Assembly: GCA_021774695.1 (NCBI GenBank) | Contig: JAJFIU010000140.1 | Span: forward strand, 1 to 54,046 | Reading direction: 5' to 3' | DNA from: Alphaproteobacteria bacterium | Lineage (GTDB): Bacteria > Pseudomonadota > Alphaproteobacteria > Sphingomonadales > Kordiimonadaceae | DNA length: 54,046 nt | In this document: positions 1 through 54,046 of the stretch, piece by piece | Numbering within the stretch: the first letter of the stretch is position 1 | How the letters are laid out: each line of letters starts with the position of its first letter | Notes under the pieces: model-generated | Told to the model about the DNA's origin: nothing | Database searches by the model: none | What the model saw: only the letters and a program-made list of their open reading frames with translations | Program-made: the position numbers and the translations under genes

Positions 1-1109
1 TGGACAATAGCCCAACTGTAGATCGTCCATTTCGGGAGCGCACAATTATTGATCTGCCGCTTGAGGTGAAAGCGGGCGGCTTGCCTGGTGAATTTGAAGG
101 TTACGGTGCGGTGTTCGGCAACACCGACCGCGACGGCGATGTGGTGGCGAAGGGCGCGTTTGCAGACAGCCTGAAGGTACGCCTTCCGGCCTTGCTGTGG
201 CAGCATAACGCCAAAGAGCCTATCGGCCGCTTTGACGTTGTGCGCGAAGACGACCGCGGCCTGTTTGTCAAAGGGCGGCTGGCACAGTCTGGCCGCGGGG
301 CAGAAGCATATGAACTATTAAAAATGGGTGCCCTTAATGGGCTTTCGATTGGTTTTGTAACCAAAGAGGCAATGCGCAACAGCGCGGCGGGCACCCGAAC
401 TATTAAGCGTGCTGATTTGATGGAAGTGTCACTGGTGACCTTTCCTGCCAACGAGCTTGCGCGCGTGCAAACGGTTAAACAAAGGACGGAATGTATGGAT
501 GCGACTTTCGAGACCGGCGACATCAACGACCCCCGAACCTTCGAGCGTTTCCTGCGCGAGCAAGGCTTTTCCCGCAACCGCGCCAAGGCGATAACGTCCA
601 AGGGATTTCGGGGCAATAGTGATCGTGTAGAAATAACTGATTTGATAACATCGGTGAAACAACGCCAATGCCGGCTGGAAACAAAAAGAAGTGTTGAATC
701 GCTACTCAATTTATTTGAGTCTGCAAGGACCCCTCTCAGACGCGTATCTGTTTTTCCGGGAAAAGAAAAAACTTTTGATATAGGCCATGTCCGTTTGGGG
801 CGGGTGACATTTGAAATTTCTGCGCCGTCTTGGGCTCGGTTTACTTGTTTTATTAATTACTATGATTTTTCCAGATCTCGCCCGCAGAGGCGTCAAGTAA
901 AACTCACTGACCAAATTACATCACGTTCGGTGAATAGAGGAAGGCCACCAATATTTAACCCCTTGAATCCGCAACATTGGAAAGAGCAATTCCCTGAGCA
1001 ATTAGTGCTGGACGGTACTAATGCGACTTTGGTCCATCATGAGCACGAAGACTCGTCAATTGCTAACTTAGTACAAAATCAAGGTCATTTTACCATTTCG
1101 GTACGGTAG
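1..1109 (+). CDS. Prohead (HK97-type) protease with extra C-terminal domain, 5' edge cut
   Basis: Head maturation protease that cleaves the capsid protein and scaffold in the prohead. The frame is open to the window edge; the first two bases (tg) could complete a start codon whose first base lies just outside, giving about 369 residues. The herpesvirus-like serine protease signature is visible: His in LLWQHNAKEPIGR, Glu in MEVSLVTFPAN and Ser in GLSIGF. The usual C-terminal tail of the family (DPRTFERFLREQGFSRNRAK) lies near residues 165-200. After it comes an unusual extension of about 160 residues with a beta-rich look and lower GC, not part of normal proteases. An in-frame ATG at 495 with AAAGGA at 481-486 could start a separate C-terminal product. 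The major capsid gene follows only after inserted accessory genes. Confidence 0.88.
   Translation, partial: DNSPTVDRPFRERTIIDLPLEVKAGGLPGEFEGYGAVFGNTDRDGDVVAKGAFADSLKVRLPALLWQHNAKEPIGRFDVVREDDRGLFVKGRLAQSGRGAEAYELLKMGALNGLSIGFVTKEAMRNSAAGTRTIKRADLMEVSLVTFPANELARVQTVKQRTECMDATFETGDINDPRTFERFLREQGFSRNRAKAITSKGFRGNSDRVEITDLITSVKQRQCRLETKRSVESLLNLFESARTPLRRVSVFPGKEKTFDIGHVRLGRVTFEISAPSWARFTCFINYYDFSRSRPQRRQVKLTDQITSRSVNRGRPPIFNPLNPQHWKEQFPEQLVLDGTNATLVHHEHEDSSIANLVQNQGHFTISVR
450..612 (+). repeat. Protease tail module, copy 1
   Basis: About 160 bp that recur in diverged form at 1385-1556. It encodes N-E-L-A-R-V-Q-T-V-K-Q-R-T, then the TGDINDPRTFERFLREQGF tail and the KGF motif. The two copies are similar at nucleotide level, with many differences at third codon positions, so the duplication is not recent and both copies have been under coding selection. 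Confidence 0.85.
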
Positions 1110-1116
1110 TTTTTGG

Positions 1117-1251
1117 TCACCAACCGCAGAACAGTGATTCCGACGCAAGAAACTCATAATAGATAACTGTGAGGAGTATACCCATCACAATGCCACGCAT
1201 ATGGTTGTTCCACTTATAGCGGCTCTCGTATTTTTCTTTGTCTATTTGCAC
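1117..1251 (-). CDS. Small membrane protein, 44 aa, SOS-box promoter
   Basis: Short leftward ORF found by reading the gap between two rightward genes. It starts with GTG at 1251, preceded by a full GGAGG Shine-Dalgarno (complement of 1258-1262) with a six-base spacer. The product has a charged, basic N-terminus (QIDKEKYESRYKWNNH), one hydrophobic segment (GIVMGILLTVIYYEFLA) and a short polar tail ending CGW, so it is probably a single-pass inner membrane protein. A perfect GAAC-N7-GAAC site lies 47 bases upstream of the start (1298-1312), suggesting LexA control. No family is recognised. The good ribosome site and placed operator are the case for it being real; it could be a small SOS-induced inhibitor or lysis-related peptide, but that is inference. 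Confidence 0.6.
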   Translation of the reverse strand: MQIDKEKYESRYKWNNHMRGIVMGILLTVIYYEFLASESLFCGW

Positions 1252-1297
1252 TTTTATCCTCCATTGCGGCTGTTCCTCTGCCCGATAAATGCAACGT

Positions 1298-1312
1298 GAA
1301 CAGGAGCAGAAC
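1298..1312 (-). promoter_or_regulatory. Putative LexA (SOS) box GAAC-N7-GAAC
   Basis: GAAC at 1298-1301 and GAAC at 1309-1312 separated by exactly seven bases; the reverse complement is GTTC-N7-GTTC, the alphaproteobacterial LexA operator. It sits upstream of the leftward 44-aa gene and about 120 bp before the rightward gene at 1430. Confidence 0.6.
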
Positions 1313-1384
1313 GCATCTTAGTTAGTAGCGAAAATATACCTCATTTACAATTTATTTTGTGGGCCATGAATTATTGAAAACACC

Positions 1385-1556
1385 AACCAACTAGCGCGTG
1401 TGCAGACAGTTAAGCAAAGGACAGCAGCAATGAACTTGGGCATGGATACGAGCTTCGGTACCGGTGATATCAACGACCCGCGAACTTTTGAGCGGTTCCT
1501 ACGCGAGCAAGGCTTTTCTCGCAACCGCGCAAAGGCGATTACGGCCAAAGGGTTTA
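1385..1556 (+). repeat. Protease tail module, copy 2
   Basis: Diverged copy of 450-612. The similarity begins abruptly at N-Q-L-A-R-V-Q-T-V, just after an in-frame stop at 1367, and runs through the conserved TFERFLREQGF segment to the KGF motif, after which the two encoded proteins diverge. Confidence 0.85.
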
Positions 1557-1972
1557 AGGGTGGTTTTGATGGTAGTGAAGAAATACAGGACATTATTGGT
1601 GAGTTGGAAGCCAAACAAAGAGCTATGGCAGGCCTTTGGAGTAGTACCCTGGAAACCAAAGGCTTTGAAAAGCTTGGCGTTCCAGCACATGCGGGCGGCT
1701 ATAAAGACAAGTGGTATAGATTTGATAGCTTTACTGTTGACCAGCCGTCCCAGTTTAAATTGAACTACCGCCCCCATGCTCCGCGCTCCGGGCCATTTTT
1801 CCTGCAAGTGAAATACCGTTCCCGTTCAGGTCGGATGGTTATAGAAGAACGTTCATCTCACGGCATTCGAAATTCGCCGTTTCTTATCCCCGCGGGAATT
1901 CACCAAGTTAGTGTAAAAGCAAAAAGCGGAGCGGGTTTCGCGCAACCCCTGTTGCTAACCCTATTTTGGTAG
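1430..1972 (+). CDS. Stand-alone protease-tail module fused to unknown beta-rich domain
   Basis: Protein of 180 residues from ATG 1430, chosen because AAAGGA at 1416-1421 stands eight bases upstream; an upstream GTG at 1400 is possible. Residues 1-45 repeat the C-terminal tail of the prohead protease. The rest has no recognised family but looks beta-rich: RFDSFTVDQPSQFKLNY, FFLQVKYRSRSGRMV, HQVSVKAKSG. The C-terminal extension of the protease upstream has a loosely similar pattern, so the two may be diverged paralogues. No transmembrane segment or catalytic motif is visible. It could be an accessory head protein recruited through the shared tail, or the original end of the protease gene displaced by an insertion. 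It converges with the leftward gene at 2004. Confidence 0.7.
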   Translation: MNLGMDTSFGTGDINDPRTFERFLREQGFSRNRAKAITAKGFKGGFDGSEEIQDIIGELEAKQRAMAGLWSSTLETKGFEKLGVPAHAGGYKDKWYRFDSFTVDQPSQFKLNYRPHAPRSGPFFLQVKYRSRSGRMVIEERSSHGIRNSPFLIPAGIHQVSVKAKSGAGFAQPLLLTLFW

Positions 1973-2003
1973 CATTTATGGCTAAGCCGCATAATTAGCG
2001 AAC

Positions 2004-2699
2004 TCACTTTTTGGCTGAGTTGCGTTTCTTATAATCACGCCAGAAGGCTATGTGGTCTTGGTATCCAGCCATGTTTTCAACATCATCCGTTGCCTTGCAG
2101 CCCTCAAGAGCGTCGTTGCCGGTGAGCATTTTTAAAAGCGTAAAGCCTTCATAGGTTGCTTGCTCATCAACCATAAATATTATGTCAGAATAATGTTTTT
2201 CTTCCTCCTTGCTTGCAGCAAAAAGTTGAGCTTTGGTATCGTCGATATAAAAAGAGTTAATCTCATAACCCCATAGGCGAATTGAAGACAGTTGGTTGTC
2301 ATGCCCATGTAAGGCGTTTCCAACACGTTGTTTTGCTTTCGGGGTTAAATAGATCTCAACTGAGTAGAAGGATGGGCTGTCATCGGAGCCTTCAGATGGC
2401 ATGACACATACGCGTTCAATGTCATTTCGTGTTAAAGACTCAAGAGGGTTTGCAACACTGACCGTTATAAAAGGAAAGCTATCAGGCATTTCGGGTTTTG
2501 CCAGATCGAACAGATCAGGGCGGTCCTTATCCAGTTTGGGGTTGGTGAAAACACCTGACCAAGTGCCTTGGTATTTTGAGTTCATGTATGGATAGCTATT
2601 TTCGTCTGAGTGATGGTCGTTAAAGGCGTAGCTGACGAAGCCATAGCTACTGATAATTAGTACGATCGCTGAAAAAAAACCAAGAATGAATTTGTACAT
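2004..2699 (-). CDS. Membrane-anchored hypothetical protein (moron)
   Basis: Protein of 231 residues transcribed against the phage late genes. Residues 4-26 (FILGFFSAIVLIISSYGFV) form a signal anchor or signal peptide, so the polar remainder should be in the periplasm. No family is recognised. The body is acidic, with two conserved-looking cysteines (ERVCVMP and LEGCKAT) that could form a disulphide. A perfect GAAC-N7-GAAC box lies 32 bases upstream of the ATG, so it is probably SOS-induced. It is divergent from the secreted ubiquitin-like gene at 2838, with which it may work. The region is more AT-rich than the phage structural genes, as expected for a horizontally gained moron. Confidence 0.75.
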   Translation of the reverse strand: MYKFILGFFSAIVLIISSYGFVSYAFNDHHSDENSYPYMNSKYQGTWSGVFTNPKLDKDRPDLFDLAKPEMPDSFPFITVSVANPLESLTRNDIERVCVMPSEGSDDSPSFYSVEIYLTPKAKQRVGNALHGHDNQLSSIRLWGYEINSFYIDDTKAQLFAASKEEEKHYSDIIFMVDEQATYEGFTLLKMLTGNDALEGCKATDDVENMAGYQDHIAFWRDYKKRNSAKK

Positions 2700-2730
2700 G
2701 CAGTATCTCCTTTGACATCAAATCTAAATA

Positions 2731-2745
2731 GAACATAAACAGAAC
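2731..2745 (-). promoter_or_regulatory. Putative LexA (SOS) box GAAC-N7-GAAC
   Basis: GAAC at 2731-2734 and 2742-2745 with seven bases between, in the 138-bp divergent promoter between the genes at 2699 and 2838. Read on the minus strand the site is TGTTCT-N5-TGTTCT, with symmetry beyond the core matching the box at 22456. Confidence 0.65.
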
Positions 2746-2771
2746 ATACCTTAGTGTTTAATCAATAAAGT

Positions 2772-2786
2772 GTTCATTTACAATTC
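2772..2786 (+). promoter_or_regulatory. Possible second, imperfect LexA box GTTC-N7-ATTC
   Basis: GTTC at 2772-2775 and ATTC at 2783-2786, one mismatch from the GTTC-N7-GTTC consensus and oriented toward the rightward gene at 2838. It could give the divergent promoter one operator per direction. One mismatch in AT-rich DNA is weak support. Confidence 0.3.
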
Positions 2787-2837
2787 ATTTTTCACGTCAT
2801 AGTATAACCCCTACACGAATGAAAAGGGGAGTGCGAT

Positions 2838-3143
2838 ATGAAACGATTGATTTTGGCGGTGATGCTTGCGGGACTGGGCCTTGGCCAAGCCAGCGCAAGT
2901 GACTATGTGTTTGTTAAGCATGGCAGCGAGCGGCATCAAATTAGGAATGTTGATATGGAAACGATGTCGGTTTGCAGCCTAATGCAACGGGTGGCCAGCA
3001 GACTTGGCCTTGAAATGCGAAAGTTCCATTTGACGCAAGGCGGAGGTCCTTTGAATGAAGGAAAAACACTTTCCAGTGTACATTTAAGCCGAGGATCGGT
3101 TTTGCAAATTAAAGAGGTAAGGTCTTCCAATCAATGCACTTGA
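2838..3143 (+). CDS. Secreted ubiquitin-like protein (moron)
   Basis: Protein of 101 residues with a clear signal peptide (MKRLILAVMLAGLGLG then an AxA site, ASA|SD), leaving about 80 residues outside the cytoplasm. The mature part follows the ubiquitin pattern: an opening strand YVFVK (ubiquitin QIFVK), a helix with SLMQRVASRLGL (ubiquitin VKAKIQDKEGI), and GPLNEGKTLSSVHLSRGSVL, which lines up with ubiquitin QLEDGRTLSDYNIQKESTL, followed by QIKEVR (LVLRLR). The end is SSNQCT with no di-glycine, so conjugation by the usual route is unlikely. AGGGGAG precedes the ATG. It is divergent from the membrane-anchored gene at 2699, next to a LexA box, and is followed by a terminator at 3203. The fold assignment comes from reading the alignment by eye; the role is unknown. 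Confidence 0.75.
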   Translation: MKRLILAVMLAGLGLGQASASDYVFVKHGSERHQIRNVDMETMSVCSLMQRVASRLGLEMRKFHLTQGGGPLNEGKTLSSVHLSRGSVLQIKEVRSSNQCT

Positions 3144-3202
3144 ACGATTATTAGCCGCTTATTGAGTGGCAACTTCATCGCTACTTAACAACCAAAAATT
3201 TC

Positions 3203-3236
3203 AACCCGGCGCAGCAATGCAGCTGGGTTTTCTTTT
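3203..3236 (+). terminator. Rho-independent terminator
   Basis: Stem AACCCGGC (3203-3210) pairs with GCTGGGTT (3222-3229), followed by TTCTTTT. It ends the ubiquitin-like moron transcript and separates it from the capsid gene. Confidence 0.75.
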
Positions 3237-3390
3237 ATCTATCCCAAGTTCTTGGTCTAATCCATCCGGTGCGATGCCGGGGTTTGGCCTCTGCTAACGG
3301 TCCATTTGGTCTGCGCGAGGCAGGCATTTGGCCTTTTTGACCGCTGGCAACTGCCAGCATCCCTTAACATAATAGAGAAGGACAAATGTC

Positions 3391-4500
3391 ATGGAAATGA
3401 CTGACCTGAAAACTGCGATTGATGATTACACCGACGCAGCAGAAAACGGCATCCTGGGCCTTAAAGACAGGCTTGATGCTATGGAAACCAAAATGGCCCG
3501 CCCGGGCGACGCTGGCAGTTTGGGCAGCGCGGCGAGCGGCGATGCGTTTGAGCACAAGCACGCGTTCCTGCATGGTTTTATCACCAAAGGTGATGATAGC
3601 TTGCTGAAAGACTTGGAGGCCAAAGGCCTTTCAACCGCTACCGGCGGTGACGGTGGTTTTGCTGTGCCCACAGTGATAGACAGTGAGATTGAGAAGCAAT
3701 TACGCGACCTGTCGCCGATGCGCTCCATCTGTAAAGTCAAAGTCATTGAAACGTCAAAATACACACGCCTTGTGAGCGCAAGTGTGGCTGGCATGTCTGG
3801 CTGGGTTGGTGAAACGACTACAGATAGCACGCGTCCGGAAACTACAACACCCACACTGACCGAAGTCGCGATCACGCCAGGTGAAATTTACGCCAATGCA
3901 GCCGCGACCCAGCGCGCGCTGGATGACATGCAGTTTGATGCCGAAGCATGGCTGACCGAAGAAGTGGCAGAAGAATTTGCCGCCCAGGAAGGCACAGCGA
4001 TTATCACTGGCGACGGTGTCAACAAACCCAAAGGCTTCTTGACTGAGGCGGCCATCGGCAAAGTAAAAACTGGCGTTGATGGTGGTTTCCCGGCGACCAA
4101 CCCATCCGATATTCTGGTCGATCTGGTGCATGCACTGGGCAGCCGTTACCGGCAGGGCGCGAAATTCGTGATGAACAGCGCAACGCTGGCGGAAATTCGC
4201 AAGATGAAAGATGCAGACGGTAACTTCATCTGGCGGCCTGGCCTGATTGAAGGTCAGCCTGATATGCTGCTGGGTCATCCCGTGGTCGAAGCCGAAGACA
4301 TGCCTGATATGGCGGCGGCGTCCCTGTCGGTTGCATTCGGTAACTTTGAGCGTGGTTATACCATTGTGGACCGCGCTGGCACCCGCGTGTTGCGTGACCC
4401 CTATACCAACAAGCCAAACGTATTGTTTTACGCCACCAAGCGCGTGGGCGGCGCAGTGGTGAACGCAGATGCGATCAAGCTGTTGGAGTTTGCGGTCTAA
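3391..4500 (+). CDS. Phage major capsid protein, HK97 family
   Basis: Structural shell protein of 369 residues. Residues 1-78 form the scaffold-like delta domain (acidic, helical, LKDRLDAMETKM), removed by the upstream protease near the glycine-rich GLSTATGGDGGFAVP. The HK97 fold core follows, with the typical AAATQRALDD and ITGDGVNKPKGFL segments, and RVGGAVVNADAIKLLEF at the end. AAGGA at 3378-3382 is eight bases before the ATG. A perfect hairpin (GCTGGCA at 3343-3349, TGCCAGC at 3352-3358) lies just upstream of the ribosome site. The gene is followed by a strong terminator. Normally the protease gene directly precedes the capsid gene; here about 2.3 kb of accessory DNA intervenes. Confidence 0.95.
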   Translation: MEMTDLKTAIDDYTDAAENGILGLKDRLDAMETKMARPGDAGSLGSAASGDAFEHKHAFLHGFITKGDDSLLKDLEAKGLSTATGGDGGFAVPTVIDSEIEKQLRDLSPMRSICKVKVIETSKYTRLVSASVAGMSGWVGETTTDSTRPETTTPTLTEVAITPGEIYANAAATQRALDDMQFDAEAWLTEEVAEEFAAQEGTAIITGDGVNKPKGFLTEAAIGKVKTGVDGGFPATNPSDILVDLVHALGSRYRQGAKFVMNSATLAEIRKMKDADGNFIWRPGLIEGQPDMLLGHPVVEAEDMPDMAAASLSVAFGNFERGYTIVDRAGTRVLRDPYTNKPNVLFYATKRVGGAVVNADAIKLLEFAV

Positions 4501-4532
4501 TAAGCGCGAACTTCACTGAAAGCATTTGAGAA

Positions 4533-4555
4533 GCGGGGCAAGCCCCGCTTTTTTT
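4533..4555 (+). terminator. Rho-independent terminator after capsid gene
   Basis: GCGGGGC (4533-4539) and GCCCCGC (4542-4548) form a GC-rich stem followed by seven T residues. It would lower transcription of the fibre gene relative to capsid. Confidence 0.85.
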
Positions 4556-4597
4556 ACATCTATTTCTTGCCATTTACACCGCACAAAGGATTGCTGG

Positions 4598-7500
4598 ATG
4601 ACGCTTGCAAACAGAGTACGCGAACTGACGCTGACGACCGGCACTGGTGACATTACACTGGGCGGTGCGCTGGCGGCCCACATCACGTTTGCCGACGCTT
4701 TCACCGTGGGTGACACGGTTACCTATGTGATCGAAGACGGCGATAACTATGAGATTGGTAGCGGCACTTTAATGGCGGCTGACACACTGGTGCGAACGGT
4801 GGTCGGTGAGACGCTCGTGGACGGGGTTTATGACAAAACAAGCCCTACCGCAATTACCCTCTCAGGCAACGCCCTGGTGTTTTGTGCCGTGACGGCTGAG
4901 TTTTTGCTCGACCCGAATATGCTGGCCGATGTGATTTCAGAAGTAACGCCCGGGGCCGGTGTTTTGGTTGACGGCGCGCTGATCAAGGACGGTGCGTTTA
5001 CGGCGCAGGGAGCAGGGACGGTTTTTGACGCGCACGTGGTGCAGGACACAATGGCTGGGACAATTCCGGTTCACTGGCAAAAACAAGCCACCAAATTTAT
5101 ATTGCAAGCAGGCGGCGTCGGCGACCTCGCCGTCTTCGATCTTGCCAATTTAGATACCACTTTCTCTGGCGACTTATCTCTGAACAACAATTCTCTGTTT
5201 AGTCTGGATAGTATTATAAGAGGCACCGGGGCAGACAGCCTTATCGTTACGGGTGGCGGTTCTACAAGCTTGGGTGCTTTAATACAAATGTATGGGCAGA
5301 CCCACGCAACTCGCGCAGACGATATGGACTTTAGAGCCAGCGGAGCAACTTGGTTAAGCTGGGACAATAGCGCGGGCTCTATACAGGTTGGTGGTGATGT
5401 TGCTCTTTCTAGTGACATTTTCGGAACCAACGCCACTGACGGCGTTGTTTACGGTGGCGGAACGTCTAATATTGTCGGTGCTAATATCCTTATGAGGGCA
5501 GAGGGACACGCCGACGCCAACGATATGTATTTTCGGTACGGCACGAACCTTTGGGCCGAGTATGATGCAAGTGCTTCATTGTTCGATGTTAAGACGACGA
5601 TGCAAGTCGGCGGTGATATCTCCATTGGTGGCACTGATATTTTCAGAGATATAAATACTGGCGTTATCCAACTAAACGGAAGCAATGCAAATGATACCGG
5701 CGGTGCTTTCGTAGGGTACGGCAGCGCCCACATTACCAACGCAGATGACTATGTTCTGAAGTCGGGCAGTACATGGACACAGCATTACGATGCCAGTCTC
5801 GGCAAACTTTTGGTTAATGTTGAGGCACAGTTCTCTGGTTCCGTAATTCGTAACGGCGGCGGCACCGGTTTTACTCAAGTCAACGACTTATCAAACACCA
5901 TTTTCACTGTCGGCACCACGTCTGATGCGGGCCTTATGAAGCTTAATGAAGCTAATGGAACAGAATTTCTCAGAGCTGATGCACTAGCTAAATTTCTTAC
6001 TGTATCTGGAGCTGCCACTTTCTCTGGCAAAATCACTGGTGATGATGGGGCTACAATAACAGATAGCGTTAATAGTTCCAGCAATGCAGTACTAGAGCTA
6101 CTTAGTAGCGGCAACGGTGATGTAAACTTTCTCAAGATGGGAGCAAACACTTGGGTAGGTAATGAACCAAGTGGTAGTTTATTTCTTGCTTCAAACGCGT
6201 ACAATAATAGCGGGACAAATACCTACAGAGGTGGAGCAGATACAACGACCGGATGCTCTATACTTGAACTTCTCAAGCCTGCCTTATTAACAGATGTAGC
6301 ATTTCAATTTGTAACATCAAGCGCGGACGTGGTGACAGATGCGGACATTACCGAGGTAGCTGTTTTAAGAATATTGCAGAATGGGTCAGCATTCCTTGAC
6401 AGTAGTGAAACTACAGCACTTACTATCACACACACAGATGGTGCTGCGGTTTGGCAAAAATTTGCTAACAGTACCAGTGATTACTTCGTGGGCTATGAGG
6501 AAACTCAAGGGTTTGTACTTTCTCCAGATACAAGTGCTATACACTTAGCCATCAACGCCACAACAGGTAATGCCACATTTGGCGGAGATATCATAGCCAG
6601 CGGTGGCGCTGGAGGTTTCTACAACTCTGTAGATACTCTGGCTACATATGTTTCTGGGGGTACTGCGACAAATGTGGGTGCCAATGTTGGTTTCTTTGGG
6701 GCAACGCACGCCACAAACGCCAATGACATAATTTTCAGAAACGGCCCAACCACTATATCGCAGTGGGATGCCAGTGCTAGTGTCTGGAACTATCAGGGTA
6801 ATAACCTAGTTGGTGTCGGCGACATTACAATGTCCGGTGACGCCATCTACCGTGACATTGCTACAGGATCATTTATTCTAACTGGTGGATCAACCTCCAG
6901 CCTTGGTGCGCGTACAGTGATGTACGGGGAGGGTCATGCGACACGGGCAAACGACCTTGATTTCTTTAGTGGCGCAACACGGACCTTAGCTTACGATGAC
7001 AGTCTAAATACTTGGGACTTCCAAGGAAACAACATCATCGGTGTGAACACGTTGACCATATCTGATGATGCCGGAATATTCCGTAGCATAGATACAGGGA
7101 CACTAACTTTAGCCGGTGGCAACGGCTCTGCAACAGGGGGTTACATAGCCCTGCGTGGACAAAATCATGCCACCCAAGCAAACGATATTTTCCTTGGTGT
7201 GGGGGCAGCACCAAAACTACATTATGATGACAGTATCGGCACTTGGGATTTCCAAAATCTGGCACTAACCGAAGTGGGCGAAATACAACTATCTGGTTCT
7301 CGCATCATACGTAACGGCCCTAGCGGAGTTATGCAGATATCGGGCGGCAGTCACCAAGATGCTGGCACTAACTTCCTTTTATACGGGGAAAGCCACGCTA
7401 CTAACTCTAATGACTTTATACTTAGAGCAGGAACATCAAACGTGCTATTCTATGATGATAGTGCTGGTTTCTTTAGCTTCCAGAGTAAAGACATATCTTC

Positions 7501-9049
7501 TGTTAATTCTCTAAGCCTGAATAGCGATGATGGTGTCTTTAAGAGCACAACGAACAGTACCCTTACCATAGCCGGTGGTTCAGATGGCAATTTGGGCGGT
7601 AATGTTGTCTTCTTTGGGGAAAGCCACGCCACTCAGGCAAAAGATATAGCTTTTAGGTCAGACACCACAAATAGGCTCGTTTGGGATAACAGCGCAAGCC
7701 ACTGGACGTTCCAGAGTAACCCTATATCTGGTGTTGGTAATATTACCATGACCGGTAACCTGTTACATATAGCCTCGTCGGCAGATACACAAACCACACT
7801 GCGGCTGGAAGCAAATCGCTCTGGTGCAGGACAAAACTTAGGCAGCACAGAGTATTACTGGAACAATACTAGGGTAGCTTCAATATTTGCCCGCACAGGA
7901 AGTGACACGATTAACAGGGACGATGCAGACTTAGCATTTACCACGTCCAGTGGTGCCGGAGCGGTAATTAGACTGCTCATTGAAAGCACTGGAACTGCGG
8001 ATTTCCAAGGTAATGATCTTATAGGGGTGGGTTCTCTAAGTCTGAATAGCGACGATGGTATTTTTAAGAGCACAACGAACAGTACCCTTATATTAGCCGG
8101 GGGCAATGCAGCCAATGACGGGGCGTTCTTAGCTCTCAGGGGCTCAAGCCACGCTACAGAAGCTAACGATATATACTTAGGCGTTAACGGGGGTACTCGA
8201 TTAAAATGGGATGAGAGTGCCGATAATTGGAGCTTCACAAATAAGAGTATTGTAGATGTCGGCGACATCGCTAGAGGTGTCATTGGTGACGCATTAGGTC
8301 TAGCTGGTGGGTCAACGTCAGTTCTAGGTGGCAGACTGATTTTATACGGTGAAAGCCACGGAACACAAGCAGGAGACATTGAATTAGCATCGGGAGCGAG
8401 TACCAAGCTTCAATGGAATGACAGCACGCTTCGTTGGGAGTTTGGCACTAACATTATATCCGGCGTAAGTGACATGCGTAGAGGCGGTGATGGTACTGGC
8501 TTGATGTACCTATCTGGCGGCTCAAATCTCAATAACGGCGGCAACATTGTTATGTATGGCGAAAGCCATGCAACGCAAGCTAACGATATAATTTTCAGAA
8601 ATGGAACAGCAACCGTACTACAGTGGGATGCCAGCAATGATTTTTGGAATTTCCAAGGTAAGTCTATAGTTCAACCTACTTCAATTTACCAAGGAACTAC
8701 TACAGGCAGTTTAATAGTAAGTGGTGGCTCTACCACGGGTCTTGGTAACAACATTGTTCACTATGCAGAGAGCCATGCAAGCAGACCCAATGGGATGCTT
8801 ATCCGGGCGGATACAACGGCAATCCTTGAGTGGCATAACGGCTCTGGTGAATGGCGCTATCAATCTAATGACATAACTGGTGTCAACTCCATTGAGCTTG
8901 AAAGTTTAATTCAGCTCAATGAAATCACAGCAGAACCTACAACACCCACTGACGGAATGATTGTGTACGCAGATGGCACAACATGGAATCCAGGCGGCGG
9001 CGAAGGTGTTTATGCTCGAGTGGCAGGTGCTTGGGCAAAGATGACGTAG
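4598..9049 (+). CDS. Repetitive phage fibre / virion surface protein
   Basis: Protein of 1483 residues. The start is ATG 4598, because AAAGGA (4585-4590) is seven bases upstream and any earlier start would lie in the capsid terminator. The N-terminal part (LANRVRELTLTTGTGDITLG) is typical of the virion-attached end of alphaproteobacterial phage fibres. From about residue 195 to 1430 there are twelve diverged units of roughly 75-110 residues, each with a Y/FGESHATQANDI-like motif, a WDxSxxxWxFQ segment and an xGVxxI strand, as in beta-solenoid or trimeric fibres. The C-terminus (TPTDGMIVYADGTTW) is a common fibre tip. Some units are nearly identical at DNA level (7511 and 8037), so repeat number may change by recombination. 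Its place between capsid and connector genes is unusual for a tail fibre; it may bind the head or neck. Confidence 0.85.
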   Translation: MTLANRVRELTLTTGTGDITLGGALAAHITFADAFTVGDTVTYVIEDGDNYEIGSGTLMAADTLVRTVVGETLVDGVYDKTSPTAITLSGNALVFCAVTAEFLLDPNMLADVISEVTPGAGVLVDGALIKDGAFTAQGAGTVFDAHVVQDTMAGTIPVHWQKQATKFILQAGGVGDLAVFDLANLDTTFSGDLSLNNNSLFSLDSIIRGTGADSLIVTGGGSTSLGALIQMYGQTHATRADDMDFRASGATWLSWDNSAGSIQVGGDVALSSDIFGTNATDGVVYGGGTSNIVGANILMRAEGHADANDMYFRYGTNLWAEYDASASLFDVKTTMQVGGDISIGGTDIFRDINTGVIQLNGSNANDTGGAFVGYGSAHITNADDYVLKSGSTWTQHYDASLGKLLVNVEAQFSGSVIRNGGGTGFTQVNDLSNTIFTVGTTSDAGLMKLNEANGTEFLRADALAKFLTVSGAATFSGKITGDDGATITDSVNSSSNAVLELLSSGNGDVNFLKMGANTWVGNEPSGSLFLASNAYNNSGTNTYRGGADTTTGCSILELLKPALLTDVAFQFVTSSADVVTDADITEVAVLRILQNGSAFLDSSETTALTITHTDGAAVWQKFANSTSDYFVGYEETQGFVLSPDTSAIHLAINATTGNATFGGDIIASGGAGGFYNSVDTLATYVSGGTATNVGANVGFFGATHATNANDIIFRNGPTTISQWDASASVWNYQGNNLVGVGDITMSGDAIYRDIATGSFILTGGSTSSLGARTVMYGEGHATRANDLDFFSGATRTLAYDDSLNTWDFQGNNIIGVNTLTISDDAGIFRSIDTGTLTLAGGNGSATGGYIALRGQNHATQANDIFLGVGAAPKLHYDDSIGTWDFQNLALTEVGEIQLSGSRIIRNGPSGVMQISGGSHQDAGTNFLLYGESHATNSNDFILRAGTSNVLFYDDSAGFFSFQSKDISSVNSLSLNSDDGVFKSTTNSTLTIAGGSDGNLGGNVVFFGESHATQAKDIAFRSDTTNRLVWDNSASHWTFQSNPISGVGNITMTGNLLHIASSADTQTTLRLEANRSGAGQNLGSTEYYWNNTRVASIFARTGSDTINRDDADLAFTTSSGAGAVIRLLIESTGTADFQGNDLIGVGSLSLNSDDGIFKSTTNSTLILAGGNAANDGAFLALRGSSHATEANDIYLGVNGGTRLKWDESADNWSFTNKSIVDVGDIARGVIGDALGLAGGSTSVLGGRLILYGESHGTQAGDIELASGASTKLQWNDSTLRWEFGTNIISGVSDMRRGGDGTGLMYLSGGSNLNNGGNIVMYGESHATQANDIIFRNGTATVLQWDASNDFWNFQGKSIVQPTSIYQGTTTGSLIVSGGSTTGLGNNIVHYAESHASRPNGMLIRADTTAILEWHNGSGEWRYQSNDITGVNSIELESLIQLNEITAEPTTPTDGMIVYADGTTWNPGGGEGVYARVAGAWAKMT

Positions 9050-9054
9050 GCAAA

Positions 9055-9265
9055 ATGCCCGGCAACAAGGTTATTTTCATCGGCACCATTTCCATTGCTG
9101 ATTTACCAACATTAATCGCTGAAATTGTTGAACTATTTGCCCCAAACCGTCGAAATTCTCCAGGTGGACAGTGCCAACAGCGTCCTAAAAGTTAATCTAG
9201 CTGCCGCAGCCGGGCCAAAAAACGAAATCCAGCTATATCAAATTTACCAAATGCCGTGCTCATAG
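9055..9265 (+). CDS. Small phage ORF, probably frameshifted
   Basis: An ATG at 9055 starts MPGNKVIFIGTISIADLP and reads to a stop at 9195, but its last third is proline/arginine rich and unconvincing. In the +1 frame, open from about 9110 to the stop at 9263-9265, the sequence LPQTVEILQVDSANSVLKVN and on to QLYQIYQM looks protein-like. A +1 shift near CTATTTG (about 9133) would join the good halves. It is either a small decayed phage gene or a frameshifted one. The spacer after the fibre gene is six bases. No function is proposed. Confidence 0.3.
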
Positions 9266-9305
9266 TGAGGCGGCACCTTAACTGCCTATTGAAGGAGTGA
9301 CTAAA

Positions 9306-9515
9306 ATGACCAACTCTCAGAACCAGCAAAACAGTGTGTCTGTCGACCAGGCGAAGGCCATATTGCAATTTTTGCAACGAACTCAGATGCAAGGCTCGGA
9401 AATGCCAGCCTATGTGGATGTTTTTAATACCCTGTCCGCAATTGTAGGCACTGAGCCACAACAAAATGACGCCACTGCAAAAGCTGATGCGTCCGCAGCG
9501 GATAAACAGGTGTAA
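9306..9515 (+). CDS. Small hypothetical phage protein
   Basis: Protein of 69 residues, glutamine and alanine rich, starting MTNSQNQQNSVSVDQAKAIL and ending in AKADASAADKQV. GAAGGAG at 9290-9296 is well placed for ATG 9306; the GTG at 9297 is too close to that site to be the start. A short amphipathic helix (DQAKAILQFLQRTQM) is the only structure visible. No family is recognised. It lies between the fibre gene and the structural gene at 9850, and probably encodes a minor virion or assembly component. Confidence 0.6.
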   Translation: MTNSQNQQNSVSVDQAKAILQFLQRTQMQGSEMPAYVDVFNTLSAIVGTEPQQNDATAKADASAADKQV

Positions 9516-9582
9516 TTGACCATGTTGGCCCACGGTTTTAAGTAAGACCGGCTCATCAATTTCAATTTATACGGGCGGTAGT

Positions 9583-9813
9583 ATGACTCTGGCAGGATCA
9601 AGTGCAGCATCTTCACCGGCTATGGCTAGCCGGATACGCAACGAAACTCTATCGCTAGTGTTGGGCGTAGTCGATGTTCTATCGGCTGCGCCTATTTTGC
9701 TCGCGGAAGGCGGCCCAGGCGCGCTGTCAAACCGACAAAAGGCAGCCGGTCAATCCGGCCGCGTTCAAGTTGCTGCTGCTCGAAACAGCACACGAAAACT
9801 CACTGGCGTCTAG
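9583..9813 (+). CDS. Doubtful small phage ORF
   Basis: ATG 9583 opens a 76-residue frame with a hydrophobic stretch (LSLVLGVVDVLSAAPILLAE) and a basic tail. There is no strong ribosome site, only GGGCGG upstream. Codon use is acceptable, but a competing frame (9674-9868) overlaps it. It fills the gap between two better-supported phage genes, so a small structural protein is possible, or a remnant. Confidence 0.35.
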   Translation: MTLAGSSAASSPAMASRIRNETLSLVLGVVDVLSAAPILLAEGGPGALSNRQKAAGQSGRVQVAAARNSTRKLTGV

Positions 9814-9849
9814 AAACATTGGTGCCTGGAAAATAGATGGAGCCCAATC

Positions 9850-10302
9850 ATGTTGGTCGGCAAAATGACTATCTTCGAAAAGACGCTAAACAATATACTG
9901 GACGGAACAATGCAGGGCTATATTAGCCAGGGGCTTTCTGCCCATCTAATGGTGTCCACTTTTGTACCCTTGGTTGAAACACAATATACGTTTGTCGATA
10001 TCAGCTCGGCCGAGGTAACGGGGCAAGATTATTTGGCTAAATCTATGACCGGAATTGCGGTCACGGTCAGCAACGGAAATATAGCAATTAGTTCCGATCC
10101 AATAGTTTTCGGCAATCCGATAACACTGCCGCTTTTTCGTTATCTGGTACTTGCATCCGGACTGCCAGGCGCGTCAGCTGCAACCAAAAAACTGGTTGCC
10201 TATGCTGACCTTGCTACCGGCGGCGGGGCGCGCGAAGTGGTTCGTGGCGCGTTAGTTTTCAATCATGGCGCCGATGGATGGTTCGCATTCTCCCAAGCCT
10301 GA
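9850..10302 (+). CDS. Phage structural protein, probable fibre/head accessory
   Basis: Protein of 150 residues starting at ATG 9850, with GGAG at 9839-9842 seven bases upstream. It has the layout of a common phage virion family: an N-terminal helix (FEKTLNNILDGTM), then beta strands with EVTGQDYLAKS, an ISSDPIVFGNPITLP segment and a C-terminal VRGALVFNHGADGWFAFSQA. Such proteins usually lie next to the fibre-tail adaptor gene, as here (10373). It probably sits on the virion surface or neck. The assignment rests on pattern and position. Confidence 0.6.
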   Translation: MLVGKMTIFEKTLNNILDGTMQGYISQGLSAHLMVSTFVPLVETQYTFVDISSAEVTGQDYLAKSMTGIAVTVSNGNIAISSDPIVFGNPITLPLFRYLVLASGLPGASAATKKLVAYADLATGGGAREVVRGALVFNHGADGWFAFSQA

Positions 10303-10372
10303 ACTTGGCATGGCTGATGCTCGCTTCTGCAGGTCTACAGGCAAATAAAACCAATGAAATTAAGGAGATGGC

Positions 10373-10654
10373 ATGGCCATTTATCTCAAAGACCCTGCGA
10401 GCAGCGTGGATTATAGCGTTGACTGGAGCGAGTGGTTGTCAGCTTCCGAATCTATCGCGTCGACAACCTGGTCCATCGATCCCTCCAGTGCTTCAGCGCC
10501 GTCATTGGGCGTTGAAACGACCTCGGATACAACGCGAAGTGTTTTTGTTTCTGGTGGCACCCTTGGCGAACGTTACCGGCTGAACTGCCGTATCCAAACA
10601 GACGGCGGGCGTACAGCAGACCGCAGCCTTATAATTCGTATTGCGGAGCGATGA
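10373..10654 (+). CDS. Phage fibre-tail adaptor protein
   Basis: Protein of 93 residues with the features of small phage fibre-tail adaptor proteins: LKDPASSVDYSVDWSEWL at the start, then ESIASTTWSIDPSS, TRSVFVSGGTLGERYRLN and TDGGRTADRSLIIRI. The fold is expected to be an Ig-like beta sandwich. AAGGAG lies upstream of the ATG with good spacing. The stop overlaps the start of the connector gene by four bases (ATGA), so the two are translationally coupled. Confidence 0.75.
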   Translation: MAIYLKDPASSVDYSVDWSEWLSASESIASTTWSIDPSSASAPSLGVETTSDTTRSVFVSGGTLGERYRLNCRIQTDGGRTADRSLIIRIAER

Positions 10655-11298
10655 ATATGAGAATTTTGCAAACTTCTGCACCAAGTCGTGAACCCGTTTT
10701 GCTGGACGAAGTGAAAGAGCATTTGCGCATCGACAGTGACCACGAAGACGCGAAAATAGTCGGTTTTATCGCGTCAGCTCGCGAGGCGATTGAAACGGCG
10801 ACTGGCCTATATTTAATTGATCGAAATATTGATGTCTTTATCGATGGCTGGGGAAGCTTGCAGCCGCTGGGCTCGGAGCGCTGTTATGATGACCTTGATT
10901 ATATTGTGCCTAGCAATGCTTCCATTGCGGTTGCGCTGTTGCCGCTAAAGCCAGTTAGTGTAGTAAACGCGATTACATTGATTGATGAAGAAGGCACCGA
11001 AACTGAATGGAACGCCACGAATTATCAATTTCAACCCGGCCTGGAACCCAAATTGCGTCTTGCGAACGGCGCATCATGGCCCATACCGTCTAGTCGATTC
11101 GAAGGTATAAAAATATCAGTGACCGCTGGATATGGTTCCGATTGGAACGTAGTTCCAGAAGCACTCAGGCAAGCCATTATGATGATGGCAACAAAAATTT
11201 ACGTCTGCCGGGGGGACAACGATGTGTCGCAGGTGAATTTGTTAAAGTCCAGCGGTGCTGGTGGGCTGTTGCAATCATTTCGGCGAGTGCGGATATGA
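10651..11298 (+). CDS. Head-tail connector protein, gp6-like
   Basis: Adaptor that binds the portal ring at the head-tail interface. Residues 1-60 match the gp6-like connector pattern (PVLLDEVKEHLRIDSDHEDAKIVGFI and AREAIETATG), followed by a beta-rich centre with LLPLKPVSVVNAITLIDEEG and a C-terminal helix VPEALRQAIMMMATKIYV. At 215 residues it is of normal length for the alphaproteobacterial type. ATGA overlaps at both ends couple it to the genes at 10373 and 11295. An alternative start lies two codons in (ATG 10657). Confidence 0.88.
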   Translation: MNMRILQTSAPSREPVLLDEVKEHLRIDSDHEDAKIVGFIASAREAIETATGLYLIDRNIDVFIDGWGSLQPLGSERCYDDLDYIVPSNASIAVALLPLKPVSVVNAITLIDEEGTETEWNATNYQFQPGLEPKLRLANGASWPIPSSRFEGIKISVTAGYGSDWNVVPEALRQAIMMMATKIYVCRGDNDVSQVNLLKSSGAGGLLQSFRRVRI

Positions 11299-11618
11299 CC
11301 AGCGGCATTGCAGGTTCCATGCGTCACCGAGTAACACTGATGGGCGAGGCCACCACTCAGGGTGCTGGTGGCCGCATGATCCTTACATCTCCCATAATAG
11401 CCGATGTTTGGGCGAGTATGGGAGAGCTTTCTTCAACAAAAACTCAGCGCGGCGATAAGCAATTTCTCGGGGATGTAGTTGCCTTTGAGACCTGGTTCCA
11501 GCCGGAATATGCAGCAACACGGCTCATCCAGTTCGGACCAAACCGGTACAAGGTGCAATCGGTCAGCAAAAAGGGGCAAATTACGCCCACAATTGAGTTC
11601 CAAACGGTTTCAATTTAA
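11295..11618 (+). CDS. Head closure / head-tail joining protein
   Basis: Protein of 107 residues that stops the connector channel after DNA packaging. ATG 11295 overlaps the previous stop (ATGA). The family signature is MRHRVTLMGE near the start, then DVWASMGELSSTKTQRGDKQF, ETWFQPEYAATRLIQFG and RYKVQSVSKKG, which is the SPP1 gp16 / Phage_H_T_join type. Position between the gp6-like and DUF3168-like genes agrees with the standard order. Confidence 0.88.
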   Translation: MTSGIAGSMRHRVTLMGEATTQGAGGRMILTSPIIADVWASMGELSSTKTQRGDKQFLGDVVAFETWFQPEYAATRLIQFGPNRYKVQSVSKKGQITPTIEFQTVSI

Positions 11619-11643
11619 TCGATATCTGCGGAAAGAAACCCAT

Positions 11644-12057
11644 ATGACAGCATTCATCAGCCATAAGCTACAAGAAGAGATTTTCTCTCTTCTCAGCACC
11701 GACACCACGCTTGGGCTTAAATTAACCGGTGTTTATGACCAGCCACCTCAAAACGCGCAGTATCCGTATATTGCTATGGGGGACACGTCCATTCAGCCAG
11801 CGGACCTAAAGGATAGAGCAGGCACCAGGGTGAGTTTTGACATTATGATTTGGTCCAACGAGCCCAGCCAAATGGAAGCCAAGGAATTGATGGCGGACGT
11901 CAACACAGTTTTGCACCAAAACAATCCGCAGTTACCTGGATTTGACCTCACCGACATTCGGCTGTTGAGCGCAGGTGTGGTTAGGCAATATACTGATATT
12001 GGGGGGCTTTATCGGGGGCGGCTGAATTATTCAGCGTTGATATACGGCTTGGTTTAA
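11644..12057 (+). CDS. Tail completion protein, DUF3168-like
   Basis: Protein of 137 residues from ATG 11644. The pattern ISHKLQEEIFSLLSTDTTL, GVYDQPPQNAQYPYIAMGD and FDIMIWS is the DUF3168 family found in GTAs and siphoviruses, where it forms the ring between head connector and tail tube. The last strands (GLYRGRLNYSALIYGL) are typical. It is the last gene before an oppositely oriented insertion; its stop abuts the end of that gene. Confidence 0.82.
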   Translation: MTAFISHKLQEEIFSLLSTDTTLGLKLTGVYDQPPQNAQYPYIAMGDTSIQPADLKDRAGTRVSFDIMIWSNEPSQMEAKELMADVNTVLHQNNPQLPGFDLTDIRLLSAGVVRQYTDIGGLYRGRLNYSALIYGLV

Positions 12058-12345
12058 TTAGACGGCTACGCCGGTTGTGCTTGAAGGATCAGAACGTCTT
12101 GCAGTCAGACAGTCACTGCATTTATTGACTTTGTTACGCTGGATATAACGGTCAACAATGTTGCGCCTAAAATAGTGGCCGCATCGTTTACAGCGTTCTT
12201 TTGGTGTGGGCACAACGAAAACGACAAAGATCAATGCCGCCAAAGACAACATCGCGATAACAGACCAATGAGCGCCAGGAAAAATCACTACTGGTGCTAT
12301 GACCGCCAGTAGTAAAACACCTAATCCATAGTCAATTTTAGTCAT
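12058..12345 (-). CDS. Membrane zinc-ribbon-like moron inside tail operon
   Basis: Protein of 95 residues (96 from the tandem ATG at 12348), transcribed against the late operon. Two hydrophobic segments (GLGVLLLAVIAPVVIF and VIAMLSLAALIFVVFVV) precede a cytoplasmic tail with CKRCG and CSDC pairs, about 23 residues apart, that could bind zinc. No family is recognised. It sits exactly between the tail completion and tail tube genes, which are normally adjacent. Only one GTTC half-site is present upstream, so SOS control is not supported here. The 233-bp leader to 12581 is AT-rich and contains the inverted repeat ACCAAT/ATTGGT near 12460-12480. Confidence 0.65.
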   Translation of the reverse strand: MTKIDYGLGVLLLAVIAPVVIFPGAHWSVIAMLSLAALIFVVFVVPTPKERCKRCGHYFRRNIVDRYIQRNKVNKCSDCLTARRSDPSSTTGVAV

Positions 12346-12581
12346 CATATCGTCCAGTAATTATACAATTGGCGTTCATCTACCTAATTTTATTTCGCAA
12401 GTCGAGCTGAAATTGCGGATTTTCTATTCAGGCAGAATACACGTTATAAGAGCACAATCAAGTTAACCAATCGTTAACAATTGGTCGCAAATGTCTATAT
12501 TTTCAGCTGTGAAAAGTCCCGTGCTTATCAGCGTTAGTAACACCCATTTCTTAACAAGCTATTTAACAAAAGGAGATGTGC

Positions 12582-12989
12582 ATGCCCGCACAAAAAGGTA
12601 AAGAACTGCTTCTGCAAGTCGATGACGGAGTAGGCGGATACGCCACAGTTGGCGGTTTCAAGACCAATGACTTTGCGATTAATGGTCAAACCATTGACGT
12701 GACCACAAAAGATTCGAATGGATTTAAAGAGTATCTTGATGGCGGTATCAATGTGTCCATTCAGACAAACGCGACCGGAATTTTTATGGACGACGCACAG
12801 TTTGAAAAAGTCCATGCAGCGGCGCTTGTTGGCAGTCACCTTGATTGCCGGATTACCATACCCGATTTTATGACCTTTACGGGCCCATTTGTTGTGACAA
12901 GCTTGTCGCTCGATGGCAACGATGAAGCTGCGGTTGGCTATAATATCGCCTTGGAATCTGCAGGTGCCATCGTTACAGCCGTTATTTAG
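12582..12989 (+). CDS. Phage major tail tube protein
   Basis: Tail tube subunit of 135 residues, TP901-1/GTA type: KGKELLLQVDDGVGGYATVGG at the start, then NGQTIDVTTKDSNGFKEYLDGG, the hallmark of the family, and GPFVVTSLSLDGNDEAAVGYN near the end. ATG 12582 is chosen because AAAGGAG (12569-12575) is six bases upstream; the ATG at 12576 touches that site. A strong ribosome site fits a high-copy virion protein. It follows a 233-bp non-coding stretch and may have its own promoter there. Confidence 0.92.
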   Translation: MPAQKGKELLLQVDDGVGGYATVGGFKTNDFAINGQTIDVTTKDSNGFKEYLDGGINVSIQTNATGIFMDDAQFEKVHAAALVGSHLDCRITIPDFMTFTGPFVVTSLSLDGNDEAAVGYNIALESAGAIVTAVI

Positions 12990-13001
12990 GGAACCACACC
13001 T

Positions 13002-13337
13002 ATGGCAAAATTAATTAGCGGCGAGGCCAGCCTTATGGTTGGCCGCCGAAAACGTAGGTTACGGCTGGCAATTGGCACAATGATGGATCTGGAGGATCAT
13101 TTCGGCATGGGTCTGGTTCCGTTCCTAATGGAACGCTTCCCAGAATTCCGGCTGCGTGATTTGGCAGTGTTATTTCTCGCCATGACTGGCGGTGATTTCG
13201 GCGACGATGCGGCGGTAAAACGCGCGGGCGAAACTATTGTAAAAGCCGGTATCGCCGAGGCTGCAACCGCTATTTCAAAGTGTCTTGAAATGACGTTGTC
13301 TCCGCCGTCGGAGCACGCGGTGCCGGGAAAGTCTTAG
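13002..13337 (+). CDS. Tail assembly chaperone, GTA-gp10-like (gpG equivalent)
   Basis: Protein of 111 residues: SGEASLMVGRRKRRLRLAIG, then MDLEDHFGMGL and DLAVLFLAMTGG, the pattern of GTA family tail assembly chaperones. It coats the tape measure during tail assembly and is absent from the virion. Two codons before its stop lies GGGAAAG (13325-13331) phased as G-GGA-AAG, allowing a -1 shift into the frame of the next gene and a longer product, as in lambda G/GT. Confidence 0.82.
   Translation: MAKLISGEASLMVGRRKRRLRLAIGTMMDLEDHFGMGLVPFLMERFPEFRLRDLAVLFLAMTGGDFGDDAAVKRAGETIVKAGIAEAATAISKCLEMTLSPPSEHAVPGKS
13325..13331 (+). promoter_or_regulatory. Programmed -1 frameshift slippery site GGGAAAG
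   Basis: The zero-frame codons are CCG GGA AAG TCT TAG, so GGGAAAG is in X-XXY-YYZ phase. A -1 slip continues as GTC TTA GCT into the frame that is open from 13289 to 13585 and encodes the second chaperone. GGGAAAG is the same heptamer used by phage lambda G-T. Confidence 0.8.
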
Positions 13338-13345
13338 CTGGCTCG

Positions 13346-13585
13346 GTGTCAGCATCTGGTGACGATCGTTCGCCTAACCCGGAAGCGGATAGTGAACTCA
13401 TAAATTGGTATGACGTCATGACAGCCGGGACCACGCTGGGTTGGTCGCCGCACGAGATCTACCGAGCCACTTTGCCCGAACTGTTGTTGGCGGTTGAAGG
13501 ACGGCGAAATCAACGCGGGATAAAACCCGCAACTCAACCCATGACCCGCGAACGATTGACCGAATTGCAGGAGAGATACGGCTGA
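13346..13585 (+). CDS. Second tail assembly chaperone domain (gpT equivalent)
   Basis: The frame is open from 13289. GTG 13346 gives 79 residues but has no ribosome site, so the main product is probably the fusion made by the -1 shift at 13325 (about 195 residues). The family pattern is GWSPHEIYRATLPELLLAVEG followed by PMTRERLTELQERYG, like the small rcc01693-type chaperone next to GTA tape measures. It probably recruits the tail tube to the tape measure. The stop overlaps the tape measure start (TGATG). Confidence 0.78.
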   Translation: MSASGDDRSPNPEADSELINWYDVMTAGTTLGWSPHEIYRATLPELLLAVEGRRNQRGIKPATQPMTRERLTELQERYG

Positions 13586-14511
13586 TGATAATAGAAAATG
13601 ACACCAATATAGGGGCAGATACAGCTTCGATGAAAGACATGCTGTCCCGCTTGGTTGAATTGTTCGCCGAGGCTAGCGGCTCACTGTCTACAATTGGACA
13701 ACAGCTTGCCGCCACGGCGGGCAGCGGCACGCCCGCCGATGGGCTAACAGCGGTGACCAACGGCGCCTCCAGTAGCCCACCGTTATTACCTGAATTGCCT
13801 GAGACTTTTTCTGCCTTTTTGACCGATGCTTTTACCGGTGAAGGATTGTTTGAAAAATCTGAGAAGGAAAAAGGAGAAGGCGATGATGATGCCGAGAAAG
13901 CAGAAAAGGTTAAGGCGCTATCCAAAGAAACTTCAAAATCACAGATTGAAGCTGACAAGGAACAGAAAAACAGCGACAAGAAACTCTGGGCCTCAAAGCT
14001 TGCCAATGCCATAGCCGGATCCAAGAAACTGGCAAAAGTTAATAAAGCTTACAATATTGCTCAGACTATTGCCTCAACCGCCAACGGTATCATTGACGCA
14101 TTCTCTGGCCCACCTGGGTTTCCGCTAAATATTGCTGTCGCGGCGGGTATTGCCGCGACTGGAGCGAAACAACTCGCGACGATCAAAGGCCAAACTCATG
14201 ACGGCTTGGACCAAATACCGTCCACCGGCACGTATCTTCTAGAAAAGGGTGAGCGGGTCGTTGGCAAACGGCTTAACCAGGACCTTTCAAGTTTCCTTGG
14301 CGCGGCGGGCGGCTCGGGTGGCGGTGCGAACAATTCTGTGGCAAATTTTGACCGATCCACCAACAGTAACAGTACGTTCAATCCCACGATCAATCTTACA
14401 ATTGGCGACGGTGCTAGCGAAGATGCGGTGTTTGCCAACCGCGGTGCAGTTGAGACCATGATCCGCGATATTTATGCCGATTATGCCCAAGCCTCGCCTT
14501 TCAGCGCTTAA
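13585..14511 (+). CDS. Short tail tape measure protein
   Basis: Protein of 308 residues that sets tail length. Residues 15-60 are helical, 90-135 form a highly charged coiled-coil-like stretch (KSEKEKGEGDDDAEKAEK), 145-200 are hydrophobic with a possible membrane-active segment (FPLNIAVAAGIAATGAKQLA), and the C-terminal part has the conserved THDGLDQIPSTGTYLLEKGE and a final helix RGAVETMIRDIYADYAQ. At about 0.15 nm per residue this predicts a tail near 45 nm, short for a siphovirus. It is coupled to the chaperone gene through TGATG. Confidence 0.82.
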   Translation: MIIENDTNIGADTASMKDMLSRLVELFAEASGSLSTIGQQLAATAGSGTPADGLTAVTNGASSSPPLLPELPETFSAFLTDAFTGEGLFEKSEKEKGEGDDDAEKAEKVKALSKETSKSQIEADKEQKNSDKKLWASKLANAIAGSKKLAKVNKAYNIAQTIASTANGIIDAFSGPPGFPLNIAVAAGIAATGAKQLATIKGQTHDGLDQIPSTGTYLLEKGERVVGKRLNQDLSSFLGAAGGSGGGANNSVANFDRSTNSNSTFNPTINLTIGDGASEDAVFANRGAVETMIRDIYADYAQASPFSA

Positions 14512-14556
14512 CCCACCTGTCAAAATTATGACCATTTCAACAAGAAAGATTTCTTG

Positions 14557-15057
14557 ATGCCCAGCCCTATGTTTTCATCGCTTGAAATGTTGCCGGTGGT
14601 GCCGGCACCTGCCGAAATGAATGTGCAATCGCGGCAACGTACCAAAACCAGCCAAGCTGAAAGTGGTCGGATTTTAAGTCGGGCTTACGGTGGTCAGTTC
14701 TTTCAAGTGAGATTGATTTATAACCCTATGAAACGCAACGATGCAGCGCCTCTGATCGCGTTTCTGCAATCCCGCGAAGGGCGCAACAGCATTTTCAAGG
14801 TAGAGATCACCGGACTTGCCGCCGCAGTTGGCAATAACGTGGCAAACTTTGCCAATGTGGACGACGACACCAAGCTGCATCTGATTTCCGAGACCAATCC
14901 CACCACTATTTTGTCGCCTACGCCGCGATTTGCCGGTGCGACGATATTTACCGACCAAGTTTTCATGCGCGCCTCGTTGCAAAATGATGTGCAGGAAGTG
15001 TCGCTGGGCCGAAATGGCCTGATTGAGCTCCGCGTAGACCTGATTGAGAGGCTTTAA
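14557..15057 (+). CDS. Distal tail / minor tail protein
   Basis: Protein of 166 residues from ATG 14557 (a TTG directly before it is ignored). The first half (LSRAYGGQFFQVRLIYNPMK and LIAFLQSREGRNSIFKVEI) resembles distal-tail proteins that start the baseplate of siphoviruses; the second half is beta-rich and ends LGRNGLIELRVDLIERL. It follows the tape measure directly, where Dit or gpM-like proteins normally lie. Confidence 0.6.
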   Translation: MPSPMFSSLEMLPVVPAPAEMNVQSRQRTKTSQAESGRILSRAYGGQFFQVRLIYNPMKRNDAAPLIAFLQSREGRNSIFKVEITGLAAAVGNNVANFANVDDDTKLHLISETNPTTILSPTPRFAGATIFTDQVFMRASLQNDVQEVSLGRNGLIELRVDLIERL

Positions 15058-15058
15058 A

Positions 15059-15643
15059 ATGTTGACGGTTTCAGCTGGTGTTAGCACGGCATTGAGTGCC
15101 GATACGCTGCGATATGCATGGTTGTTGCAAGTTGGCGACGATTTGTTTTTCACCAATCACGCTGTTGATATCGACTTCGGTGGCAACAGCTACAAAAGCC
15201 AGGGTGACCTGTTGAGCTTGCCGTCGGTGACACGCGAGCGCCGCATCAAATTGCAAAGCTACACAGTCACTTTCTCCAATGTTGACACCGTAATGGCTTA
15301 CAACCTGCGGTATAAATATGATCCGGGCCTGCCGGGTTTTATGCCTTATGACCGGGTGGGAGATGTCTGCGAAGTTAGGCTTGTTTTCTTGGACGGGACC
15401 GGCGCAGTGATCGATGATCAGGCAGTCAGCCTGTATAAAGGCGCATTCGACAGCTGGACCGAGCAGGACACGGGTTCGCGTTCGACCATCACGGTTAAAA
15501 TAACTAGCCCGTGGGCTAAACCCAATCTTACCGCAGGGCGCGCGACAACCGATCACAATCAAAAAGATAACTATCCCGGTGACCAATTCTTTGAATTTGC
15601 GCACGAAGAGAAAAACACCATAGGGTGGGGAGCAGACGCCTGA
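15059..15643 (+). CDS. Tail tip / baseplate hub protein
   Basis: Protein of 194 residues, with GAGAGG (15046-15051) seven bases before ATG 15059. Visible features: YAWLLQVGDDLFFTNHAVDI, SYKSQGDLLSLPSVTRERRI and a repeated beta pattern ending in SPWAKPNLTAGRATTDHNQK. This is the layout of the small hub protein between Dit and the J-like protein in related phages. The stop overlaps the next start (TGATG). Confidence 0.65.
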   Translation: MLTVSAGVSTALSADTLRYAWLLQVGDDLFFTNHAVDIDFGGNSYKSQGDLLSLPSVTRERRIKLQSYTVTFSNVDTVMAYNLRYKYDPGLPGFMPYDRVGDVCEVRLVFLDGTGAVIDDQAVSLYKGAFDSWTEQDTGSRSTITVKITSPWAKPNLTAGRATTDHNQKDNYPGDQFFEFAHEEKNTIGWGADA

Positions 15644-18600
15644 TGGGTTTACTTGGATTTTTAGGCCGTTTGGTTGGTCTTTCTGGTGGGCCAAACCAGA
15701 AGATTGAGCTGTCATCATCGGCAACCGCTAATGGCTTGCCGGTTATTTATGGTCGGCGACGAACAAATGCCATCACAGTGCTGAAAAGGGTTTCACCTAA
15801 CAAAGCGCCATCCATCGGGAATTCTTCAGCTATCATTGTGAACCGCGGTTTTGATGACAGGGATGATCCGCTTGACCACAATAATTGGCTGCACCGGATA
15901 GATGTTTGGGGGCAGGGGCCGATTGAAGAAATTGTCCGTTTCTGGATAGACGGCGATGCAGATGGTCACATGCGCTTTCAGACCAACCGCCCTTACTTCC
16001 GGGCGGCATCATTGTTGGGTAGTGAAACACAAACAGCAATGACTGGCCTTGCCGTTGCAGCGCCGCAATGGGGCGCTGCACACCAGGGTTCTGGGGTTGC
16101 CTATTCCTGGACACGCTTTTTTAATTCAACCGCACATCCGCAGTTTCGCGGCGAACCTGCTTTAAAAGCGGAATTGAAGGGCCTGCGGCTTTACGACCCC
16201 CGGCAAGACACCGCATACGGCGGCGGTGGGACGCATAGTTTCAGCGACTCATCTAGCTGGGATTACGGCAACAACCGCGCGCTGGTTGTGTTGAACTATA
16301 TGATGGGTTCGTTTGGTTTTGGTGCTCCAGCTGATGAACTGGACATGGAAAGCTTTAAGGTTGCAGCAGATGTGTGCGACGAGATGGTCACGATACCGGC
16401 CCGATTGACCAATCAGACCGGCGCAGTTGAACCAGCATGGTACAACCCTTTTACCGGTGGCCGAATTGATATCGACATCGACGAATATTATCCTGAGTAT
16501 CGCCCAACCCAAATAGCCACAACGCAGGCGCGGTATCAGTCAGATATTGTACTTGATCCCAAAACCGGCGTTCTTGCGAATATTCGGTCGTTGCTAAAAG
16601 AGTTTGGTTGGTCACTTTCCTGGTCCAACGGTCGCCACCGTCTGGTAATTGAAGATGTGGTCGTGGCCCCGGTGATGACGTTTGACAAGGATACAATCCT
16701 CGGTGGTTGGTCCATTGAGCATGGCAGGCGTTCCGACCGGTTCAACAGGTTTACGGTTACTTTTCCCAACGCTAATAAAAACTTTGAAGATGATACCGTT
16801 TCATGGCCGGAGCGCGGTACAGCCACACATGACGCATTCCTTTCGGAGGATGGCGGCCGTGATCTGCACGAAGGTGTTGATTTACCCTCCGTAACAGATT
16901 TTTACCGTGCCAGAGCATATGCAGAATACCGCGTACGCAAAAGCCGCGTGGGTGAACGGATCAGAGGCCTCAAATTAGCCCCGCAGGCCATGCTGCTGGA
17001 GCCGGGCGACGTGATTGCCATCGAATTTCCTGACAAAGGGTACAGCGCAGCTGACAGCTGGTTTATTGTCGAGACTGTAACCATCGGTAGTACGCTCGAT
17101 GTGTCCGTGGACCTTCAGCGGTATGATGCGACGGTTTACGGTGCCGAAGCACCGGATGCTGAGCCGCTTTCTCCAAACGATGATAATGCAGATGTCTGGA
17201 TTGACCCAACTGCAATCACTAACTTGGTCGCGGCTGAATATCATACAGCCAAAGCAGATGGCTCGGTTATTAGCGGCATCTATCTGACCTGGGATGCACC
17301 AAGCTCAAACATTCCGGTTGAGCGCATTGAGGTTAAATGGCGCGATAACGCTGATACCGAGTTAGCGGCCAATGACGACTATCAAGGCACCATCATCTTG
17401 AACCATGAGGCGACCGCGTGCCGCATTCCAGATTTGGTTGATAACCGCCAGTACCGCGTGGTGGTTAGCTATGTTACGCGGTTGCTGCAACAGTCCATTG
17501 AGGCGCTTGTGGACCCGGTTGATTTGGCTGCGACAACCATAAGCAAGCTGGATTCTATTGAAGACGGCGCCACCCGCACTGAATTCAAAGGGGCCTACAG
17601 TGCTGGCACCGAGTATGAGCGCGGCGATGTGGTAACATCGGTTGGGTCTTCTTACGTGTTTATTTCGGCGATACCTGCGACCGGAATTGCGCTGACAGAT
17701 CCGCTATACTGGGAGCTGCTGGCAAGTGTCGGCGCAGACGGCGCAGCTGGTACCAATGGCGGCTATTTTGATATCATGTTCCGGCGAGAAGCCAGCCAAC
17801 CATCAACGCCGACAGGCAACACGCCCGTAGGCTGGACCGATGGTCCGCCTGCAGCTGACGGCAACCCTTTGTGGATGGTCAAGGGCCTGAAAAGCGCCGA
17901 TGATACGCTTATTGGTGCCTGGTCCGTGCCGCAGGAAGTGGGTGGCTCGGGTTTTGAGGTTGAGTATTCTGTCGCTGGCGTCGCCCCGTGGCATGCCGCC
18001 TTCCAAACTGGTGATCTGTATATGCGGCAGCGGCTGTCTGGCGGAAGTTGGTCAATCGCGCAGCGCATTATCGGTGAGCAAGGTGCTCAGGGTTCAACAG
18101 GTTCTCAGGGGCCAACCGGAAACACGGGCTCAACGGGCGCTACCGGCTCAACAGGTGCCACCGGAACAGCGGGTACTGATGGAACCGACGGTGATGATGG
18201 TTTTACCATCAGCGCTTCGCCCAGCGTGGTCACGGTACTCACCACCTCAAACGGCGTGGCGAAATCTGGGCAGTTACCAGCTACTTCGCAGTTGCATCTA
18301 TTGCAGGGCACCGTCGACCGCACCAGTGCTGCCAGTTACAGCATAACGGTCAGCAATTGTAGCGCCACTGTCAGCACCGCCGGGTTGGTGACTATAAGCA
18401 CATTAACCGCGGATAGCGGTTATGTGGAGATAACGGCCACAGATGGCGGTGCAAGCATTAAGACCCGCATCACATTTGTTAAAGCCCGGCAAGGCGATGC
18501 GGCAACGATTGAAGAAGTGCTCGCAAATGTTACCGATACGACGAGTTGGGCGGTGGTCGCCGGGCCTGTTGCCCTTGCATTGGGGTCCGGCGGTACGGCT

Positions 18601-18891
18601 TATATTTCCGGTTTATTATTCTATTTATCTACGCCGGACGGTGCGTCTCAAACCGTCGCCGTACAATATAGCACAGATGGCGGTAGCGCTTGGACGCAGG
18701 TAGGCGCTCAGGTAACAGGCGGCCAATCATCTGGTGGCCTTCCAGAAGTCGTTGAGTTTGATGTGTCGCAACCCGGCCCAACCATAGCCGCCACATGGGA
18801 CTTCAGGTTGCTGGCTAAAAAAACGGGTGTGTCATCAAGCGCGATTACTGAATCCGGCAATAATTCTAACATGACGGTGCAATGGTCATGA
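15643..18891 (+). CDS. J-like tail tip host-specificity protein with FN3-like and collagen-like parts
   Basis: Protein of 1082 residues forming the tail tip and contacting the host receptor. ATG 15643 overlaps the previous stop. Residues 1-500 are the TipJ core (SATANGLPVIYGRRRTNA; the hub-like LEPGDVIAIEFPD near 455). Residues 524-632 form an FN3-like domain (ISGIYLTWDAPSSNIPVERI). Residues about 810-853 are a collagen-like Gly-x-y run (GSTGSQGPTGNTGSTGATG) that should trimerise, followed by Ig-like beta domains. The collagen-like insert and variable C-terminus suggest receptor adaptation. Confidence 0.88.
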   Translation: MGLLGFLGRLVGLSGGPNQKIELSSSATANGLPVIYGRRRTNAITVLKRVSPNKAPSIGNSSAIIVNRGFDDRDDPLDHNNWLHRIDVWGQGPIEEIVRFWIDGDADGHMRFQTNRPYFRAASLLGSETQTAMTGLAVAAPQWGAAHQGSGVAYSWTRFFNSTAHPQFRGEPALKAELKGLRLYDPRQDTAYGGGGTHSFSDSSSWDYGNNRALVVLNYMMGSFGFGAPADELDMESFKVAADVCDEMVTIPARLTNQTGAVEPAWYNPFTGGRIDIDIDEYYPEYRPTQIATTQARYQSDIVLDPKTGVLANIRSLLKEFGWSLSWSNGRHRLVIEDVVVAPVMTFDKDTILGGWSIEHGRRSDRFNRFTVTFPNANKNFEDDTVSWPERGTATHDAFLSEDGGRDLHEGVDLPSVTDFYRARAYAEYRVRKSRVGERIRGLKLAPQAMLLEPGDVIAIEFPDKGYSAADSWFIVETVTIGSTLDVSVDLQRYDATVYGAEAPDAEPLSPNDDNADVWIDPTAITNLVAAEYHTAKADGSVISGIYLTWDAPSSNIPVERIEVKWRDNADTELAANDDYQGTIILNHEATACRIPDLVDNRQYRVVVSYVTRLLQQSIEALVDPVDLAATTISKLDSIEDGATRTEFKGAYSAGTEYERGDVVTSVGSSYVFISAIPATGIALTDPLYWELLASVGADGAAGTNGGYFDIMFRREASQPSTPTGNTPVGWTDGPPAADGNPLWMVKGLKSADDTLIGAWSVPQEVGGSGFEVEYSVAGVAPWHAAFQTGDLYMRQRLSGGSWSIAQRIIGEQGAQGSTGSQGPTGNTGSTGATGSTGATGTAGTDGTDGDDGFTISASPSVVTVLTTSNGVAKSGQLPATSQLHLLQGTVDRTSAASYSITVSNCSATVSTAGLVTISTLTADSGYVEITATDGGASIKTRITFVKARQGDAATIEEVLANVTDTTSWAVVAGPVALALGSGGTAYISGLLFYLSTPDGASQTVAVQYSTDGGSAWTQVGAQVTGGQSSGGLPEVVEFDVSQPGPTIAATWDFRLLAKKTGVSSSAITESGNNSNMTVQWS

Positions 18892-19418
18892 TTGCTATTT
18901 TTGACAGCGCTACAGGCACGCTTGAACAGGTGGTTGAAGATACGGACGGATTTGACCTGACAAGCAAAGGCACCGTCACAGCCCCGGGTAATTGGCAAAA
19001 CACCCACGATTGGGACACGACGGTCAGAGATTTTGTTCCAGGGGCTTTTTTAAAGGAACGCAGTGCTGCCAAGCGGGAAATTAACCGGCGGGCTGAATCA
19101 ATATACGCCGATTATGCGAATGGCGGGATTATCGGCGAGAAAATACAGCCTGAAAAACATGCGCAAGCAATTGCGTATTTAAAGGCAAGTAAACCGAGCG
19201 CAGACGATTTTCCATTGTTGAAAGCAGAGGTCGGGATAACCGCAAAAACCATACGTGGTGTAGCAAAACTGGTTGAAGGTAAACCCGCAAAATCAAAATC
19301 TTCTTTGATGACTGCGGCAAAAACCATTGAACCTCAACGTCTACGTGCCCGGGCTTCGGTAGAAGCCGCACAATCCCTTACTGAAATAGCTTCAGTCCTT
19401 AAAGAACTGGATTTTTAG
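18888..19418 (+). CDS. Tail fibre accessory protein
   Basis: Protein of 176 residues; ATG 18888 overlaps the previous stop (ATGA), while an ATG at 18882 would add two residues. The N-terminal 60 residues are beta-rich (MIAIFDSATGTLEQVVEDTD and WDTTVRDFVPG); then comes a basic helical part (KREINRRAESIYADYANGG). Proteins of this kind follow the J-like gene in many phages and probably assist or cap the tail tip. No firm family is recognised. Confidence 0.6.
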   Translation: MIAIFDSATGTLEQVVEDTDGFDLTSKGTVTAPGNWQNTHDWDTTVRDFVPGAFLKERSAAKREINRRAESIYADYANGGIIGEKIQPEKHAQAIAYLKASKPSADDFPLLKAEVGITAKTIRGVAKLVEGKPAKSKSSLMTAAKTIEPQRLRARASVEAAQSLTEIASVLKELDF

Positions 19419-19459
19419 AGCTTGAAACAACTGACTAATCCACGGAGTATTTTACAGCT

Positions 19460-19840
19460 ATGAACAATTTAATCGCGAACGCGAAAGCGGCCCTGAGCGT
19501 AAGCCTGGGCCGCTTTTTTTATGCCATTTTCAATACCCGCCCTGCGCTTAAGCGTGCCTGCTTGGTTGCAGTGCTTTATAGCGTGCCGACCGTACTCGCA
19601 GCGCTATTTTCCGTTGCCGCGTTGGTGGTGGGCGTTTGGGCGCTGATGCTGCTTGCTGTGTTTTGGGGCATGGGGGCCGAGCGGGCCGCTATTGAATGGG
19701 ATAAGACCTTTTCGCTTCCGCCTCTTTCCGCCTTTGCGTTTTGGCGCTGGCACGGGCTTGAGAAGAAACGATTTATCGCCGTTATCGTTGCCCTTAGTGC
19801 CATGTGGCTTTCAACAGCGGCCATACAGGTGCTGTCATGA
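19460..19840 (+). CDS. Three-TM membrane protein, candidate holin
   Basis: Protein of 126 residues with three likely membrane segments (LVAVLYSVPTVLAALFSVAA, ALMLLAVFWGMGA and IAVIVALSAMWLSTAA). First gene of the lysis group, coupled by ATGA to the next gene. Its role as holin or antiholin is inferred from position. Codons 10-20 overlap a strong terminator (19487-19520), and GGAG is twelve bases from the ATG, so either translation starts further in or the terminator regulates the gene. Confidence 0.65.
   Translation: MNNLIANAKAALSVSLGRFFYAIFNTRPALKRACLVAVLYSVPTVLAALFSVAALVVGVWALMLLAVFWGMGAERAAIEWDKTFSLPPLSAFAFWRWHGLEKKRFIAVIVALSAMWLSTAAIQVLS
19487..19520 (+). terminator. Strong rho-independent terminator inside 5' end of lysis ORF
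   Basis: GCGGCCC (19487-19493) pairs with GGGCCGC (19507-19513), extended by AAA/TTT, and is followed by seven T (19514-19520). It ends the tail transcript but lies inside the reading frame of the first lysis gene. Confidence 0.8.
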
Positions 19841-20088
19841 CAGCCATTGGGTCAAAACAGGAATATGATAGCGCTTTTGGTGACGCAGTTGGCTTGGTTA
19901 TGGATGGCAGCACCACCGCGAATACGGCGCTTCTTAAAGCGACGCTGGCGTTTGACCGAATTGAGCGCCACGAGATCGAATGCAGCAAGCGCTGGTCCAT
20001 CGTCATCAAACTCATCCTGCTGGTTTTGGCACAGGTAGGCACGTTGTTGGCGTTCCTGCTCTCAGAAAAGCTGGGGTGGTTGCTATGA
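19837..20088 (+). CDS. Small lysis-cassette membrane protein
   Basis: Protein of 83 residues from ATG 19837, overlapping the upstream stop and the downstream endolysin start (ATGA at both ends). A helical acidic N-terminus (TALLKATLAFDRIERHEIE) leads to one C-terminal membrane segment (WSIVIKLILLVLAQVGTLLA). The topology suits a pinholin, antiholin or spanin-like partner of the endolysin. No family is recognised. Confidence 0.65.
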   Translation: MTAIGSKQEYDSAFGDAVGLVMDGSTTANTALLKATLAFDRIERHEIECSKRWSIVIKLILLVLAQVGTLLAFLLSEKLGWLL

Positions 20089-20669
20089 TGGGCAAAGCAC
20101 TGCGCGCCCATAGCTATACTTTGCCGCAGCGAACGCCTGCGTTGATTGACGAGCGCATGAAGCTCAGCCCGCATTTCAGCCTTCGCGAGTTTACCAAAAG
20201 CCAAACCGCAGAGAAATTTCAGCTTTATAACATCCCGCGCGAAGAGGCCGAAGTTGCCAACCTGCGGGCGCTGGCCACCAGTGTGCTTGAGCCGGTCAGG
20301 GCCCTGCTCGGCAAATACGTGATTGTCACATCGGGCTTTCGCTGTAGCACGCTCAACCGGCTGGTTGGCGGTGCGGTAACCAGCCAGCATTTGCTGGGTG
20401 AGGCGGCGGATATTGTTGTGCGCGGCGTCCCCTGTTTTGAGGCCGCTGCAGCGATTGTGGCTGCGGGTACCGAATTTGATCAATTGATTTACGAAGTGCG
20501 GCTGCGCGACGACAGCCGAACCGAATGGTTGCATGTTTCGCACAAGCGGTTGGGCGGTAACCGGCGAGAGGTTTTAACCATCACCCGTGCGGGTACAAAT
20601 CGCACGGTTCGGTCTGGGCTTCATAGCGCGGAAGACGTTGAAATTGCCGGAGGTGAGCATGCCGCATGA
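20085..20669 (+). CDS. Endolysin, M15A D-Ala-D-Ala carboxypeptidase-like
   Basis: Peptidoglycan-cleaving zinc peptidase of 194 residues. Start at ATG 20085, overlapping the previous stop. The peptidase M15A motifs are plain: HFSLREFTKSQTA, LEPVRALLGK, TSGFRC, SQHLLGEAAD (zinc His and Asp) and EWLHVSH (third ligand). No signal peptide is visible, so it would need a holin, as supplied by its neighbours. The final 40 residues are a variable tail. The gene overlaps the start of the 32-codon ORF that follows. Confidence 0.9.
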   Translation: MMGKALRAHSYTLPQRTPALIDERMKLSPHFSLREFTKSQTAEKFQLYNIPREEAEVANLRALATSVLEPVRALLGKYVIVTSGFRCSTLNRLVGGAVTSQHLLGEAADIVVRGVPCFEAAAAIVAAGTEFDQLIYEVRLRDDSRTEWLHVSHKRLGGNRREVLTITRAGTNRTVRSGLHSAEDVEIAGGEHAA

Positions 20670-20757
20670 TTGCTTCCGGGATTTGATGTTCAGCGCGGCG
20701 GCAGTGTTCCTGTTGGCGGTGTTATTGCGCGCATTTCTGGATTGGAGAGCGCTGTGA
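20659..20757 (+). CDS. 32-aa membrane peptide nested between endolysin and holin
   Basis: Very short ORF missed by usual length limits. GGAGG (20649-20653) stands five bases before ATG 20659. The product MPHDCFRDLM is followed by a hydrophobic helix (FSAAAVFLLAVLLRAFL) and ends DWRAL. It overlaps the end of the endolysin and its stop overlaps the holin start (GTGA at 20754), so all three are translationally coupled. It could be a small spanin-like or holin-modulating peptide. The ribosome site and overlaps support it; no homology can be stated. Confidence 0.55.
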   Translation: MPHDCFRDLMFSAAAVFLLAVLLRAFLDWRAL

Positions 20758-21170
20758 GCATACCCATAATTGGCACAATATTAGACGCGATCAAAGGCCC
20801 GCTCGACAAGCTGATTCCGGACAAAAATGCCCGCATGAAGTTTAACCATGAGCTGGAAATGGAAATGTTGCGGGCAGGGCTGGCGCAGCTGGAAATCAAC
20901 AAAGCAGAGGCACAGCATCCATCGGTTTTTGTAGCCGGATGGAGGCCTTTCGTCGGTTGGGTGTGCGGCCTTTCGCTGGCCTGGCATTTTGTTGGGTACG
21001 ATTTGCTGAATTGGTTGCGGCTGGCATTTTTCGCCGACATGCCTGAACCGCCAGCGCTGAACGGCACCGAAACATTGGTGACAGTGTTGATGGCGATGCT
21101 CGGGCTCGGCGGCCTGCGCACGGTGGAAAAACTCAAAGGCGTTGGCCGCGATGGATGGAAAAGAAAATAA
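20754..21170 (+). CDS. GTA-type three-TM holin
   Basis: Protein of 138 residues from GTG 20754, chosen for GGAGAG five bases upstream and for the overlap with the 32-aa ORF. The pattern is that of the GTA_holin_3TM family: IIGTILDAIKGPLDKLIPD, then AQLEINKAEAQHPSVFVAGW, RPFVGWVCGLSLAWHF and LMAMLGLGGLRTVEKLKG. It should permeabilise the membrane to release the endolysin. Last clearly phage structural or lysis gene in the window. Confidence 0.85.
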   Translation: MSIPIIGTILDAIKGPLDKLIPDKNARMKFNHELEMEMLRAGLAQLEINKAEAQHPSVFVAGWRPFVGWVCGLSLAWHFVGYDLLNWLRLAFFADMPEPPALNGTETLVTVLMAMLGLGGLRTVEKLKGVGRDGWKRK

Positions 21171-21173
21171 GAT

Positions 21174-21761
21174 TTAAGAACGCTCTGGTTTGCGGCAATC
21201 GCTTTTCTTGTACAAAAATTCCAATCTGTGCAGATTATATTCTTGTTGCTGGCCGCCAATTGAATATCTCTCTGAAAACTGCCGCCAAAACAAACGATCT
21301 GGCCTGTCATCCGCATTCAATTCTGCAACCGACTTTCCCAAGTCTTCATTGATGGTGTTGACCGCCTCTTCAAACAGTTGCTGATGCATCTCGCTGTCTG
21401 CGGTGAATTTTTGGATTATATCTTCAATCTGGTTGAACGGCACCGTCCATTCATCCTGATCTTTGCTACGCAACAGGCCGGGCAGCTCTGCTCGAAGCTG
21501 CATCATACGTTTATGCTTTGCATAAATGGTTTCTTTGTGATCAAAAATGCCGTCAGGCGATGGCATGAAGGCATCGCTGAATAATCGAGCTTGTATAATG
21601 CTTATGCGGGTTAATTCACTTATATTCGCTTTAATTTGATCGTTTTTCGCTAGTTCCGCAGTCGAAGCACAATATTCCCATTCGTATAAGAACCTACCAA
21701 ATGCAGGAAGGCCGTATTTTACAACGCTGAGCGTAATCGCAAAAACGATGACTAGCCACAT
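21174..21761 (-). CDS. Membrane-anchored hypothetical protein (SOS cassette)
   Basis: Protein of 195 residues with an N-terminal membrane segment (MWLVIVFAITLSVVKYG) and a long helical, charged, extracytoplasmic part (QLRAELPGLLRSKDQ, FNQIEDIIQKFTADS). Its end is only three bases from the stop of the convergent phage holin. It lies 51 bases downstream of the gene at 21813-22412, and the two probably form one leftward transcript under the LexA box at 22456. No family is recognised; possibly an immunity or regulatory partner of the protein encoded at 22502. Confidence 0.65.
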   Translation of the reverse strand: MWLVIVFAITLSVVKYGLPAFGRFLYEWEYCASTAELAKNDQIKANISELTRISIIQARLFSDAFMPSPDGIFDHKETIYAKHKRMMQLRAELPGLLRSKDQDEWTVPFNQIEDIIQKFTADSEMHQQLFEEAVNTINEDLGKSVAELNADDRPDRLFWRQFSERYSIGGQQQEYNLHRLEFLYKKSDCRKPERS

Positions 21762-21812
21762 TATGAGCGGGCGGTGGATGCGTGAAAAAAAACTAATTGA
21801 GTGATACCTTTT

Positions 21813-22412
21813 CTAGCTAAATTGTTTGGCTATGCGGTTCATTTTTTCATTGAGTAGGGTTTCAAGTAATGTGCCGATGTTGCGTTGATAATCACTGCTA
21901 AGATTGTAGTGGCTATACTCTTCTAAGGGATGGCGATCGCCCTTTTTAAAAGCATCTTCTTCCAATGTGTCCAACGCTAGAATGGCATCTAGCATTGTAT
22001 GGTACGAACTTGCAGCTGTTCGTAGGGCCTCAAACTCTTCCTGCAATCTATTTTCTAAGTATATGTCATCTTCGGTTTGCCTGTTGGCGAAATGGCTAGC
22101 TAGGGATACTTCCGCGGCCGTCAATTCCTGGTAATACAATTTAACCTGTTGGCGAAACGGGGCTCCGCGCGGGCCAACCTCACCGGCCTTCCTAAACATT
22201 GTATGATCGTTGCCAAGAACCAGCTTCGACAGTGCAAATGCGTCTTCAAGAGCGGGATCGTAAAAAGCTATAGAAAAGGGTGGAGGTTCCTCTTTCGCCA
22301 TCTCCGATATGGTGAAAGGCAACCAATTAAGAACCACAAGGATCAAAACAACGGCGGCAATCCAAATTTTGGCTACTGTAGAAACTTGCCCCTGATCTTC
22401 CATGCTCGACAT
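21813..22412 (-). CDS. Membrane-anchored hypothetical protein (SOS cassette)
   Basis: Protein of about 199 residues; the frame extends to a GTG at 22448, but that start would touch the LexA box, so ATG 22412 (or 22403) is preferred. Near residue 15 is a membrane segment (IWIAAVVLILVVLNWL); the remainder is an acidic helical domain (YYQELTAAEVSLASHF, LQEEFEALRTAASSYH). Size and topology resemble the neighbour at 21174, suggesting related periplasmic-facing proteins. Divergent from the gene at 22502 across a shared SOS operator. Confidence 0.65.
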   Translation of the reverse strand: MSSMEDQGQVSTVAKIWIAAVVLILVVLNWLPFTISEMAKEEPPPFSIAFYDPALEDAFALSKLVLGNDHTMFRKAGEVGPRGAPFRQQVKLYYQELTAAEVSLASHFANRQTEDDIYLENRLQEEFEALRTAASSYHTMLDAILALDTLEEDAFKKGDRHPLEEYSHYNLSSDYQRNIGTLLETLLNEKMNRIAKQFS

Positions 22413-22455
22413 ATCCTCGCGGTTACCAATCCTCTGTATCACGCACACTTAAAAA

Positions 22456-22470
22456 GAACAAATAAAGAAC
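22456..22470 (-). promoter_or_regulatory. Putative LexA (SOS) box GAAC-N7-GAAC
   Basis: GAAC at 22456-22459 and 22467-22470, spacer seven bases. With flanks the minus-strand form is TGTTCT-N5-TGTTCT, like the box at 2731. It is 44 bases from the leftward start (22412) and 32 from the rightward start (22502). Confidence 0.65.
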
Positions 22471-22501
22471 AGTTTAATATTTTAGACGTGAGGGTTTTTT
22501 G

Positions 22502-23962
22502 ATGACATTTTCCATTTCCGGGAGTGTTGGCGGCGGCGGTAAGAACCGCATTCATGATGTAGCCAAAATGCAAGCGGCGTTTACTGCTATCGGTTTTCAA
22601 CGAAAAAAATACGCCGTCGATGGTAAAATGAATTCCTTTGACGTTGCGGTCGGGCGGTACATTGAAGCCAATCCGGTTAAAGTAAACGGTAATCGAAATT
22701 ACCCATCTGCAATTGAACCAAAAGGTCAGATCATTGAAAGCCTCCGCAAAGCCTTGAAGGGTTCGACAGTTGAAAAACTGGAGGCAATTCCTGGGACTAT
22801 AATTCTGTACGAACCAATTGCCAACAATCGCGGAAATGACAAAGATTACTTGATCCCGCCATTTCTATCCTTACCACGTGACTTTATGTCAGGCGGGACC
22901 AATTATCGCGGCTATATTGACCGTGTAGAGATTCCAAACACGTCGGCACAGTTTAAATTTGTCGTTACAATGTCATTGGGTTACGTCGGTCGTTTTTGGG
23001 ACCCTAAAAGCCAAAGGCTTATCAGAACTGCGCCTGCGCAGATGAAGGCCTTTATTGACGAGCAGTTGCGCCGTGACGGGAAAGGTTGGACCTATTTGCC
23101 ACCTCCGAAAAACATCAGCCATTTCAGGTTGCAGTCTGTGGTCGTTCCGGCAATTGACTCAATAATTAACAAGCTTAGCTCCCTTGGGGGTAGTAGCCGG
23201 ATCGTTTGGGACGATTTGAAGAAAAGCTACAGGATACCACCAAAGGATAAGATATTGGAAATTGCGGGCCGTATCCACGCCGAAACATGCGCGGCTACGG
23301 GTGAGGCCGGCGGCAAAGCGGTAAACAAACCATGGGCCGATTATGCGGCAACGGTTTTGGAACGCAGCCTGAATAGGAATGTTGTGGTCGGCAACGAGCG
23401 GCACTGCGACAGTTGTCAAACGCTGGCCATTCTCGTGCGGTACAATCTGACGGCGATGATAGCTTTTCGAGAGAAACAACAGGTGATTTCAAATCAGTTG
23501 AATGCGTTCATTTGGAAAAATTCAAATGATGCCGACGTCGAACGAGCCCGCGATATTTTCAAAAAAGCTGGTTCTAACCTTATTCCCATCGTCGGAGACG
23601 CGATATTCGGAATAGAGCATAGTGCTCAAGAAATGCTGATAAACGACGCTAAGTCCATGACTGAAATGGTTATTGATCTGCAGGCAAAGTGGGGGCGCGA
23701 CAAAAAATATCTCCAGCTGCTCATGAGGTTGCTGACATTGGTAAACGCCGCAATTGCTGCGGCAGCCGTGATTAATTTGGGCGCAGAGCTTATTATCAAA
23801 GCCTTCAAGGACGGGAAAATTCAGGAAGCAACTTTGAAGGCCCAGCGAGATTTATATAACATCCAACTAGAATATGATCAGGCTGAATTGTTGGAGCTTC
23901 GTGCCAAGAGAGACTTTGACGCTAGAAATTGCCAATCTTGGGGTTATCTCTACAACGAATAA
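22502..23962 (+). CDS. Peptidoglycan-binding-like protein with hydrophobic C-terminal helices; bacteriocin-like candidate
   Basis: Protein of 486 residues; GAGGG seven bases before ATG 22502. Residues 4-85 look like a peptidoglycan-binding repeat domain (ISGSVGGGGKNRIHDVAKMQ followed by AVDGKMNSF). The middle (about 100-220) is beta-rich and ends in a basic helical part. Around residues 298-310 is a His/Cys motif (HCDSC). Residues 355-450 are helical with a hydrophobic run (LVNAAIAAAAVINLGAELII), then a final coiled-coil-like helix. No signal peptide. It is SOS-boxed and faces two membrane-protein genes, like a toxin with immunity genes. No enzyme motif is recognised; the toxin role is inference. 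Confidence 0.7.
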   Translation: MTFSISGSVGGGGKNRIHDVAKMQAAFTAIGFQRKKYAVDGKMNSFDVAVGRYIEANPVKVNGNRNYPSAIEPKGQIIESLRKALKGSTVEKLEAIPGTIILYEPIANNRGNDKDYLIPPFLSLPRDFMSGGTNYRGYIDRVEIPNTSAQFKFVVTMSLGYVGRFWDPKSQRLIRTAPAQMKAFIDEQLRRDGKGWTYLPPPKNISHFRLQSVVVPAIDSIINKLSSLGGSSRIVWDDLKKSYRIPPKDKILEIAGRIHAETCAATGEAGGKAVNKPWADYAATVLERSLNRNVVVGNERHCDSCQTLAILVRYNLTAMIAFREKQQVISNQLNAFIWKNSNDADVERARDIFKKAGSNLIPIVGDAIFGIEHSAQEMLINDAKSMTEMVIDLQAKWGRDKKYLQLLMRLLTLVNAAIAAAAVINLGAELIIKAFKDGKIQEATLKAQRDLYNIQLEYDQAELLELRAKRDFDARNCQSWGYLYNE

Positions 23963-24108
23963 ACTACGCGGCTTTGATTTTTGCATGGACTTTGTTTGAG
24001 TTTTTGGTCGCCAAAAGTTCATCTCTTCGGGTCACTATTTCTTTTTGCCTTAAATTATCCCCATTCCCTAACCGACTCTGACTGTTGCAAAAATGTGCTA
24101 AACCGCAG

Positions 24109-24206
24109 ATTCTACTGATTAAAATTCTATTAATCATGCCTCTACACGTTTGACGGACGTCTATTCTACTGATAGCGTGCAACCGAATTATTGTATCAGT
24201 CAGAAT
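24109..24206. repeat. Repeated ATTCTACTGAT elements in RTX promoter
   Basis: ATTCTACTGAT occurs twice in direct orientation (24109-24119 and 24163-24173), and a near-perfect inverted copy, ATCAGTCAGAAT (24195-24206), ends 14 bases before the RTX start codon. They lie in the 258-bp non-coding leader and may be operators for the RTX gene. No other gene is seen in 23963-24220. Confidence 0.4.
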
Positions 24207-24220
24207 ATTGAGGTTTTCCA

Positions 24221-27200
24221 ATGGCTACCATCAACGGCACTGCAGGCGACGACATACCCCTATCAGGTACCGGCAACGCAGATTTGATTAATGGGTTGGC
24301 AGGCAACGATGCCATTCTTGGACTGGGCGGTGCCGATACCATTTTCGGCGATGCAGGTGACGACGATATTCTTGGCGGTGACGGCGACGATAAAATCGAT
24401 GGCGTGTCCGGCTGCAATGACCTGGACGGCGAAGCTGGCAATGATACAATTCTTGGTGGAACCGGCGGCGATATTATCGACGGCGGCACTGGCGACGACA
24501 GAATTTTTGCCGGGGATGGTCAGGATACCATTGACGGCGGCACCGGCGCAGATTTGATCCATGGTTGCAATGACAACGATGTCATTCTCGGCGATGCCGG
24601 CAATGACACACTGTTCGGCAACGCTGGCATCGATAATATTAATGGTGGTGCTGATGCCGATAGGATTGATGGCGGCACCGGCGCAGATGTGCTTGACGGC
24701 GGCACCGGCAATGACATTGTAATTGGCGGTGATGGTGATGATGTTATTTTGGGCGACACCGGCGCAGACCAATTGTTTGGTTGTAACGACAATGACAATA
24801 TAAGAGGCGGCACCGGCAACGACACTCTTGGCGGTGATGACGGCACAGACGAACTTTTCGGCGACGAAGGTAACGACAAAATTTCTGGCGGCGACGGAAA
24901 TGACATGATTTTCGGTAACGCTGACAATGATAGCCTTTCTGGAGACGCTGGTGACGACGACATTTTCGGTGGGGTTGGCAACGACACACTGCGAGGCGGG
25001 CTCGGCGCGGACGAGCTGTCCGGTGAAGACGGCAACGACAAACTATTCGGTGGCACTGAAAACGATTCTATCCTGGGCGGCGACGGCACGGATCAGCTAA
25101 ACGGCGAAGCAGGCAACGACACCCTGCTTGGCGGTGCTGGTAATGACGTGCTGGACGGCGGAGACGGAACCGACATTGCCCGATTTAGCGGGGACCTCGA
25201 CAGTACCGGCGATATTACGTCGGTCAGCGGCGCTGATTTCCGCGTCACTGTTGAAGGCTCAGATACAGTTGAAAACATCGAAACGTTGCAGTTTGACAAT
25301 GTCACGCTGTCTACCACAACAGCGCAGGATGTCGGTACATCTATCGCAATAACAACCACAGCTGAAGGAACAACCGACGCAACCTTTGCATCCACAGTTC
25401 TGGCGTGGGATCCAACCGCTAGCACACCTTTGCAAGCCTCCTACAGCGACAATGACTGGACTATTATAGATGTAAACGGCACCGCAGTTGCAAATAACGG
25501 CGACGCTGCGGTTGTGGCGCTGGGTACCATCACTATTGTTGATACCGACGGTGACGGCATGGCTGAAACCATCCGTTTTGAAGGCGATAATTCGCTTCGC
25601 AATGCGGCTGGAGATCAAAATCAGACAATTACAATTACCCTGGAAAATGCCGATGGGTCTTCCACGACAACTATGGAATTGGACCTGACGTTAACTGCCG
25701 ACACCAATTTTTCTGCAGACGCGGGCGGTTCAACTCTTACCGGTGACGACGATGCTGAAACCTTTGTAGGCGGCGTTGGCAACGACAGCATTATCGGAAA
25801 TAACGGCGATGATACAGTTACCAGCGGGGCCGGTATGGACACTGTTCGTGGTGGTCGCGGTGATGATGTAATTTCCAGCGGTGACGGAACTGTACGCGAC
25901 GTGTTGTTCGGTAATAACGGTGATGACACCATCAACGGCGGTTGCGGCGACGATATCATTGACGGTGGTAACGGTGATGATGTAGTTAGCGGCGGTAACG
26001 AAAACGACACCATCAGTGGCGGCTGCGGTGACGACGAACTGACCGGCGGAAACGGTGACGATTCGTTAGTAGGCGGTTGCGACGATGACCTTCTGATCGG
26101 CGGCAACGGCGATGACCGCCTGTTCGGCAACAATAATGCAGATACGCTTACCGGTGGTAACGACAATGACTTTTTGGACGGCGGCGCTGGTATTGACCTT
26201 CTGACCGGCGGGTTGGGCAACGATAATATTACCGGCGGCTCTGAAGCTGACATCGCGGTGTTTGACGGCGACATAACAGGCGAAGCCGATATTGATGACG
26301 CGGGCGGTGATTTCTTCATCACTGTTGAAGGCAATGATACAGTCACCGAAGTGGAAACCTTGCGTTTTGACAATGTGACGCTCAGCTCAACCACTGATGC
26401 CGATATCGGGCTAGATTTTACACTAAGTGCGGTTGCGGGCTCAAGCACTTCCGATACTGTTGCGCAGCATGTTCTCAGCTGGACACCGACTGTTGGGGGT
26501 GATTCGCTCAATGAATATGTGGATGATGATTGGTCGATCATACGGGTGAACGGATCCAATGTAACCGACGGGCAGTCTGTGTCGCTCAACCTCGGTGATG
26601 TCACAGTTACGGATGCTATTGGCAACAGTAATGTTGATACTATTACGTTTGCGGCGGATGCTGACGAAGGCAATGACACTAGTGATCAAACACAGGTTAT
26701 TGTGGTTCGGCTTCAAAACGCTGCAACCGGTGAAACAGTCGATATTAATGTCACGCTTGAAGTGCCGAGTGCCACAACCCTCAATGGAACAAGCAGCGCA
26801 AATACCATTAACGGCGACGACGACGCCGAAACCATTAATGGTCTGGGCGGCAACGATAACCTGAACGGCAATGGTGGTAACGACATCATCAATGGCGGCG
26901 ACGGCAACGACAATATTGATGGTGGTGCAGGTAACGAGACAGTGCAGGGCGGTGCTGGTGCTGACGATATTGAAGGCGGCGACGGCGATGATAGCCTAGT
27001 AGGCGATACGGCGTTTGATACCGGAAACGATACAATCTCGGGCGGCGCTGGCGCTGACGACATCCAGGGCGGTAAAGGCGATGACCAACTGACCGGCGGA
27101 GCCGATAATGATGCGATAGACGGCGGCGCCGGAACTGACACCGCAACCTTTGACGGTGATCTCGACGCTGCCGCTGACATTACTACAGCTGCTGGTGATT

Positions 27201-28825
27201 ATACGGTTCTCGTTGAAGGAACCGACACTATCGTAGACGTTGAAACTTTTGTTTTCGATAACGTAACCCTGTCAGCCGGTGCGTGTCAGGATGTTGTGCT
27301 GGAACTGGATTTGTTTGCAGCCTCAAGCGCAACTGTTACCGACGGGTTTGCGGATCATATTCTGGCATGGGACCCAACCGCGGTTGCACCGCTGGCTGAA
27401 TATGTTGATGATGACTGGACAATCACAGAAATTGACGGTGTTGCTGTAGGCGACGGTGACACGATCACAACGACATACGGTACAGTGACCGTGACCGACA
27501 CAGCGGTTGCAGACGGCAACATTGATACCATTGAATTTACTGCAGACGCTGATACCGCAACCTCGGCCACGGATCTGGATCAGACGATTCAGGTGACGCT
27601 GGTGAACACGACGAACGGGGACACGGTGGTTATGCCGGTTAACTTGCGTGTGGTTGCTGATGTTGACTTCACTGCCAGCACTAGCGGTGGTTTGCTGCAA
27701 GGTGGTGATGCCGCGGAAACATTTAATGGTAACACGGGCGACGATCGAATTCGCGCCGAAGGCGGCAACGACGCTGTTGAGGCTGGCGCTGGTAATGATA
27801 CCGTCAATGGCGGCTGCGGCGATGACATCATTCAAGCAGGCACCGGAAATGACGTAGTGTTTAGCGGCGGTAACCTCACAGACGGCGACGACGTTATTAG
27901 AGGCGATGCCGGCAGTGACACCCTGTTCGGCGGCGAAGATGATGATGTGATTGTTGGCGGCGGCGCAAGCTCCGACCTGTTTGGTGGTGGTTCGGCAGAC
28001 ACAAGTGCCGATGACGGCGTGGATGTATTATTTGGCGGCTCCGGTGATGACACCCTGGTGGCAGGAAGCTGGGATGATCGCGGCGGCAATGACAATAGCG
28101 TGGTCGATGAAGCTGAGGTCAGTAACTCAGCTACTGATGGGTTCAATATTGCCTACGCTGGCACCGGCACGGATATTATATTTGGTGCGGGTGGCAACGA
28201 CCTGCTCGGCGGCGGCGAGGGCTGCGATGACATAACCGGCCTTGACGGCAATGACACCATATACGGTGGTAAGGGTGCCAGTAACGCTGACGACACGCTT
28301 GATGGCGGTGACGATGATGATACGATATTTGCCAGCACCGGTGATGACAGTGTAATTGGCGGCGCAGGCGATGACCTTCTGTTCGGTGGTGACGGCGATG
28401 ATACAATCCGCGGTGGTTCCGGAACAGACAGCTTGTTCGGTGGCGGCGGCAACGATACTTTGCTGGCGGGTGCTGGTGACGACACCGTGCGTGGTGCTGC
28501 AGGCAATGATACGTTAGCAGGCGAGGGCGGCGATGATCTGCTGAACGGCGGTGCCGGTGATGATGTATTTGTGTTTGGCGCGGATACCAATAGTCGCGAC
28601 ACTATTGTTGATTTTGATCTTGATGATGACATTATTAATTTAGCCGGGGTTGACCGTAGCGGCGCTCCAACAACATTTGCTAACTTGCTAGAGGTCAAGA
28701 GTGCATCGATTGAGACCTCTCAAGGCGGTATTGACGGTGTCTTGATTAATATCGGAGACAATGCATCTGTGTTTATTCGCGGCGTTGCGCTGGCTGATTT
28801 GACCATTGATCACTTCACGCTCTAG
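24221..28825 (+). CDS. Large RTX calcium-binding protein, probable type I secreted
   Basis: Protein of 1534 residues, very acidic. Four arrays of GGxGxDxUx repeats (about residues 5-320, 507-677, 857-970, 1157-1460) bind calcium as beta-rolls outside the cell. Between them are three copies of a 170-185 residue domain that begins with DGDLD/ADI, contains VEGTDTIVDVETFVFDNVTL and a LAWDPT/DDDWTI core, and ends in a beta strand before the next array. The C-terminus (RDTIVDFDLDDDIINLAGVD) fits the end of RTX proteins and a type I secretion signal. No N-terminal signal peptide; no HlyBD-like transporter is in the window. Nine or so cysteines occur within or near repeats (GCNDND, GGCGDD), which is unusual because RTX proteins normally lack cysteine. 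Likely adhesin or surface-layer type. Confidence 0.9.
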   Translation: MATINGTAGDDIPLSGTGNADLINGLAGNDAILGLGGADTIFGDAGDDDILGGDGDDKIDGVSGCNDLDGEAGNDTILGGTGGDIIDGGTGDDRIFAGDGQDTIDGGTGADLIHGCNDNDVILGDAGNDTLFGNAGIDNINGGADADRIDGGTGADVLDGGTGNDIVIGGDGDDVILGDTGADQLFGCNDNDNIRGGTGNDTLGGDDGTDELFGDEGNDKISGGDGNDMIFGNADNDSLSGDAGDDDIFGGVGNDTLRGGLGADELSGEDGNDKLFGGTENDSILGGDGTDQLNGEAGNDTLLGGAGNDVLDGGDGTDIARFSGDLDSTGDITSVSGADFRVTVEGSDTVENIETLQFDNVTLSTTTAQDVGTSIAITTTAEGTTDATFASTVLAWDPTASTPLQASYSDNDWTIIDVNGTAVANNGDAAVVALGTITIVDTDGDGMAETIRFEGDNSLRNAAGDQNQTITITLENADGSSTTTMELDLTLTADTNFSADAGGSTLTGDDDAETFVGGVGNDSIIGNNGDDTVTSGAGMDTVRGGRGDDVISSGDGTVRDVLFGNNGDDTINGGCGDDIIDGGNGDDVVSGGNENDTISGGCGDDELTGGNGDDSLVGGCDDDLLIGGNGDDRLFGNNNADTLTGGNDNDFLDGGAGIDLLTGGLGNDNITGGSEADIAVFDGDITGEADIDDAGGDFFITVEGNDTVTEVETLRFDNVTLSSTTDADIGLDFTLSAVAGSSTSDTVAQHVLSWTPTVGGDSLNEYVDDDWSIIRVNGSNVTDGQSVSLNLGDVTVTDAIGNSNVDTITFAADADEGNDTSDQTQVIVVRLQNAATGETVDINVTLEVPSATTLNGTSSANTINGDDDAETINGLGGNDNLNGNGGNDIINGGDGNDNIDGGAGNETVQGGAGADDIEGGDGDDSLVGDTAFDTGNDTISGGAGADDIQGGKGDDQLTGGADNDAIDGGAGTDTATFDGDLDAAADITTAAGDYTVLVEGTDTIVDVETFVFDNVTLSAGACQDVVLELDLFAASSATVTDGFADHILAWDPTAVAPLAEYVDDDWTITEIDGVAVGDGDTITTTYGTVTVTDTAVADGNIDTIEFTADADTATSATDLDQTIQVTLVNTTNGDTVVMPVNLRVVADVDFTASTSGGLLQGGDAAETFNGNTGDDRIRAEGGNDAVEAGAGNDTVNGGCGDDIIQAGTGNDVVFSGGNLTDGDDVIRGDAGSDTLFGGEDDDVIVGGGASSDLFGGGSADTSADDGVDVLFGGSGDDTLVAGSWDDRGGNDNSVVDEAEVSNSATDGFNIAYAGTGTDIIFGAGGNDLLGGGEGCDDITGLDGNDTIYGGKGASNADDTLDGGDDDDTIFASTGDDSVIGGAGDDLLFGGDGDDTIRGGSGTDSLFGGGGNDTLLAGAGDDTVRGAAGNDTLAGEGGDDLLNGGAGDDVFVFGADTNSRDTIVDFDLDDDIINLAGVDRSGAPTTFANLLEVKSASIETSQGGIDGVLINIGDNASVFIRGVALADLTIDHFTL

Positions 28826-28852
28826 TCAGAGCACATAAAGCAGCTATTTCAA

Positions 28853-28886
28853 AAGCCCCGGTGCCTTGTACTGGGGCTTCTGTTTT
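28853..28886 (+). terminator. Rho-independent terminator after RTX gene
   Basis: AAGCCCC (28853-28859) pairs with GGGGCTT (28873-28879), followed by CTGTTTTT. Ends the RTX transcript. The rest of the leader to 29098 shows no further gene. Confidence 0.8.
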
Positions 28887-29098
28887 TCCAGCTATTCTCC
28901 CGCCTTCTTACCCTCCTCCCCTTTTTTTTCCGCCGTGGCCCATTATGCTCATATAGTGGTGGATACTCTCCAGTAATCTCCGAAACGCAAGCATTTGCCA
29001 GCTTTTTGCTCAACCGCGTTTCTTTCCTCTCTAAAATCCGGGTTTCCTTAGGCCGTTAATGTCGTACAGTTGGTTAGGTTCCACCATAAGAGCAACCC

Positions 29099-29839
29099 AT
29101 GACACCTAAGTTAGAACAGATCAGCCTAAAAATCCGTGCTGCAGACCCTGCGCTGAGCGAGCAAGCTATTTTGTCGGACTCGGAACACTTGCGGCTTGCA
29201 AGCATGCATGAAGGAGCGCGGCCCTCCTTTGTGACCGCGCGCGCCATGTTGCGCCGCGAACTGGGTAGCTATATGGGGCTTATTGGCTCCGCTGTCCCGC
29301 TAGCGCAAAAAGGTGCTGGGCGTGTATCCCTCACCGGTTTTAAGGACGACGAGCCTCCGTTTTTCTCCGTGTCGCACTCCGGCTCGGCAGAGGCGGGAAT
29401 CGCGGCTGTTGCTGTGTCCGATACCTCTCCGATTGGTATTGATATCCAGCAAATTGATCATCATATCGACTGGAAACGCGTTGCAGAGCGACGTTTTCCC
29501 ACTCGAGAGTGGGATTTAATGAGCGCAATGCCGGACAACGAAGGCCGCATGCTGTTTTTCACATTGTGGGCGATCAAGGAAGCGTGCGTAAAAATGGAAA
29601 ACGGCACACTGATGCCCTATTTGCGGGGCATAGAAATTGAATTTCGCGATGGCAGTTTCCATCTGGCCTCACCAACACCCGGAGGATCGTCGGACATCTG
29701 GATCTTTTTCCATTTTCTTTCTGAACTTGACCTAGCGGTTGCCTGCGTTTCTCAGCGAAAAACTATGGTTACTTTGGACTGCGATATTGAGATGGGTGTT
29801 GTTGACTTAAGTTCTCTTGACAATACAGCGTTCGATTGA
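29099..29839 (+). CDS. 4'-phosphopantetheinyl transferase, Sfp type
   Basis: Transfers phosphopantetheine from CoA to a serine of carrier proteins. Length 246 residues, typical for the Sfp class. Motifs: FFSVSHSG near residue 88, GIDIQQID with the magnesium-binding aspartates near 115, and FFTLWAIKEACVK near 155, in the correct order. The N-terminal RAMLRRELGSYMG fits the family. No PKS, NRPS or carrier gene is in the window, so the target is unknown. It is transcribed in the same direction as kdsA 103 bases downstream and may head the polysaccharide operon. Confidence 0.9.
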   Translation: MTPKLEQISLKIRAADPALSEQAILSDSEHLRLASMHEGARPSFVTARAMLRRELGSYMGLIGSAVPLAQKGAGRVSLTGFKDDEPPFFSVSHSGSAEAGIAAVAVSDTSPIGIDIQQIDHHIDWKRVAERRFPTREWDLMSAMPDNEGRMLFFTLWAIKEACVKMENGTLMPYLRGIEIEFRDGSFHLASPTPGGSSDIWIFFHFLSELDLAVACVSQRKTMVTLDCDIEMGVVDLSSLDNTAFD

Positions 29840-29942
29840 CGTTTGCCGCGAGGCGGAACTGTATTTGTAGGCTTGCGCTTTTGGCTTTGGCGCGGTAGCC
29901 AAGTTATTGAATGTTTTGTGAAACTTTCCGAAAGGGTAGGCC

Positions 29943-30785
29943 ATGGCGCGCAGCCTTTTAATCGCTGGAAAAATAAAGGTCGCTAACGACAGCCCTTTCG
30001 TCCTGTTTGGAGGTATGAATGTACTTGAAAGCCGCGAATTGGCTTTTGATATTGCAGGCACTTTCAAGGAGGTCGCAGCCGACCTTAATATTCCTTATGT
30101 TTTTAAGGCCAGTTTCGACAAAGCTAATCGGTCGTCTATTCATTCATTCCGTGGCCCCGGCATGGAGGTTGGGCTGCAGATCCTGAGCGATATTCGCGGC
30201 GAACTGGATATTCCAATCCTCACCGATGTCCACGAACCTTATCAAGCCAGTGCAGCAGCTGAAGTTGCGGACGTAATCCAGTTGCCAGCCTTTCTTGCCC
30301 GCCAGACCAATTTGGTATCGGCGATGGCCGCAACTTCTGCGGTGATTAATGTAAAAAAACCTCAGTTTTTGGCCCCACAGGAGATGGCCCATATTCTGAG
30401 GAAATTCGAAGAGAGCGGCAAGAAGGATGTCATGTGCTGCGAGCGTGGCAGTAGTTTTGGCTATAATAATCTGGTTGTCGATATGCTGGGTATCGACATT
30501 ATGAAACGTTATGCACCCGTTGTATTTGACGCGACCCATGCACTTCAGCAACCCGGTGGCCGCAGTGACAGTGCCGATGGCAGACGGTCACAGGTTGCAG
30601 CATTAACCCGGGCCGGAATGGCCATTGGCTTGGCTGGGCTTTTCCTCGAGGCGCACCCCGACCCTGATGAAGCACTTTGCGACGGGCCATGTGCACTGCC
30701 GCTTGATCAGCTCAAGCCATACTTGGAACAGGTGCGGGCAATAGATGATCTGGTCAAAAACTTCGAACCCTTGATTACGGAGTAG
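29943..30785 (+). CDS. kdsA: 3-deoxy-8-phosphooctulonate (KDO-8-P) synthase
   Basis: Condenses phosphoenolpyruvate with arabinose 5-phosphate to KDO-8-P. Length 280 residues. Signatures: [55 protein letters not shown] and [11 protein letters not shown], all in family order. First of four genes (kdsA, kdsC, kdsB, kpsC) spaced by a few bases or overlapping. The substrate is supplied by the KpsF isomerase encoded at 51103. Serves both lipid A core and capsule linker. Confidence 0.96.
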
Positions 30786-30790
30786 AGCCG

Positions 30791-31297
30791 ATGTCAATAA
30801 AGTTGCTGGCTCTTGACGTAGACGGTGTGATGACGGACGGGACCATATTATACACAGAAAACGGTGAAGAATTGAAAGCTTTCCATGCTCAAGATGGTCT
30901 GGGTATGAAATATTTGGGCAAAGCCGGCGTGGAAGTAGTGGTTGTATCTGGCCGCCGCAGCAAGCCGCTAGAGCGCCGCCTTGATGATCTGGGCATACGC
31001 AGGCGCAGGCTAAAGTGCGTTGATAAAACAGCCGCCCTTCAAGATATCTGCGACGAATTGGGGCTATCGCTGGCTGACTGCGCTTTTATGGGTGATGACT
31101 GGATTGATATGGACGTGATGAAGCAGGTTGGCTATGCGATGGCACCAAACAATGCTGCCCAGGAAGTCAAAGACATTGCCGACTGGATTGCTACCAAAGA
31201 CGGTGGTCACGGTGCGGTACGAGAAGCATGCAGTCATATCGCCTCCAAAATGGGTGTGAAGCTGGCTGACCTTGTTAACCCCAAAGAACATGTTTGA
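30791..31297 (+). CDS. kdsC: KDO-8-phosphate phosphatase, HAD family
   Basis: Removes phosphate from KDO-8-P to yield KDO. Length 168 residues, cap-less HAD fold. Motif I is DVDGVMTDGTILY (nucleophile and acid/base aspartates), motif II VVSGRRSK, motif III with Lys at KTAALQDICDELG and motif IV MGDDWIDMDVM. Starts five bases after kdsA and ends six before kdsB, so is co-transcribed. Confidence 0.94.
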   Translation: MSIKLLALDVDGVMTDGTILYTENGEELKAFHAQDGLGMKYLGKAGVEVVVVSGRRSKPLERRLDDLGIRRRRLKCVDKTAALQDICDELGLSLADCAFMGDDWIDMDVMKQVGYAMAPNNAAQEVKDIADWIATKDGGHGAVREACSHIASKMGVKLADLVNPKEHV

Positions 31298-31303
31298 GCC
31301 ACG

Positions 31304-32056
31304 ATGAAAATTGCGATACCAGCTCGATATGCGTCTAGCCGTTTCCCCGGCAAACCGCTTGCGCTTATATGCGGCAAGCCAATGATCGAGCATGTTTGGC
31401 GCCGCGCTGTATTGGCGGCTGATAGCCCCGCAGACGTGATTGTAGCAACCGATGACCAGCGAATAGCAGATACGGTTGCCGGGTTTGGCGGCAACGCGGT
31501 TATCACCCGTGCGGATCACGAAAATGGGTCCGAACGGCTGGCAGAATTGACTGATCTGTTGGGCCTGTACGACGACGAGATAGTGGTTAATGTGCAGGGC
31601 GATGAGCCTTTGATTGACCCGGCGCTAATTCGGCTTGTGGGAAAGGCGCTTGAAGATCAGCCAACGGCGGGCATTTCTACGGCTGCCGATCAAATTAAGG
31701 ACGAACAAGCACTTGTCGACCCGGGAATTGTAAAAGTTGTTACCGATAAGAACGGCTTTGCCCACTATTTTTCTCGCGCGGTTATTCCTTATAATCGGGA
31801 GGGAGGGGCTGCCCTTGAGTCGCACCCCTACGCGCGCCACATCGGCATCTATGCTTACCGTGCTGCGACGCTGCGATTGCTTGCGACATATGCGCCTGCA
31901 CCCGCCGAACAAGTTGAAAAACTGGAACAGTTGCGGGCGCTGTGGCACGGCATCAAAATTTATGTCGCCGATTATGACGGCCCACCATCAATCGGCGTTG
32001 ATGTGCCCGGCGACATAGCTCTTGTGGAAGCACTTTTAGCTGAGAAAACACAATGA
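31304..32056 (+). CDS. kdsB: CMP-KDO synthetase (3-deoxy-manno-octulosonate cytidylyltransferase)
   Basis: Activates KDO with CTP to CMP-KDO. Length 250 residues. Motifs: IPARYASSRFPGKPL at the nucleotide site, PMIEHVWRRA, VATDDQRIAD, VNVQGDEPLIDP and HIGIYAYRAATL. Overlaps kpsC by four bases (ATGA). The CMP-KDO is used by KpsC and KpsS. Confidence 0.96.
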   Translation: MKIAIPARYASSRFPGKPLALICGKPMIEHVWRRAVLAADSPADVIVATDDQRIADTVAGFGGNAVITRADHENGSERLAELTDLLGLYDDEIVVNVQGDEPLIDPALIRLVGKALEDQPTAGISTAADQIKDEQALVDPGIVKVVTDKNGFAHYFSRAVIPYNREGGAALESHPYARHIGIYAYRAATLRLLATYAPAPAEQVEKLEQLRALWHGIKIYVADYDGPPSIGVDVPGDIALVEALLAEKTQ

Positions 32057-34113
32057 AAGCGGTGACCACCTCCAGGGGTATTGCCCGAGATAAGGCCATT
32101 CCTGTATTATTGGAATGCTCGGTTTCGCACGGCCTTAGTGCCAAGGAAGGCGACATAGTTCTTGGTTGGGGCGAGAAAGAAAACACTGAAAAAGCAAGGG
32201 CTTACGCCCACAAAAATCGTCTGGATTATTGGCGCCTTGAAGATGGGTTTATCGGATACCTAAGCCATCCAGCCATTGACAATCGCCGCCTGTCCCTGAT
32301 CGTAGATAAAAGCGGCGTCTATTATGATGCCCACAGTTCCAGTGATCTTGAAAAACTGTTGAACAGCGATGATTGGATCACCGACGAGCTGACTTCCCGG
32401 GCACGAACCGCCATGGCGCGCATGGTGCGTTGGCGCATCTCCAAATATAATCAATCTGCCTTTGACCTGTCTGAGGAACTTGCCGAAAAACTGTCAGCCT
32501 TTAAGGGACCGAAAGTGCTGGTTGTAGACCAAACCTTCGGTGACAAGTCGATCGGGCACGGCATGGCCACCGACGGCACGTTTAAGGAAATGCTGGATGC
32601 AGCGCTTGAAGAAAACCCGACATCGCTGGTTATTGCGAAAGTCCACCCGGACGTGCTTGTCGGCACCAAACAGGGGCATTATGACGTTCGCGAAGAGACA
32701 ACCCGAGACAACGAACGCGTGCTGTTTGTTGCAGAAGATTGCAACCCCTACGCGCTTCTGGAGAGAGTTGATCATGTCTATGTAGTGACTAGTCAACTGG
32801 GCTTTGAAGGTTTGCTCGCCGGAAAAAAAGTGACCTGTTTCGGCGTGCCATTTTACGCGGGCTGGGGACTGACCCACGATAAACAACTCTGTGAAAATAG
32901 AGTAGCAAATCGTAGCTTGGAGGAATTGTTCGCGGCGGCCTTCATTGTCTATACGCGCTACATCAATCCCTTTTCCATGCAGCGCGCTTCGTTGGAGGAC
33001 ATCGTTGATATCTTGGTGGCCGAGCGTCAAATGCGGCGACCCACTGGCAAAAGAGTGATTGCTGCCGGGTTTTCTCTGTGGAAACGAGGGTTTTTGCCCG
33101 AGTTTTTTGGCCCAGCTTTCGGAAAAACGATATTTACCACGCCGTGCGCGCTGGAATCATACGATTACCAGCCGGGTGATATAGTGGTTGTGTGGGGGCG
33201 TTCTCATGACGGCGAAGCCGCACAAGTGCCTGCTACTGTGCCTGTTTGGCGCATGGAGGACGGTTTCTTGCGATCGGTTGGTCTTGGGTCTGATTTGCGG
33301 CGGCCGTCGTCTTTGGTGATGGACCGAAGCGGCATTTATTATGACGGCGGCACCGCGAGCGATCTGGAAACCTTTCTAAATACCCATGATTTTGATGACT
33401 GCGATATAGCGCGAGCTAAGTCGCTGCGAAAACAAATTTTGGCGTCTCGAGTGTCGAAGTATAATGTCGGTAGTCAGGGCGGTCTGAATTTCGGCGAGCG
33501 AGCTAACGGCAAGCCGATTCTGTTAGTTCCAGGGCAGGTTGAGGGCGATGCCAGCCTGCAGTTTGGGTCGCCGGATATTGCGAAAAACGCTGATCTGCTC
33601 GAGGCAGTGCGCACCGCAGAACCTGACGCCTATATCATTTACAAGCCGCATCCGGATGTGGTTTCGGGCAACAGACAAGGGGCGGTTTCAGCCGAGATTT
33701 TATCGCGCTGCGCTGACGAGACCATTGTCGACGCAGATATTATCGATTGTATGGAAGCCGTAGACAGTGTGTATACCATGACCAGCCTAACCGGGTTTGA
33801 AGCCTTGATGCGAGGCGTGCCGGTTACAACCTACGGCCAACCCTTTTATGCTGGCTGGGGCCTGACGAGCGATAGGCTGCCCATTGCCCGGCGTACTGCA
33901 AAGCTGTCTCTGGATGCGCTGGTTTACGGCGTGCTGTGCGTGTATGGGCGCTATGTTAATTGGCCCGTTGGCGCAAGTTGTGGGCCTGAAGAGTTAGTAG
34001 AGCAAATATCGCAAAACACCGGACCGCGGACGTTGGGCAAGCGGGGTCCGCTCGGCGCAGTGGAGCGCTGGGGAAGAAAAGCAATTTATTTAGCCGAGGC
34101 GCTGCGGCGTTAG
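32053..34113 (+). CDS. kpsC: Capsule polysaccharide beta-KDO transferase KpsC
   Basis: Builds the poly-KDO linker joining capsule polysaccharide to its lipid anchor; cytoplasmic face of the inner membrane. Length 686 residues with two homologous halves, as expected: the first has VLGWGEKENTEKARAYAHKN, LEDGFIGY and VPFYAGWGLT; the second has VVWGRSHDGEAAQVPA, MEDGFLRSVGLGSD and QPFYAGWGLT. Overlaps kdsB at its start. Its stop overlaps tail to tail with the sulfotransferase-like gene on the other strand. Confidence 0.94.
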   Translation: MKAVTTSRGIARDKAIPVLLECSVSHGLSAKEGDIVLGWGEKENTEKARAYAHKNRLDYWRLEDGFIGYLSHPAIDNRRLSLIVDKSGVYYDAHSSSDLEKLLNSDDWITDELTSRARTAMARMVRWRISKYNQSAFDLSEELAEKLSAFKGPKVLVVDQTFGDKSIGHGMATDGTFKEMLDAALEENPTSLVIAKVHPDVLVGTKQGHYDVREETTRDNERVLFVAEDCNPYALLERVDHVYVVTSQLGFEGLLAGKKVTCFGVPFYAGWGLTHDKQLCENRVANRSLEELFAAAFIVYTRYINPFSMQRASLEDIVDILVAERQMRRPTGKRVIAAGFSLWKRGFLPEFFGPAFGKTIFTTPCALESYDYQPGDIVVVWGRSHDGEAAQVPATVPVWRMEDGFLRSVGLGSDLRRPSSLVMDRSGIYYDGGTASDLETFLNTHDFDDCDIARAKSLRKQILASRVSKYNVGSQGGLNFGERANGKPILLVPGQVEGDASLQFGSPDIAKNADLLEAVRTAEPDAYIIYKPHPDVVSGNRQGAVSAEILSRCADETIVDADIIDCMEAVDSVYTMTSLTGFEALMRGVPVTTYGQPFYAGWGLTSDRLPIARRTAKLSLDALVYGVLCVYGRYVNWPVGASCGPEELVEQISQNTGPRTLGKRGPLGAVERWGRKAIYLAEALRR

Positions 34114-35210
34114 AAGGTATGAAGGCCTGTTCGGTCTATTAGTTCGCGCTTCAGTGTTGCGGCCAGTTTGCCGACGATTGGCACTTCGTTGACAGGTGCT
34201 TTGTACGGCGTGACCTTCGGGCTATCAATGGTCTGCTCTCCAAGCAATGAGCAAATATTTTGCAGGCTCGCTTTTGGGTCGGCGAGAAGTTGTTCCAACG
34301 AAAAAGCAATTGACGGTATGTCAGATCCGGAGATCAGTTTGATCAGATGTTCACCGCGCGCAATATTGTGTAAGTTTTCGATAGATTCAGTAACCGTAAG
34401 CCAAGCTTTTTCTAAAAATTTCTCGCGTTGACCTGCCGGGATGTCCCAAGCCGAGCGTATTTTTCGGCCGTGAAATAGTTGCGCCTGCGCGCACTGGGTT
34501 ATTCGGTCTTCACGGCTGAGGCAAATGACGTTGAAGCCGGCGGTGCGCAGATACCGCAGAAAGCTTTTTTCGGTCAGCCTCGCGTTGTTCATCAGCGCGA
34601 CACAAACATCGGTACGCATCAGCATGCCAAACTCGGGTTTAACGTCGTGAAGTTTCCTGAGACTTGAGGTAAAGGCAGCCAAGCTGAATCTGTCGTGCCA
34701 CTGCGTTAAATCAACTAGTGGCCTACCCATATATTCGACAGGGTCCGCCAAATTATTGTCCCTCAAAAGTCCGGCAAGATAGGGACTGTCCGCACCCGGT
34801 GTTGCGAGCACCAAGGTGGGTTTGGCGCTTCGGGCCTGTTCGTCTTTGTTCGTGTGACTTGAAAAATCAGGAAGGACCGGTTTTTCAGCGCCTGCATTGG
34901 CCGCCAGGTCGTGAGCAGCAGACAGGATGGCCTTGTTCGGATATTGGTTGCGCAGTTCCCGTGTTAGTGCGAGCTCATTATTTTGAACGAATACAACAAC
35001 GATTTGGGTCGTTGACGCTAGGGGTTCGCTGAGGTTGTCTGGTGACCTTGTTTGGCACTTCAGTCCGCCGCTAATGGCGTTTAGTTCCGCAAGAATGTCT
35101 TTATCACAAATCAACACCGCGCTGGCGTCGAGCCGACTGAATATGAACGGCCAGCCCCACATTCGAAGCGTGTTGATCAGCAACTTAACGGTATTATTTT
35201 GTTGGGGCAT
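34110..35210 (-). CDS. Stf0-like sulfotransferase-like protein
   Basis: Protein of 366 residues from ATG 35210 (a TTG at 35237 is less likely). The first 100 residues are unrecognised. From about 130 a nucleotide-binding-like motif VLATPGADSPYLAGLLRDN is followed by EYMGRPLVD and, near 210, FGMLMRTDV and VICLSREDRITQCAQAQL, in the order found in Stf0-type sulfotransferases (P-loop, substrate region, the R-x-D-x-x-x-Q motif). Expected to use PAPS as donor. Third gene in a leftward operon with the sulfotransferase and methyltransferase, divergent from cysDNC. Assignment is by motif pattern, not close similarity. Confidence 0.55.
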   Translation of the reverse strand: MPQQNNTVKLLINTLRMWGWPFIFSRLDASAVLICDKDILAELNAISGGLKCQTRSPDNLSEPLASTTQIVVVFVQNNELALTRELRNQYPNKAILSAAHDLAANAGAEKPVLPDFSSHTNKDEQARSAKPTLVLATPGADSPYLAGLLRDNNLADPVEYMGRPLVDLTQWHDRFSLAAFTSSLRKLHDVKPEFGMLMRTDVCVALMNNARLTEKSFLRYLRTAGFNVICLSREDRITQCAQAQLFHGRKIRSAWDIPAGQREKFLEKAWLTVTESIENLHNIARGEHLIKLISGSDIPSIAFSLEQLLADPKASLQNICSLLGEQTIDSPKVTPYKAPVNEVPIVGKLAATLKRELIDRTGLHTF

Positions 35211-35309
35211 TTGGTGTCGCTTCGCGCGTTGCTTCAAGTGCGTGTAAACTGTTCGTTTCTAATGATATGCGTTTTACGGCGCAGCAGCAACTTGGTTTGT
35301 ATCTCGCAC

Positions 35310-36299
35310 CTAAACGGCCAAAAGGTCCACTAACACAAGCTCACACCGTTCATTTTTTGCTTCCGGCACCACACCGAACCGGCGCATTTGACCGTTGGAG
35401 ATAATCTTGTACGAATTGATGCCGTGTTTTGCGCTCACTAACTGCGACATATTGCGGGAAAAGTTCCAGTCAAAATCGAAGAGAAAACGGACGTCTACCT
35501 CTGATTTCTTCGTGTTATTGAAGCGGATGATGAATTCTTCAGGAAGGGTTTTGCCTTTGCCCGCCTTAAAGATAAAGGCTGGGTTTTTTCCGGTTGTTAC
35601 AAACAGCGGCAAGCCCTCACGGCGTTCCATTTGCCGTAGCACTCTTGGGACCTTCAGGCTAAGTCGGTTCGCTTTTTCTTCTGCCTTTTCAATCCGGTAA
35701 TAGGTTTTGGAAACTTGCTGGTAACCGGTTTCCGGATCAATAAACCGCAGGCAATTTTTCCGGGTTTCGTCGTTAACGTCCACGCCAACAAAATTGGCCA
35801 CCGTATCAATGAAATCTTCTTTTTGGTTAATAGCCTGCTCGTAATTGACCAACAGCACGGGCCCATTTAAAAGTTTGGTTTTCTGAACCATCTCCTGCAA
35901 GCGGTTGCTGCTATATTCAAGCGCATTGCCCATGGTGGTATCGGACCGGTTTACCTGACTGATGGCGGCTGCGAGCGTGTTGCGCCAAACCAGAATATAG
36001 TGCGGGTTCCTGAGGTCTGACTGAATTTCTTCAATATATTGCAAGCTGTGGGGCATCTTCCAGCCCCAGGTTTTATGTTCACTATTGCGCCGTTCAATCA
36101 CTTCGAGAATTTTATCAACATCGAGCGAAAGAAACTGCGGGTCTTCGTGATTTTCACCTAATCTGTCGCCCAGAAAAATGCCTAGCTCGCGCACAGTGCC
36201 AGCAACCATCGACGTGCCGCCACGCGCAACCCCCATAATAACAATGGTTTTGTCTTTGGTGTGGTCCGGCGATCCTATTGCATAATGATATTTTGACAT
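35310..36299 (-). CDS. P-loop sulfotransferase
   Basis: Protein of 329 residues. The 5'-phosphosulfate-binding loop is visible in GVARGGTSMVAG, followed by LGIFLGDRLGENHEDPQF and the HYILVWRNTLAAAISQ segment that binds the 3'-phosphate; VLLVNYEQAINQ then FIDTVANFVGV follows, as in bacterial sulfotransferases. Residues 200-329 form a separate, less conserved C-terminal domain. Transfers sulfate from PAPS, probably to a surface glycan. Lies between a methyltransferase and the Stf0-like gene. Confidence 0.75.
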   Translation of the reverse strand: MSKYHYAIGSPDHTKDKTIVIMGVARGGTSMVAGTVRELGIFLGDRLGENHEDPQFLSLDVDKILEVIERRNSEHKTWGWKMPHSLQYIEEIQSDLRNPHYILVWRNTLAAAISQVNRSDTTMGNALEYSSNRLQEMVQKTKLLNGPVLLVNYEQAINQKEDFIDTVANFVGVDVNDETRKNCLRFIDPETGYQQVSKTYYRIEKAEEKANRLSLKVPRVLRQMERREGLPLFVTTGKNPAFIFKAGKGKTLPEEFIIRFNNTKKSEVDVRFLFDFDWNFSRNMSQLVSAKHGINSYKIISNGQMRRFGVVPEAKNERCELVLVDLLAV

Positions 36300-36332
36300 A
36301 AGAGGCTTTATCGCTGGATTTCGTCGAAAAAT

Positions 36333-37022
36333 CTAGGGTTTAGTGAACGTGCTGATGCAATCAAGGTTGGGCATAAAGCTGTCAAAATTTGCAGCGTCTG
36401 GAATACTTTCGTCCCAACCAACAATGCGCTGCTCCAGCATTTTTAGCCCGTCACGGTGGATAAAGTAGGAAAACATTTCAGCGCACATGTAATTCCGCCA
36501 GTGAGGCTGTTCCTGGAAATTGCCGCCAAGAGCCTGCGTCCAGTTTGAATGGTGAATAAAGCCAATGCCGCCAGGTTTCAACACCCGGGCAAATTCGCTA
36601 ACATATGCATCCACTACTTCCGGCTGGAAATGAACCATGGCGTCAAAACAATATACCAGGTCTACGCTTTCGTCTTCAATGCCGGTAAACTCAGTGCCGT
36701 CTGTCTTCAGGAAGTCAACATTATCAACGCCATCAAAGCGTTTGATGCAGTGGTCGATGCATTCCTGATTGATATCCACACCGATCACGCGGTCAGAAAT
36801 ATGGCGCAGCATTTCGGTATTTCGGCCCCATCCTATTGCCAGGTCAATGGTAGTTTCATACCGCCTGCCGCCAATCATCGGCTCGATGAAATATTTCCAA
36901 TGCCGTTCAAGCGAGTTTTCCGCTAGCTCAAAATATTCAGATTCCTTGAATGGGTTACCTGAAATAGCAGCCGAAGAGGCCAAGGCAGACGCCGGTGCTG
37001 ATGTAGGTGATTTGTCAGACAT
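36333..37022 (-). CDS. Class I SAM-dependent methyltransferase
   Basis: Protein of 229 residues from ATG 37022, chosen over an upstream TTG (37088). Motif I TIDLAIGWGRNTEM, the acidic end of strand 2 VIGVDINQECID, motif II VDLVYCFDAMVHF and VLKPGGIGFIHHS are in standard order for small-molecule or sugar methyltransferases. First gene of the leftward sulfation operon, so it may methylate the same glycan. Its substrate cannot be told from sequence. Confidence 0.82.
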   Translation of the reverse strand: MSDKSPTSAPASALASSAAISGNPFKESEYFELAENSLERHWKYFIEPMIGGRRYETTIDLAIGWGRNTEMLRHISDRVIGVDINQECIDHCIKRFDGVDNVDFLKTDGTEFTGIEDESVDLVYCFDAMVHFQPEVVDAYVSEFARVLKPGGIGFIHHSNWTQALGGNFQEQPHWRNYMCAEMFSYFIHRDGLKMLEQRIVGWDESIPDAANFDSFMPNLDCISTFTKP

Positions 37023-37425
37023 TTTGATTGTTCTTCTGTAATTGTTAGCCAACGGTGTTCGGATATCATTATTGCTGTTTGCGGGCAAGTGAATCCACTG
37101 TTTATGCGGTGTTTAAAACGCCCCTATTGAATTGTTGAGCACTAGGATTGGCGATTTAGGCTCCCGGGATCAAGTTTGCTGCAGCTTTTTTAGATAATTT
37201 TTCTAAAATAGCTTGTCTTTCCCTGATAATAGAAAAAATAATTTCACTTATGCCTTTCACTTGCGCTAGATCGCAACCACCTCTAAAACCACAACGAGTT
37301 TCAGATGTTTGCGGGCGCTAGACTATTGGCTGCTTGAATGAGTTTGAGCGTCGAATGCGAAATCTGATACAGATACTGTATCCCTGCTGGGTACAATCTA
37401 ACGACAAAAACGGATTTGACTGTCC
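37023..37425. promoter_or_regulatory. Divergent intergenic region between sulfation operon and cysDNC
   Basis: About 400 bp without a credible gene. It must hold promoters for the leftward methyltransferase-sulfotransferase operon and for rightward cysD. An AT-rich inverted repeat (TTTTTCTA at 37198-37205 with TAGAAAAA at 37230-37237) lies in the centre. No riboswitch or clear -35/-10 pair could be picked with confidence. Confidence 0.4.
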
Positions 37426-38331
37426 ATGACCAAAACGCTGACACACCTGAAGCGGCTCGAAGCCGAAAGCATAGAGATTATGCGCGAAGTTGCCGCCGAG
37501 GCAGAAAACCCGGTAATGCTCTATTCGGTAGGCAAAGACAGCGCCGTTATGCTGCATCTGGCGATGAAAGCATTTTATCCGTCACCTCCGCCGTTTCCGG
37601 TGATGCATGTGGACACCACATGGAAATTCCGCGAGATGATCGAGTTTCGCGACACCCATACCAAAAACCTGGGCTTGGACCTGATCGTTCACATTAACGA
37701 GCAAGGCGTGAAAGACGGCATCGGCCCTTTCACCCACGGCAGCCAGGTTCATACCGATGTGATGAAAACGCAAGGCCTCAAAGCAGCGCTTGATAAATAC
37801 GGGTTTGACGCGGCCTTCGGCGGCGCGCGCAGGGATGAAGAAAAATCCCGCGCCAAGGAGCGTATCTTCTCGTTCCGGTCTACCCAGCACAGGTGGGACC
37901 CGAAAAACCAGCGCCCTGAACTTTGGTCACTGTATAATACTCGCAAGAATAAGGGCGAAAGCATCCGCGTTTTCCCGATCTCCAATTGGACCGAGCTGGA
38001 CATCTGGCAATACATCCATCTGGAAAACATCCCAATTCCGGGGCTGTATTTGTCGAAAAAACGCCCGGTTGTTGAGCGCGACGGCCAGCTGTTTATGGTT
38101 GATGATGAGCGCATGCCGCTGGAACCCGGTGAAGAGCCGATGATGAAATCAGTGCGTTTCCGCACGCTGGGTTGCTACCCGCTAACCGGTGCAGTGGAAA
38201 GCGAAGCTGACACCCTTGAGCAGGTTATTCAGGAAATGCTGCTAACCACCTCAAGTGAGCGTCAAGGCCGGGTGATCGACCACGATGCAGCAGCGTCTAT
38301 GGAAAAGAAAAAGCAAGAGGGGTATTTCTAA
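37426..38331 (+). CDS. cysD: Sulfate adenylyltransferase subunit 2
   Basis: ATP sulfurylase catalytic subunit, makes APS from sulfate and ATP. Length 301 residues, usual for the family. The PP-loop [17 protein letters not shown], the [16 protein letters not shown] motif, the [20 protein letters not shown] segment and the C-terminal [15 protein letters not shown] are all present. The stop is directly followed by the cysNC start. The divergent sulfotransferase genes would consume the PAPS made by CysDNC. Confidence 0.96.
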
Positions 38332-40257
38332 GTGTCCCACCAATCTGATCTTATTGCTGAAGATATTTCAGCCTACCTGAAGGCGCAGGAAGAGAAATCC
38401 ATGCTGCGCTTCATCACTTGCGGCAGCGTTGATGACGGCAAGTCCACCCTCATCGGACGGCTGCTGTATGATAGCAAGCTGATTTTCGAGGACCAGTTAA
38501 GCGCACTGGAAGCTGACAGCAAGCGGCTGGGCACACAGGGCCAGGAAATTGATTTCGCGCTGCTGGTAGACGGCTTGGCTGCCGAGCGAGAGCAGGGCAT
38601 CACCATCGATGTGGCCTACCGCTTCTTCTCAACCGACAAACGTAAGTTCATTGTCGCAGACACACCGGGCCACGAGCAATATACCCGCAACATGGCAACG
38701 GGCGCGTCTACCGCTGATGTGGCCATTATGCTGATCGATGCGCGCAAGGGTATGCTCACCCAAACCCGCCGCCACAGTTTCATCTGCTCGCTTTTGGGCA
38801 TCAAACGTATCGTGCTTGCGGTCAATAAAATGGACTTGGTTGACTATAACCAACAAGTTCTGGTGGACGTTGAGGCTGAATACCGTGAGTTTGCCAAAGA
38901 TTTTGGCTTTACCGAGATCACCTCCATTCCTTTGTCTGCCTTGAAGGGCGACAATATCCTTGAGGCGTCTGAAAACACGCCTTGGTATACTGGTCCGTCT
39001 TTGTTGCATTATCTGGAAACAGTGCCGGTGGGCAATGTTCGCCAAGCCGCTGATTTCCGCTTGCCAGTACAGTGGGTCAATCGCCCTAATCTGGATTTCC
39101 GGGGTTTCTCCGGCACCATCGCATCAGGCACCATCAAGGTCGGTGACCCGATCAAGGTGCTGCCGTCCGCGCAGGAAAGCACCGTTAAATCCATCGTTAC
39201 TTATGACGGTGATCTGGACGAGGCCGTTGCTGGCGAGGCGATAACGCTGACGCTGGCTGACGAAATTGATATTTCTCGCGGCGATATCATCGCAGGCAAA
39301 GACAATCCGCCAGAAGTGGCTGACCAGTTTGAAGCCAAAATTATCTGGATGCACGACGAGCCCATGCTGCCGGGCAGGCCTTACTTGTTCAAGACAGCCG
39401 GTAAGACCATTCCCGGTTTGGTCACCGACCTGAAGCACAAGGTGAATGTAAACACCATGGAGCATACGGCGGCGAAAAACCTGGCGCTGAACGAAATTGG
39501 CATTTGCAACATCGGCCTTGATAGCCGCATTGCCTTTGATGCTTACCGCGACAACCGCGAAACCGGCGCTTTCATCATCATTGACCGCATTTCAAACACC
39601 ACGGTCGGCGTTGGTATGATCGATTATGCTCTAAGGCGCTCCTCAAACATACATTGGCAGGCGCTTGACGTGGACAAGATTGCCCGCGCCGAAATGAAAC
39701 ACCAGCGCCCGGCCATCTTGTGGTTCACTGGCCTGTCGGGTTCCGGCAAATCAACCATCGCCAACATCGTTGAGAAACGCTTGTTTGCTCGCGGTCGCCA
39801 CACCTACATTCTGGACGGTGACAATGTGCGCCACGGCCTGAACCAGGACCTTGGCTTTACCGACGCTGACCGGGTGGAAAACATCCGCCGGGTAGGCGAG
39901 GTTGCCAAGCTGATGGTCGATAGCGGCCTGATGGTGATGACCAGCTTCATCAGCCCCTTCCGGGCCGAGCGCCGCATGGTGCATGACCTGATGGAAGACG
40001 GCGAATTTGTCGAAGTGTATGTGGATACACCCTTTGATGTGTGCGCCGAGCGTGACCCCAAAGGCCTGTATAAAAAGGCGCTGGCCGGAGAGATCAAAAA
40101 CTTCACCGGTTACGATAGCCCCTACGAGCCACCAGAACGCGCCGACATTCATGTGAGCACCGACAAGTTAAGCGCCGACCAGTGCGCTGATATGATCATC
40201 AATTATCTGGAAGAAAACGGCTACCTGAACGCACGCAGCAACGACAACGCCGGATAA
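38332..40257 (+). CDS. cysNC: Bifunctional sulfate adenylyltransferase subunit 1 / APS kinase
   Basis: Fusion of CysN GTPase and CysC kinase, 641 residues, from GTG 38332. N-terminal GTPase: P-loop GSVDDGKSTLIGRLL, DTPGHEQYTRN and NKMDLVDY. EF-Tu-like beta domains occupy about 240-450. C-terminal APS kinase begins near residue 462 with WFTGLSGSGKSTIA and contains FISPFRAERR and DPKGLYKKALAGEI. Together with CysD it makes PAPS, the sulfotransferase donor; it may also feed assimilation, but no cysH or cysIJ is nearby. Followed by a terminator at 40287. Confidence 0.96.
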   Translation: MSHQSDLIAEDISAYLKAQEEKSMLRFITCGSVDDGKSTLIGRLLYDSKLIFEDQLSALEADSKRLGTQGQEIDFALLVDGLAAEREQGITIDVAYRFFSTDKRKFIVADTPGHEQYTRNMATGASTADVAIMLIDARKGMLTQTRRHSFICSLLGIKRIVLAVNKMDLVDYNQQVLVDVEAEYREFAKDFGFTEITSIPLSALKGDNILEASENTPWYTGPSLLHYLETVPVGNVRQAADFRLPVQWVNRPNLDFRGFSGTIASGTIKVGDPIKVLPSAQESTVKSIVTYDGDLDEAVAGEAITLTLADEIDISRGDIIAGKDNPPEVADQFEAKIIWMHDEPMLPGRPYLFKTAGKTIPGLVTDLKHKVNVNTMEHTAAKNLALNEIGICNIGLDSRIAFDAYRDNRETGAFIIIDRISNTTVGVGMIDYALRRSSNIHWQALDVDKIARAEMKHQRPAILWFTGLSGSGKSTIANIVEKRLFARGRHTYILDGDNVRHGLNQDLGFTDADRVENIRRVGEVAKLMVDSGLMVMTSFISPFRAERRMVHDLMEDGEFVEVYVDTPFDVCAERDPKGLYKKALAGEIKNFTGYDSPYEPPERADIHVSTDKLSADQCADMIINYLEENGYLNARSNDNAG

Positions 40258-40286
40258 CTGTTCAGCAAACACTTGATGTTTTCGCT

Positions 40287-40316
40287 AAAAAAGGCTGGGA
40301 TGTTCCCGGCCTTTTT
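40287..40316 (+). terminator. Rho-independent terminator after cysNC
   Basis: AAAAGGCTGGGA pairs with TCCCGGCCTTTTT (about 40287-40316), a stem with a short loop and T run. Ends the cysD-cysNC transcript. Confidence 0.75.
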
Positions 40317-40333
40317 GATGGGGATAAAACGGT

Positions 40334-40852
40334 ATGACACTTTCTGAAACAGCTTCCCGAATGATGCGTTTTAAACGCTGGGCGAATGCTATTACATTCA
40401 ATACTGTTCTCGCGCTCCCAGAAGCTGAAGCCTTAATGCAGAGAGCGACACGCTTTGGTTCAATGTTGCACACTTTAAACCATGTGTTTGTAGTGGACCA
40501 TATCTTCCGCGCGCATTTGGAGGGTCGCAATCATGGCTATACCGCCAGAAACACAGCGACACCACCGCTACTTGTTGATTTGTGGGCCAAACAACAGGAA
40601 ATGGATGAGTGGTGGGTCGTAATGGCAGAGGGCTTATCTGAGGTGGAGCTAGGCGAAATTGTCGAATTTGATTTTGTTGGCAGCAAACCTGATGACGTAC
40701 GAGGTGCCATGAGCCGTCTTGATATCATCATGCATATCGTAAACCACGGCAATTATCATCGGGGTTTTGTGGGTGACATGCTTTACCAGGCGGGCGTCAC
40801 GCCTCCTGCGACTGACTTGCCGGTTTTTCTACGTGACGCTGTTGCTATGTAA
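40334..40852 (+). CDS. DinB/YfiT-like four-helix metal protein
   Basis: Protein of 172 residues with the DinB fold pattern: MMRFKRWANAI in helix 1, LHTLNHVFVVDHIFRAHL providing the first histidine, and IMHIVNHGNYHRGFVGDML carrying the two later histidines of the metal triad. Members bind divalent metals and often act as thiol-dependent transferases; the substrate is unknown. Despite the name there is no SOS box upstream. Stands alone between two terminators. Confidence 0.82.
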   Translation: MTLSETASRMMRFKRWANAITFNTVLALPEAEALMQRATRFGSMLHTLNHVFVVDHIFRAHLEGRNHGYTARNTATPPLLVDLWAKQQEMDEWWVVMAEGLSEVELGEIVEFDFVGSKPDDVRGAMSRLDIIMHIVNHGNYHRGFVGDMLYQAGVTPPATDLPVFLRDAVAM

Positions 40853-40878
40853 TTTTGCACTTATGTTTTGACAATATC

Positions 40879-40911
40879 CAAAAAAGGCCAGGTTGTTCCG
40901 GCCTTTTTTTG
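40879..40911. terminator. Terminator between convergent genes
   Basis: CAAAAAAGGCC and GGCCTTTTTTTG form a stem around GGTTGTTCC at about 40879-40911. The A-run and T-run on both sides let it act for both the DinB-like gene and the convergent TonB-like gene. Confidence 0.75.
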
Positions 40912-40924
40912 TTTCGGGTCGCGC

Positions 40925-41353
40925 CTAGTCGTCACCTAAACTGAAATGGAAACGGTAGCGCACGCCTTTGGTGTCTTGCGCCACGCCGTCTTTGGTTTTG
41001 GGCTTGTATTGAAACTGGGCTGCGGCCTTTTTAACCGATGCTTCAAAATAGCCTTCTGGCTTGGCCTCCAGCACCTTAATGGTGTCTCCGGCGACCGTAC
41101 CGTCTTTGGAAACAGTGAATTCCAGAATAACATAGCCGCCAATGCCTTCAGCAAGCGCCCGCTTGGGGTACATCGGTTGAATGCGGGTGATCGGCAGATA
41201 GTCTCCGCCCTTTTTATGATGGTCAGCGGCGTGCGCCAATAGCCTCTCTGCGCCAGTGTTTGCGTCCGTGCCTAGCACAGCGGTGCCAACTCCAAACGCC
41301 AGGCCCACTGCAACCGCGAGCGCGCCGCTTTTTTGTATTAAGTTATCCAGCAT
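40925..41353 (-). CDS. TonB-family C-terminal domain protein
   Basis: Protein of 142 residues from ATG 41353, which has AGGGGA upstream. Residues 9-30 are hydrophobic (ALAVAVGLAFGVGTAVLG), a signal peptide or anchor. Residues 55-140 form a TonB C-terminal domain: ITRIQPMYPKRALAEGIGGY, VILEFTVSKDGTVAGDTIKV, FEASVKKAAAQFQYKP. It lacks the long proline-rich spacer of true TonB, so it may be a short periplasmic energy-transfer or stress protein. No ExbBD genes are next to it. Confidence 0.8.
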   Translation of the reverse strand: MLDNLIQKSGALAVAVGLAFGVGTAVLGTDANTGAERLLAHAADHHKKGGDYLPITRIQPMYPKRALAEGIGGYVILEFTVSKDGTVAGDTIKVLEAKPEGYFEASVKKAAAQFQYKPKTKDGVAQDTKGVRYRFHFSLGDD

Positions 41354-41484
41354 GAATTTTCCCCTAGTTAATGTAATATAGTAACAATACATAAACTAAA
41401 GTATTTAGTAAAGTTATAATATACCAAAATTTTTAAACATCGAACGTTGCATGGACTTCCACAGCCCAGCAAAGATTGCTGCGA

Positions 41485-43059
41485 TTACTTCGAGGTCCAA
41501 ACCGGAGTGGTCGAATCCTGATCGTAAATCTCTTCGAGAATGCCGCCGTCGCTCAGTGTTATCATGCCAAACCCGTTCTTAATCCGCTCAGCGAGCTGTG
41601 CAATAACATTGTTGTTGTCAGTTGGCGGATTTTTGGGGGTAGCGGCCCACCATGTTGCTGCGCCGGTGTGCTCGGGCTGGGAGAAGCCCCAGGGTGTTGC
41701 CACCGGAATGGCGCTGTGGCCAACACAGCGGGCCTTGGGAGGTGTGGTCAGGTTCAGTTGCTGCCATATGGGGGCAGTGTCACTGTAAACAGCTGCCAAA
41801 TGAATATGGCCCCAGTACCAATAATCTGGCGTGATGCCACCGCTGCCGGTTACATCGTCCCACAGGGTGCCAAAAAGCCCGTCAGCAAAGGTGGTGATAG
41901 GGTTATGATGGCTCATCAGCATGGTTGTCATGCCGCCCGCATCGGCATAGGCGCTGAAATCCTGCAAAAACTGATATTGGTGCGGGTCTTTGCCTGTGTC
42001 GCCAAGTCCGCCCTTAAGGTAGGTTATTGACGGCGAATAATAGGCGCTGTCGATGGCACCGATAAGCCAGTTTTTATACTCCAGCGCAAAATAGGTCGTG
42101 CCGCCTTGGGCCGCAAACATCGGCGTGTCCAGCGCGTCGGTATATATGCCGTAGGCACCGCCGTACATCTCGTGGTTTGAGTTCAGGGTGAAAAACCGTC
42201 CGGTGGGAAACCCGGCGGTTAACTGCGCCCACAGGTTAACCATATTGGCGTTTTCTTCGCCTGCCGGTGGCCGATTTGCGGCGGTGCCAGCATAATAGGT
42301 GTCGCCCAGGTGGATGATATAATCGGGGTTCAGGCTGGCCGCCGTTTTTAGCACATCTGCTGCCTGCTGGCCGTCGCCTTCGGGGCTGGCGGGGTAGGTG
42401 CCGGTGCCCCAGTCGCCGATGATGGCAATTTTAACCACACCGTCAGTGCCGGTATCTGGCCGGGGCGACAGCGGTATCGGGCTAAAGTCGTCTCGTGCAC
42501 GGAAGTCGGCGACGCCTAACCAATTCAGGATTCGGTTGACCACAGTCCACAGCCATCCGGAGTCGATTTGCTCATATTTATGCGTTCCAAGCACGGTGCC
42601 GTCTGATGTGGCGAGCACTAAATTGTTTTGCTGCACAACATTTCGCAGGGCGGTAAGGTCTGCGCCGGATATCACTGGGGCCGGTGTTGCCGTGACAAAT
42701 GCTGGCCACAGCACTTTCAGGAATTTGTGGGCGTTGATGGCTTCGTCAAACTCGGGCGGCAGGTTATGAATCCAGTATAGGCAGAAGGCCAGATCATTGT
42801 CGGTGTCGGCGAAATCAAACCCGTCGTCTGCGCAAACGGCAAGGCCAGCCTGCGCCCGTTCAGCAAGCCCGGCAGCAAGGCCTGCGTCATGCGGTTTAAT
42901 TGCCGCGGCCAAATCCAGCACGCCCTGGTGGTGGCTTGCCTCCAGCACTTGCAGCAATGCTGCTATACGGTTGGCCCACAGGTCGAGATCGTCAGCGATT
43001 TCGCTGACGCTGCTTGCTGCCTGTTTGAAGGCAGCTTCGATAGATGAACGTGTTGCCAT
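41485..43059 (-). CDS. Calcineurin-like metallophosphoesterase
   Basis: Protein of 524 residues from ATG 43059 with GGGAGA eight bases upstream. Residues 1-180 are an alpha-helical N-terminal domain of unknown role. Residues 210-480 carry the metallophosphatase motifs in order: IIGDWGTG, HLGDTYYAG, LNSNHEMYGG, LMSHHNP and WGHIHLA. No signal peptide is seen, so it is probably cytoplasmic. The last forty residues hold WTSK at the end. Monocistronic; substrate unknown. Confidence 0.88.
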   Translation of the reverse strand: MATRSSIEAAFKQAASSVSEIADDLDLWANRIAALLQVLEASHHQGVLDLAAAIKPHDAGLAAGLAERAQAGLAVCADDGFDFADTDNDLAFCLYWIHNLPPEFDEAINAHKFLKVLWPAFVTATPAPVISGADLTALRNVVQQNNLVLATSDGTVLGTHKYEQIDSGWLWTVVNRILNWLGVADFRARDDFSPIPLSPRPDTGTDGVVKIAIIGDWGTGTYPASPEGDGQQAADVLKTAASLNPDYIIHLGDTYYAGTAANRPPAGEENANMVNLWAQLTAGFPTGRFFTLNSNHEMYGGAYGIYTDALDTPMFAAQGGTTYFALEYKNWLIGAIDSAYYSPSITYLKGGLGDTGKDPHQYQFLQDFSAYADAGGMTTMLMSHHNPITTFADGLFGTLWDDVTGSGGITPDYWYWGHIHLAAVYSDTAPIWQQLNLTTPPKARCVGHSAIPVATPWGFSQPEHTGAATWWAATPKNPPTDNNNVIAQLAERIKNGFGMITLSDGGILEEIYDQDSTTPVWTSK

Positions 43060-43336
43060 GATTTGTGTCTCCCTATTACAATTAATAGTAGAGTTAATGA
43101 TACAATAAGTATAGTATTTAATTAGGTATAGCTGACCGATAGCGTTATCGAAACGGAATTGGTCGAGGTTACAACTAGCGGTGCCCGCCCCATTCTGTAC
43201 CGTGGCGGTACATTTTTTCGCTATTGCGTTCATATTAAGTGACTCGAAAGTCCCGAAATGCAGGTTTTACGGCAGATATTTGACTCTTGTTCCCGTCCGT
43301 TGCTAGGTTTACCTCACTCAAATAAAGGGGAATATT

Positions 43337-43714
43337 ATGAATTTTGGGGATTCGATAAAGTCGGGCTTTAACCGTTATTTTGATTTCAACACCCGGTCCA
43401 GCCGGTCTGAATATTGGTGGTGGTACCTGTTCACGGCACTGGTAGGCTATGCGCTCATGTTTTTTGGCGGCGCCATGGTGAATATGGGTATTGAGGCTGG
43501 TCTAATGCTGCCGTTCATATGGTATTTAGGCGTAATTATTCCAACGTTGGCCCTGTCAGTGCGACGCCTGCATGATACTGATCGGTCAGGCTGGTGGTTC
43601 CTGATCGCGTTTACCGGAATTGGTGCGTTAGTGCTGCTCTTCTGGTTCGTAACCCGTGGTACAGAGGCTGATAACGATTTCGGTGCAGACCCGCTAGGCG
43701 TTGAGGAAGGCTAG
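43337..43714 (+). CDS. DUF805 inner membrane protein (1 of 3)
   Basis: Protein of 125 residues. The family signature is FNTRSSRSEYWWWYLFTALVG at residues 17-37, followed by membrane segments and LALSVRRLHDTDRSGWWFLI near 75, with a final FWFVTRGTEADNDFGADPLG. Function of the family is unknown. First of three consecutive paralogues; followed by its own terminator (43737). Confidence 0.88.
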   Translation: MNFGDSIKSGFNRYFDFNTRSSRSEYWWWYLFTALVGYALMFFGGAMVNMGIEAGLMLPFIWYLGVIIPTLALSVRRLHDTDRSGWWFLIAFTGIGALVLLFWFVTRGTEADNDFGADPLGVEEG

Positions 43715-43736
43715 TTGCCTTTAATAGAAAACGAAG

Positions 43737-43766
43737 AAAAGGCCGGGTTTCTCCGGTCTTTTTTTG
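43737..43766 (+). terminator. Rho-independent terminator
   Basis: AAAAGGCCGGG pairs with CCGGTCTTTTTTT around TTTCT. Separates the first and second DUF805 genes. Confidence 0.7.
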
Positions 43767-43897
43767 TGCCCAGACTTGTGTAGTTTTTTGAGCCTGTAGC
43801 GAAAACCAGGTTTTTGCGCTAGAATAGTCCCGTATCGGAACCATGTGGCCTGTCAGCGCCGGCCATATATCAGTTATAAGGCAACGGGGGCACAGCC

Positions 43898-44329
43898 ATG
43901 GACATTCTCGACGCAGTAAAAGCAGCTTTCCTGCACTTTTTTGATTTTCAGGGCAGGGCCAGCAGGGCCGCATTCTGGTTCTTTATGGCCTTTATGATCG
44001 CCGGGCTTAGCCTGCTGCCTTTCGTTGATGGTTACTTTTTTGATACCGGCCCCGTACCGCAGGCCGGGCCGTGGGCATCGTTTGGTTACACCGTGGCGCA
44101 CGGGCCGCTTAGCGCCCTGTTCGGGTTGATCGTGCTTGTGCCATGGCTTTCGGTTAGCACCCGCCGCCTGCATGATGTGGGCCGCCCCGGCTGGTGGATG
44201 TATTTTGGTTTCATTCCGCCGTTTGGCTGGCTTTTCATGCTGATATGGCTAACCCGCGAGGGGGTTGTCGGCGACAATGAGTACGGCCCCGACCCGCTCG
44301 CTGGCCAAGGTGTTGAAGGCCATGGTTAA
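43898..44329 (+). CDS. DUF805 inner membrane protein (2 of 3)
   Basis: Protein of 143 residues with FQGRASRAAFWFFMAFMIAG, a longer periplasmic loop (DTGPVPQAGPWASFG), VSTRRLHDVGRPGWW and GDNEYGPDPLAG. Diverged paralogue of the gene at 43337. Eighty-eight bases separate it from the third copy. Confidence 0.88.
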   Translation: MDILDAVKAAFLHFFDFQGRASRAAFWFFMAFMIAGLSLLPFVDGYFFDTGPVPQAGPWASFGYTVAHGPLSALFGLIVLVPWLSVSTRRLHDVGRPGWWMYFGFIPPFGWLFMLIWLTREGVVGDNEYGPDPLAGQGVEGHG

Positions 44330-44417
44330 CTGTGTAAGTTGCAATGTTGCCTTTTTGTTCTTTTTGGTGTAGCTAGAACATAGCGAGTGAAAATTAAGTA
44401 GTAAACAGGGTGAATGC

Positions 44418-45008
44418 GTGGGCTTTGTAAGCGCGGTTAAGTCGGCCTATATGAATTTGTTCGACTTTCGGGGCCGGGCCAGCCGGTCTGAATTTTGGTG
44501 GTTTATCCTTTTTAGCCTGATTGCAACTTTTGTCGCGATTGCAATTGCATTAAATTTCCCCTCGGCGTCGTTTTTTGACTGGTACGTGTTGGAGATGATA
44601 CTTTGGACCCATTGGATTGCCAGTGTGTCTTTAACAGTGCGGCGATTGCATGATCGAGATGTGAGCGGCTTATACTACCTAATCGTTTTTTTCCCGATAA
44701 TTGGGCCATTGGTTCAGCTTTGGCAGATGATCCCGGCGGGAACAGATGGATATAACCAATATGGTCCAGCGCGCATTGAGACAACCGCTGAGGCAATCGA
44801 AAATCAAATGATCAGGATAACAGCGCTTTTGAAGGAGCAAGGCACAATTGATCGGTTTTGCGATGCGTATGACCAGCAAGACTTTGTGGCCTGTCAGAGC
44901 GTAATGGAGCAGGCGGGTGTCGCCAGAAGAGATATCAATGCGTTCATCGGTTTGATGCAAGTCCATGGCCTGCGACCCCATATTATCCTGAACGAACGGT
45001 CTCCGTAG
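44418..45008 (+). CDS. DUF805 membrane protein with soluble C-terminal extension (3 of 3)
   Basis: Protein of 196 residues from GTG 44418. Residues 1-115 match DUF805 (FRGRASRSEFWWFILFSLIA, TVRRLHDRDVSGLYYLI, GTDGYNQYGPARIE). Residues 120-196 form an added helical cytoplasmic tail (IENQMIRITALLKEQG, CDAYDQQDFVACQSVMEQAG, INAFIGLMQVHGL) not normally present in the family. It could sense or bind a partner. No ATG is available near the start. Confidence 0.82.
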   Translation: MGFVSAVKSAYMNLFDFRGRASRSEFWWFILFSLIATFVAIAIALNFPSASFFDWYVLEMILWTHWIASVSLTVRRLHDRDVSGLYYLIVFFPIIGPLVQLWQMIPAGTDGYNQYGPARIETTAEAIENQMIRITALLKEQGTIDRFCDAYDQQDFVACQSVMEQAGVARRDINAFIGLMQVHGLRPHIILNERSP

Positions 45009-45198
45009 ATCTCTGACTTATCGGCACGAAATACTGACTTTCTTTTCACATTATCCTATCACAACCCCTACAAATGAATTCCGGGCCGCCGAGTTTCCGG
45101 GTGACTTGGTGCGCGCCATCGGCTAGGGCTGGTGCGAACTAAAAAACGGCATCTGGGGAGGTGCCTTCGTACAGTTAAAAAATCAGGGGGCACCGTTC

Positions 45199-46749
45199 AT
45201 GGCGCAAGAGCAGGATATCCGTACCAATTCGGTGAAAGACGTCGAGCAATTAGGCACGTTCGCGGCGATCGCCAGCCTTAGTTATGTTTTCTGGATATGC
45301 GGCGGCATGGAAATGGTCGAGCGGCTTGCCTTCTACGGCGTTCGCTCGTTGGCGGGCCTGTATGGTACTGATTCAGTCAAAAATGGTGGCCTCGGCCTTA
45401 CCGGCGCGGAAATAGGCACCATCCTCAGCGTTTGGTATTTCATTCAGGGGATGATCCCTGTGTTTACCGGCGGGCTTTCAGACCGTCTTGGCTATAAAGA
45501 GACCATAGCGGCCTCTACTGTCGTGAAAATTTTAGGTTACCTGATCATGGCCTGGTTCGCCAGTTTCTGGGGCTTTTTCCTAGGCGCTATTGTGCTGGCG
45601 ATAGGCACAGGTATTTTCAAACCAGGTATCCAAGGCACTATTGCCAAAGCCGCCAACCGTAAAAACAGCGCGGTGGCTTGGGGCATCTTTTACCAGACAG
45701 TGAATATTGGCGGTTTCCTGGGGCCAGTGATGGCCGGATACCTGCGCCAAACATCATGGGACAATGTGTTTTATGCCTGCGCGCTGATCATCTCGCTGAA
45801 CTTCTTGTTGCTGCTGACTTACAGGGAAGTGGATAAAGACGACCGGTTGGCGCGCCGCGAAAAGATTAAATTCGGCGAAATGACAGAAGAAAATTTGGTT
45901 GTGGCCAGCTGGCGCGAATTTACCAAGCCAACTATGCTTTGGTTCATGGTGTTGTTTAGCGGCTGGTGGTTCATGATGCTGTTGTATTGGGACTTGGGGC
46001 CGCTTTATTTCCGTGACTGGGTTGATACCAGCGTGCTTGTGCAAACCTTCTGGGGTGACAGCACACCCGGCGCCTTTGCGCGCGGTTTCTGGGTGATGGA
46101 CCTGGAGGGCACGCGTATAATGCCCGAAGGCCTGATTAACATTAACTCGATCATGATCATGCTGTTTTGTTTTTTGATTGCGGGCATGAGCGCGCGGCTT
46201 CGCGCCGCCAATTCCATGGCGATCGGAACTGTGTTCGCGGCGGGTGCATTCCTGATTATCGGCGGTGTGAACGCAGCGTGGTTGATGGTGTTCGGCGTGG
46301 TGATTTTCTCGATCGGTGAAATGCTGGCCAGCCCCAAAAGCCTTGAGTTTTTGGGCAACATCGCGCCGGAAGATAAAAAAGCCATGTATCTTGGTTTTTA
46401 TAATCTGCCTTTTGCACTGGGTGCCTTGTTTGAAGGCTTCATTGGTCAGTTTTTTTACGGCAAATACGCCGCCAAAGACACGGTGGCACGCACAGCACTT
46501 GAAGAAGCTGGCATGAGCGCAGAAGACGCCGCGGCAGTGCCGGTAGGCGAAGCTTTCGAGCGGTTGGTTGCATTAACTGGCCAGTCGCCGGAGGTTCTAA
46601 CCAATCAGCTTTATGCGTCCTACAGCATCGGTGATGTTTTCTACGGTTTTGCAGTAATAGGCTTTATGGCCGCCGCGGGCCTATACGCTTATGGCCGCTG
46701 GACCTATAAAAACGCTGAGAAAAGCGCAGCGCAAGCTGAGGCTGCTTAA
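45199..46749 (+). CDS. POT/PTR family proton-coupled oligopeptide transporter
   Basis: Inner membrane MFS importer of di- and tripeptides, 516 residues with twelve or more membrane segments. Family marks: MEMVERLAFYGVRSLAGLY near residue 35 (ExxERFxYYG-like), FTGGLSDRLGYKETI, GTGIFKPGIQGTIAKAA, and GIFYQTVNIGGFLGP matching the PTR2 FYxxINxG signature. Its last codons form part of a perfect palindrome (46738). Not linked to the capsule genes by operon. Confidence 0.92.
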   Translation: MAQEQDIRTNSVKDVEQLGTFAAIASLSYVFWICGGMEMVERLAFYGVRSLAGLYGTDSVKNGGLGLTGAEIGTILSVWYFIQGMIPVFTGGLSDRLGYKETIAASTVVKILGYLIMAWFASFWGFFLGAIVLAIGTGIFKPGIQGTIAKAANRKNSAVAWGIFYQTVNIGGFLGPVMAGYLRQTSWDNVFYACALIISLNFLLLLTYREVDKDDRLARREKIKFGEMTEENLVVASWREFTKPTMLWFMVLFSGWWFMMLLYWDLGPLYFRDWVDTSVLVQTFWGDSTPGAFARGFWVMDLEGTRIMPEGLININSIMIMLFCFLIAGMSARLRAANSMAIGTVFAAGAFLIIGGVNAAWLMVFGVVIFSIGEMLASPKSLEFLGNIAPEDKKAMYLGFYNLPFALGALFEGFIGQFFYGKYAAKDTVARTALEEAGMSAEDAAAVPVGEAFERLVALTGQSPEVLTNQLYASYSIGDVFYGFAVIGFMAAAGLYAYGRWTYKNAEKSAAQAEAA

Positions 46750-46757
46750 GCAGCCTC
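46738..46757. terminator. Perfect palindrome over the transporter stop codon
   Basis: GAGGCTGC (46738-46745) and GCAGCCTC (46750-46757) flank TTAA, which contains the stop codon. There is no T run, so it may be an mRNA 3' end stabiliser or a weak terminator. Confidence 0.4.
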
Positions 46758-47278
46758 GCTAACCACGTTGGTCGGGCATTGCCTGATAAGTGACTGCAGT
46801 ACGCTTGTTAGTGCGTCGCTCATTGGTGTTGGGGTGAAGTCGTGCAGGGTGCGTGCAAGCTTAGCCCCGTCAATGGTATGCGGGGTGCCCACAAGTAAGA
46901 CATCGCCGCTACACCGGCCATGTCTGGCATGAAGAGCGCCGTTGTTTTGATCGCCCACCACGGCACAGCACTGACTTTCAGTGGCTGACCCCCCATGCCT
47001 GTTCTATGGTCGCAACCAACGCCGCGCATGCCGAACTTAAAACCAACGGTCGAGTACGCTGGGTATAGGATTTTCTGGCCGACGCTTTGCCAGACGTCTT
47101 TTCCCGAACTGAGCGGCTTTTCTAAACTAAAGGATTAGTCTTGGTCCTCCGGGTAGGGTTATCCGTCCCGCCGGGATTATATGAACCTTGGCTAGATGTT
47201 TAAACATCGTTAGATAATGCAATTGCCAGATGAAATCAGGGCGGAAATGCCGCAACCATTGAAGGAACCTGTTAGTTA
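46758..47278. other. Gene-poor stretch before the sensor kinase
   Basis: About 520 bp without a supported gene. Two overlapping leftward frames (46746-46961 and 46820-47029) look like pieces of one degraded gene but neither has a proper start or family. A 14-bp perfect palindrome lies at 47195-47208. Confidence 0.45.
47195..47208. promoter_or_regulatory. 14-bp palindrome GATGTTTAAACATC upstream of sensor kinase
   Basis: Perfect palindrome 70 bases before the sensor kinase start, suited in size to an operator for a dimeric regulator. Its binding protein is unknown. Confidence 0.35.
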
Positions 47279-48403
47279 ATGCAAGGCACGCCAAACATGG
47301 AGCAACCAATCCCGACTTGGTGGGGGCGAAATTCGTCGTTACTGGGTGGCACGCTGGTGTTTTGGCTGGCATTGGTATTGGTCTATGTAACCGCCGCGAT
47401 TGTGGATGCATCAAGGGCAGGCCGGGAATTTTCCGAACTGGAAATATTGAGAAACTTCACCGCCGGATTGGGGCAATGGTTAATATTGCCACCACTTTTG
47501 GTCAGGTTCTTTGCTTCGCCGACATTTCTGGACGCTAGTTTGGGAAACCGCACCCTGTTGGCGGCGGTGGTCTTTACCGCGTCTTTTGCAGGCATCTTTT
47601 TTTATATAGGACTATTTGCGTCCTGGGTCTGGGGCGGCCAGTGGTTTTCAGCATTTACCGAAATAAGCCTGCTTAACTGGATAGGTGATATATTCCTTTT
47701 CGTCATTATTTCGCTAGGTGGATACCTAATGGGAACGCAGCGACGGGCTCGCGAAGTTGAGCGAACCACAATGCAGCTTGAGCACGCGCTTGTGGAGCAA
47801 AAAGCTGACCTGAATGCCCGCGAGGCGGAGTTCCTGCGCGGTCGTCTGGGGAGCCACTTCGTTATGAACGCGCTTAGTAATCTGGTGGGTTTGATGCGGC
47901 TTGACAGGGTTGAGCAAGCCGAGGAAGCGACCATATTGCTGAGCGATATCCTGCGCAGCATGACCGGCGGCAGTAGAGTTGATGAGTGTATCAGCCTGGA
48001 GCAATCGGTGGAAGACGCCAGAAAATACCTGGCATTCCAGCAAATTCGCTATCCGGACCTGAAGGTGGACTATGACATTGCACCTGCCGCCGCCGACAAA
48101 AGCCTGCCAAGGCAGCTGCTGCAACCACTGCTGGAAAATGTTTTCAAGCACGGACCAAACGCGCAAAGTGCGGTAATCCGACTGAGCGCTTTTGTTGCGG
48201 GCGGAATGTTACGGGTTTCGGTGAGTAACAATTGTGAGGAAAAACCGGCTGATACGACTAGCGAAGGCGAAGGTTTGAAACTGACCAAACTGCGACTTGA
48301 AAATGTTTTTGGCCCGGATTGCTCGGTGGAACGACAGCAAGTTGACCAGTGGTACGAAGTGGTGGTTAGCGTGCCTGGAGCAGTGAGGGATGCCGCGTCA
48401 TGA
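47279..48403 (+). CDS. LytS/YehU-type sensor histidine kinase
   Basis: Membrane sensor kinase of 374 residues. Four membrane segments in residues 18-155 (LVFWLALVLVYVTAAIV, LILPPLLVRFF, AAVVFTASFAGIFFYIG, IFLFVIISLGGYLMG). A short coiled coil leads to the His_kinase domain with the phosphoacceptor histidine in LGSHFVMNALSNL, then LLQPLLENVFKHGPN (N box) and GEGLKLTKLRLENVFG (G box). Overlaps the LytTR regulator gene by ATGA, so they form a two-component pair. Located upstream of kpsS, perhaps controlling capsule. Confidence 0.9.
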   Translation: MQGTPNMEQPIPTWWGRNSSLLGGTLVFWLALVLVYVTAAIVDASRAGREFSELEILRNFTAGLGQWLILPPLLVRFFASPTFLDASLGNRTLLAAVVFTASFAGIFFYIGLFASWVWGGQWFSAFTEISLLNWIGDIFLFVIISLGGYLMGTQRRAREVERTTMQLEHALVEQKADLNAREAEFLRGRLGSHFVMNALSNLVGLMRLDRVEQAEEATILLSDILRSMTGGSRVDECISLEQSVEDARKYLAFQQIRYPDLKVDYDIAPAAADKSLPRQLLQPLLENVFKHGPNAQSAVIRLSAFVAGGMLRVSVSNNCEEKPADTTSEGEGLKLTKLRLENVFGPDCSVERQQVDQWYEVVVSVPGAVRDAAS

Positions 48404-49128
48404 ATGTGAGCGCGCTAGTACTTGACGACGAGGCCATTATTGCAGCCGACATTGCCCGCCAATTAAACGCACGGGACGGATGGCACGTGCAGGCGACCAC
48501 TTCGGTTGAAGCGGCGCGAGATTGGCTACGTAGTGCAAAATACGATGTTTTGTTTCTGGATATCGAAATGCCGGGTTGCGACGGCCTGACATTTGCTGCC
48601 GAAATTAAACAATCATACCCTGATTTGTACATCATATTCTCAACCGCTTATCCGCAGCATGCGGCCAAGGCTTTTCGGCTTTCGGCGGTGGATTATATTG
48701 TGAAACCACTATCAAGGAGTGTGCTTGCAGAGGCTTGCAGCCGCATTGAAGATAAAAGCGGAACTTCAACTCCGGCTGTTCTGGTGCCGAGGTTTATCAT
48801 AAAGTCCTTTGGGCGAACTGACATAGTTGACATGGATGACATTATCATTGCCCGGGCGGAGCGCAATTATGTTGCGCTTGTATGTAAGGCTCGCGAATAT
48901 TTGCACCGAATGACCATATCCGACGTTGAAAAAGACCTTGTGCCACTTGGCTATTTGCGGTGTCACCGGTCATTCATTGTCAGGAAAAATCGGGTGAAAA
49001 CTCTGGTTCGCAGGAACGGTGTGCTGAGTTTTCTCCGGCTGGACAATGACACTGAAATTCCGGTCGGTGCCAACTACCGGGCGGCGGTGCAAAGCGATCT
49101 TTTGATCGTGCAAAAAAACGACGGATAA
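48400..49128 (+). CDS. LytTR-family response regulator
   Basis: Response regulator of 242 residues. Receiver domain 1-115 with the acidic pair LDDE, phosphoacceptor Asp in DVLFLDIEMPGCDG, Ser/Thr in IFSTAY and Lys in YIVKPLS. LytTR DNA-binding domain about 130-235 (RAERNYVALVCKAREYLHR, LGYLRCHRSFIVRKNRVK). Such domains bind paired direct repeats. Partner of the kinase at 47279. The 250 bp to kpsS may carry target sites but none was picked reliably. Confidence 0.92.
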   Translation: MNVSALVLDDEAIIAADIARQLNARDGWHVQATTSVEAARDWLRSAKYDVLFLDIEMPGCDGLTFAAEIKQSYPDLYIIFSTAYPQHAAKAFRLSAVDYIVKPLSRSVLAEACSRIEDKSGTSTPAVLVPRFIIKSFGRTDIVDMDDIIIARAERNYVALVCKAREYLHRMTISDVEKDLVPLGYLRCHRSFIVRKNRVKTLVRRNGVLSFLRLDNDTEIPVGANYRAAVQSDLLIVQKNDG

Positions 49129-49378
49129 GTCTCGTGGTTTTGTGGTTCGGGTTGTTTCCCTATAAAACACGCAACTCGCGTTGGCCCAACTCATCACCGA
49201 TGCAAACCCCTTCGGGTTAGGCCATTCCCTTTGATTTTGAGTGTATCAGTTTTCGTGTGTGGCGTCGTCTGTCCTACTTTACGGTTGCGATATTGGCCGC
49301 GACGGCTAGCATGTAATGATATCGGACGTTGCGCTGCGACGGGCTTAGGGCAAAAACCTCCAAACGGGCACCTGCCGT

Positions 49379-50584
49379 GTGAAAACTGAAAAACCAAACA
49401 TTGTATTGTTGCAAGGGCCGCTGGGGCCTTTCTTTGCTGACTTGTCCAACGCGCTTGGTGGGCTCGGTACAGTAACACACCGAATTTGTTTCAACCGGGG
49501 CGACCATCATTTTGCCAAAGCGGACCATGTTGTAAAATTTGAAGAGAGCGCGGCGGAATGGCCAACTTGGCTGGAAAACTATTTGGTCGATCAGCAAATT
49601 GATGCGGTTTGTTGTTACGGTGACTGCCGGAGCTATCATGCCCAAGCCAAGATTGTTTGCGACCAATTAGGCGTATGCTTTGTTGCCCTTGAAGAAGGCT
49701 ATGTCAGGCCTGGTTTCGTGACCCTGGAGCAGGGCGGCAACAATGCCAATAGCCCGTTTCCAGCAAAATTTATTGCTGGTGTGACCGAAGGTAAGCCGCC
49801 AATTGAACCGACGCAGATCGCGGGTCACTTCCGGTTTCAATTCTGGTTCGCATTTCTGTATTATGTAGTGAAAGACTGGAAATTGCTGGGCTACAGAAAC
49901 TATGCCCACCACCGCAGCGGCAACGGTGTGCTGGAAATGCTGGCTTGGCTTCGAGGGTTTTTCCGCAAACATTTGATTACCCGCTGGCGCGAGCGAGGGC
50001 TTGCCCGTCGGTTGATTTCCGCCCACAGCGGCAGGATATTTCTTGTTCCTTTGCAGGTAGCTGCTGACATGCAGATCATTTGCCATTCGAGTTACGGGAA
50101 TGTGCGCCAGTTTATTGAGCAGACAATTCGCTCTTTTGCCACTCATGCCGCGAAAGATGCTCATTTGGTTATCAAGCATCACCCGATGGACCGAGGATTC
50201 CAACATTACGGCGGGTATGTCAGACGGCTGTCAAAAGCCGCAGGCTGCGGCGCGCGTGTCACTTACGCGTTTGATCTTGATCTTGATCAGATATTTGAAC
50301 ACACTGCTGGCTGCGTTACGATCAATTCCACCGTTGGCCTGCAAGCCCTTGAACAGGGCGTGCCCACGATTACGCTGGGTCAAAGCATGATCCGAATGGC
50401 TGGTATCGCACCCGCCCAAAACCTTGATTTCTTTTGGATGAACCCCGGTGAAGTAAACAAAAAAGAAATTGCTGAATTCAGGGAAGACCTGATTGTTACT
50501 ACACAAGTGCCCGGATCGTTTTATCGGGACCGACAAGTCGCGGCGACGGGTTGTGCGCGACAAATACTGCGGATAGTTAGCTAA
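49379..50584 (+). CDS. kpsS: Capsule polysaccharide KDO transferase KpsS
   Basis: Adds the first KDO to the phosphatidylglycerol anchor of the capsule linker. Length 401 residues from GTG 49379. Signatures: NIVLLQGPLGPFFADLSNAL, HRICFNRGDHHF, VCCYGDCRSYH, VALEEGYVRPGFVTLE, the late IKHHPMDRGF and CVTINSTVGLQALEQG. Lies apart from kpsC but serves the same linker. Monocistronic; separated by 518 bp from kpsF. Confidence 0.92.
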   Translation: MKTEKPNIVLLQGPLGPFFADLSNALGGLGTVTHRICFNRGDHHFAKADHVVKFEESAAEWPTWLENYLVDQQIDAVCCYGDCRSYHAQAKIVCDQLGVCFVALEEGYVRPGFVTLEQGGNNANSPFPAKFIAGVTEGKPPIEPTQIAGHFRFQFWFAFLYYVVKDWKLLGYRNYAHHRSGNGVLEMLAWLRGFFRKHLITRWRERGLARRLISAHSGRIFLVPLQVAADMQIICHSSYGNVRQFIEQTIRSFATHAAKDAHLVIKHHPMDRGFQHYGGYVRRLSKAAGCGARVTYAFDLDLDQIFEHTAGCVTINSTVGLQALEQGVPTITLGQSMIRMAGIAPAQNLDFFWMNPGEVNKKEIAEFREDLIVTTQVPGSFYRDRQVAATGCARQILRIVS

Positions 50585-51102
50585 TTTGTGGTTGACGAAC
50601 TGCGATTGTTTCTGTCCCAAAATGTGACAAATTTGCGACTATGGCTATAGTTTGGCAAAGCTGCCCCTAAAATGACATATAATTCAAAGACTTATAGCGT
50701 GATTTGTGAACTTGTGTGGAGTTGACGCAAGCGATTGCATTCTTTACTTATGGTGCTGTCCCAGTTCGAAGGCTTTTGAGGGGAATAATCGTACCAGTTG
50801 AAACGTTGTTATAATGGATGCCGCTAAACTGGCGTTCGCTGAAGTATTACTGGGCTTTAAAACAGGGCTTTTAAACCGGTTCATCTTTCGTTCAGGGAGA
50901 TGGGCTGATAAGGGCCCGGATATTTGGCAGAATTAGTTTAAATGTTACAGGTTAGTTGAGAATGGACAAAGCTTGTGATAGCGTGCCGAAAATTTCGGTC
51001 AGAGCTATGTAGAAAAATAGGGGAGCTGGCATTTCGTGTTCTTAAACAGAACCTTATGTTGGCGATTAGGGTTAACTGAAGATTAAACTATCGGGGAATT
51101 TT
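50585..51102. promoter_or_regulatory. Long leader upstream of kpsF operon
   Basis: About 518 bp with no gene. It carries a GTTC-N7-GTTC match (50879-50893), a pair of direct repeats GGGCTTTAAAAC / GGGCTTTTAAAC (50852-50863, 50865-50876), and a possible promoter TTGACG with TACTTA at 17-base spacing (about 50724-50752). The length suggests regulated expression of the export operon. Confidence 0.4.
50879..50893 (+). promoter_or_regulatory. GTTC-N7-GTTC match upstream of kpsF
   Basis: GTTC at 50879-50882 and 50890-50893. Same core as the LexA box but without the extended TGTTCT flanks of the phage sites, and 210 bp from the start codon, so it may be a chance match. Confidence 0.3.
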
Positions 51103-52122
51103 ATGAAAAGCTCTACGGATGAAGGCGGTTCACCAGAGAATATACTGGAACTGCCGAGCAGCCTAAAGGCGGATCTTAGCGAAACACTTACCGATATTGG
51201 GCAGAGTTTCCTCAAACAGGGTCAGGCGTTGGAGCGGTTATCGCAGACGTATGATCAAGATAGTTATCGCCGCGCGATTATGCTGGCGTTGCAGACCACA
51301 GGGCACCTCATCGTTATTGGCATGGGTAAATCAGGCCATGTGGCGCGAAAAATTTCTGCGACGATGGCATCTACCGGAACCCCAAGCTTTTTCCTTCACC
51401 CGGCTGAAGCATCCCACGGCGATCTGGGAATGGTCACAGAAGGCGACACGCTTTTGTTGATTTCCTATTCCGGTGAAACTCAGGAAATAGTTCAACTTGT
51501 TCCGTCTTTGAAAGCCTTTGGTAATCGAATCATTGCAATCACTGGCGCTAAGTCTTCGACTATTGGGCGAACCGCCGACGTAGTTCTTGAAATTCCAGTA
51601 GCCGAAGAAGTTTGCCCGATTAACCTGGCCCCGACCACATCGATTGTACAAACCATCGCGATTGGTGATGCGCTGGCCATCTCTCTGATGACATTGCGCA
51701 ATTTTCATGCACAGGATTTTGCCCGTTATCATCCAGGTGGCGCTCTTGGCCGCAGGTTGTTGATGAAGGTCGAAGACCTAATGCACACAACATCTGTGCC
51801 GGTGGTTGCACCGGGTATGGTGCTACTGGAGCTGGCGGCTGAAATGGCTGGCGGCCCGGCTGGTATTGCGGTGGTTATTGACGGCGACCGCAAGCCTTTA
51901 GGTATCGTAACTAAAGGGCAGCTCGGTGTTGCGCTTAGGGTAACACGCCGGGTGCGTGAAGTGACTGCCCAGCAATGTATGAGCAAGGAATTTTCGGCCA
52001 TTCAGCGTGACGTAATTGTCGATGAGGCAGAGACCATGATGCGGTCAGACGAGGTTAAATTCCTGATAGCTATTGAAAAAGACGGCAGTTTTGCAGGCGT
52101 TTATAAGCACGACGAAGTGTAA
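51103..52122 (+). CDS. kpsF: Arabinose-5-phosphate isomerase
   Basis: Converts ribulose 5-phosphate to arabinose 5-phosphate, precursor of KDO. Length 339 residues. SIS domain about 45-200: VIGMGKSGHVARKISATMAS, HPAEASHGDLGMV, LISYSGETQEIVQL, ICPINLAP-like VCPINLAPTTS. Two CBS domains follow (VEDLMHTTSVPVV and QQCMSKEFSAI). A kdsD function is equivalent; the kps position favours kpsF. GGGGA precedes the ATG. First gene of kpsF-M-T-E. Confidence 0.93.
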   Translation: MKSSTDEGGSPENILELPSSLKADLSETLTDIGQSFLKQGQALERLSQTYDQDSYRRAIMLALQTTGHLIVIGMGKSGHVARKISATMASTGTPSFFLHPAEASHGDLGMVTEGDTLLLISYSGETQEIVQLVPSLKAFGNRIIAITGAKSSTIGRTADVVLEIPVAEEVCPINLAPTTSIVQTIAIGDALAISLMTLRNFHAQDFARYHPGGALGRRLLMKVEDLMHTTSVPVVAPGMVLLELAAEMAGGPAGIAVVIDGDRKPLGIVTKGQLGVALRVTRRVREVTAQQCMSKEFSAIQRDVIVDEAETMMRSDEVKFLIAIEKDGSFAGVYKHDEV

Positions 52123-52181
52123 TTTATAGTTGGGCGAGCAATATCGTAACTTGCTGTTTCATCAAACAATTGCTAAATCTT

Positions 52182-52207
52182 CGCCCTCATTATTTTGAGG
52201 GCGTTTT
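52182..52207 (+). terminator. Hairpin terminator/attenuator just before kpsM
   Basis: CGCCCTC (52182-52188) pairs with GAGGGCG (52197-52203), followed by TTTT. It ends only seven bases before the kpsM start and includes GAGGG, the only ribosome-site candidate, so it could limit both transcription and translation of the export genes. Confidence 0.6.
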
Positions 52208-52213
52208 GCTGTC

Positions 52214-52996
52214 ATGAAAGCTCGGTCGGCATTTTCGATACAACGTGACGTTATTTTTGCGATTTTTGTTCGCGAAATGATCACGCGTTTTTCCAACTAT
52301 ACGCTGGGAAACATCTGGCTGGTGTTAGAGCCATTGTTGATGATGGTTCTTTTTATTGGTTTGTTCGGCGCAAGGGGACGCGGTGCTTACGGTTTTGTTG
52401 AGGCGCCGGTGTTTATTTTTGCAGCGTTTCTACCTTTTCGCACGCTGTGGACTGCGACCATGCGGCAGTCTGCCAGCGCCCGTGGCGGTACAAAGGGATT
52501 GCTGGAGTACCGGCAGGTTAGACTATTTGACGTATTTATGGCGCGCACCTTCATTGAGGGCGGCCTGTTTGTGGTAATCGGCATAATCCTTGGGCTTGGC
52601 ATGATGTGGCTGGGCTACGACCCATGGCCAGATAATCTACTACTGACCCTCGGTTACTGCGCTGTTCTTTGGTTGTTCGCGGCCTCTTTCGGCATGCTGG
52701 CCTGTATGGTGGGCAGCGTTGCGCGAGAGATCGAGAAATTGGTATCCATGCTGACAATGCCATTGATGTTTATGTCTGCTGTGTTTTTCCCCATGACTAT
52801 TGTCCCGCAACAATATTGGGTTTATCTGACCTGGAATCCTATTTTGCATGCCATGGAGTTGATTAGGGAGGGCTGGATGGATAATTACACCAGCCCGGTG
52901 GCGGACTTCTATTATCTGTTTGGAGCAATGATTATTTGTCTGGCTTTCGCCATGTCATCATACCGGCTTACCTGGCGCAGGATTGTGGCCAAATGA
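52214..52996 (+). CDS. kpsM: Capsule ABC exporter, permease
   Basis: Inner membrane subunit of the capsule ABC transporter, 260 residues with about six membrane segments (ABC2 type). N-terminal cytoplasmic part RDVIFAIFVREMITRFSNYTLG then VLEPLLMMVLFIGLFG is typical; PLMFMSAVFFPMTIVPQQYW is the conserved periplasmic loop, and WNPILHAMELIREGW follows. Overlaps kpsT by ATGA. Confidence 0.94.
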   Translation: MKARSAFSIQRDVIFAIFVREMITRFSNYTLGNIWLVLEPLLMMVLFIGLFGARGRGAYGFVEAPVFIFAAFLPFRTLWTATMRQSASARGGTKGLLEYRQVRLFDVFMARTFIEGGLFVVIGIILGLGMMWLGYDPWPDNLLLTLGYCAVLWLFAASFGMLACMVGSVAREIEKLVSMLTMPLMFMSAVFFPMTIVPQQYWVYLTWNPILHAMELIREGWMDNYTSPVADFYYLFGAMIICLAFAMSSYRLTWRRIVAK

Positions 52997-53643
52997 TCCG
53001 TTTTTCCAATGTCAGTAAATATTTTCCGACAAGGTTTGGGCCAAAATATGTGCTCAAAAATCTGAATTTGGAAATTCCTGATGACCGCGATATTGCGATT
53101 TTGGGAACTAACGGTGCCGGTAAATCAACTTTGCTGCGCTTGGTCGGCGGAATCGATTTTCCGTCAGAGGGCAAGATAGTATCAGATCGGTTTATTTCAT
53201 GGCCGCTTGCGCTGGCGAGCGGACTGCAATCATCGCTTACGGGCCGCGAAAATGTGCGGTTTATTTGCCGTATTCACGGCATGAGAGCGAATCGCAAAAC
53301 AGAAGAATATGTTAAGGAATTCTCTGAGTTGGGGGATAGTTTTGAACTGCCGGTTGATAGCTATTCGTCTGGCATGAAATCTAAATATTCATTTGCAGTT
53401 TCTATGGGCTTTGATTTCGATACATACCTGATGGACGAGATCATGTCGGTCGGTGATGCTGGCTTTAAAAAGAAATGCGAAAAGGCCATTAGCAATAAGC
53501 GTGCATCAGCCAATATTATCCTGGTTTCGCACAATATGGATTTGCTGCGGCGTCAATGTAATGCCGCAATTTTGCTTGCATATGGTCGGGCGGACTTCTA
53601 CGAAAGTGTGGATCAAGCGATTTTCCGCTATCAAAGCTTATAG
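52993..53643 (+). CDS. kpsT: Capsule ABC exporter, ATPase
   Basis: ATPase of 216 residues; ATG 52993 overlaps the kpsM stop. Walker A LGTNGAGKSTLL, signature region DSYSSGMKSKYSFAVSMG, Walker B TYLMDEIMSVGD and the switch His in LVSHNMDLLRR. Drives export of the KDO-linked polysaccharide with KpsM; KpsE bridges to the outer membrane. Confidence 0.95.
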   Translation: MIRFSNVSKYFPTRFGPKYVLKNLNLEIPDDRDIAILGTNGAGKSTLLRLVGGIDFPSEGKIVSDRFISWPLALASGLQSSLTGRENVRFICRIHGMRANRKTEEYVKEFSELGDSFELPVDSYSSGMKSKYSFAVSMGFDFDTYLMDEIMSVGDAGFKKKCEKAISNKRASANIILVSHNMDLLRRQCNAAILLAYGRADFYESVDQAIFRYQSL

Positions 53644-53668
53644 ATAGTGGTGATTGTGACGGGGATTT

Positions 53669-54046
53669 ATGAAGCAAACATTGGCTAAATTCAGAGCAGC
53701 GGTCGCAGACCGGATGCCGGGTAATACGGCTGCAGGCGCATACAGCGTGGCAGTTGGAGCGCGGGCGCGTGTAATCAGCTATCGCTGGGTGTTGGTGATT
53801 TTTGCCGTATTTGTTTTTTACAATCTGTTTTGGGTTTCGAACCGATACGTCACGGAAACCAGCGCTTATGTAAAATCGACCAACGATAATACAAGTATTT
53901 TGCCAACTATTCCGTTGGTGCCAGGCGGCTTGGGCGGTGCATCCCAAGATGCATTGTTGCTGAGAAATTATATTCACTCGGCCGACATGTTGGCTGTTCT
54001 TAACGCCAGCCTTGACCTTCGAAGCCATTATGCCAGCCGTGATCGG
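53669..54046 (+). CDS. kpsE: Capsule export inner membrane protein KpsE, 3' cut by window
   Basis: The first 126 residues are visible from ATG 53669 with GGGG upstream. A basic cytoplasmic N-terminus leads to a membrane segment near residue 40 (WVLVIFAVFVFYNLFWV), then the periplasmic start YVTETSAYVKSTND and LLRNYIHSADMLAVLNASL, as in KpsE/BexC polysaccharide co-polymerase proteins. Twenty-five bases after kpsT. The rest lies beyond the window. Confidence 0.9.
   Translation, partial: MKQTLAKFRAAVADRMPGNTAAGAYSVAVGARARVISYRWVLVIFAVFVFYNLFWVSNRYVTETSAYVKSTNDNTSILPTIPLVPGGLGGASQDALLLRNYIHSADMLAVLNASLDLRSHYASRDR

What the first reader, a model, noticed from the sequence alone, without database searches (positions are those of the whole stretch)
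2838..3143. Secreted ubiquitin-like protein encoded in a prophage
A 101-residue protein with a clear signal peptide whose mature part follows ubiquitin from first strand to last (YVFVK / helix / GPLNEGKTLSSVHLSRGSVL / QIKEVR against QIFVK / helix / QLEDGRTLSDYNIQKESTL / LVLRLR). It lacks di-glycine and would work outside the cytoplasm. It lies between prohead protease and capsid, with a LexA-like operator in its promoter. Exported bacterial ubiquitin-like proteins are rare (the Bacteroides fragilis BfUbb is the known case); one tied to phage induction would be new.
Basis: partly seen in the sequence, partly recalled or inferred. Interest (0 to 1): 0.82.

Follow-up and report, generated by a model that had tools for sequence, protein, structure and literature searches.

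The report
SOS-regulated exported ubiquitin-like protein
Marine Kordiimonas bacteria carry, inside an inherited virus-like gene cluster, a small protein that looks like ubiquitin but appears built for export and switched on by DNA damage, next to a membrane protein that may be its partner; it may serve in competition between bacteria, though that is not tested.

Summary
Window 2838-3143 encodes a 101-aa protein with a signal peptide and a ubiquitin fold: Pfam ubiquitin E=9.4e-5 (just under the curated cut-off), AlphaFold2 pLDDT 94 on an 18-sequence alignment, Foldseek top hit ubiquitin (TM 0.82/0.90), BfUbb sixth. The LexA-type operator is real: exact GTTCN7GTTC boxes lie within 167 nt of 15 of 19 homologues, and the genome's own lexA gene has one.

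The interpretation changes in three ways. (1) The "prophage" is better called a GTA-like cluster: it keeps its chromosomal place, tracks host genes and has no tyrosine integrase nearby. (2) The protein is half of a pair: at 18 of 19 loci a membrane-anchored protein is encoded divergently from the same intergenic region. (3) Each of 18 mature homologues has exactly two cysteines, one in a C-terminal Q-C motif where ubiquitin has Gly-Gly, so conjugation is not expected.

Most likely it is an SOS-induced, exported, non-conjugating binding protein, used like BfUbb in antagonism, with the partner as immunity protein or receptor. Fold and operator are well supported; export is read from sequence; function is inferred (about 0.4). 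It is a new variant of the exported-ubiquitin theme.

The parts
2838..3143 (+). gene of the exported ubiquitin-like protein (101 aa, P0001)
   Evidence: ORF; Pfam PF00240 E=9.4e-5; homologues
2838..2897 (+). signal peptide, residues 1-20, cleavage by eye ASA^S
   Evidence: inspection and alignment A1; no predictor run
2898..3140 (+). mature ubiquitin-like domain, residues 21-101
   Evidence: AF2 pLDDT 94.3; Foldseek ubiquitin/BfUbb
2973..2975 (+). codon of invariant Cys46 (start of the helix)
   Evidence: invariant in 13 of 13 and 18 of 18
3135..3137 (+). codon of invariant Cys100, C-terminal Q-C motif
   Evidence: invariant in 13 of 13 and 18 of 18; exactly two Cys in each of 18 mature proteins
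2731..2745 (-). LexA-type operator GTTCTGTTTATGTTC, between the divergent genes
   Evidence: such a box in 15 of 19 loci, 14 of 19 within 160 nt
2772..2786 (+). second LexA-like site GTTCATTTACAATTC (one mismatch), overlapping the -35 of the predicted promoter
   Evidence: the matching place has an exact box in L097, L098, G014, G023, G013 and L047
2777..2805 (+). predicted sigma-70 promoter TTTACA-17-TAGTAT
   Evidence: 9 of 12; 4 found against 2.6 expected in the region, so weak by itself
3203..3236 (+). intrinsic-terminator-like hairpin plus T-run after the gene
   Evidence: fold z -3.39 for 3140-3245; not listed by the scan
2004..2699 (-). divergent partner: 231 aa, N-terminal hydrophobic anchor by eye, two invariant Cys (C98, C201)
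   Evidence: (partner at 18 of 19 loci), alignment A3
1400..1972 (+). ORF repeating the protease C-terminal motif (INDPRTFERFLREQGFSRNRAKAITAKGF) joined to another sequence
1298..1312 (-). LexA-type box before ORF 1400-1972
66..1109 (+). HK97 prohead protease (its start lies at the contig edge)
   Evidence: PF04586 E=2.5e-31
3391..4500 (+). HK97 major capsid protein
   Evidence: PF05065 E=6.5e-86

Best explanation
Supported by computation: the gene encodes a protein of ubiquitin fold with a signal peptide (by eye), two invariant cysteines and no Gly-Gly, so it should act outside the cytoplasm by binding, not by E1/E2 conjugation. It is transcribed from an intergenic region, usually with LexA-type boxes, that it shares with a divergent gene for a membrane-anchored protein with two invariant cysteines; the pair is an optional part of a host-inherited GTA-like cluster, between protease and capsid. 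Inferred: on DNA damage both proteins are made and exported; cysteines 46 and 100 form a disulfide that staples the tail where ubiquitin would conjugate; the ubiquitin-like protein leaves by secretion or by lysis of producing cells and binds an envelope target in sibling or rival cells, much as BfUbb antagonises relatives, while the anchored partner binds it in the producer as immunity protein (or is its receptor).
For: Fold. Signal peptides by eye and invariant Cys. LexA-type box in 15 of 19 loci within 167 nt, 14 of 19 within 160 nt against a mean of 0.08 and a maximum of 2 in 500 shuffles; control 19 of 573 mechanically called ORFs, 7 of the 19 being partner genes; own lexA gene carries GAACTAAAAGAGAAC before its start. 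Partner divergent at 18 of 19 loci; in 29 genomes both 13, protein only 1, partner only 3, neither 12; in the 3 partner-only genomes it lies beside the capsid, like an orphan immunity gene; up to 3 partner matches per genome. Fast, loosely coupled divergence: mean identity 0.38, partner 0.19, capsid 0.70 over 15 loci. Patchy presence, 14 of 29, some genomes incomplete. BfUbb precedent: secreted, C-terminal Cys, intraspecies antagonism (PMC5705921, PMC3352274, passages).
Against: No toxicity, secretion or binding was or could be tested. Protein and partner distances do not correlate (Mantel r 0.13, p 0.16; partial r 0.06): no co-evolution signal. dN/dS 0.13-0.27 shows constraint, not an arms race (half of the pairs saturated). 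In G015 the gene lies outside the cluster, with no box and no partner. BfUbb producers were reported not to need an immunity protein. In 5 of 19 loci no exact box lies within 160 nt. The recA locus has no exact box, and genome-wide the pattern is rarer than its reversed control (107 against 160). The partner profile was built from these loci, so the co-occurrence is partly by construction.
Confidence: 0.4

Rival explanations
1. Checkpoint in the producer's own envelope: protein and anchored partner form a periplasmic complex that delays division or times lysis (the kind of job done by SOS-induced inner-membrane proteins such as SidA of Caulobacter, recalled), with no role against other cells.
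For: Both genes share an intergenic region with LexA-type boxes and both products look exported or membrane-anchored, so they should meet in the same periplasm. Constraint on sequence.
Against: Patchy presence (14 of 29), fast divergence, partner-only genomes; G015 has the protein without a partner.
Confidence: 0.25
2. Superinfection or uptake exclusion: a moron-like exported pair that alters the envelope so that cells making the particles do not take them (or related phages) up again.
For: Place inside the structural gene block with a predicted promoter and terminator-like hairpin of its own; optional between protease and capsid.
Against: The cluster looks host-inherited rather than a mobile phage; the window's protein and partner match nothing in PADLOC.
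Confidence: 0.15
3. Structural protein of the particle (head decoration, or a ubiquitin-like domain as in lambda-type tail assembly protein I).
For: Lies between protease and capsid; ubiquitin-like domains are known in phage tail assembly proteins (recalled); one Caudovirales protein at rank 34 of the viral fold search.
Against: Signal peptide by eye and exactly two Cys in 18 of 18 mature members; LexA-type boxes; absent from 9 of 23 genomes that have the capsid; no PHROGs family better than E 0.0025, each in one member only.
Confidence: 0.04
4. A relic without function that keeps its fold by recent descent.
For: The G026 copy is frameshifted.
Against: Invariant residues among members as low as 28% identical to the window copy, dN/dS well under 1, recurring operator.
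Confidence: 0.05

Closest known systems
BfUbb, the exported ubiquitin homologue of Bacteroides fragilis (PDB 8hm1, 8hm3)
   Same: Bacterial, signal peptide, ubiquitin fold (TM 0.82/0.85), no Gly-Gly, C-terminal Cys (PMC3352274 passages)
   Different: 24% identity; BfUbb is 63% identical to human ubiquitin and thought to be acquired from another kingdom (abstract start); no partner gene, LexA box or phage-like context appears in the BfUbb passages I saw; here there is a second invariant Cys and a paired membrane gene
Ubiquitin / ISG15 / SUMO / NEDD8 (conjugated eukaryotic modifiers)
   Same: Same fold and core
   Different: No Gly-Gly; export signal; the position matching Ile44 varies (my reading)
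RcGTA-like gene transfer agents of Alphaproteobacteria
   Same: HK97 head genes, GTA-gp10-type tail protein, GTA-type 3-TM holin; fixed place, inheritance with the host
   Different: The 1088-aa tail protein falls far short of the GTA megatron model (16.7 against 800 bits); an S24-type repressor and LexA-type boxes lie in or beside the cluster
Colicin-type SOS-regulated bacteriocins with membrane immunity proteins (recalled)
   Same: LexA-type boxes, possible membrane-anchored partner
   Different: Signal peptide, ubiquitin fold, divergent gene order; toxicity unknown

Membership tests
Ubiquitin-like (beta-grasp) superfamily | Profile match to PF00240 over the curated cut-off | tested here: inconclusive
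   E=9.4e-5 but 22.6 bits, below the 25.4 cut-off; 11 of 18 members at E<=0.1
Ubiquitin-like (beta-grasp) superfamily | Ubiquitin fold | tested here: met
   pLDDT 94.3; TM 0.82/0.90 to ubiquitin
Conjugating ubiquitin-like modifiers | C-terminal Gly(-Gly), or a tail that is cut to it | tested here: not met
   18 of 18 carry QC at or up to three residues before the C-terminus, none Gly-Gly
Conjugating ubiquitin-like modifiers | E1/E2/JAB genes next to it | tested here: not met
   None among 26 window ORFs scanned with Pfam; the window beyond about 31 kb and the rest of the genome were not scanned for them
BfUbb-type exported ubiquitin | Signal peptide | tested here: inconclusive
   Clear by eye in the full-length members (the L013 row begins inside its own); no predictor available
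BfUbb-type exported ubiquitin | C-terminal Cys in place of Gly-Gly | tested here: met
   against PMC3352274; 8 of 18 end exactly in Cys, the others one to three residues later
BfUbb-type exported ubiquitin | High identity to eukaryotic ubiquitin | tested here: not met
   16-24% in the 50 listed Foldseek alignments
BfUbb-type exported ubiquitin | Extracellular antibacterial activity | not testable with these tools
   needs protein and strains
LexA regulon | GTTCN7GTTC in the promoter region, as before the genome's own lexA | tested here: met
   in 15 of 19 loci
LexA regulon | Induction by DNA damage | not testable with these tools
   no expression data
Temperate prophage | Integrase near the structural genes | tested here: not met
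   63 PF00589 matches in 10 genomes: none within 180 kb of the cluster on the contig held in nine relatives, nor on the window's contig; serine recombinases and transposases not tested
Gene transfer agent | Fixed locus, inheritance with host | tested here: met
   PPTase gene right of the cluster in 8 of 12 genomes compared; of the other four G028 truly lacks it within 20 kb, the rest were cut short; capsid tracks PPTase r 0.80 p 0.008 (n 7) and kdsA r 0.87 p 0.006 (n 6)
Gene transfer agent | Particles packaging random host DNA | not testable with these tools
   needs particles
RcGTA family | GTA megatron tail protein | tested here: not met
   NF048004 16.7 bits of 800 for the 1088-aa protein

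The most novel reading that the evidence does not exclude
A periplasmic ubiquitin-like protein that attaches by chemistry other than isopeptide linkage: its conserved C-terminal Cys, induced by SOS together with a membrane-anchored protein that itself has two invariant Cys, forms a disulfide-linked or disulfide-gated complex with that partner (or with a target in rival cells), a redox-run counterpart of ubiquitin tagging tied to a gene-transfer particle.
Probability: 0.08. Interest if true: 0.9.

Novelty: new variant of a known kind. Interest (0 to 1): 0.66.

Why it matters
Exported bacterial ubiquitins are known to me from one case, BfUbb, a near copy of eukaryotic ubiquitin. Here is a diverged family in Alphaproteobacteria, in 14 of 29 genomes of one bacterial family; in samples of 385 genomes of the class and 398 of the phylum nothing outside that family matched at E<=0.001. 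It would show that ubiquitin folds were put to work outside the cell more than once, and it links such a protein to the DNA-damage response and to a host-inherited virus-like cluster. Named strains in the records (for example K. aquimaris JCM 16665) make it testable.

Tried and rejected
Single-sequence AF2 failed (pLDDT 49) and was not used. Viral-contig and phage searches with the protein alone found no homologue; plasmids gave two chance-level hits at E 1 and 2. Weak order-level hits G139 and G101 (E about 0.006) were dropped: one has stops inside, both cover part of the profile. A MIZ zinc-finger hit (E 0.0046, below cut-off) on ORF 12058-12348 looked like a SUMO-ligase lead; the four members seen are small proteins with a hydrophobic stretch and two CxxC motifs, and I judged the hit spurious. 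Co-evolution of protein and partner was tested and not found. A SecD-like look of the partner, seen by eye, got no support: best Pfam hit of any member E 0.019, to an unrelated family, PDB none under E 0.9. The disulfide 46-100 could not be measured, as no coordinates are given; its support is Cys invariance and a tail block (residues 71-80 of the mature model) with mean pLDDT 91.

Papers: 15 papers hold 'BfUbb' (listing), two of them seen as passages. Searches for Kordiimonas/Kordiimonadales/Kordiimon- with 'gene transfer agent' returned none. One paper holds 'ubiquitin-like', 'gene transfer agent' and 'signal peptide'; its passages show only a cited review (PMC4936722). A GTA co-evolution paper (PMC10883770) has no occurrence of 'Kordiimon' or 'ubiquitin'. 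Listings were seen only as listings. The work on BfUbb and its isomerase target is recalled, apart from the PDB title.

Full report
What is there. ORF 2838-3143 (+) encodes 101 residues. It starts with a signal peptide ending ASA^S by inspection and carries the ubiquitin fold. Pfam PF00240 scores E=9.4e-5, 22.6 bits, just below its cut-off of 25.4. A profile of 18 members finds ubiquitin-like chains in the PDB, for example ISG15 at 2.1e-5, and polyubiquitin at 2.1e-17 by summing repeats that are each weak. AF2 on the mature domain gave pLDDT 94.3 and pTM 0.83 with the order strand-strand-helix-strand-strand by DSSP, plus short bridges. Foldseek placed ubiquitin first (6k2u, TM 0.82/0.90, rmsd 1.3 A) and BfUbb sixth (8hm1, TM 0.82/0.85, 24% identity); 414 matches had E<=0.001. 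In viral models the listed hits are nearly all proteins of eukaryotic viruses with ubiquitin or ubiquitin-like parts; one Caudovirales protein is at rank 34.

Family. In 29 genomes of the same family, 14 have the protein: 12 of 19 in the own genus and both of the sister genus g2. At order level 16 of 296 had a match at E<=0.01, two of these weak and dropped; at class level 1 of 385 and at phylum level 2 of 398, all from the own genus. Record titles of loci that coincide in contig length and position name Kordiimonas aquimaris (G009) and K. marina (G012) as holders and K. laminariae (G011) and K. sediminis (G027) as lacking it. A profile scan of the loci then held added five members: L047 and viral contigs L097, L098, L099, L101. 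So 19 loci are known here.

Anatomy. Alignments of 13 and 18 members share the invariant residues Cys46, Phe63, Leu65, Leu72, Gln99 and Cys100 (window numbering). Each of 18 mature proteins has exactly two cysteines. The tail ends in QC in 8 of 18, QCT in 5, QCR in 3, and a longer form in 2. Gly-Gly never occurs at the end. In an exported protein this points to one disulfide; it was not measured. The residue matching Ile44 of ubiquitin varies between members (my reading), so the usual ubiquitin recognition patch is not kept.

Regulation. The window holds five exact GTTCN7GTTC sites against 1.63 expected; 2 of 100 shuffles reach five. One, 2731-2745, is between the gene and its divergent neighbour; a one-mismatch site at 2772-2786 overlaps the predicted -35 box. 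Of 19 loci, 15 have an exact site within 167 nt of the assumed start and 14 of 19 within 160 nt; 500 dinucleotide shuffles gave a mean of 0.08 and at most 2. Among 573 other mechanically called ORFs of the region 19 have such a site; 7 of those are partner genes, 6 belong to three other gene groups of the cluster, 1 is divergent from one of these, and 5 are scattered. The genome's own lexA has GAACTAAAAGAGAAC 31 nt before its start; the recA locus has no exact site. Genome-wide the pattern is not enriched (107 against 160 for the reversed control), so the case rests on position and recurrence. A terminator-like hairpin follows the gene.

The partner. At 18 of 19 loci the gene upstream is divergent: 219-294 aa with an N-terminal hydrophobic anchor in the 16 loci where it was called mechanically, and visible in one frame in L034 and L101. 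Aligned members are only 15-33% identical to the window copy, but two cysteines are invariant in 18 sequences from 16 loci. Nothing in Pfam (best E 0.019, one member), PHROGs (0.025, one member) or the PDB (0.9) explains it, nor PADLOC for the window copy. In the 29 genomes both occur in 13, the ubiquitin-like protein alone in 1 (G015, where the gene is elsewhere), the partner alone in 3 (G008, G011, G017; beside the capsid each time), neither in 12, six of which also lack the capsid. A hand-computed one-sided Fisher value is about 1e-4; it is nominal, because the genomes are related and the partner profile was built from these loci. G024 and G002 have three partner matches each.

The setting. 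The capsid matches once in each of 23 of 29 genomes and not in the other 6. Around it terminase, portal, protease, connector, tail and lysis genes keep one order. To its right the phosphopantetheinyl transferase gene recurs in 8 and kdsA in 6 of 12 genomes compared. Of the four without the former, G028 lacks it within the 20 kb seen; G001, G011 and G016 were cut short. Capsid distances follow those of the transferase (r 0.80, p 0.008, n 7) and of kdsA (r 0.87, p 0.006, n 6); terminase and portal give r 0.70-0.86 with p 0.001-0.05; the capsid is about as conserved as kdsA (0.74 and 0.75). Of 63 tyrosine-integrase matches in 10 genomes none lies within 180 kb of the cluster on the contig held in nine relatives. 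An S24-type repressor gene borders the cluster on the left in 7 of 12. This is a host-inherited, GTA-like cluster. Whether it packages random DNA is unknown, and by its tail protein it is not in the RcGTA family. Papers holding Kordiimon- and 'gene transfer agent' were not found.

The cassette. In the near relative L039 (capsid 88% identical in its best segment) protease and capsid are 453 nt apart without either gene; in the window they are 2281 nt apart. L039 keeps one copy of a LexA-box segment that the window has twice (1298-1361 and 2730-2791). ORF 1400-1972 repeats the end motif of the protease. So the pair was gained or lost as part of a modular zone.

Evolution. Over 15 loci the mean identity is 0.38 for the protein, 0.19 for the partner and 0.70 for the capsid. 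The protein tracks the capsid weakly (r 0.28, p 0.07) and not detectably the partner (r 0.13, p 0.16); partner and capsid give r 0.27, p 0.02. Of the 12 closest pairs six allow an estimate of dN/dS, 0.13-0.27; six are saturated in dS. One copy (G026) is frameshifted at the end of the signal peptide.

How it most likely works. The closest working model is BfUbb: cut by signal peptidase I and secreted, ending in Cys, antagonising strains of its own species (PMC5705921 and PMC3352274, passages). A PDB title shows a BfUbb complex with a peptidyl-prolyl isomerase. By analogy I propose an SOS-induced exported antagonist with a membrane-anchored immunity protein or receptor. Shown by computation: fold, family, boxes, gene pairing, setting. 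Inferred: export, disulfide, induction, binding, antagonism. Against it stand the missing co-evolution signal, the constraint on sequence, and the partnerless copy in G015.

Verdict.

Noticed in passing
window 66-1109 and 1400-1972; L029 4645-8961; L036 8326-9147: The prohead protease's C-terminal motif (about 30 residues, INDPRTFERFLREQGFSRNRAKAITAKGF) is repeated in separate ORFs, each joined to a different sequence; could be a tag that draws cargo into the procapsid.
   Followed up: partly
window 21813-22448 (-), 22456-22470, 22499-23962 (+): A second divergent pair with an exact LexA-type box (GTTCTTTATTTGTTC) at the lysis end of the cluster; the 487-aa product (related ORFs in G009, G024, G025) has no Pfam family at E<=0.01 and a hydrophobic stretch near its end.
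   Followed up: no
window 1137-1361; L039 2466-2686: Similar segment after the protease with a LexA-type box and, in L039, a small antisense ORF (52 aa) with a hydrophobic end.
   Followed up: no
window 4526-9049: 1507-aa repetitive fibre-like ORF right after the capsid, without Pfam family; related ORFs vary in length between genomes, up to 1570 aa in L038.
   Followed up: no
window 24221-28825: 1534-aa RTX-repeat protein (28 stretches of PF00353) between the cluster and the PPTase gene; related ORFs in G013, G023, G024.
   Followed up: no
L034 9934-10304 (G026): Copy of the gene with a frameshift at the end of its signal peptide although the G024 copy, 94% identical in the domain, is intact; assembly error or lost allele.
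   Followed up: no
L037 9814-10137 (G015): The one copy found outside the cluster, between a beta-lactamase-family gene and a LytTR regulator, without LexA-type box or partner.
   Followed up: partly
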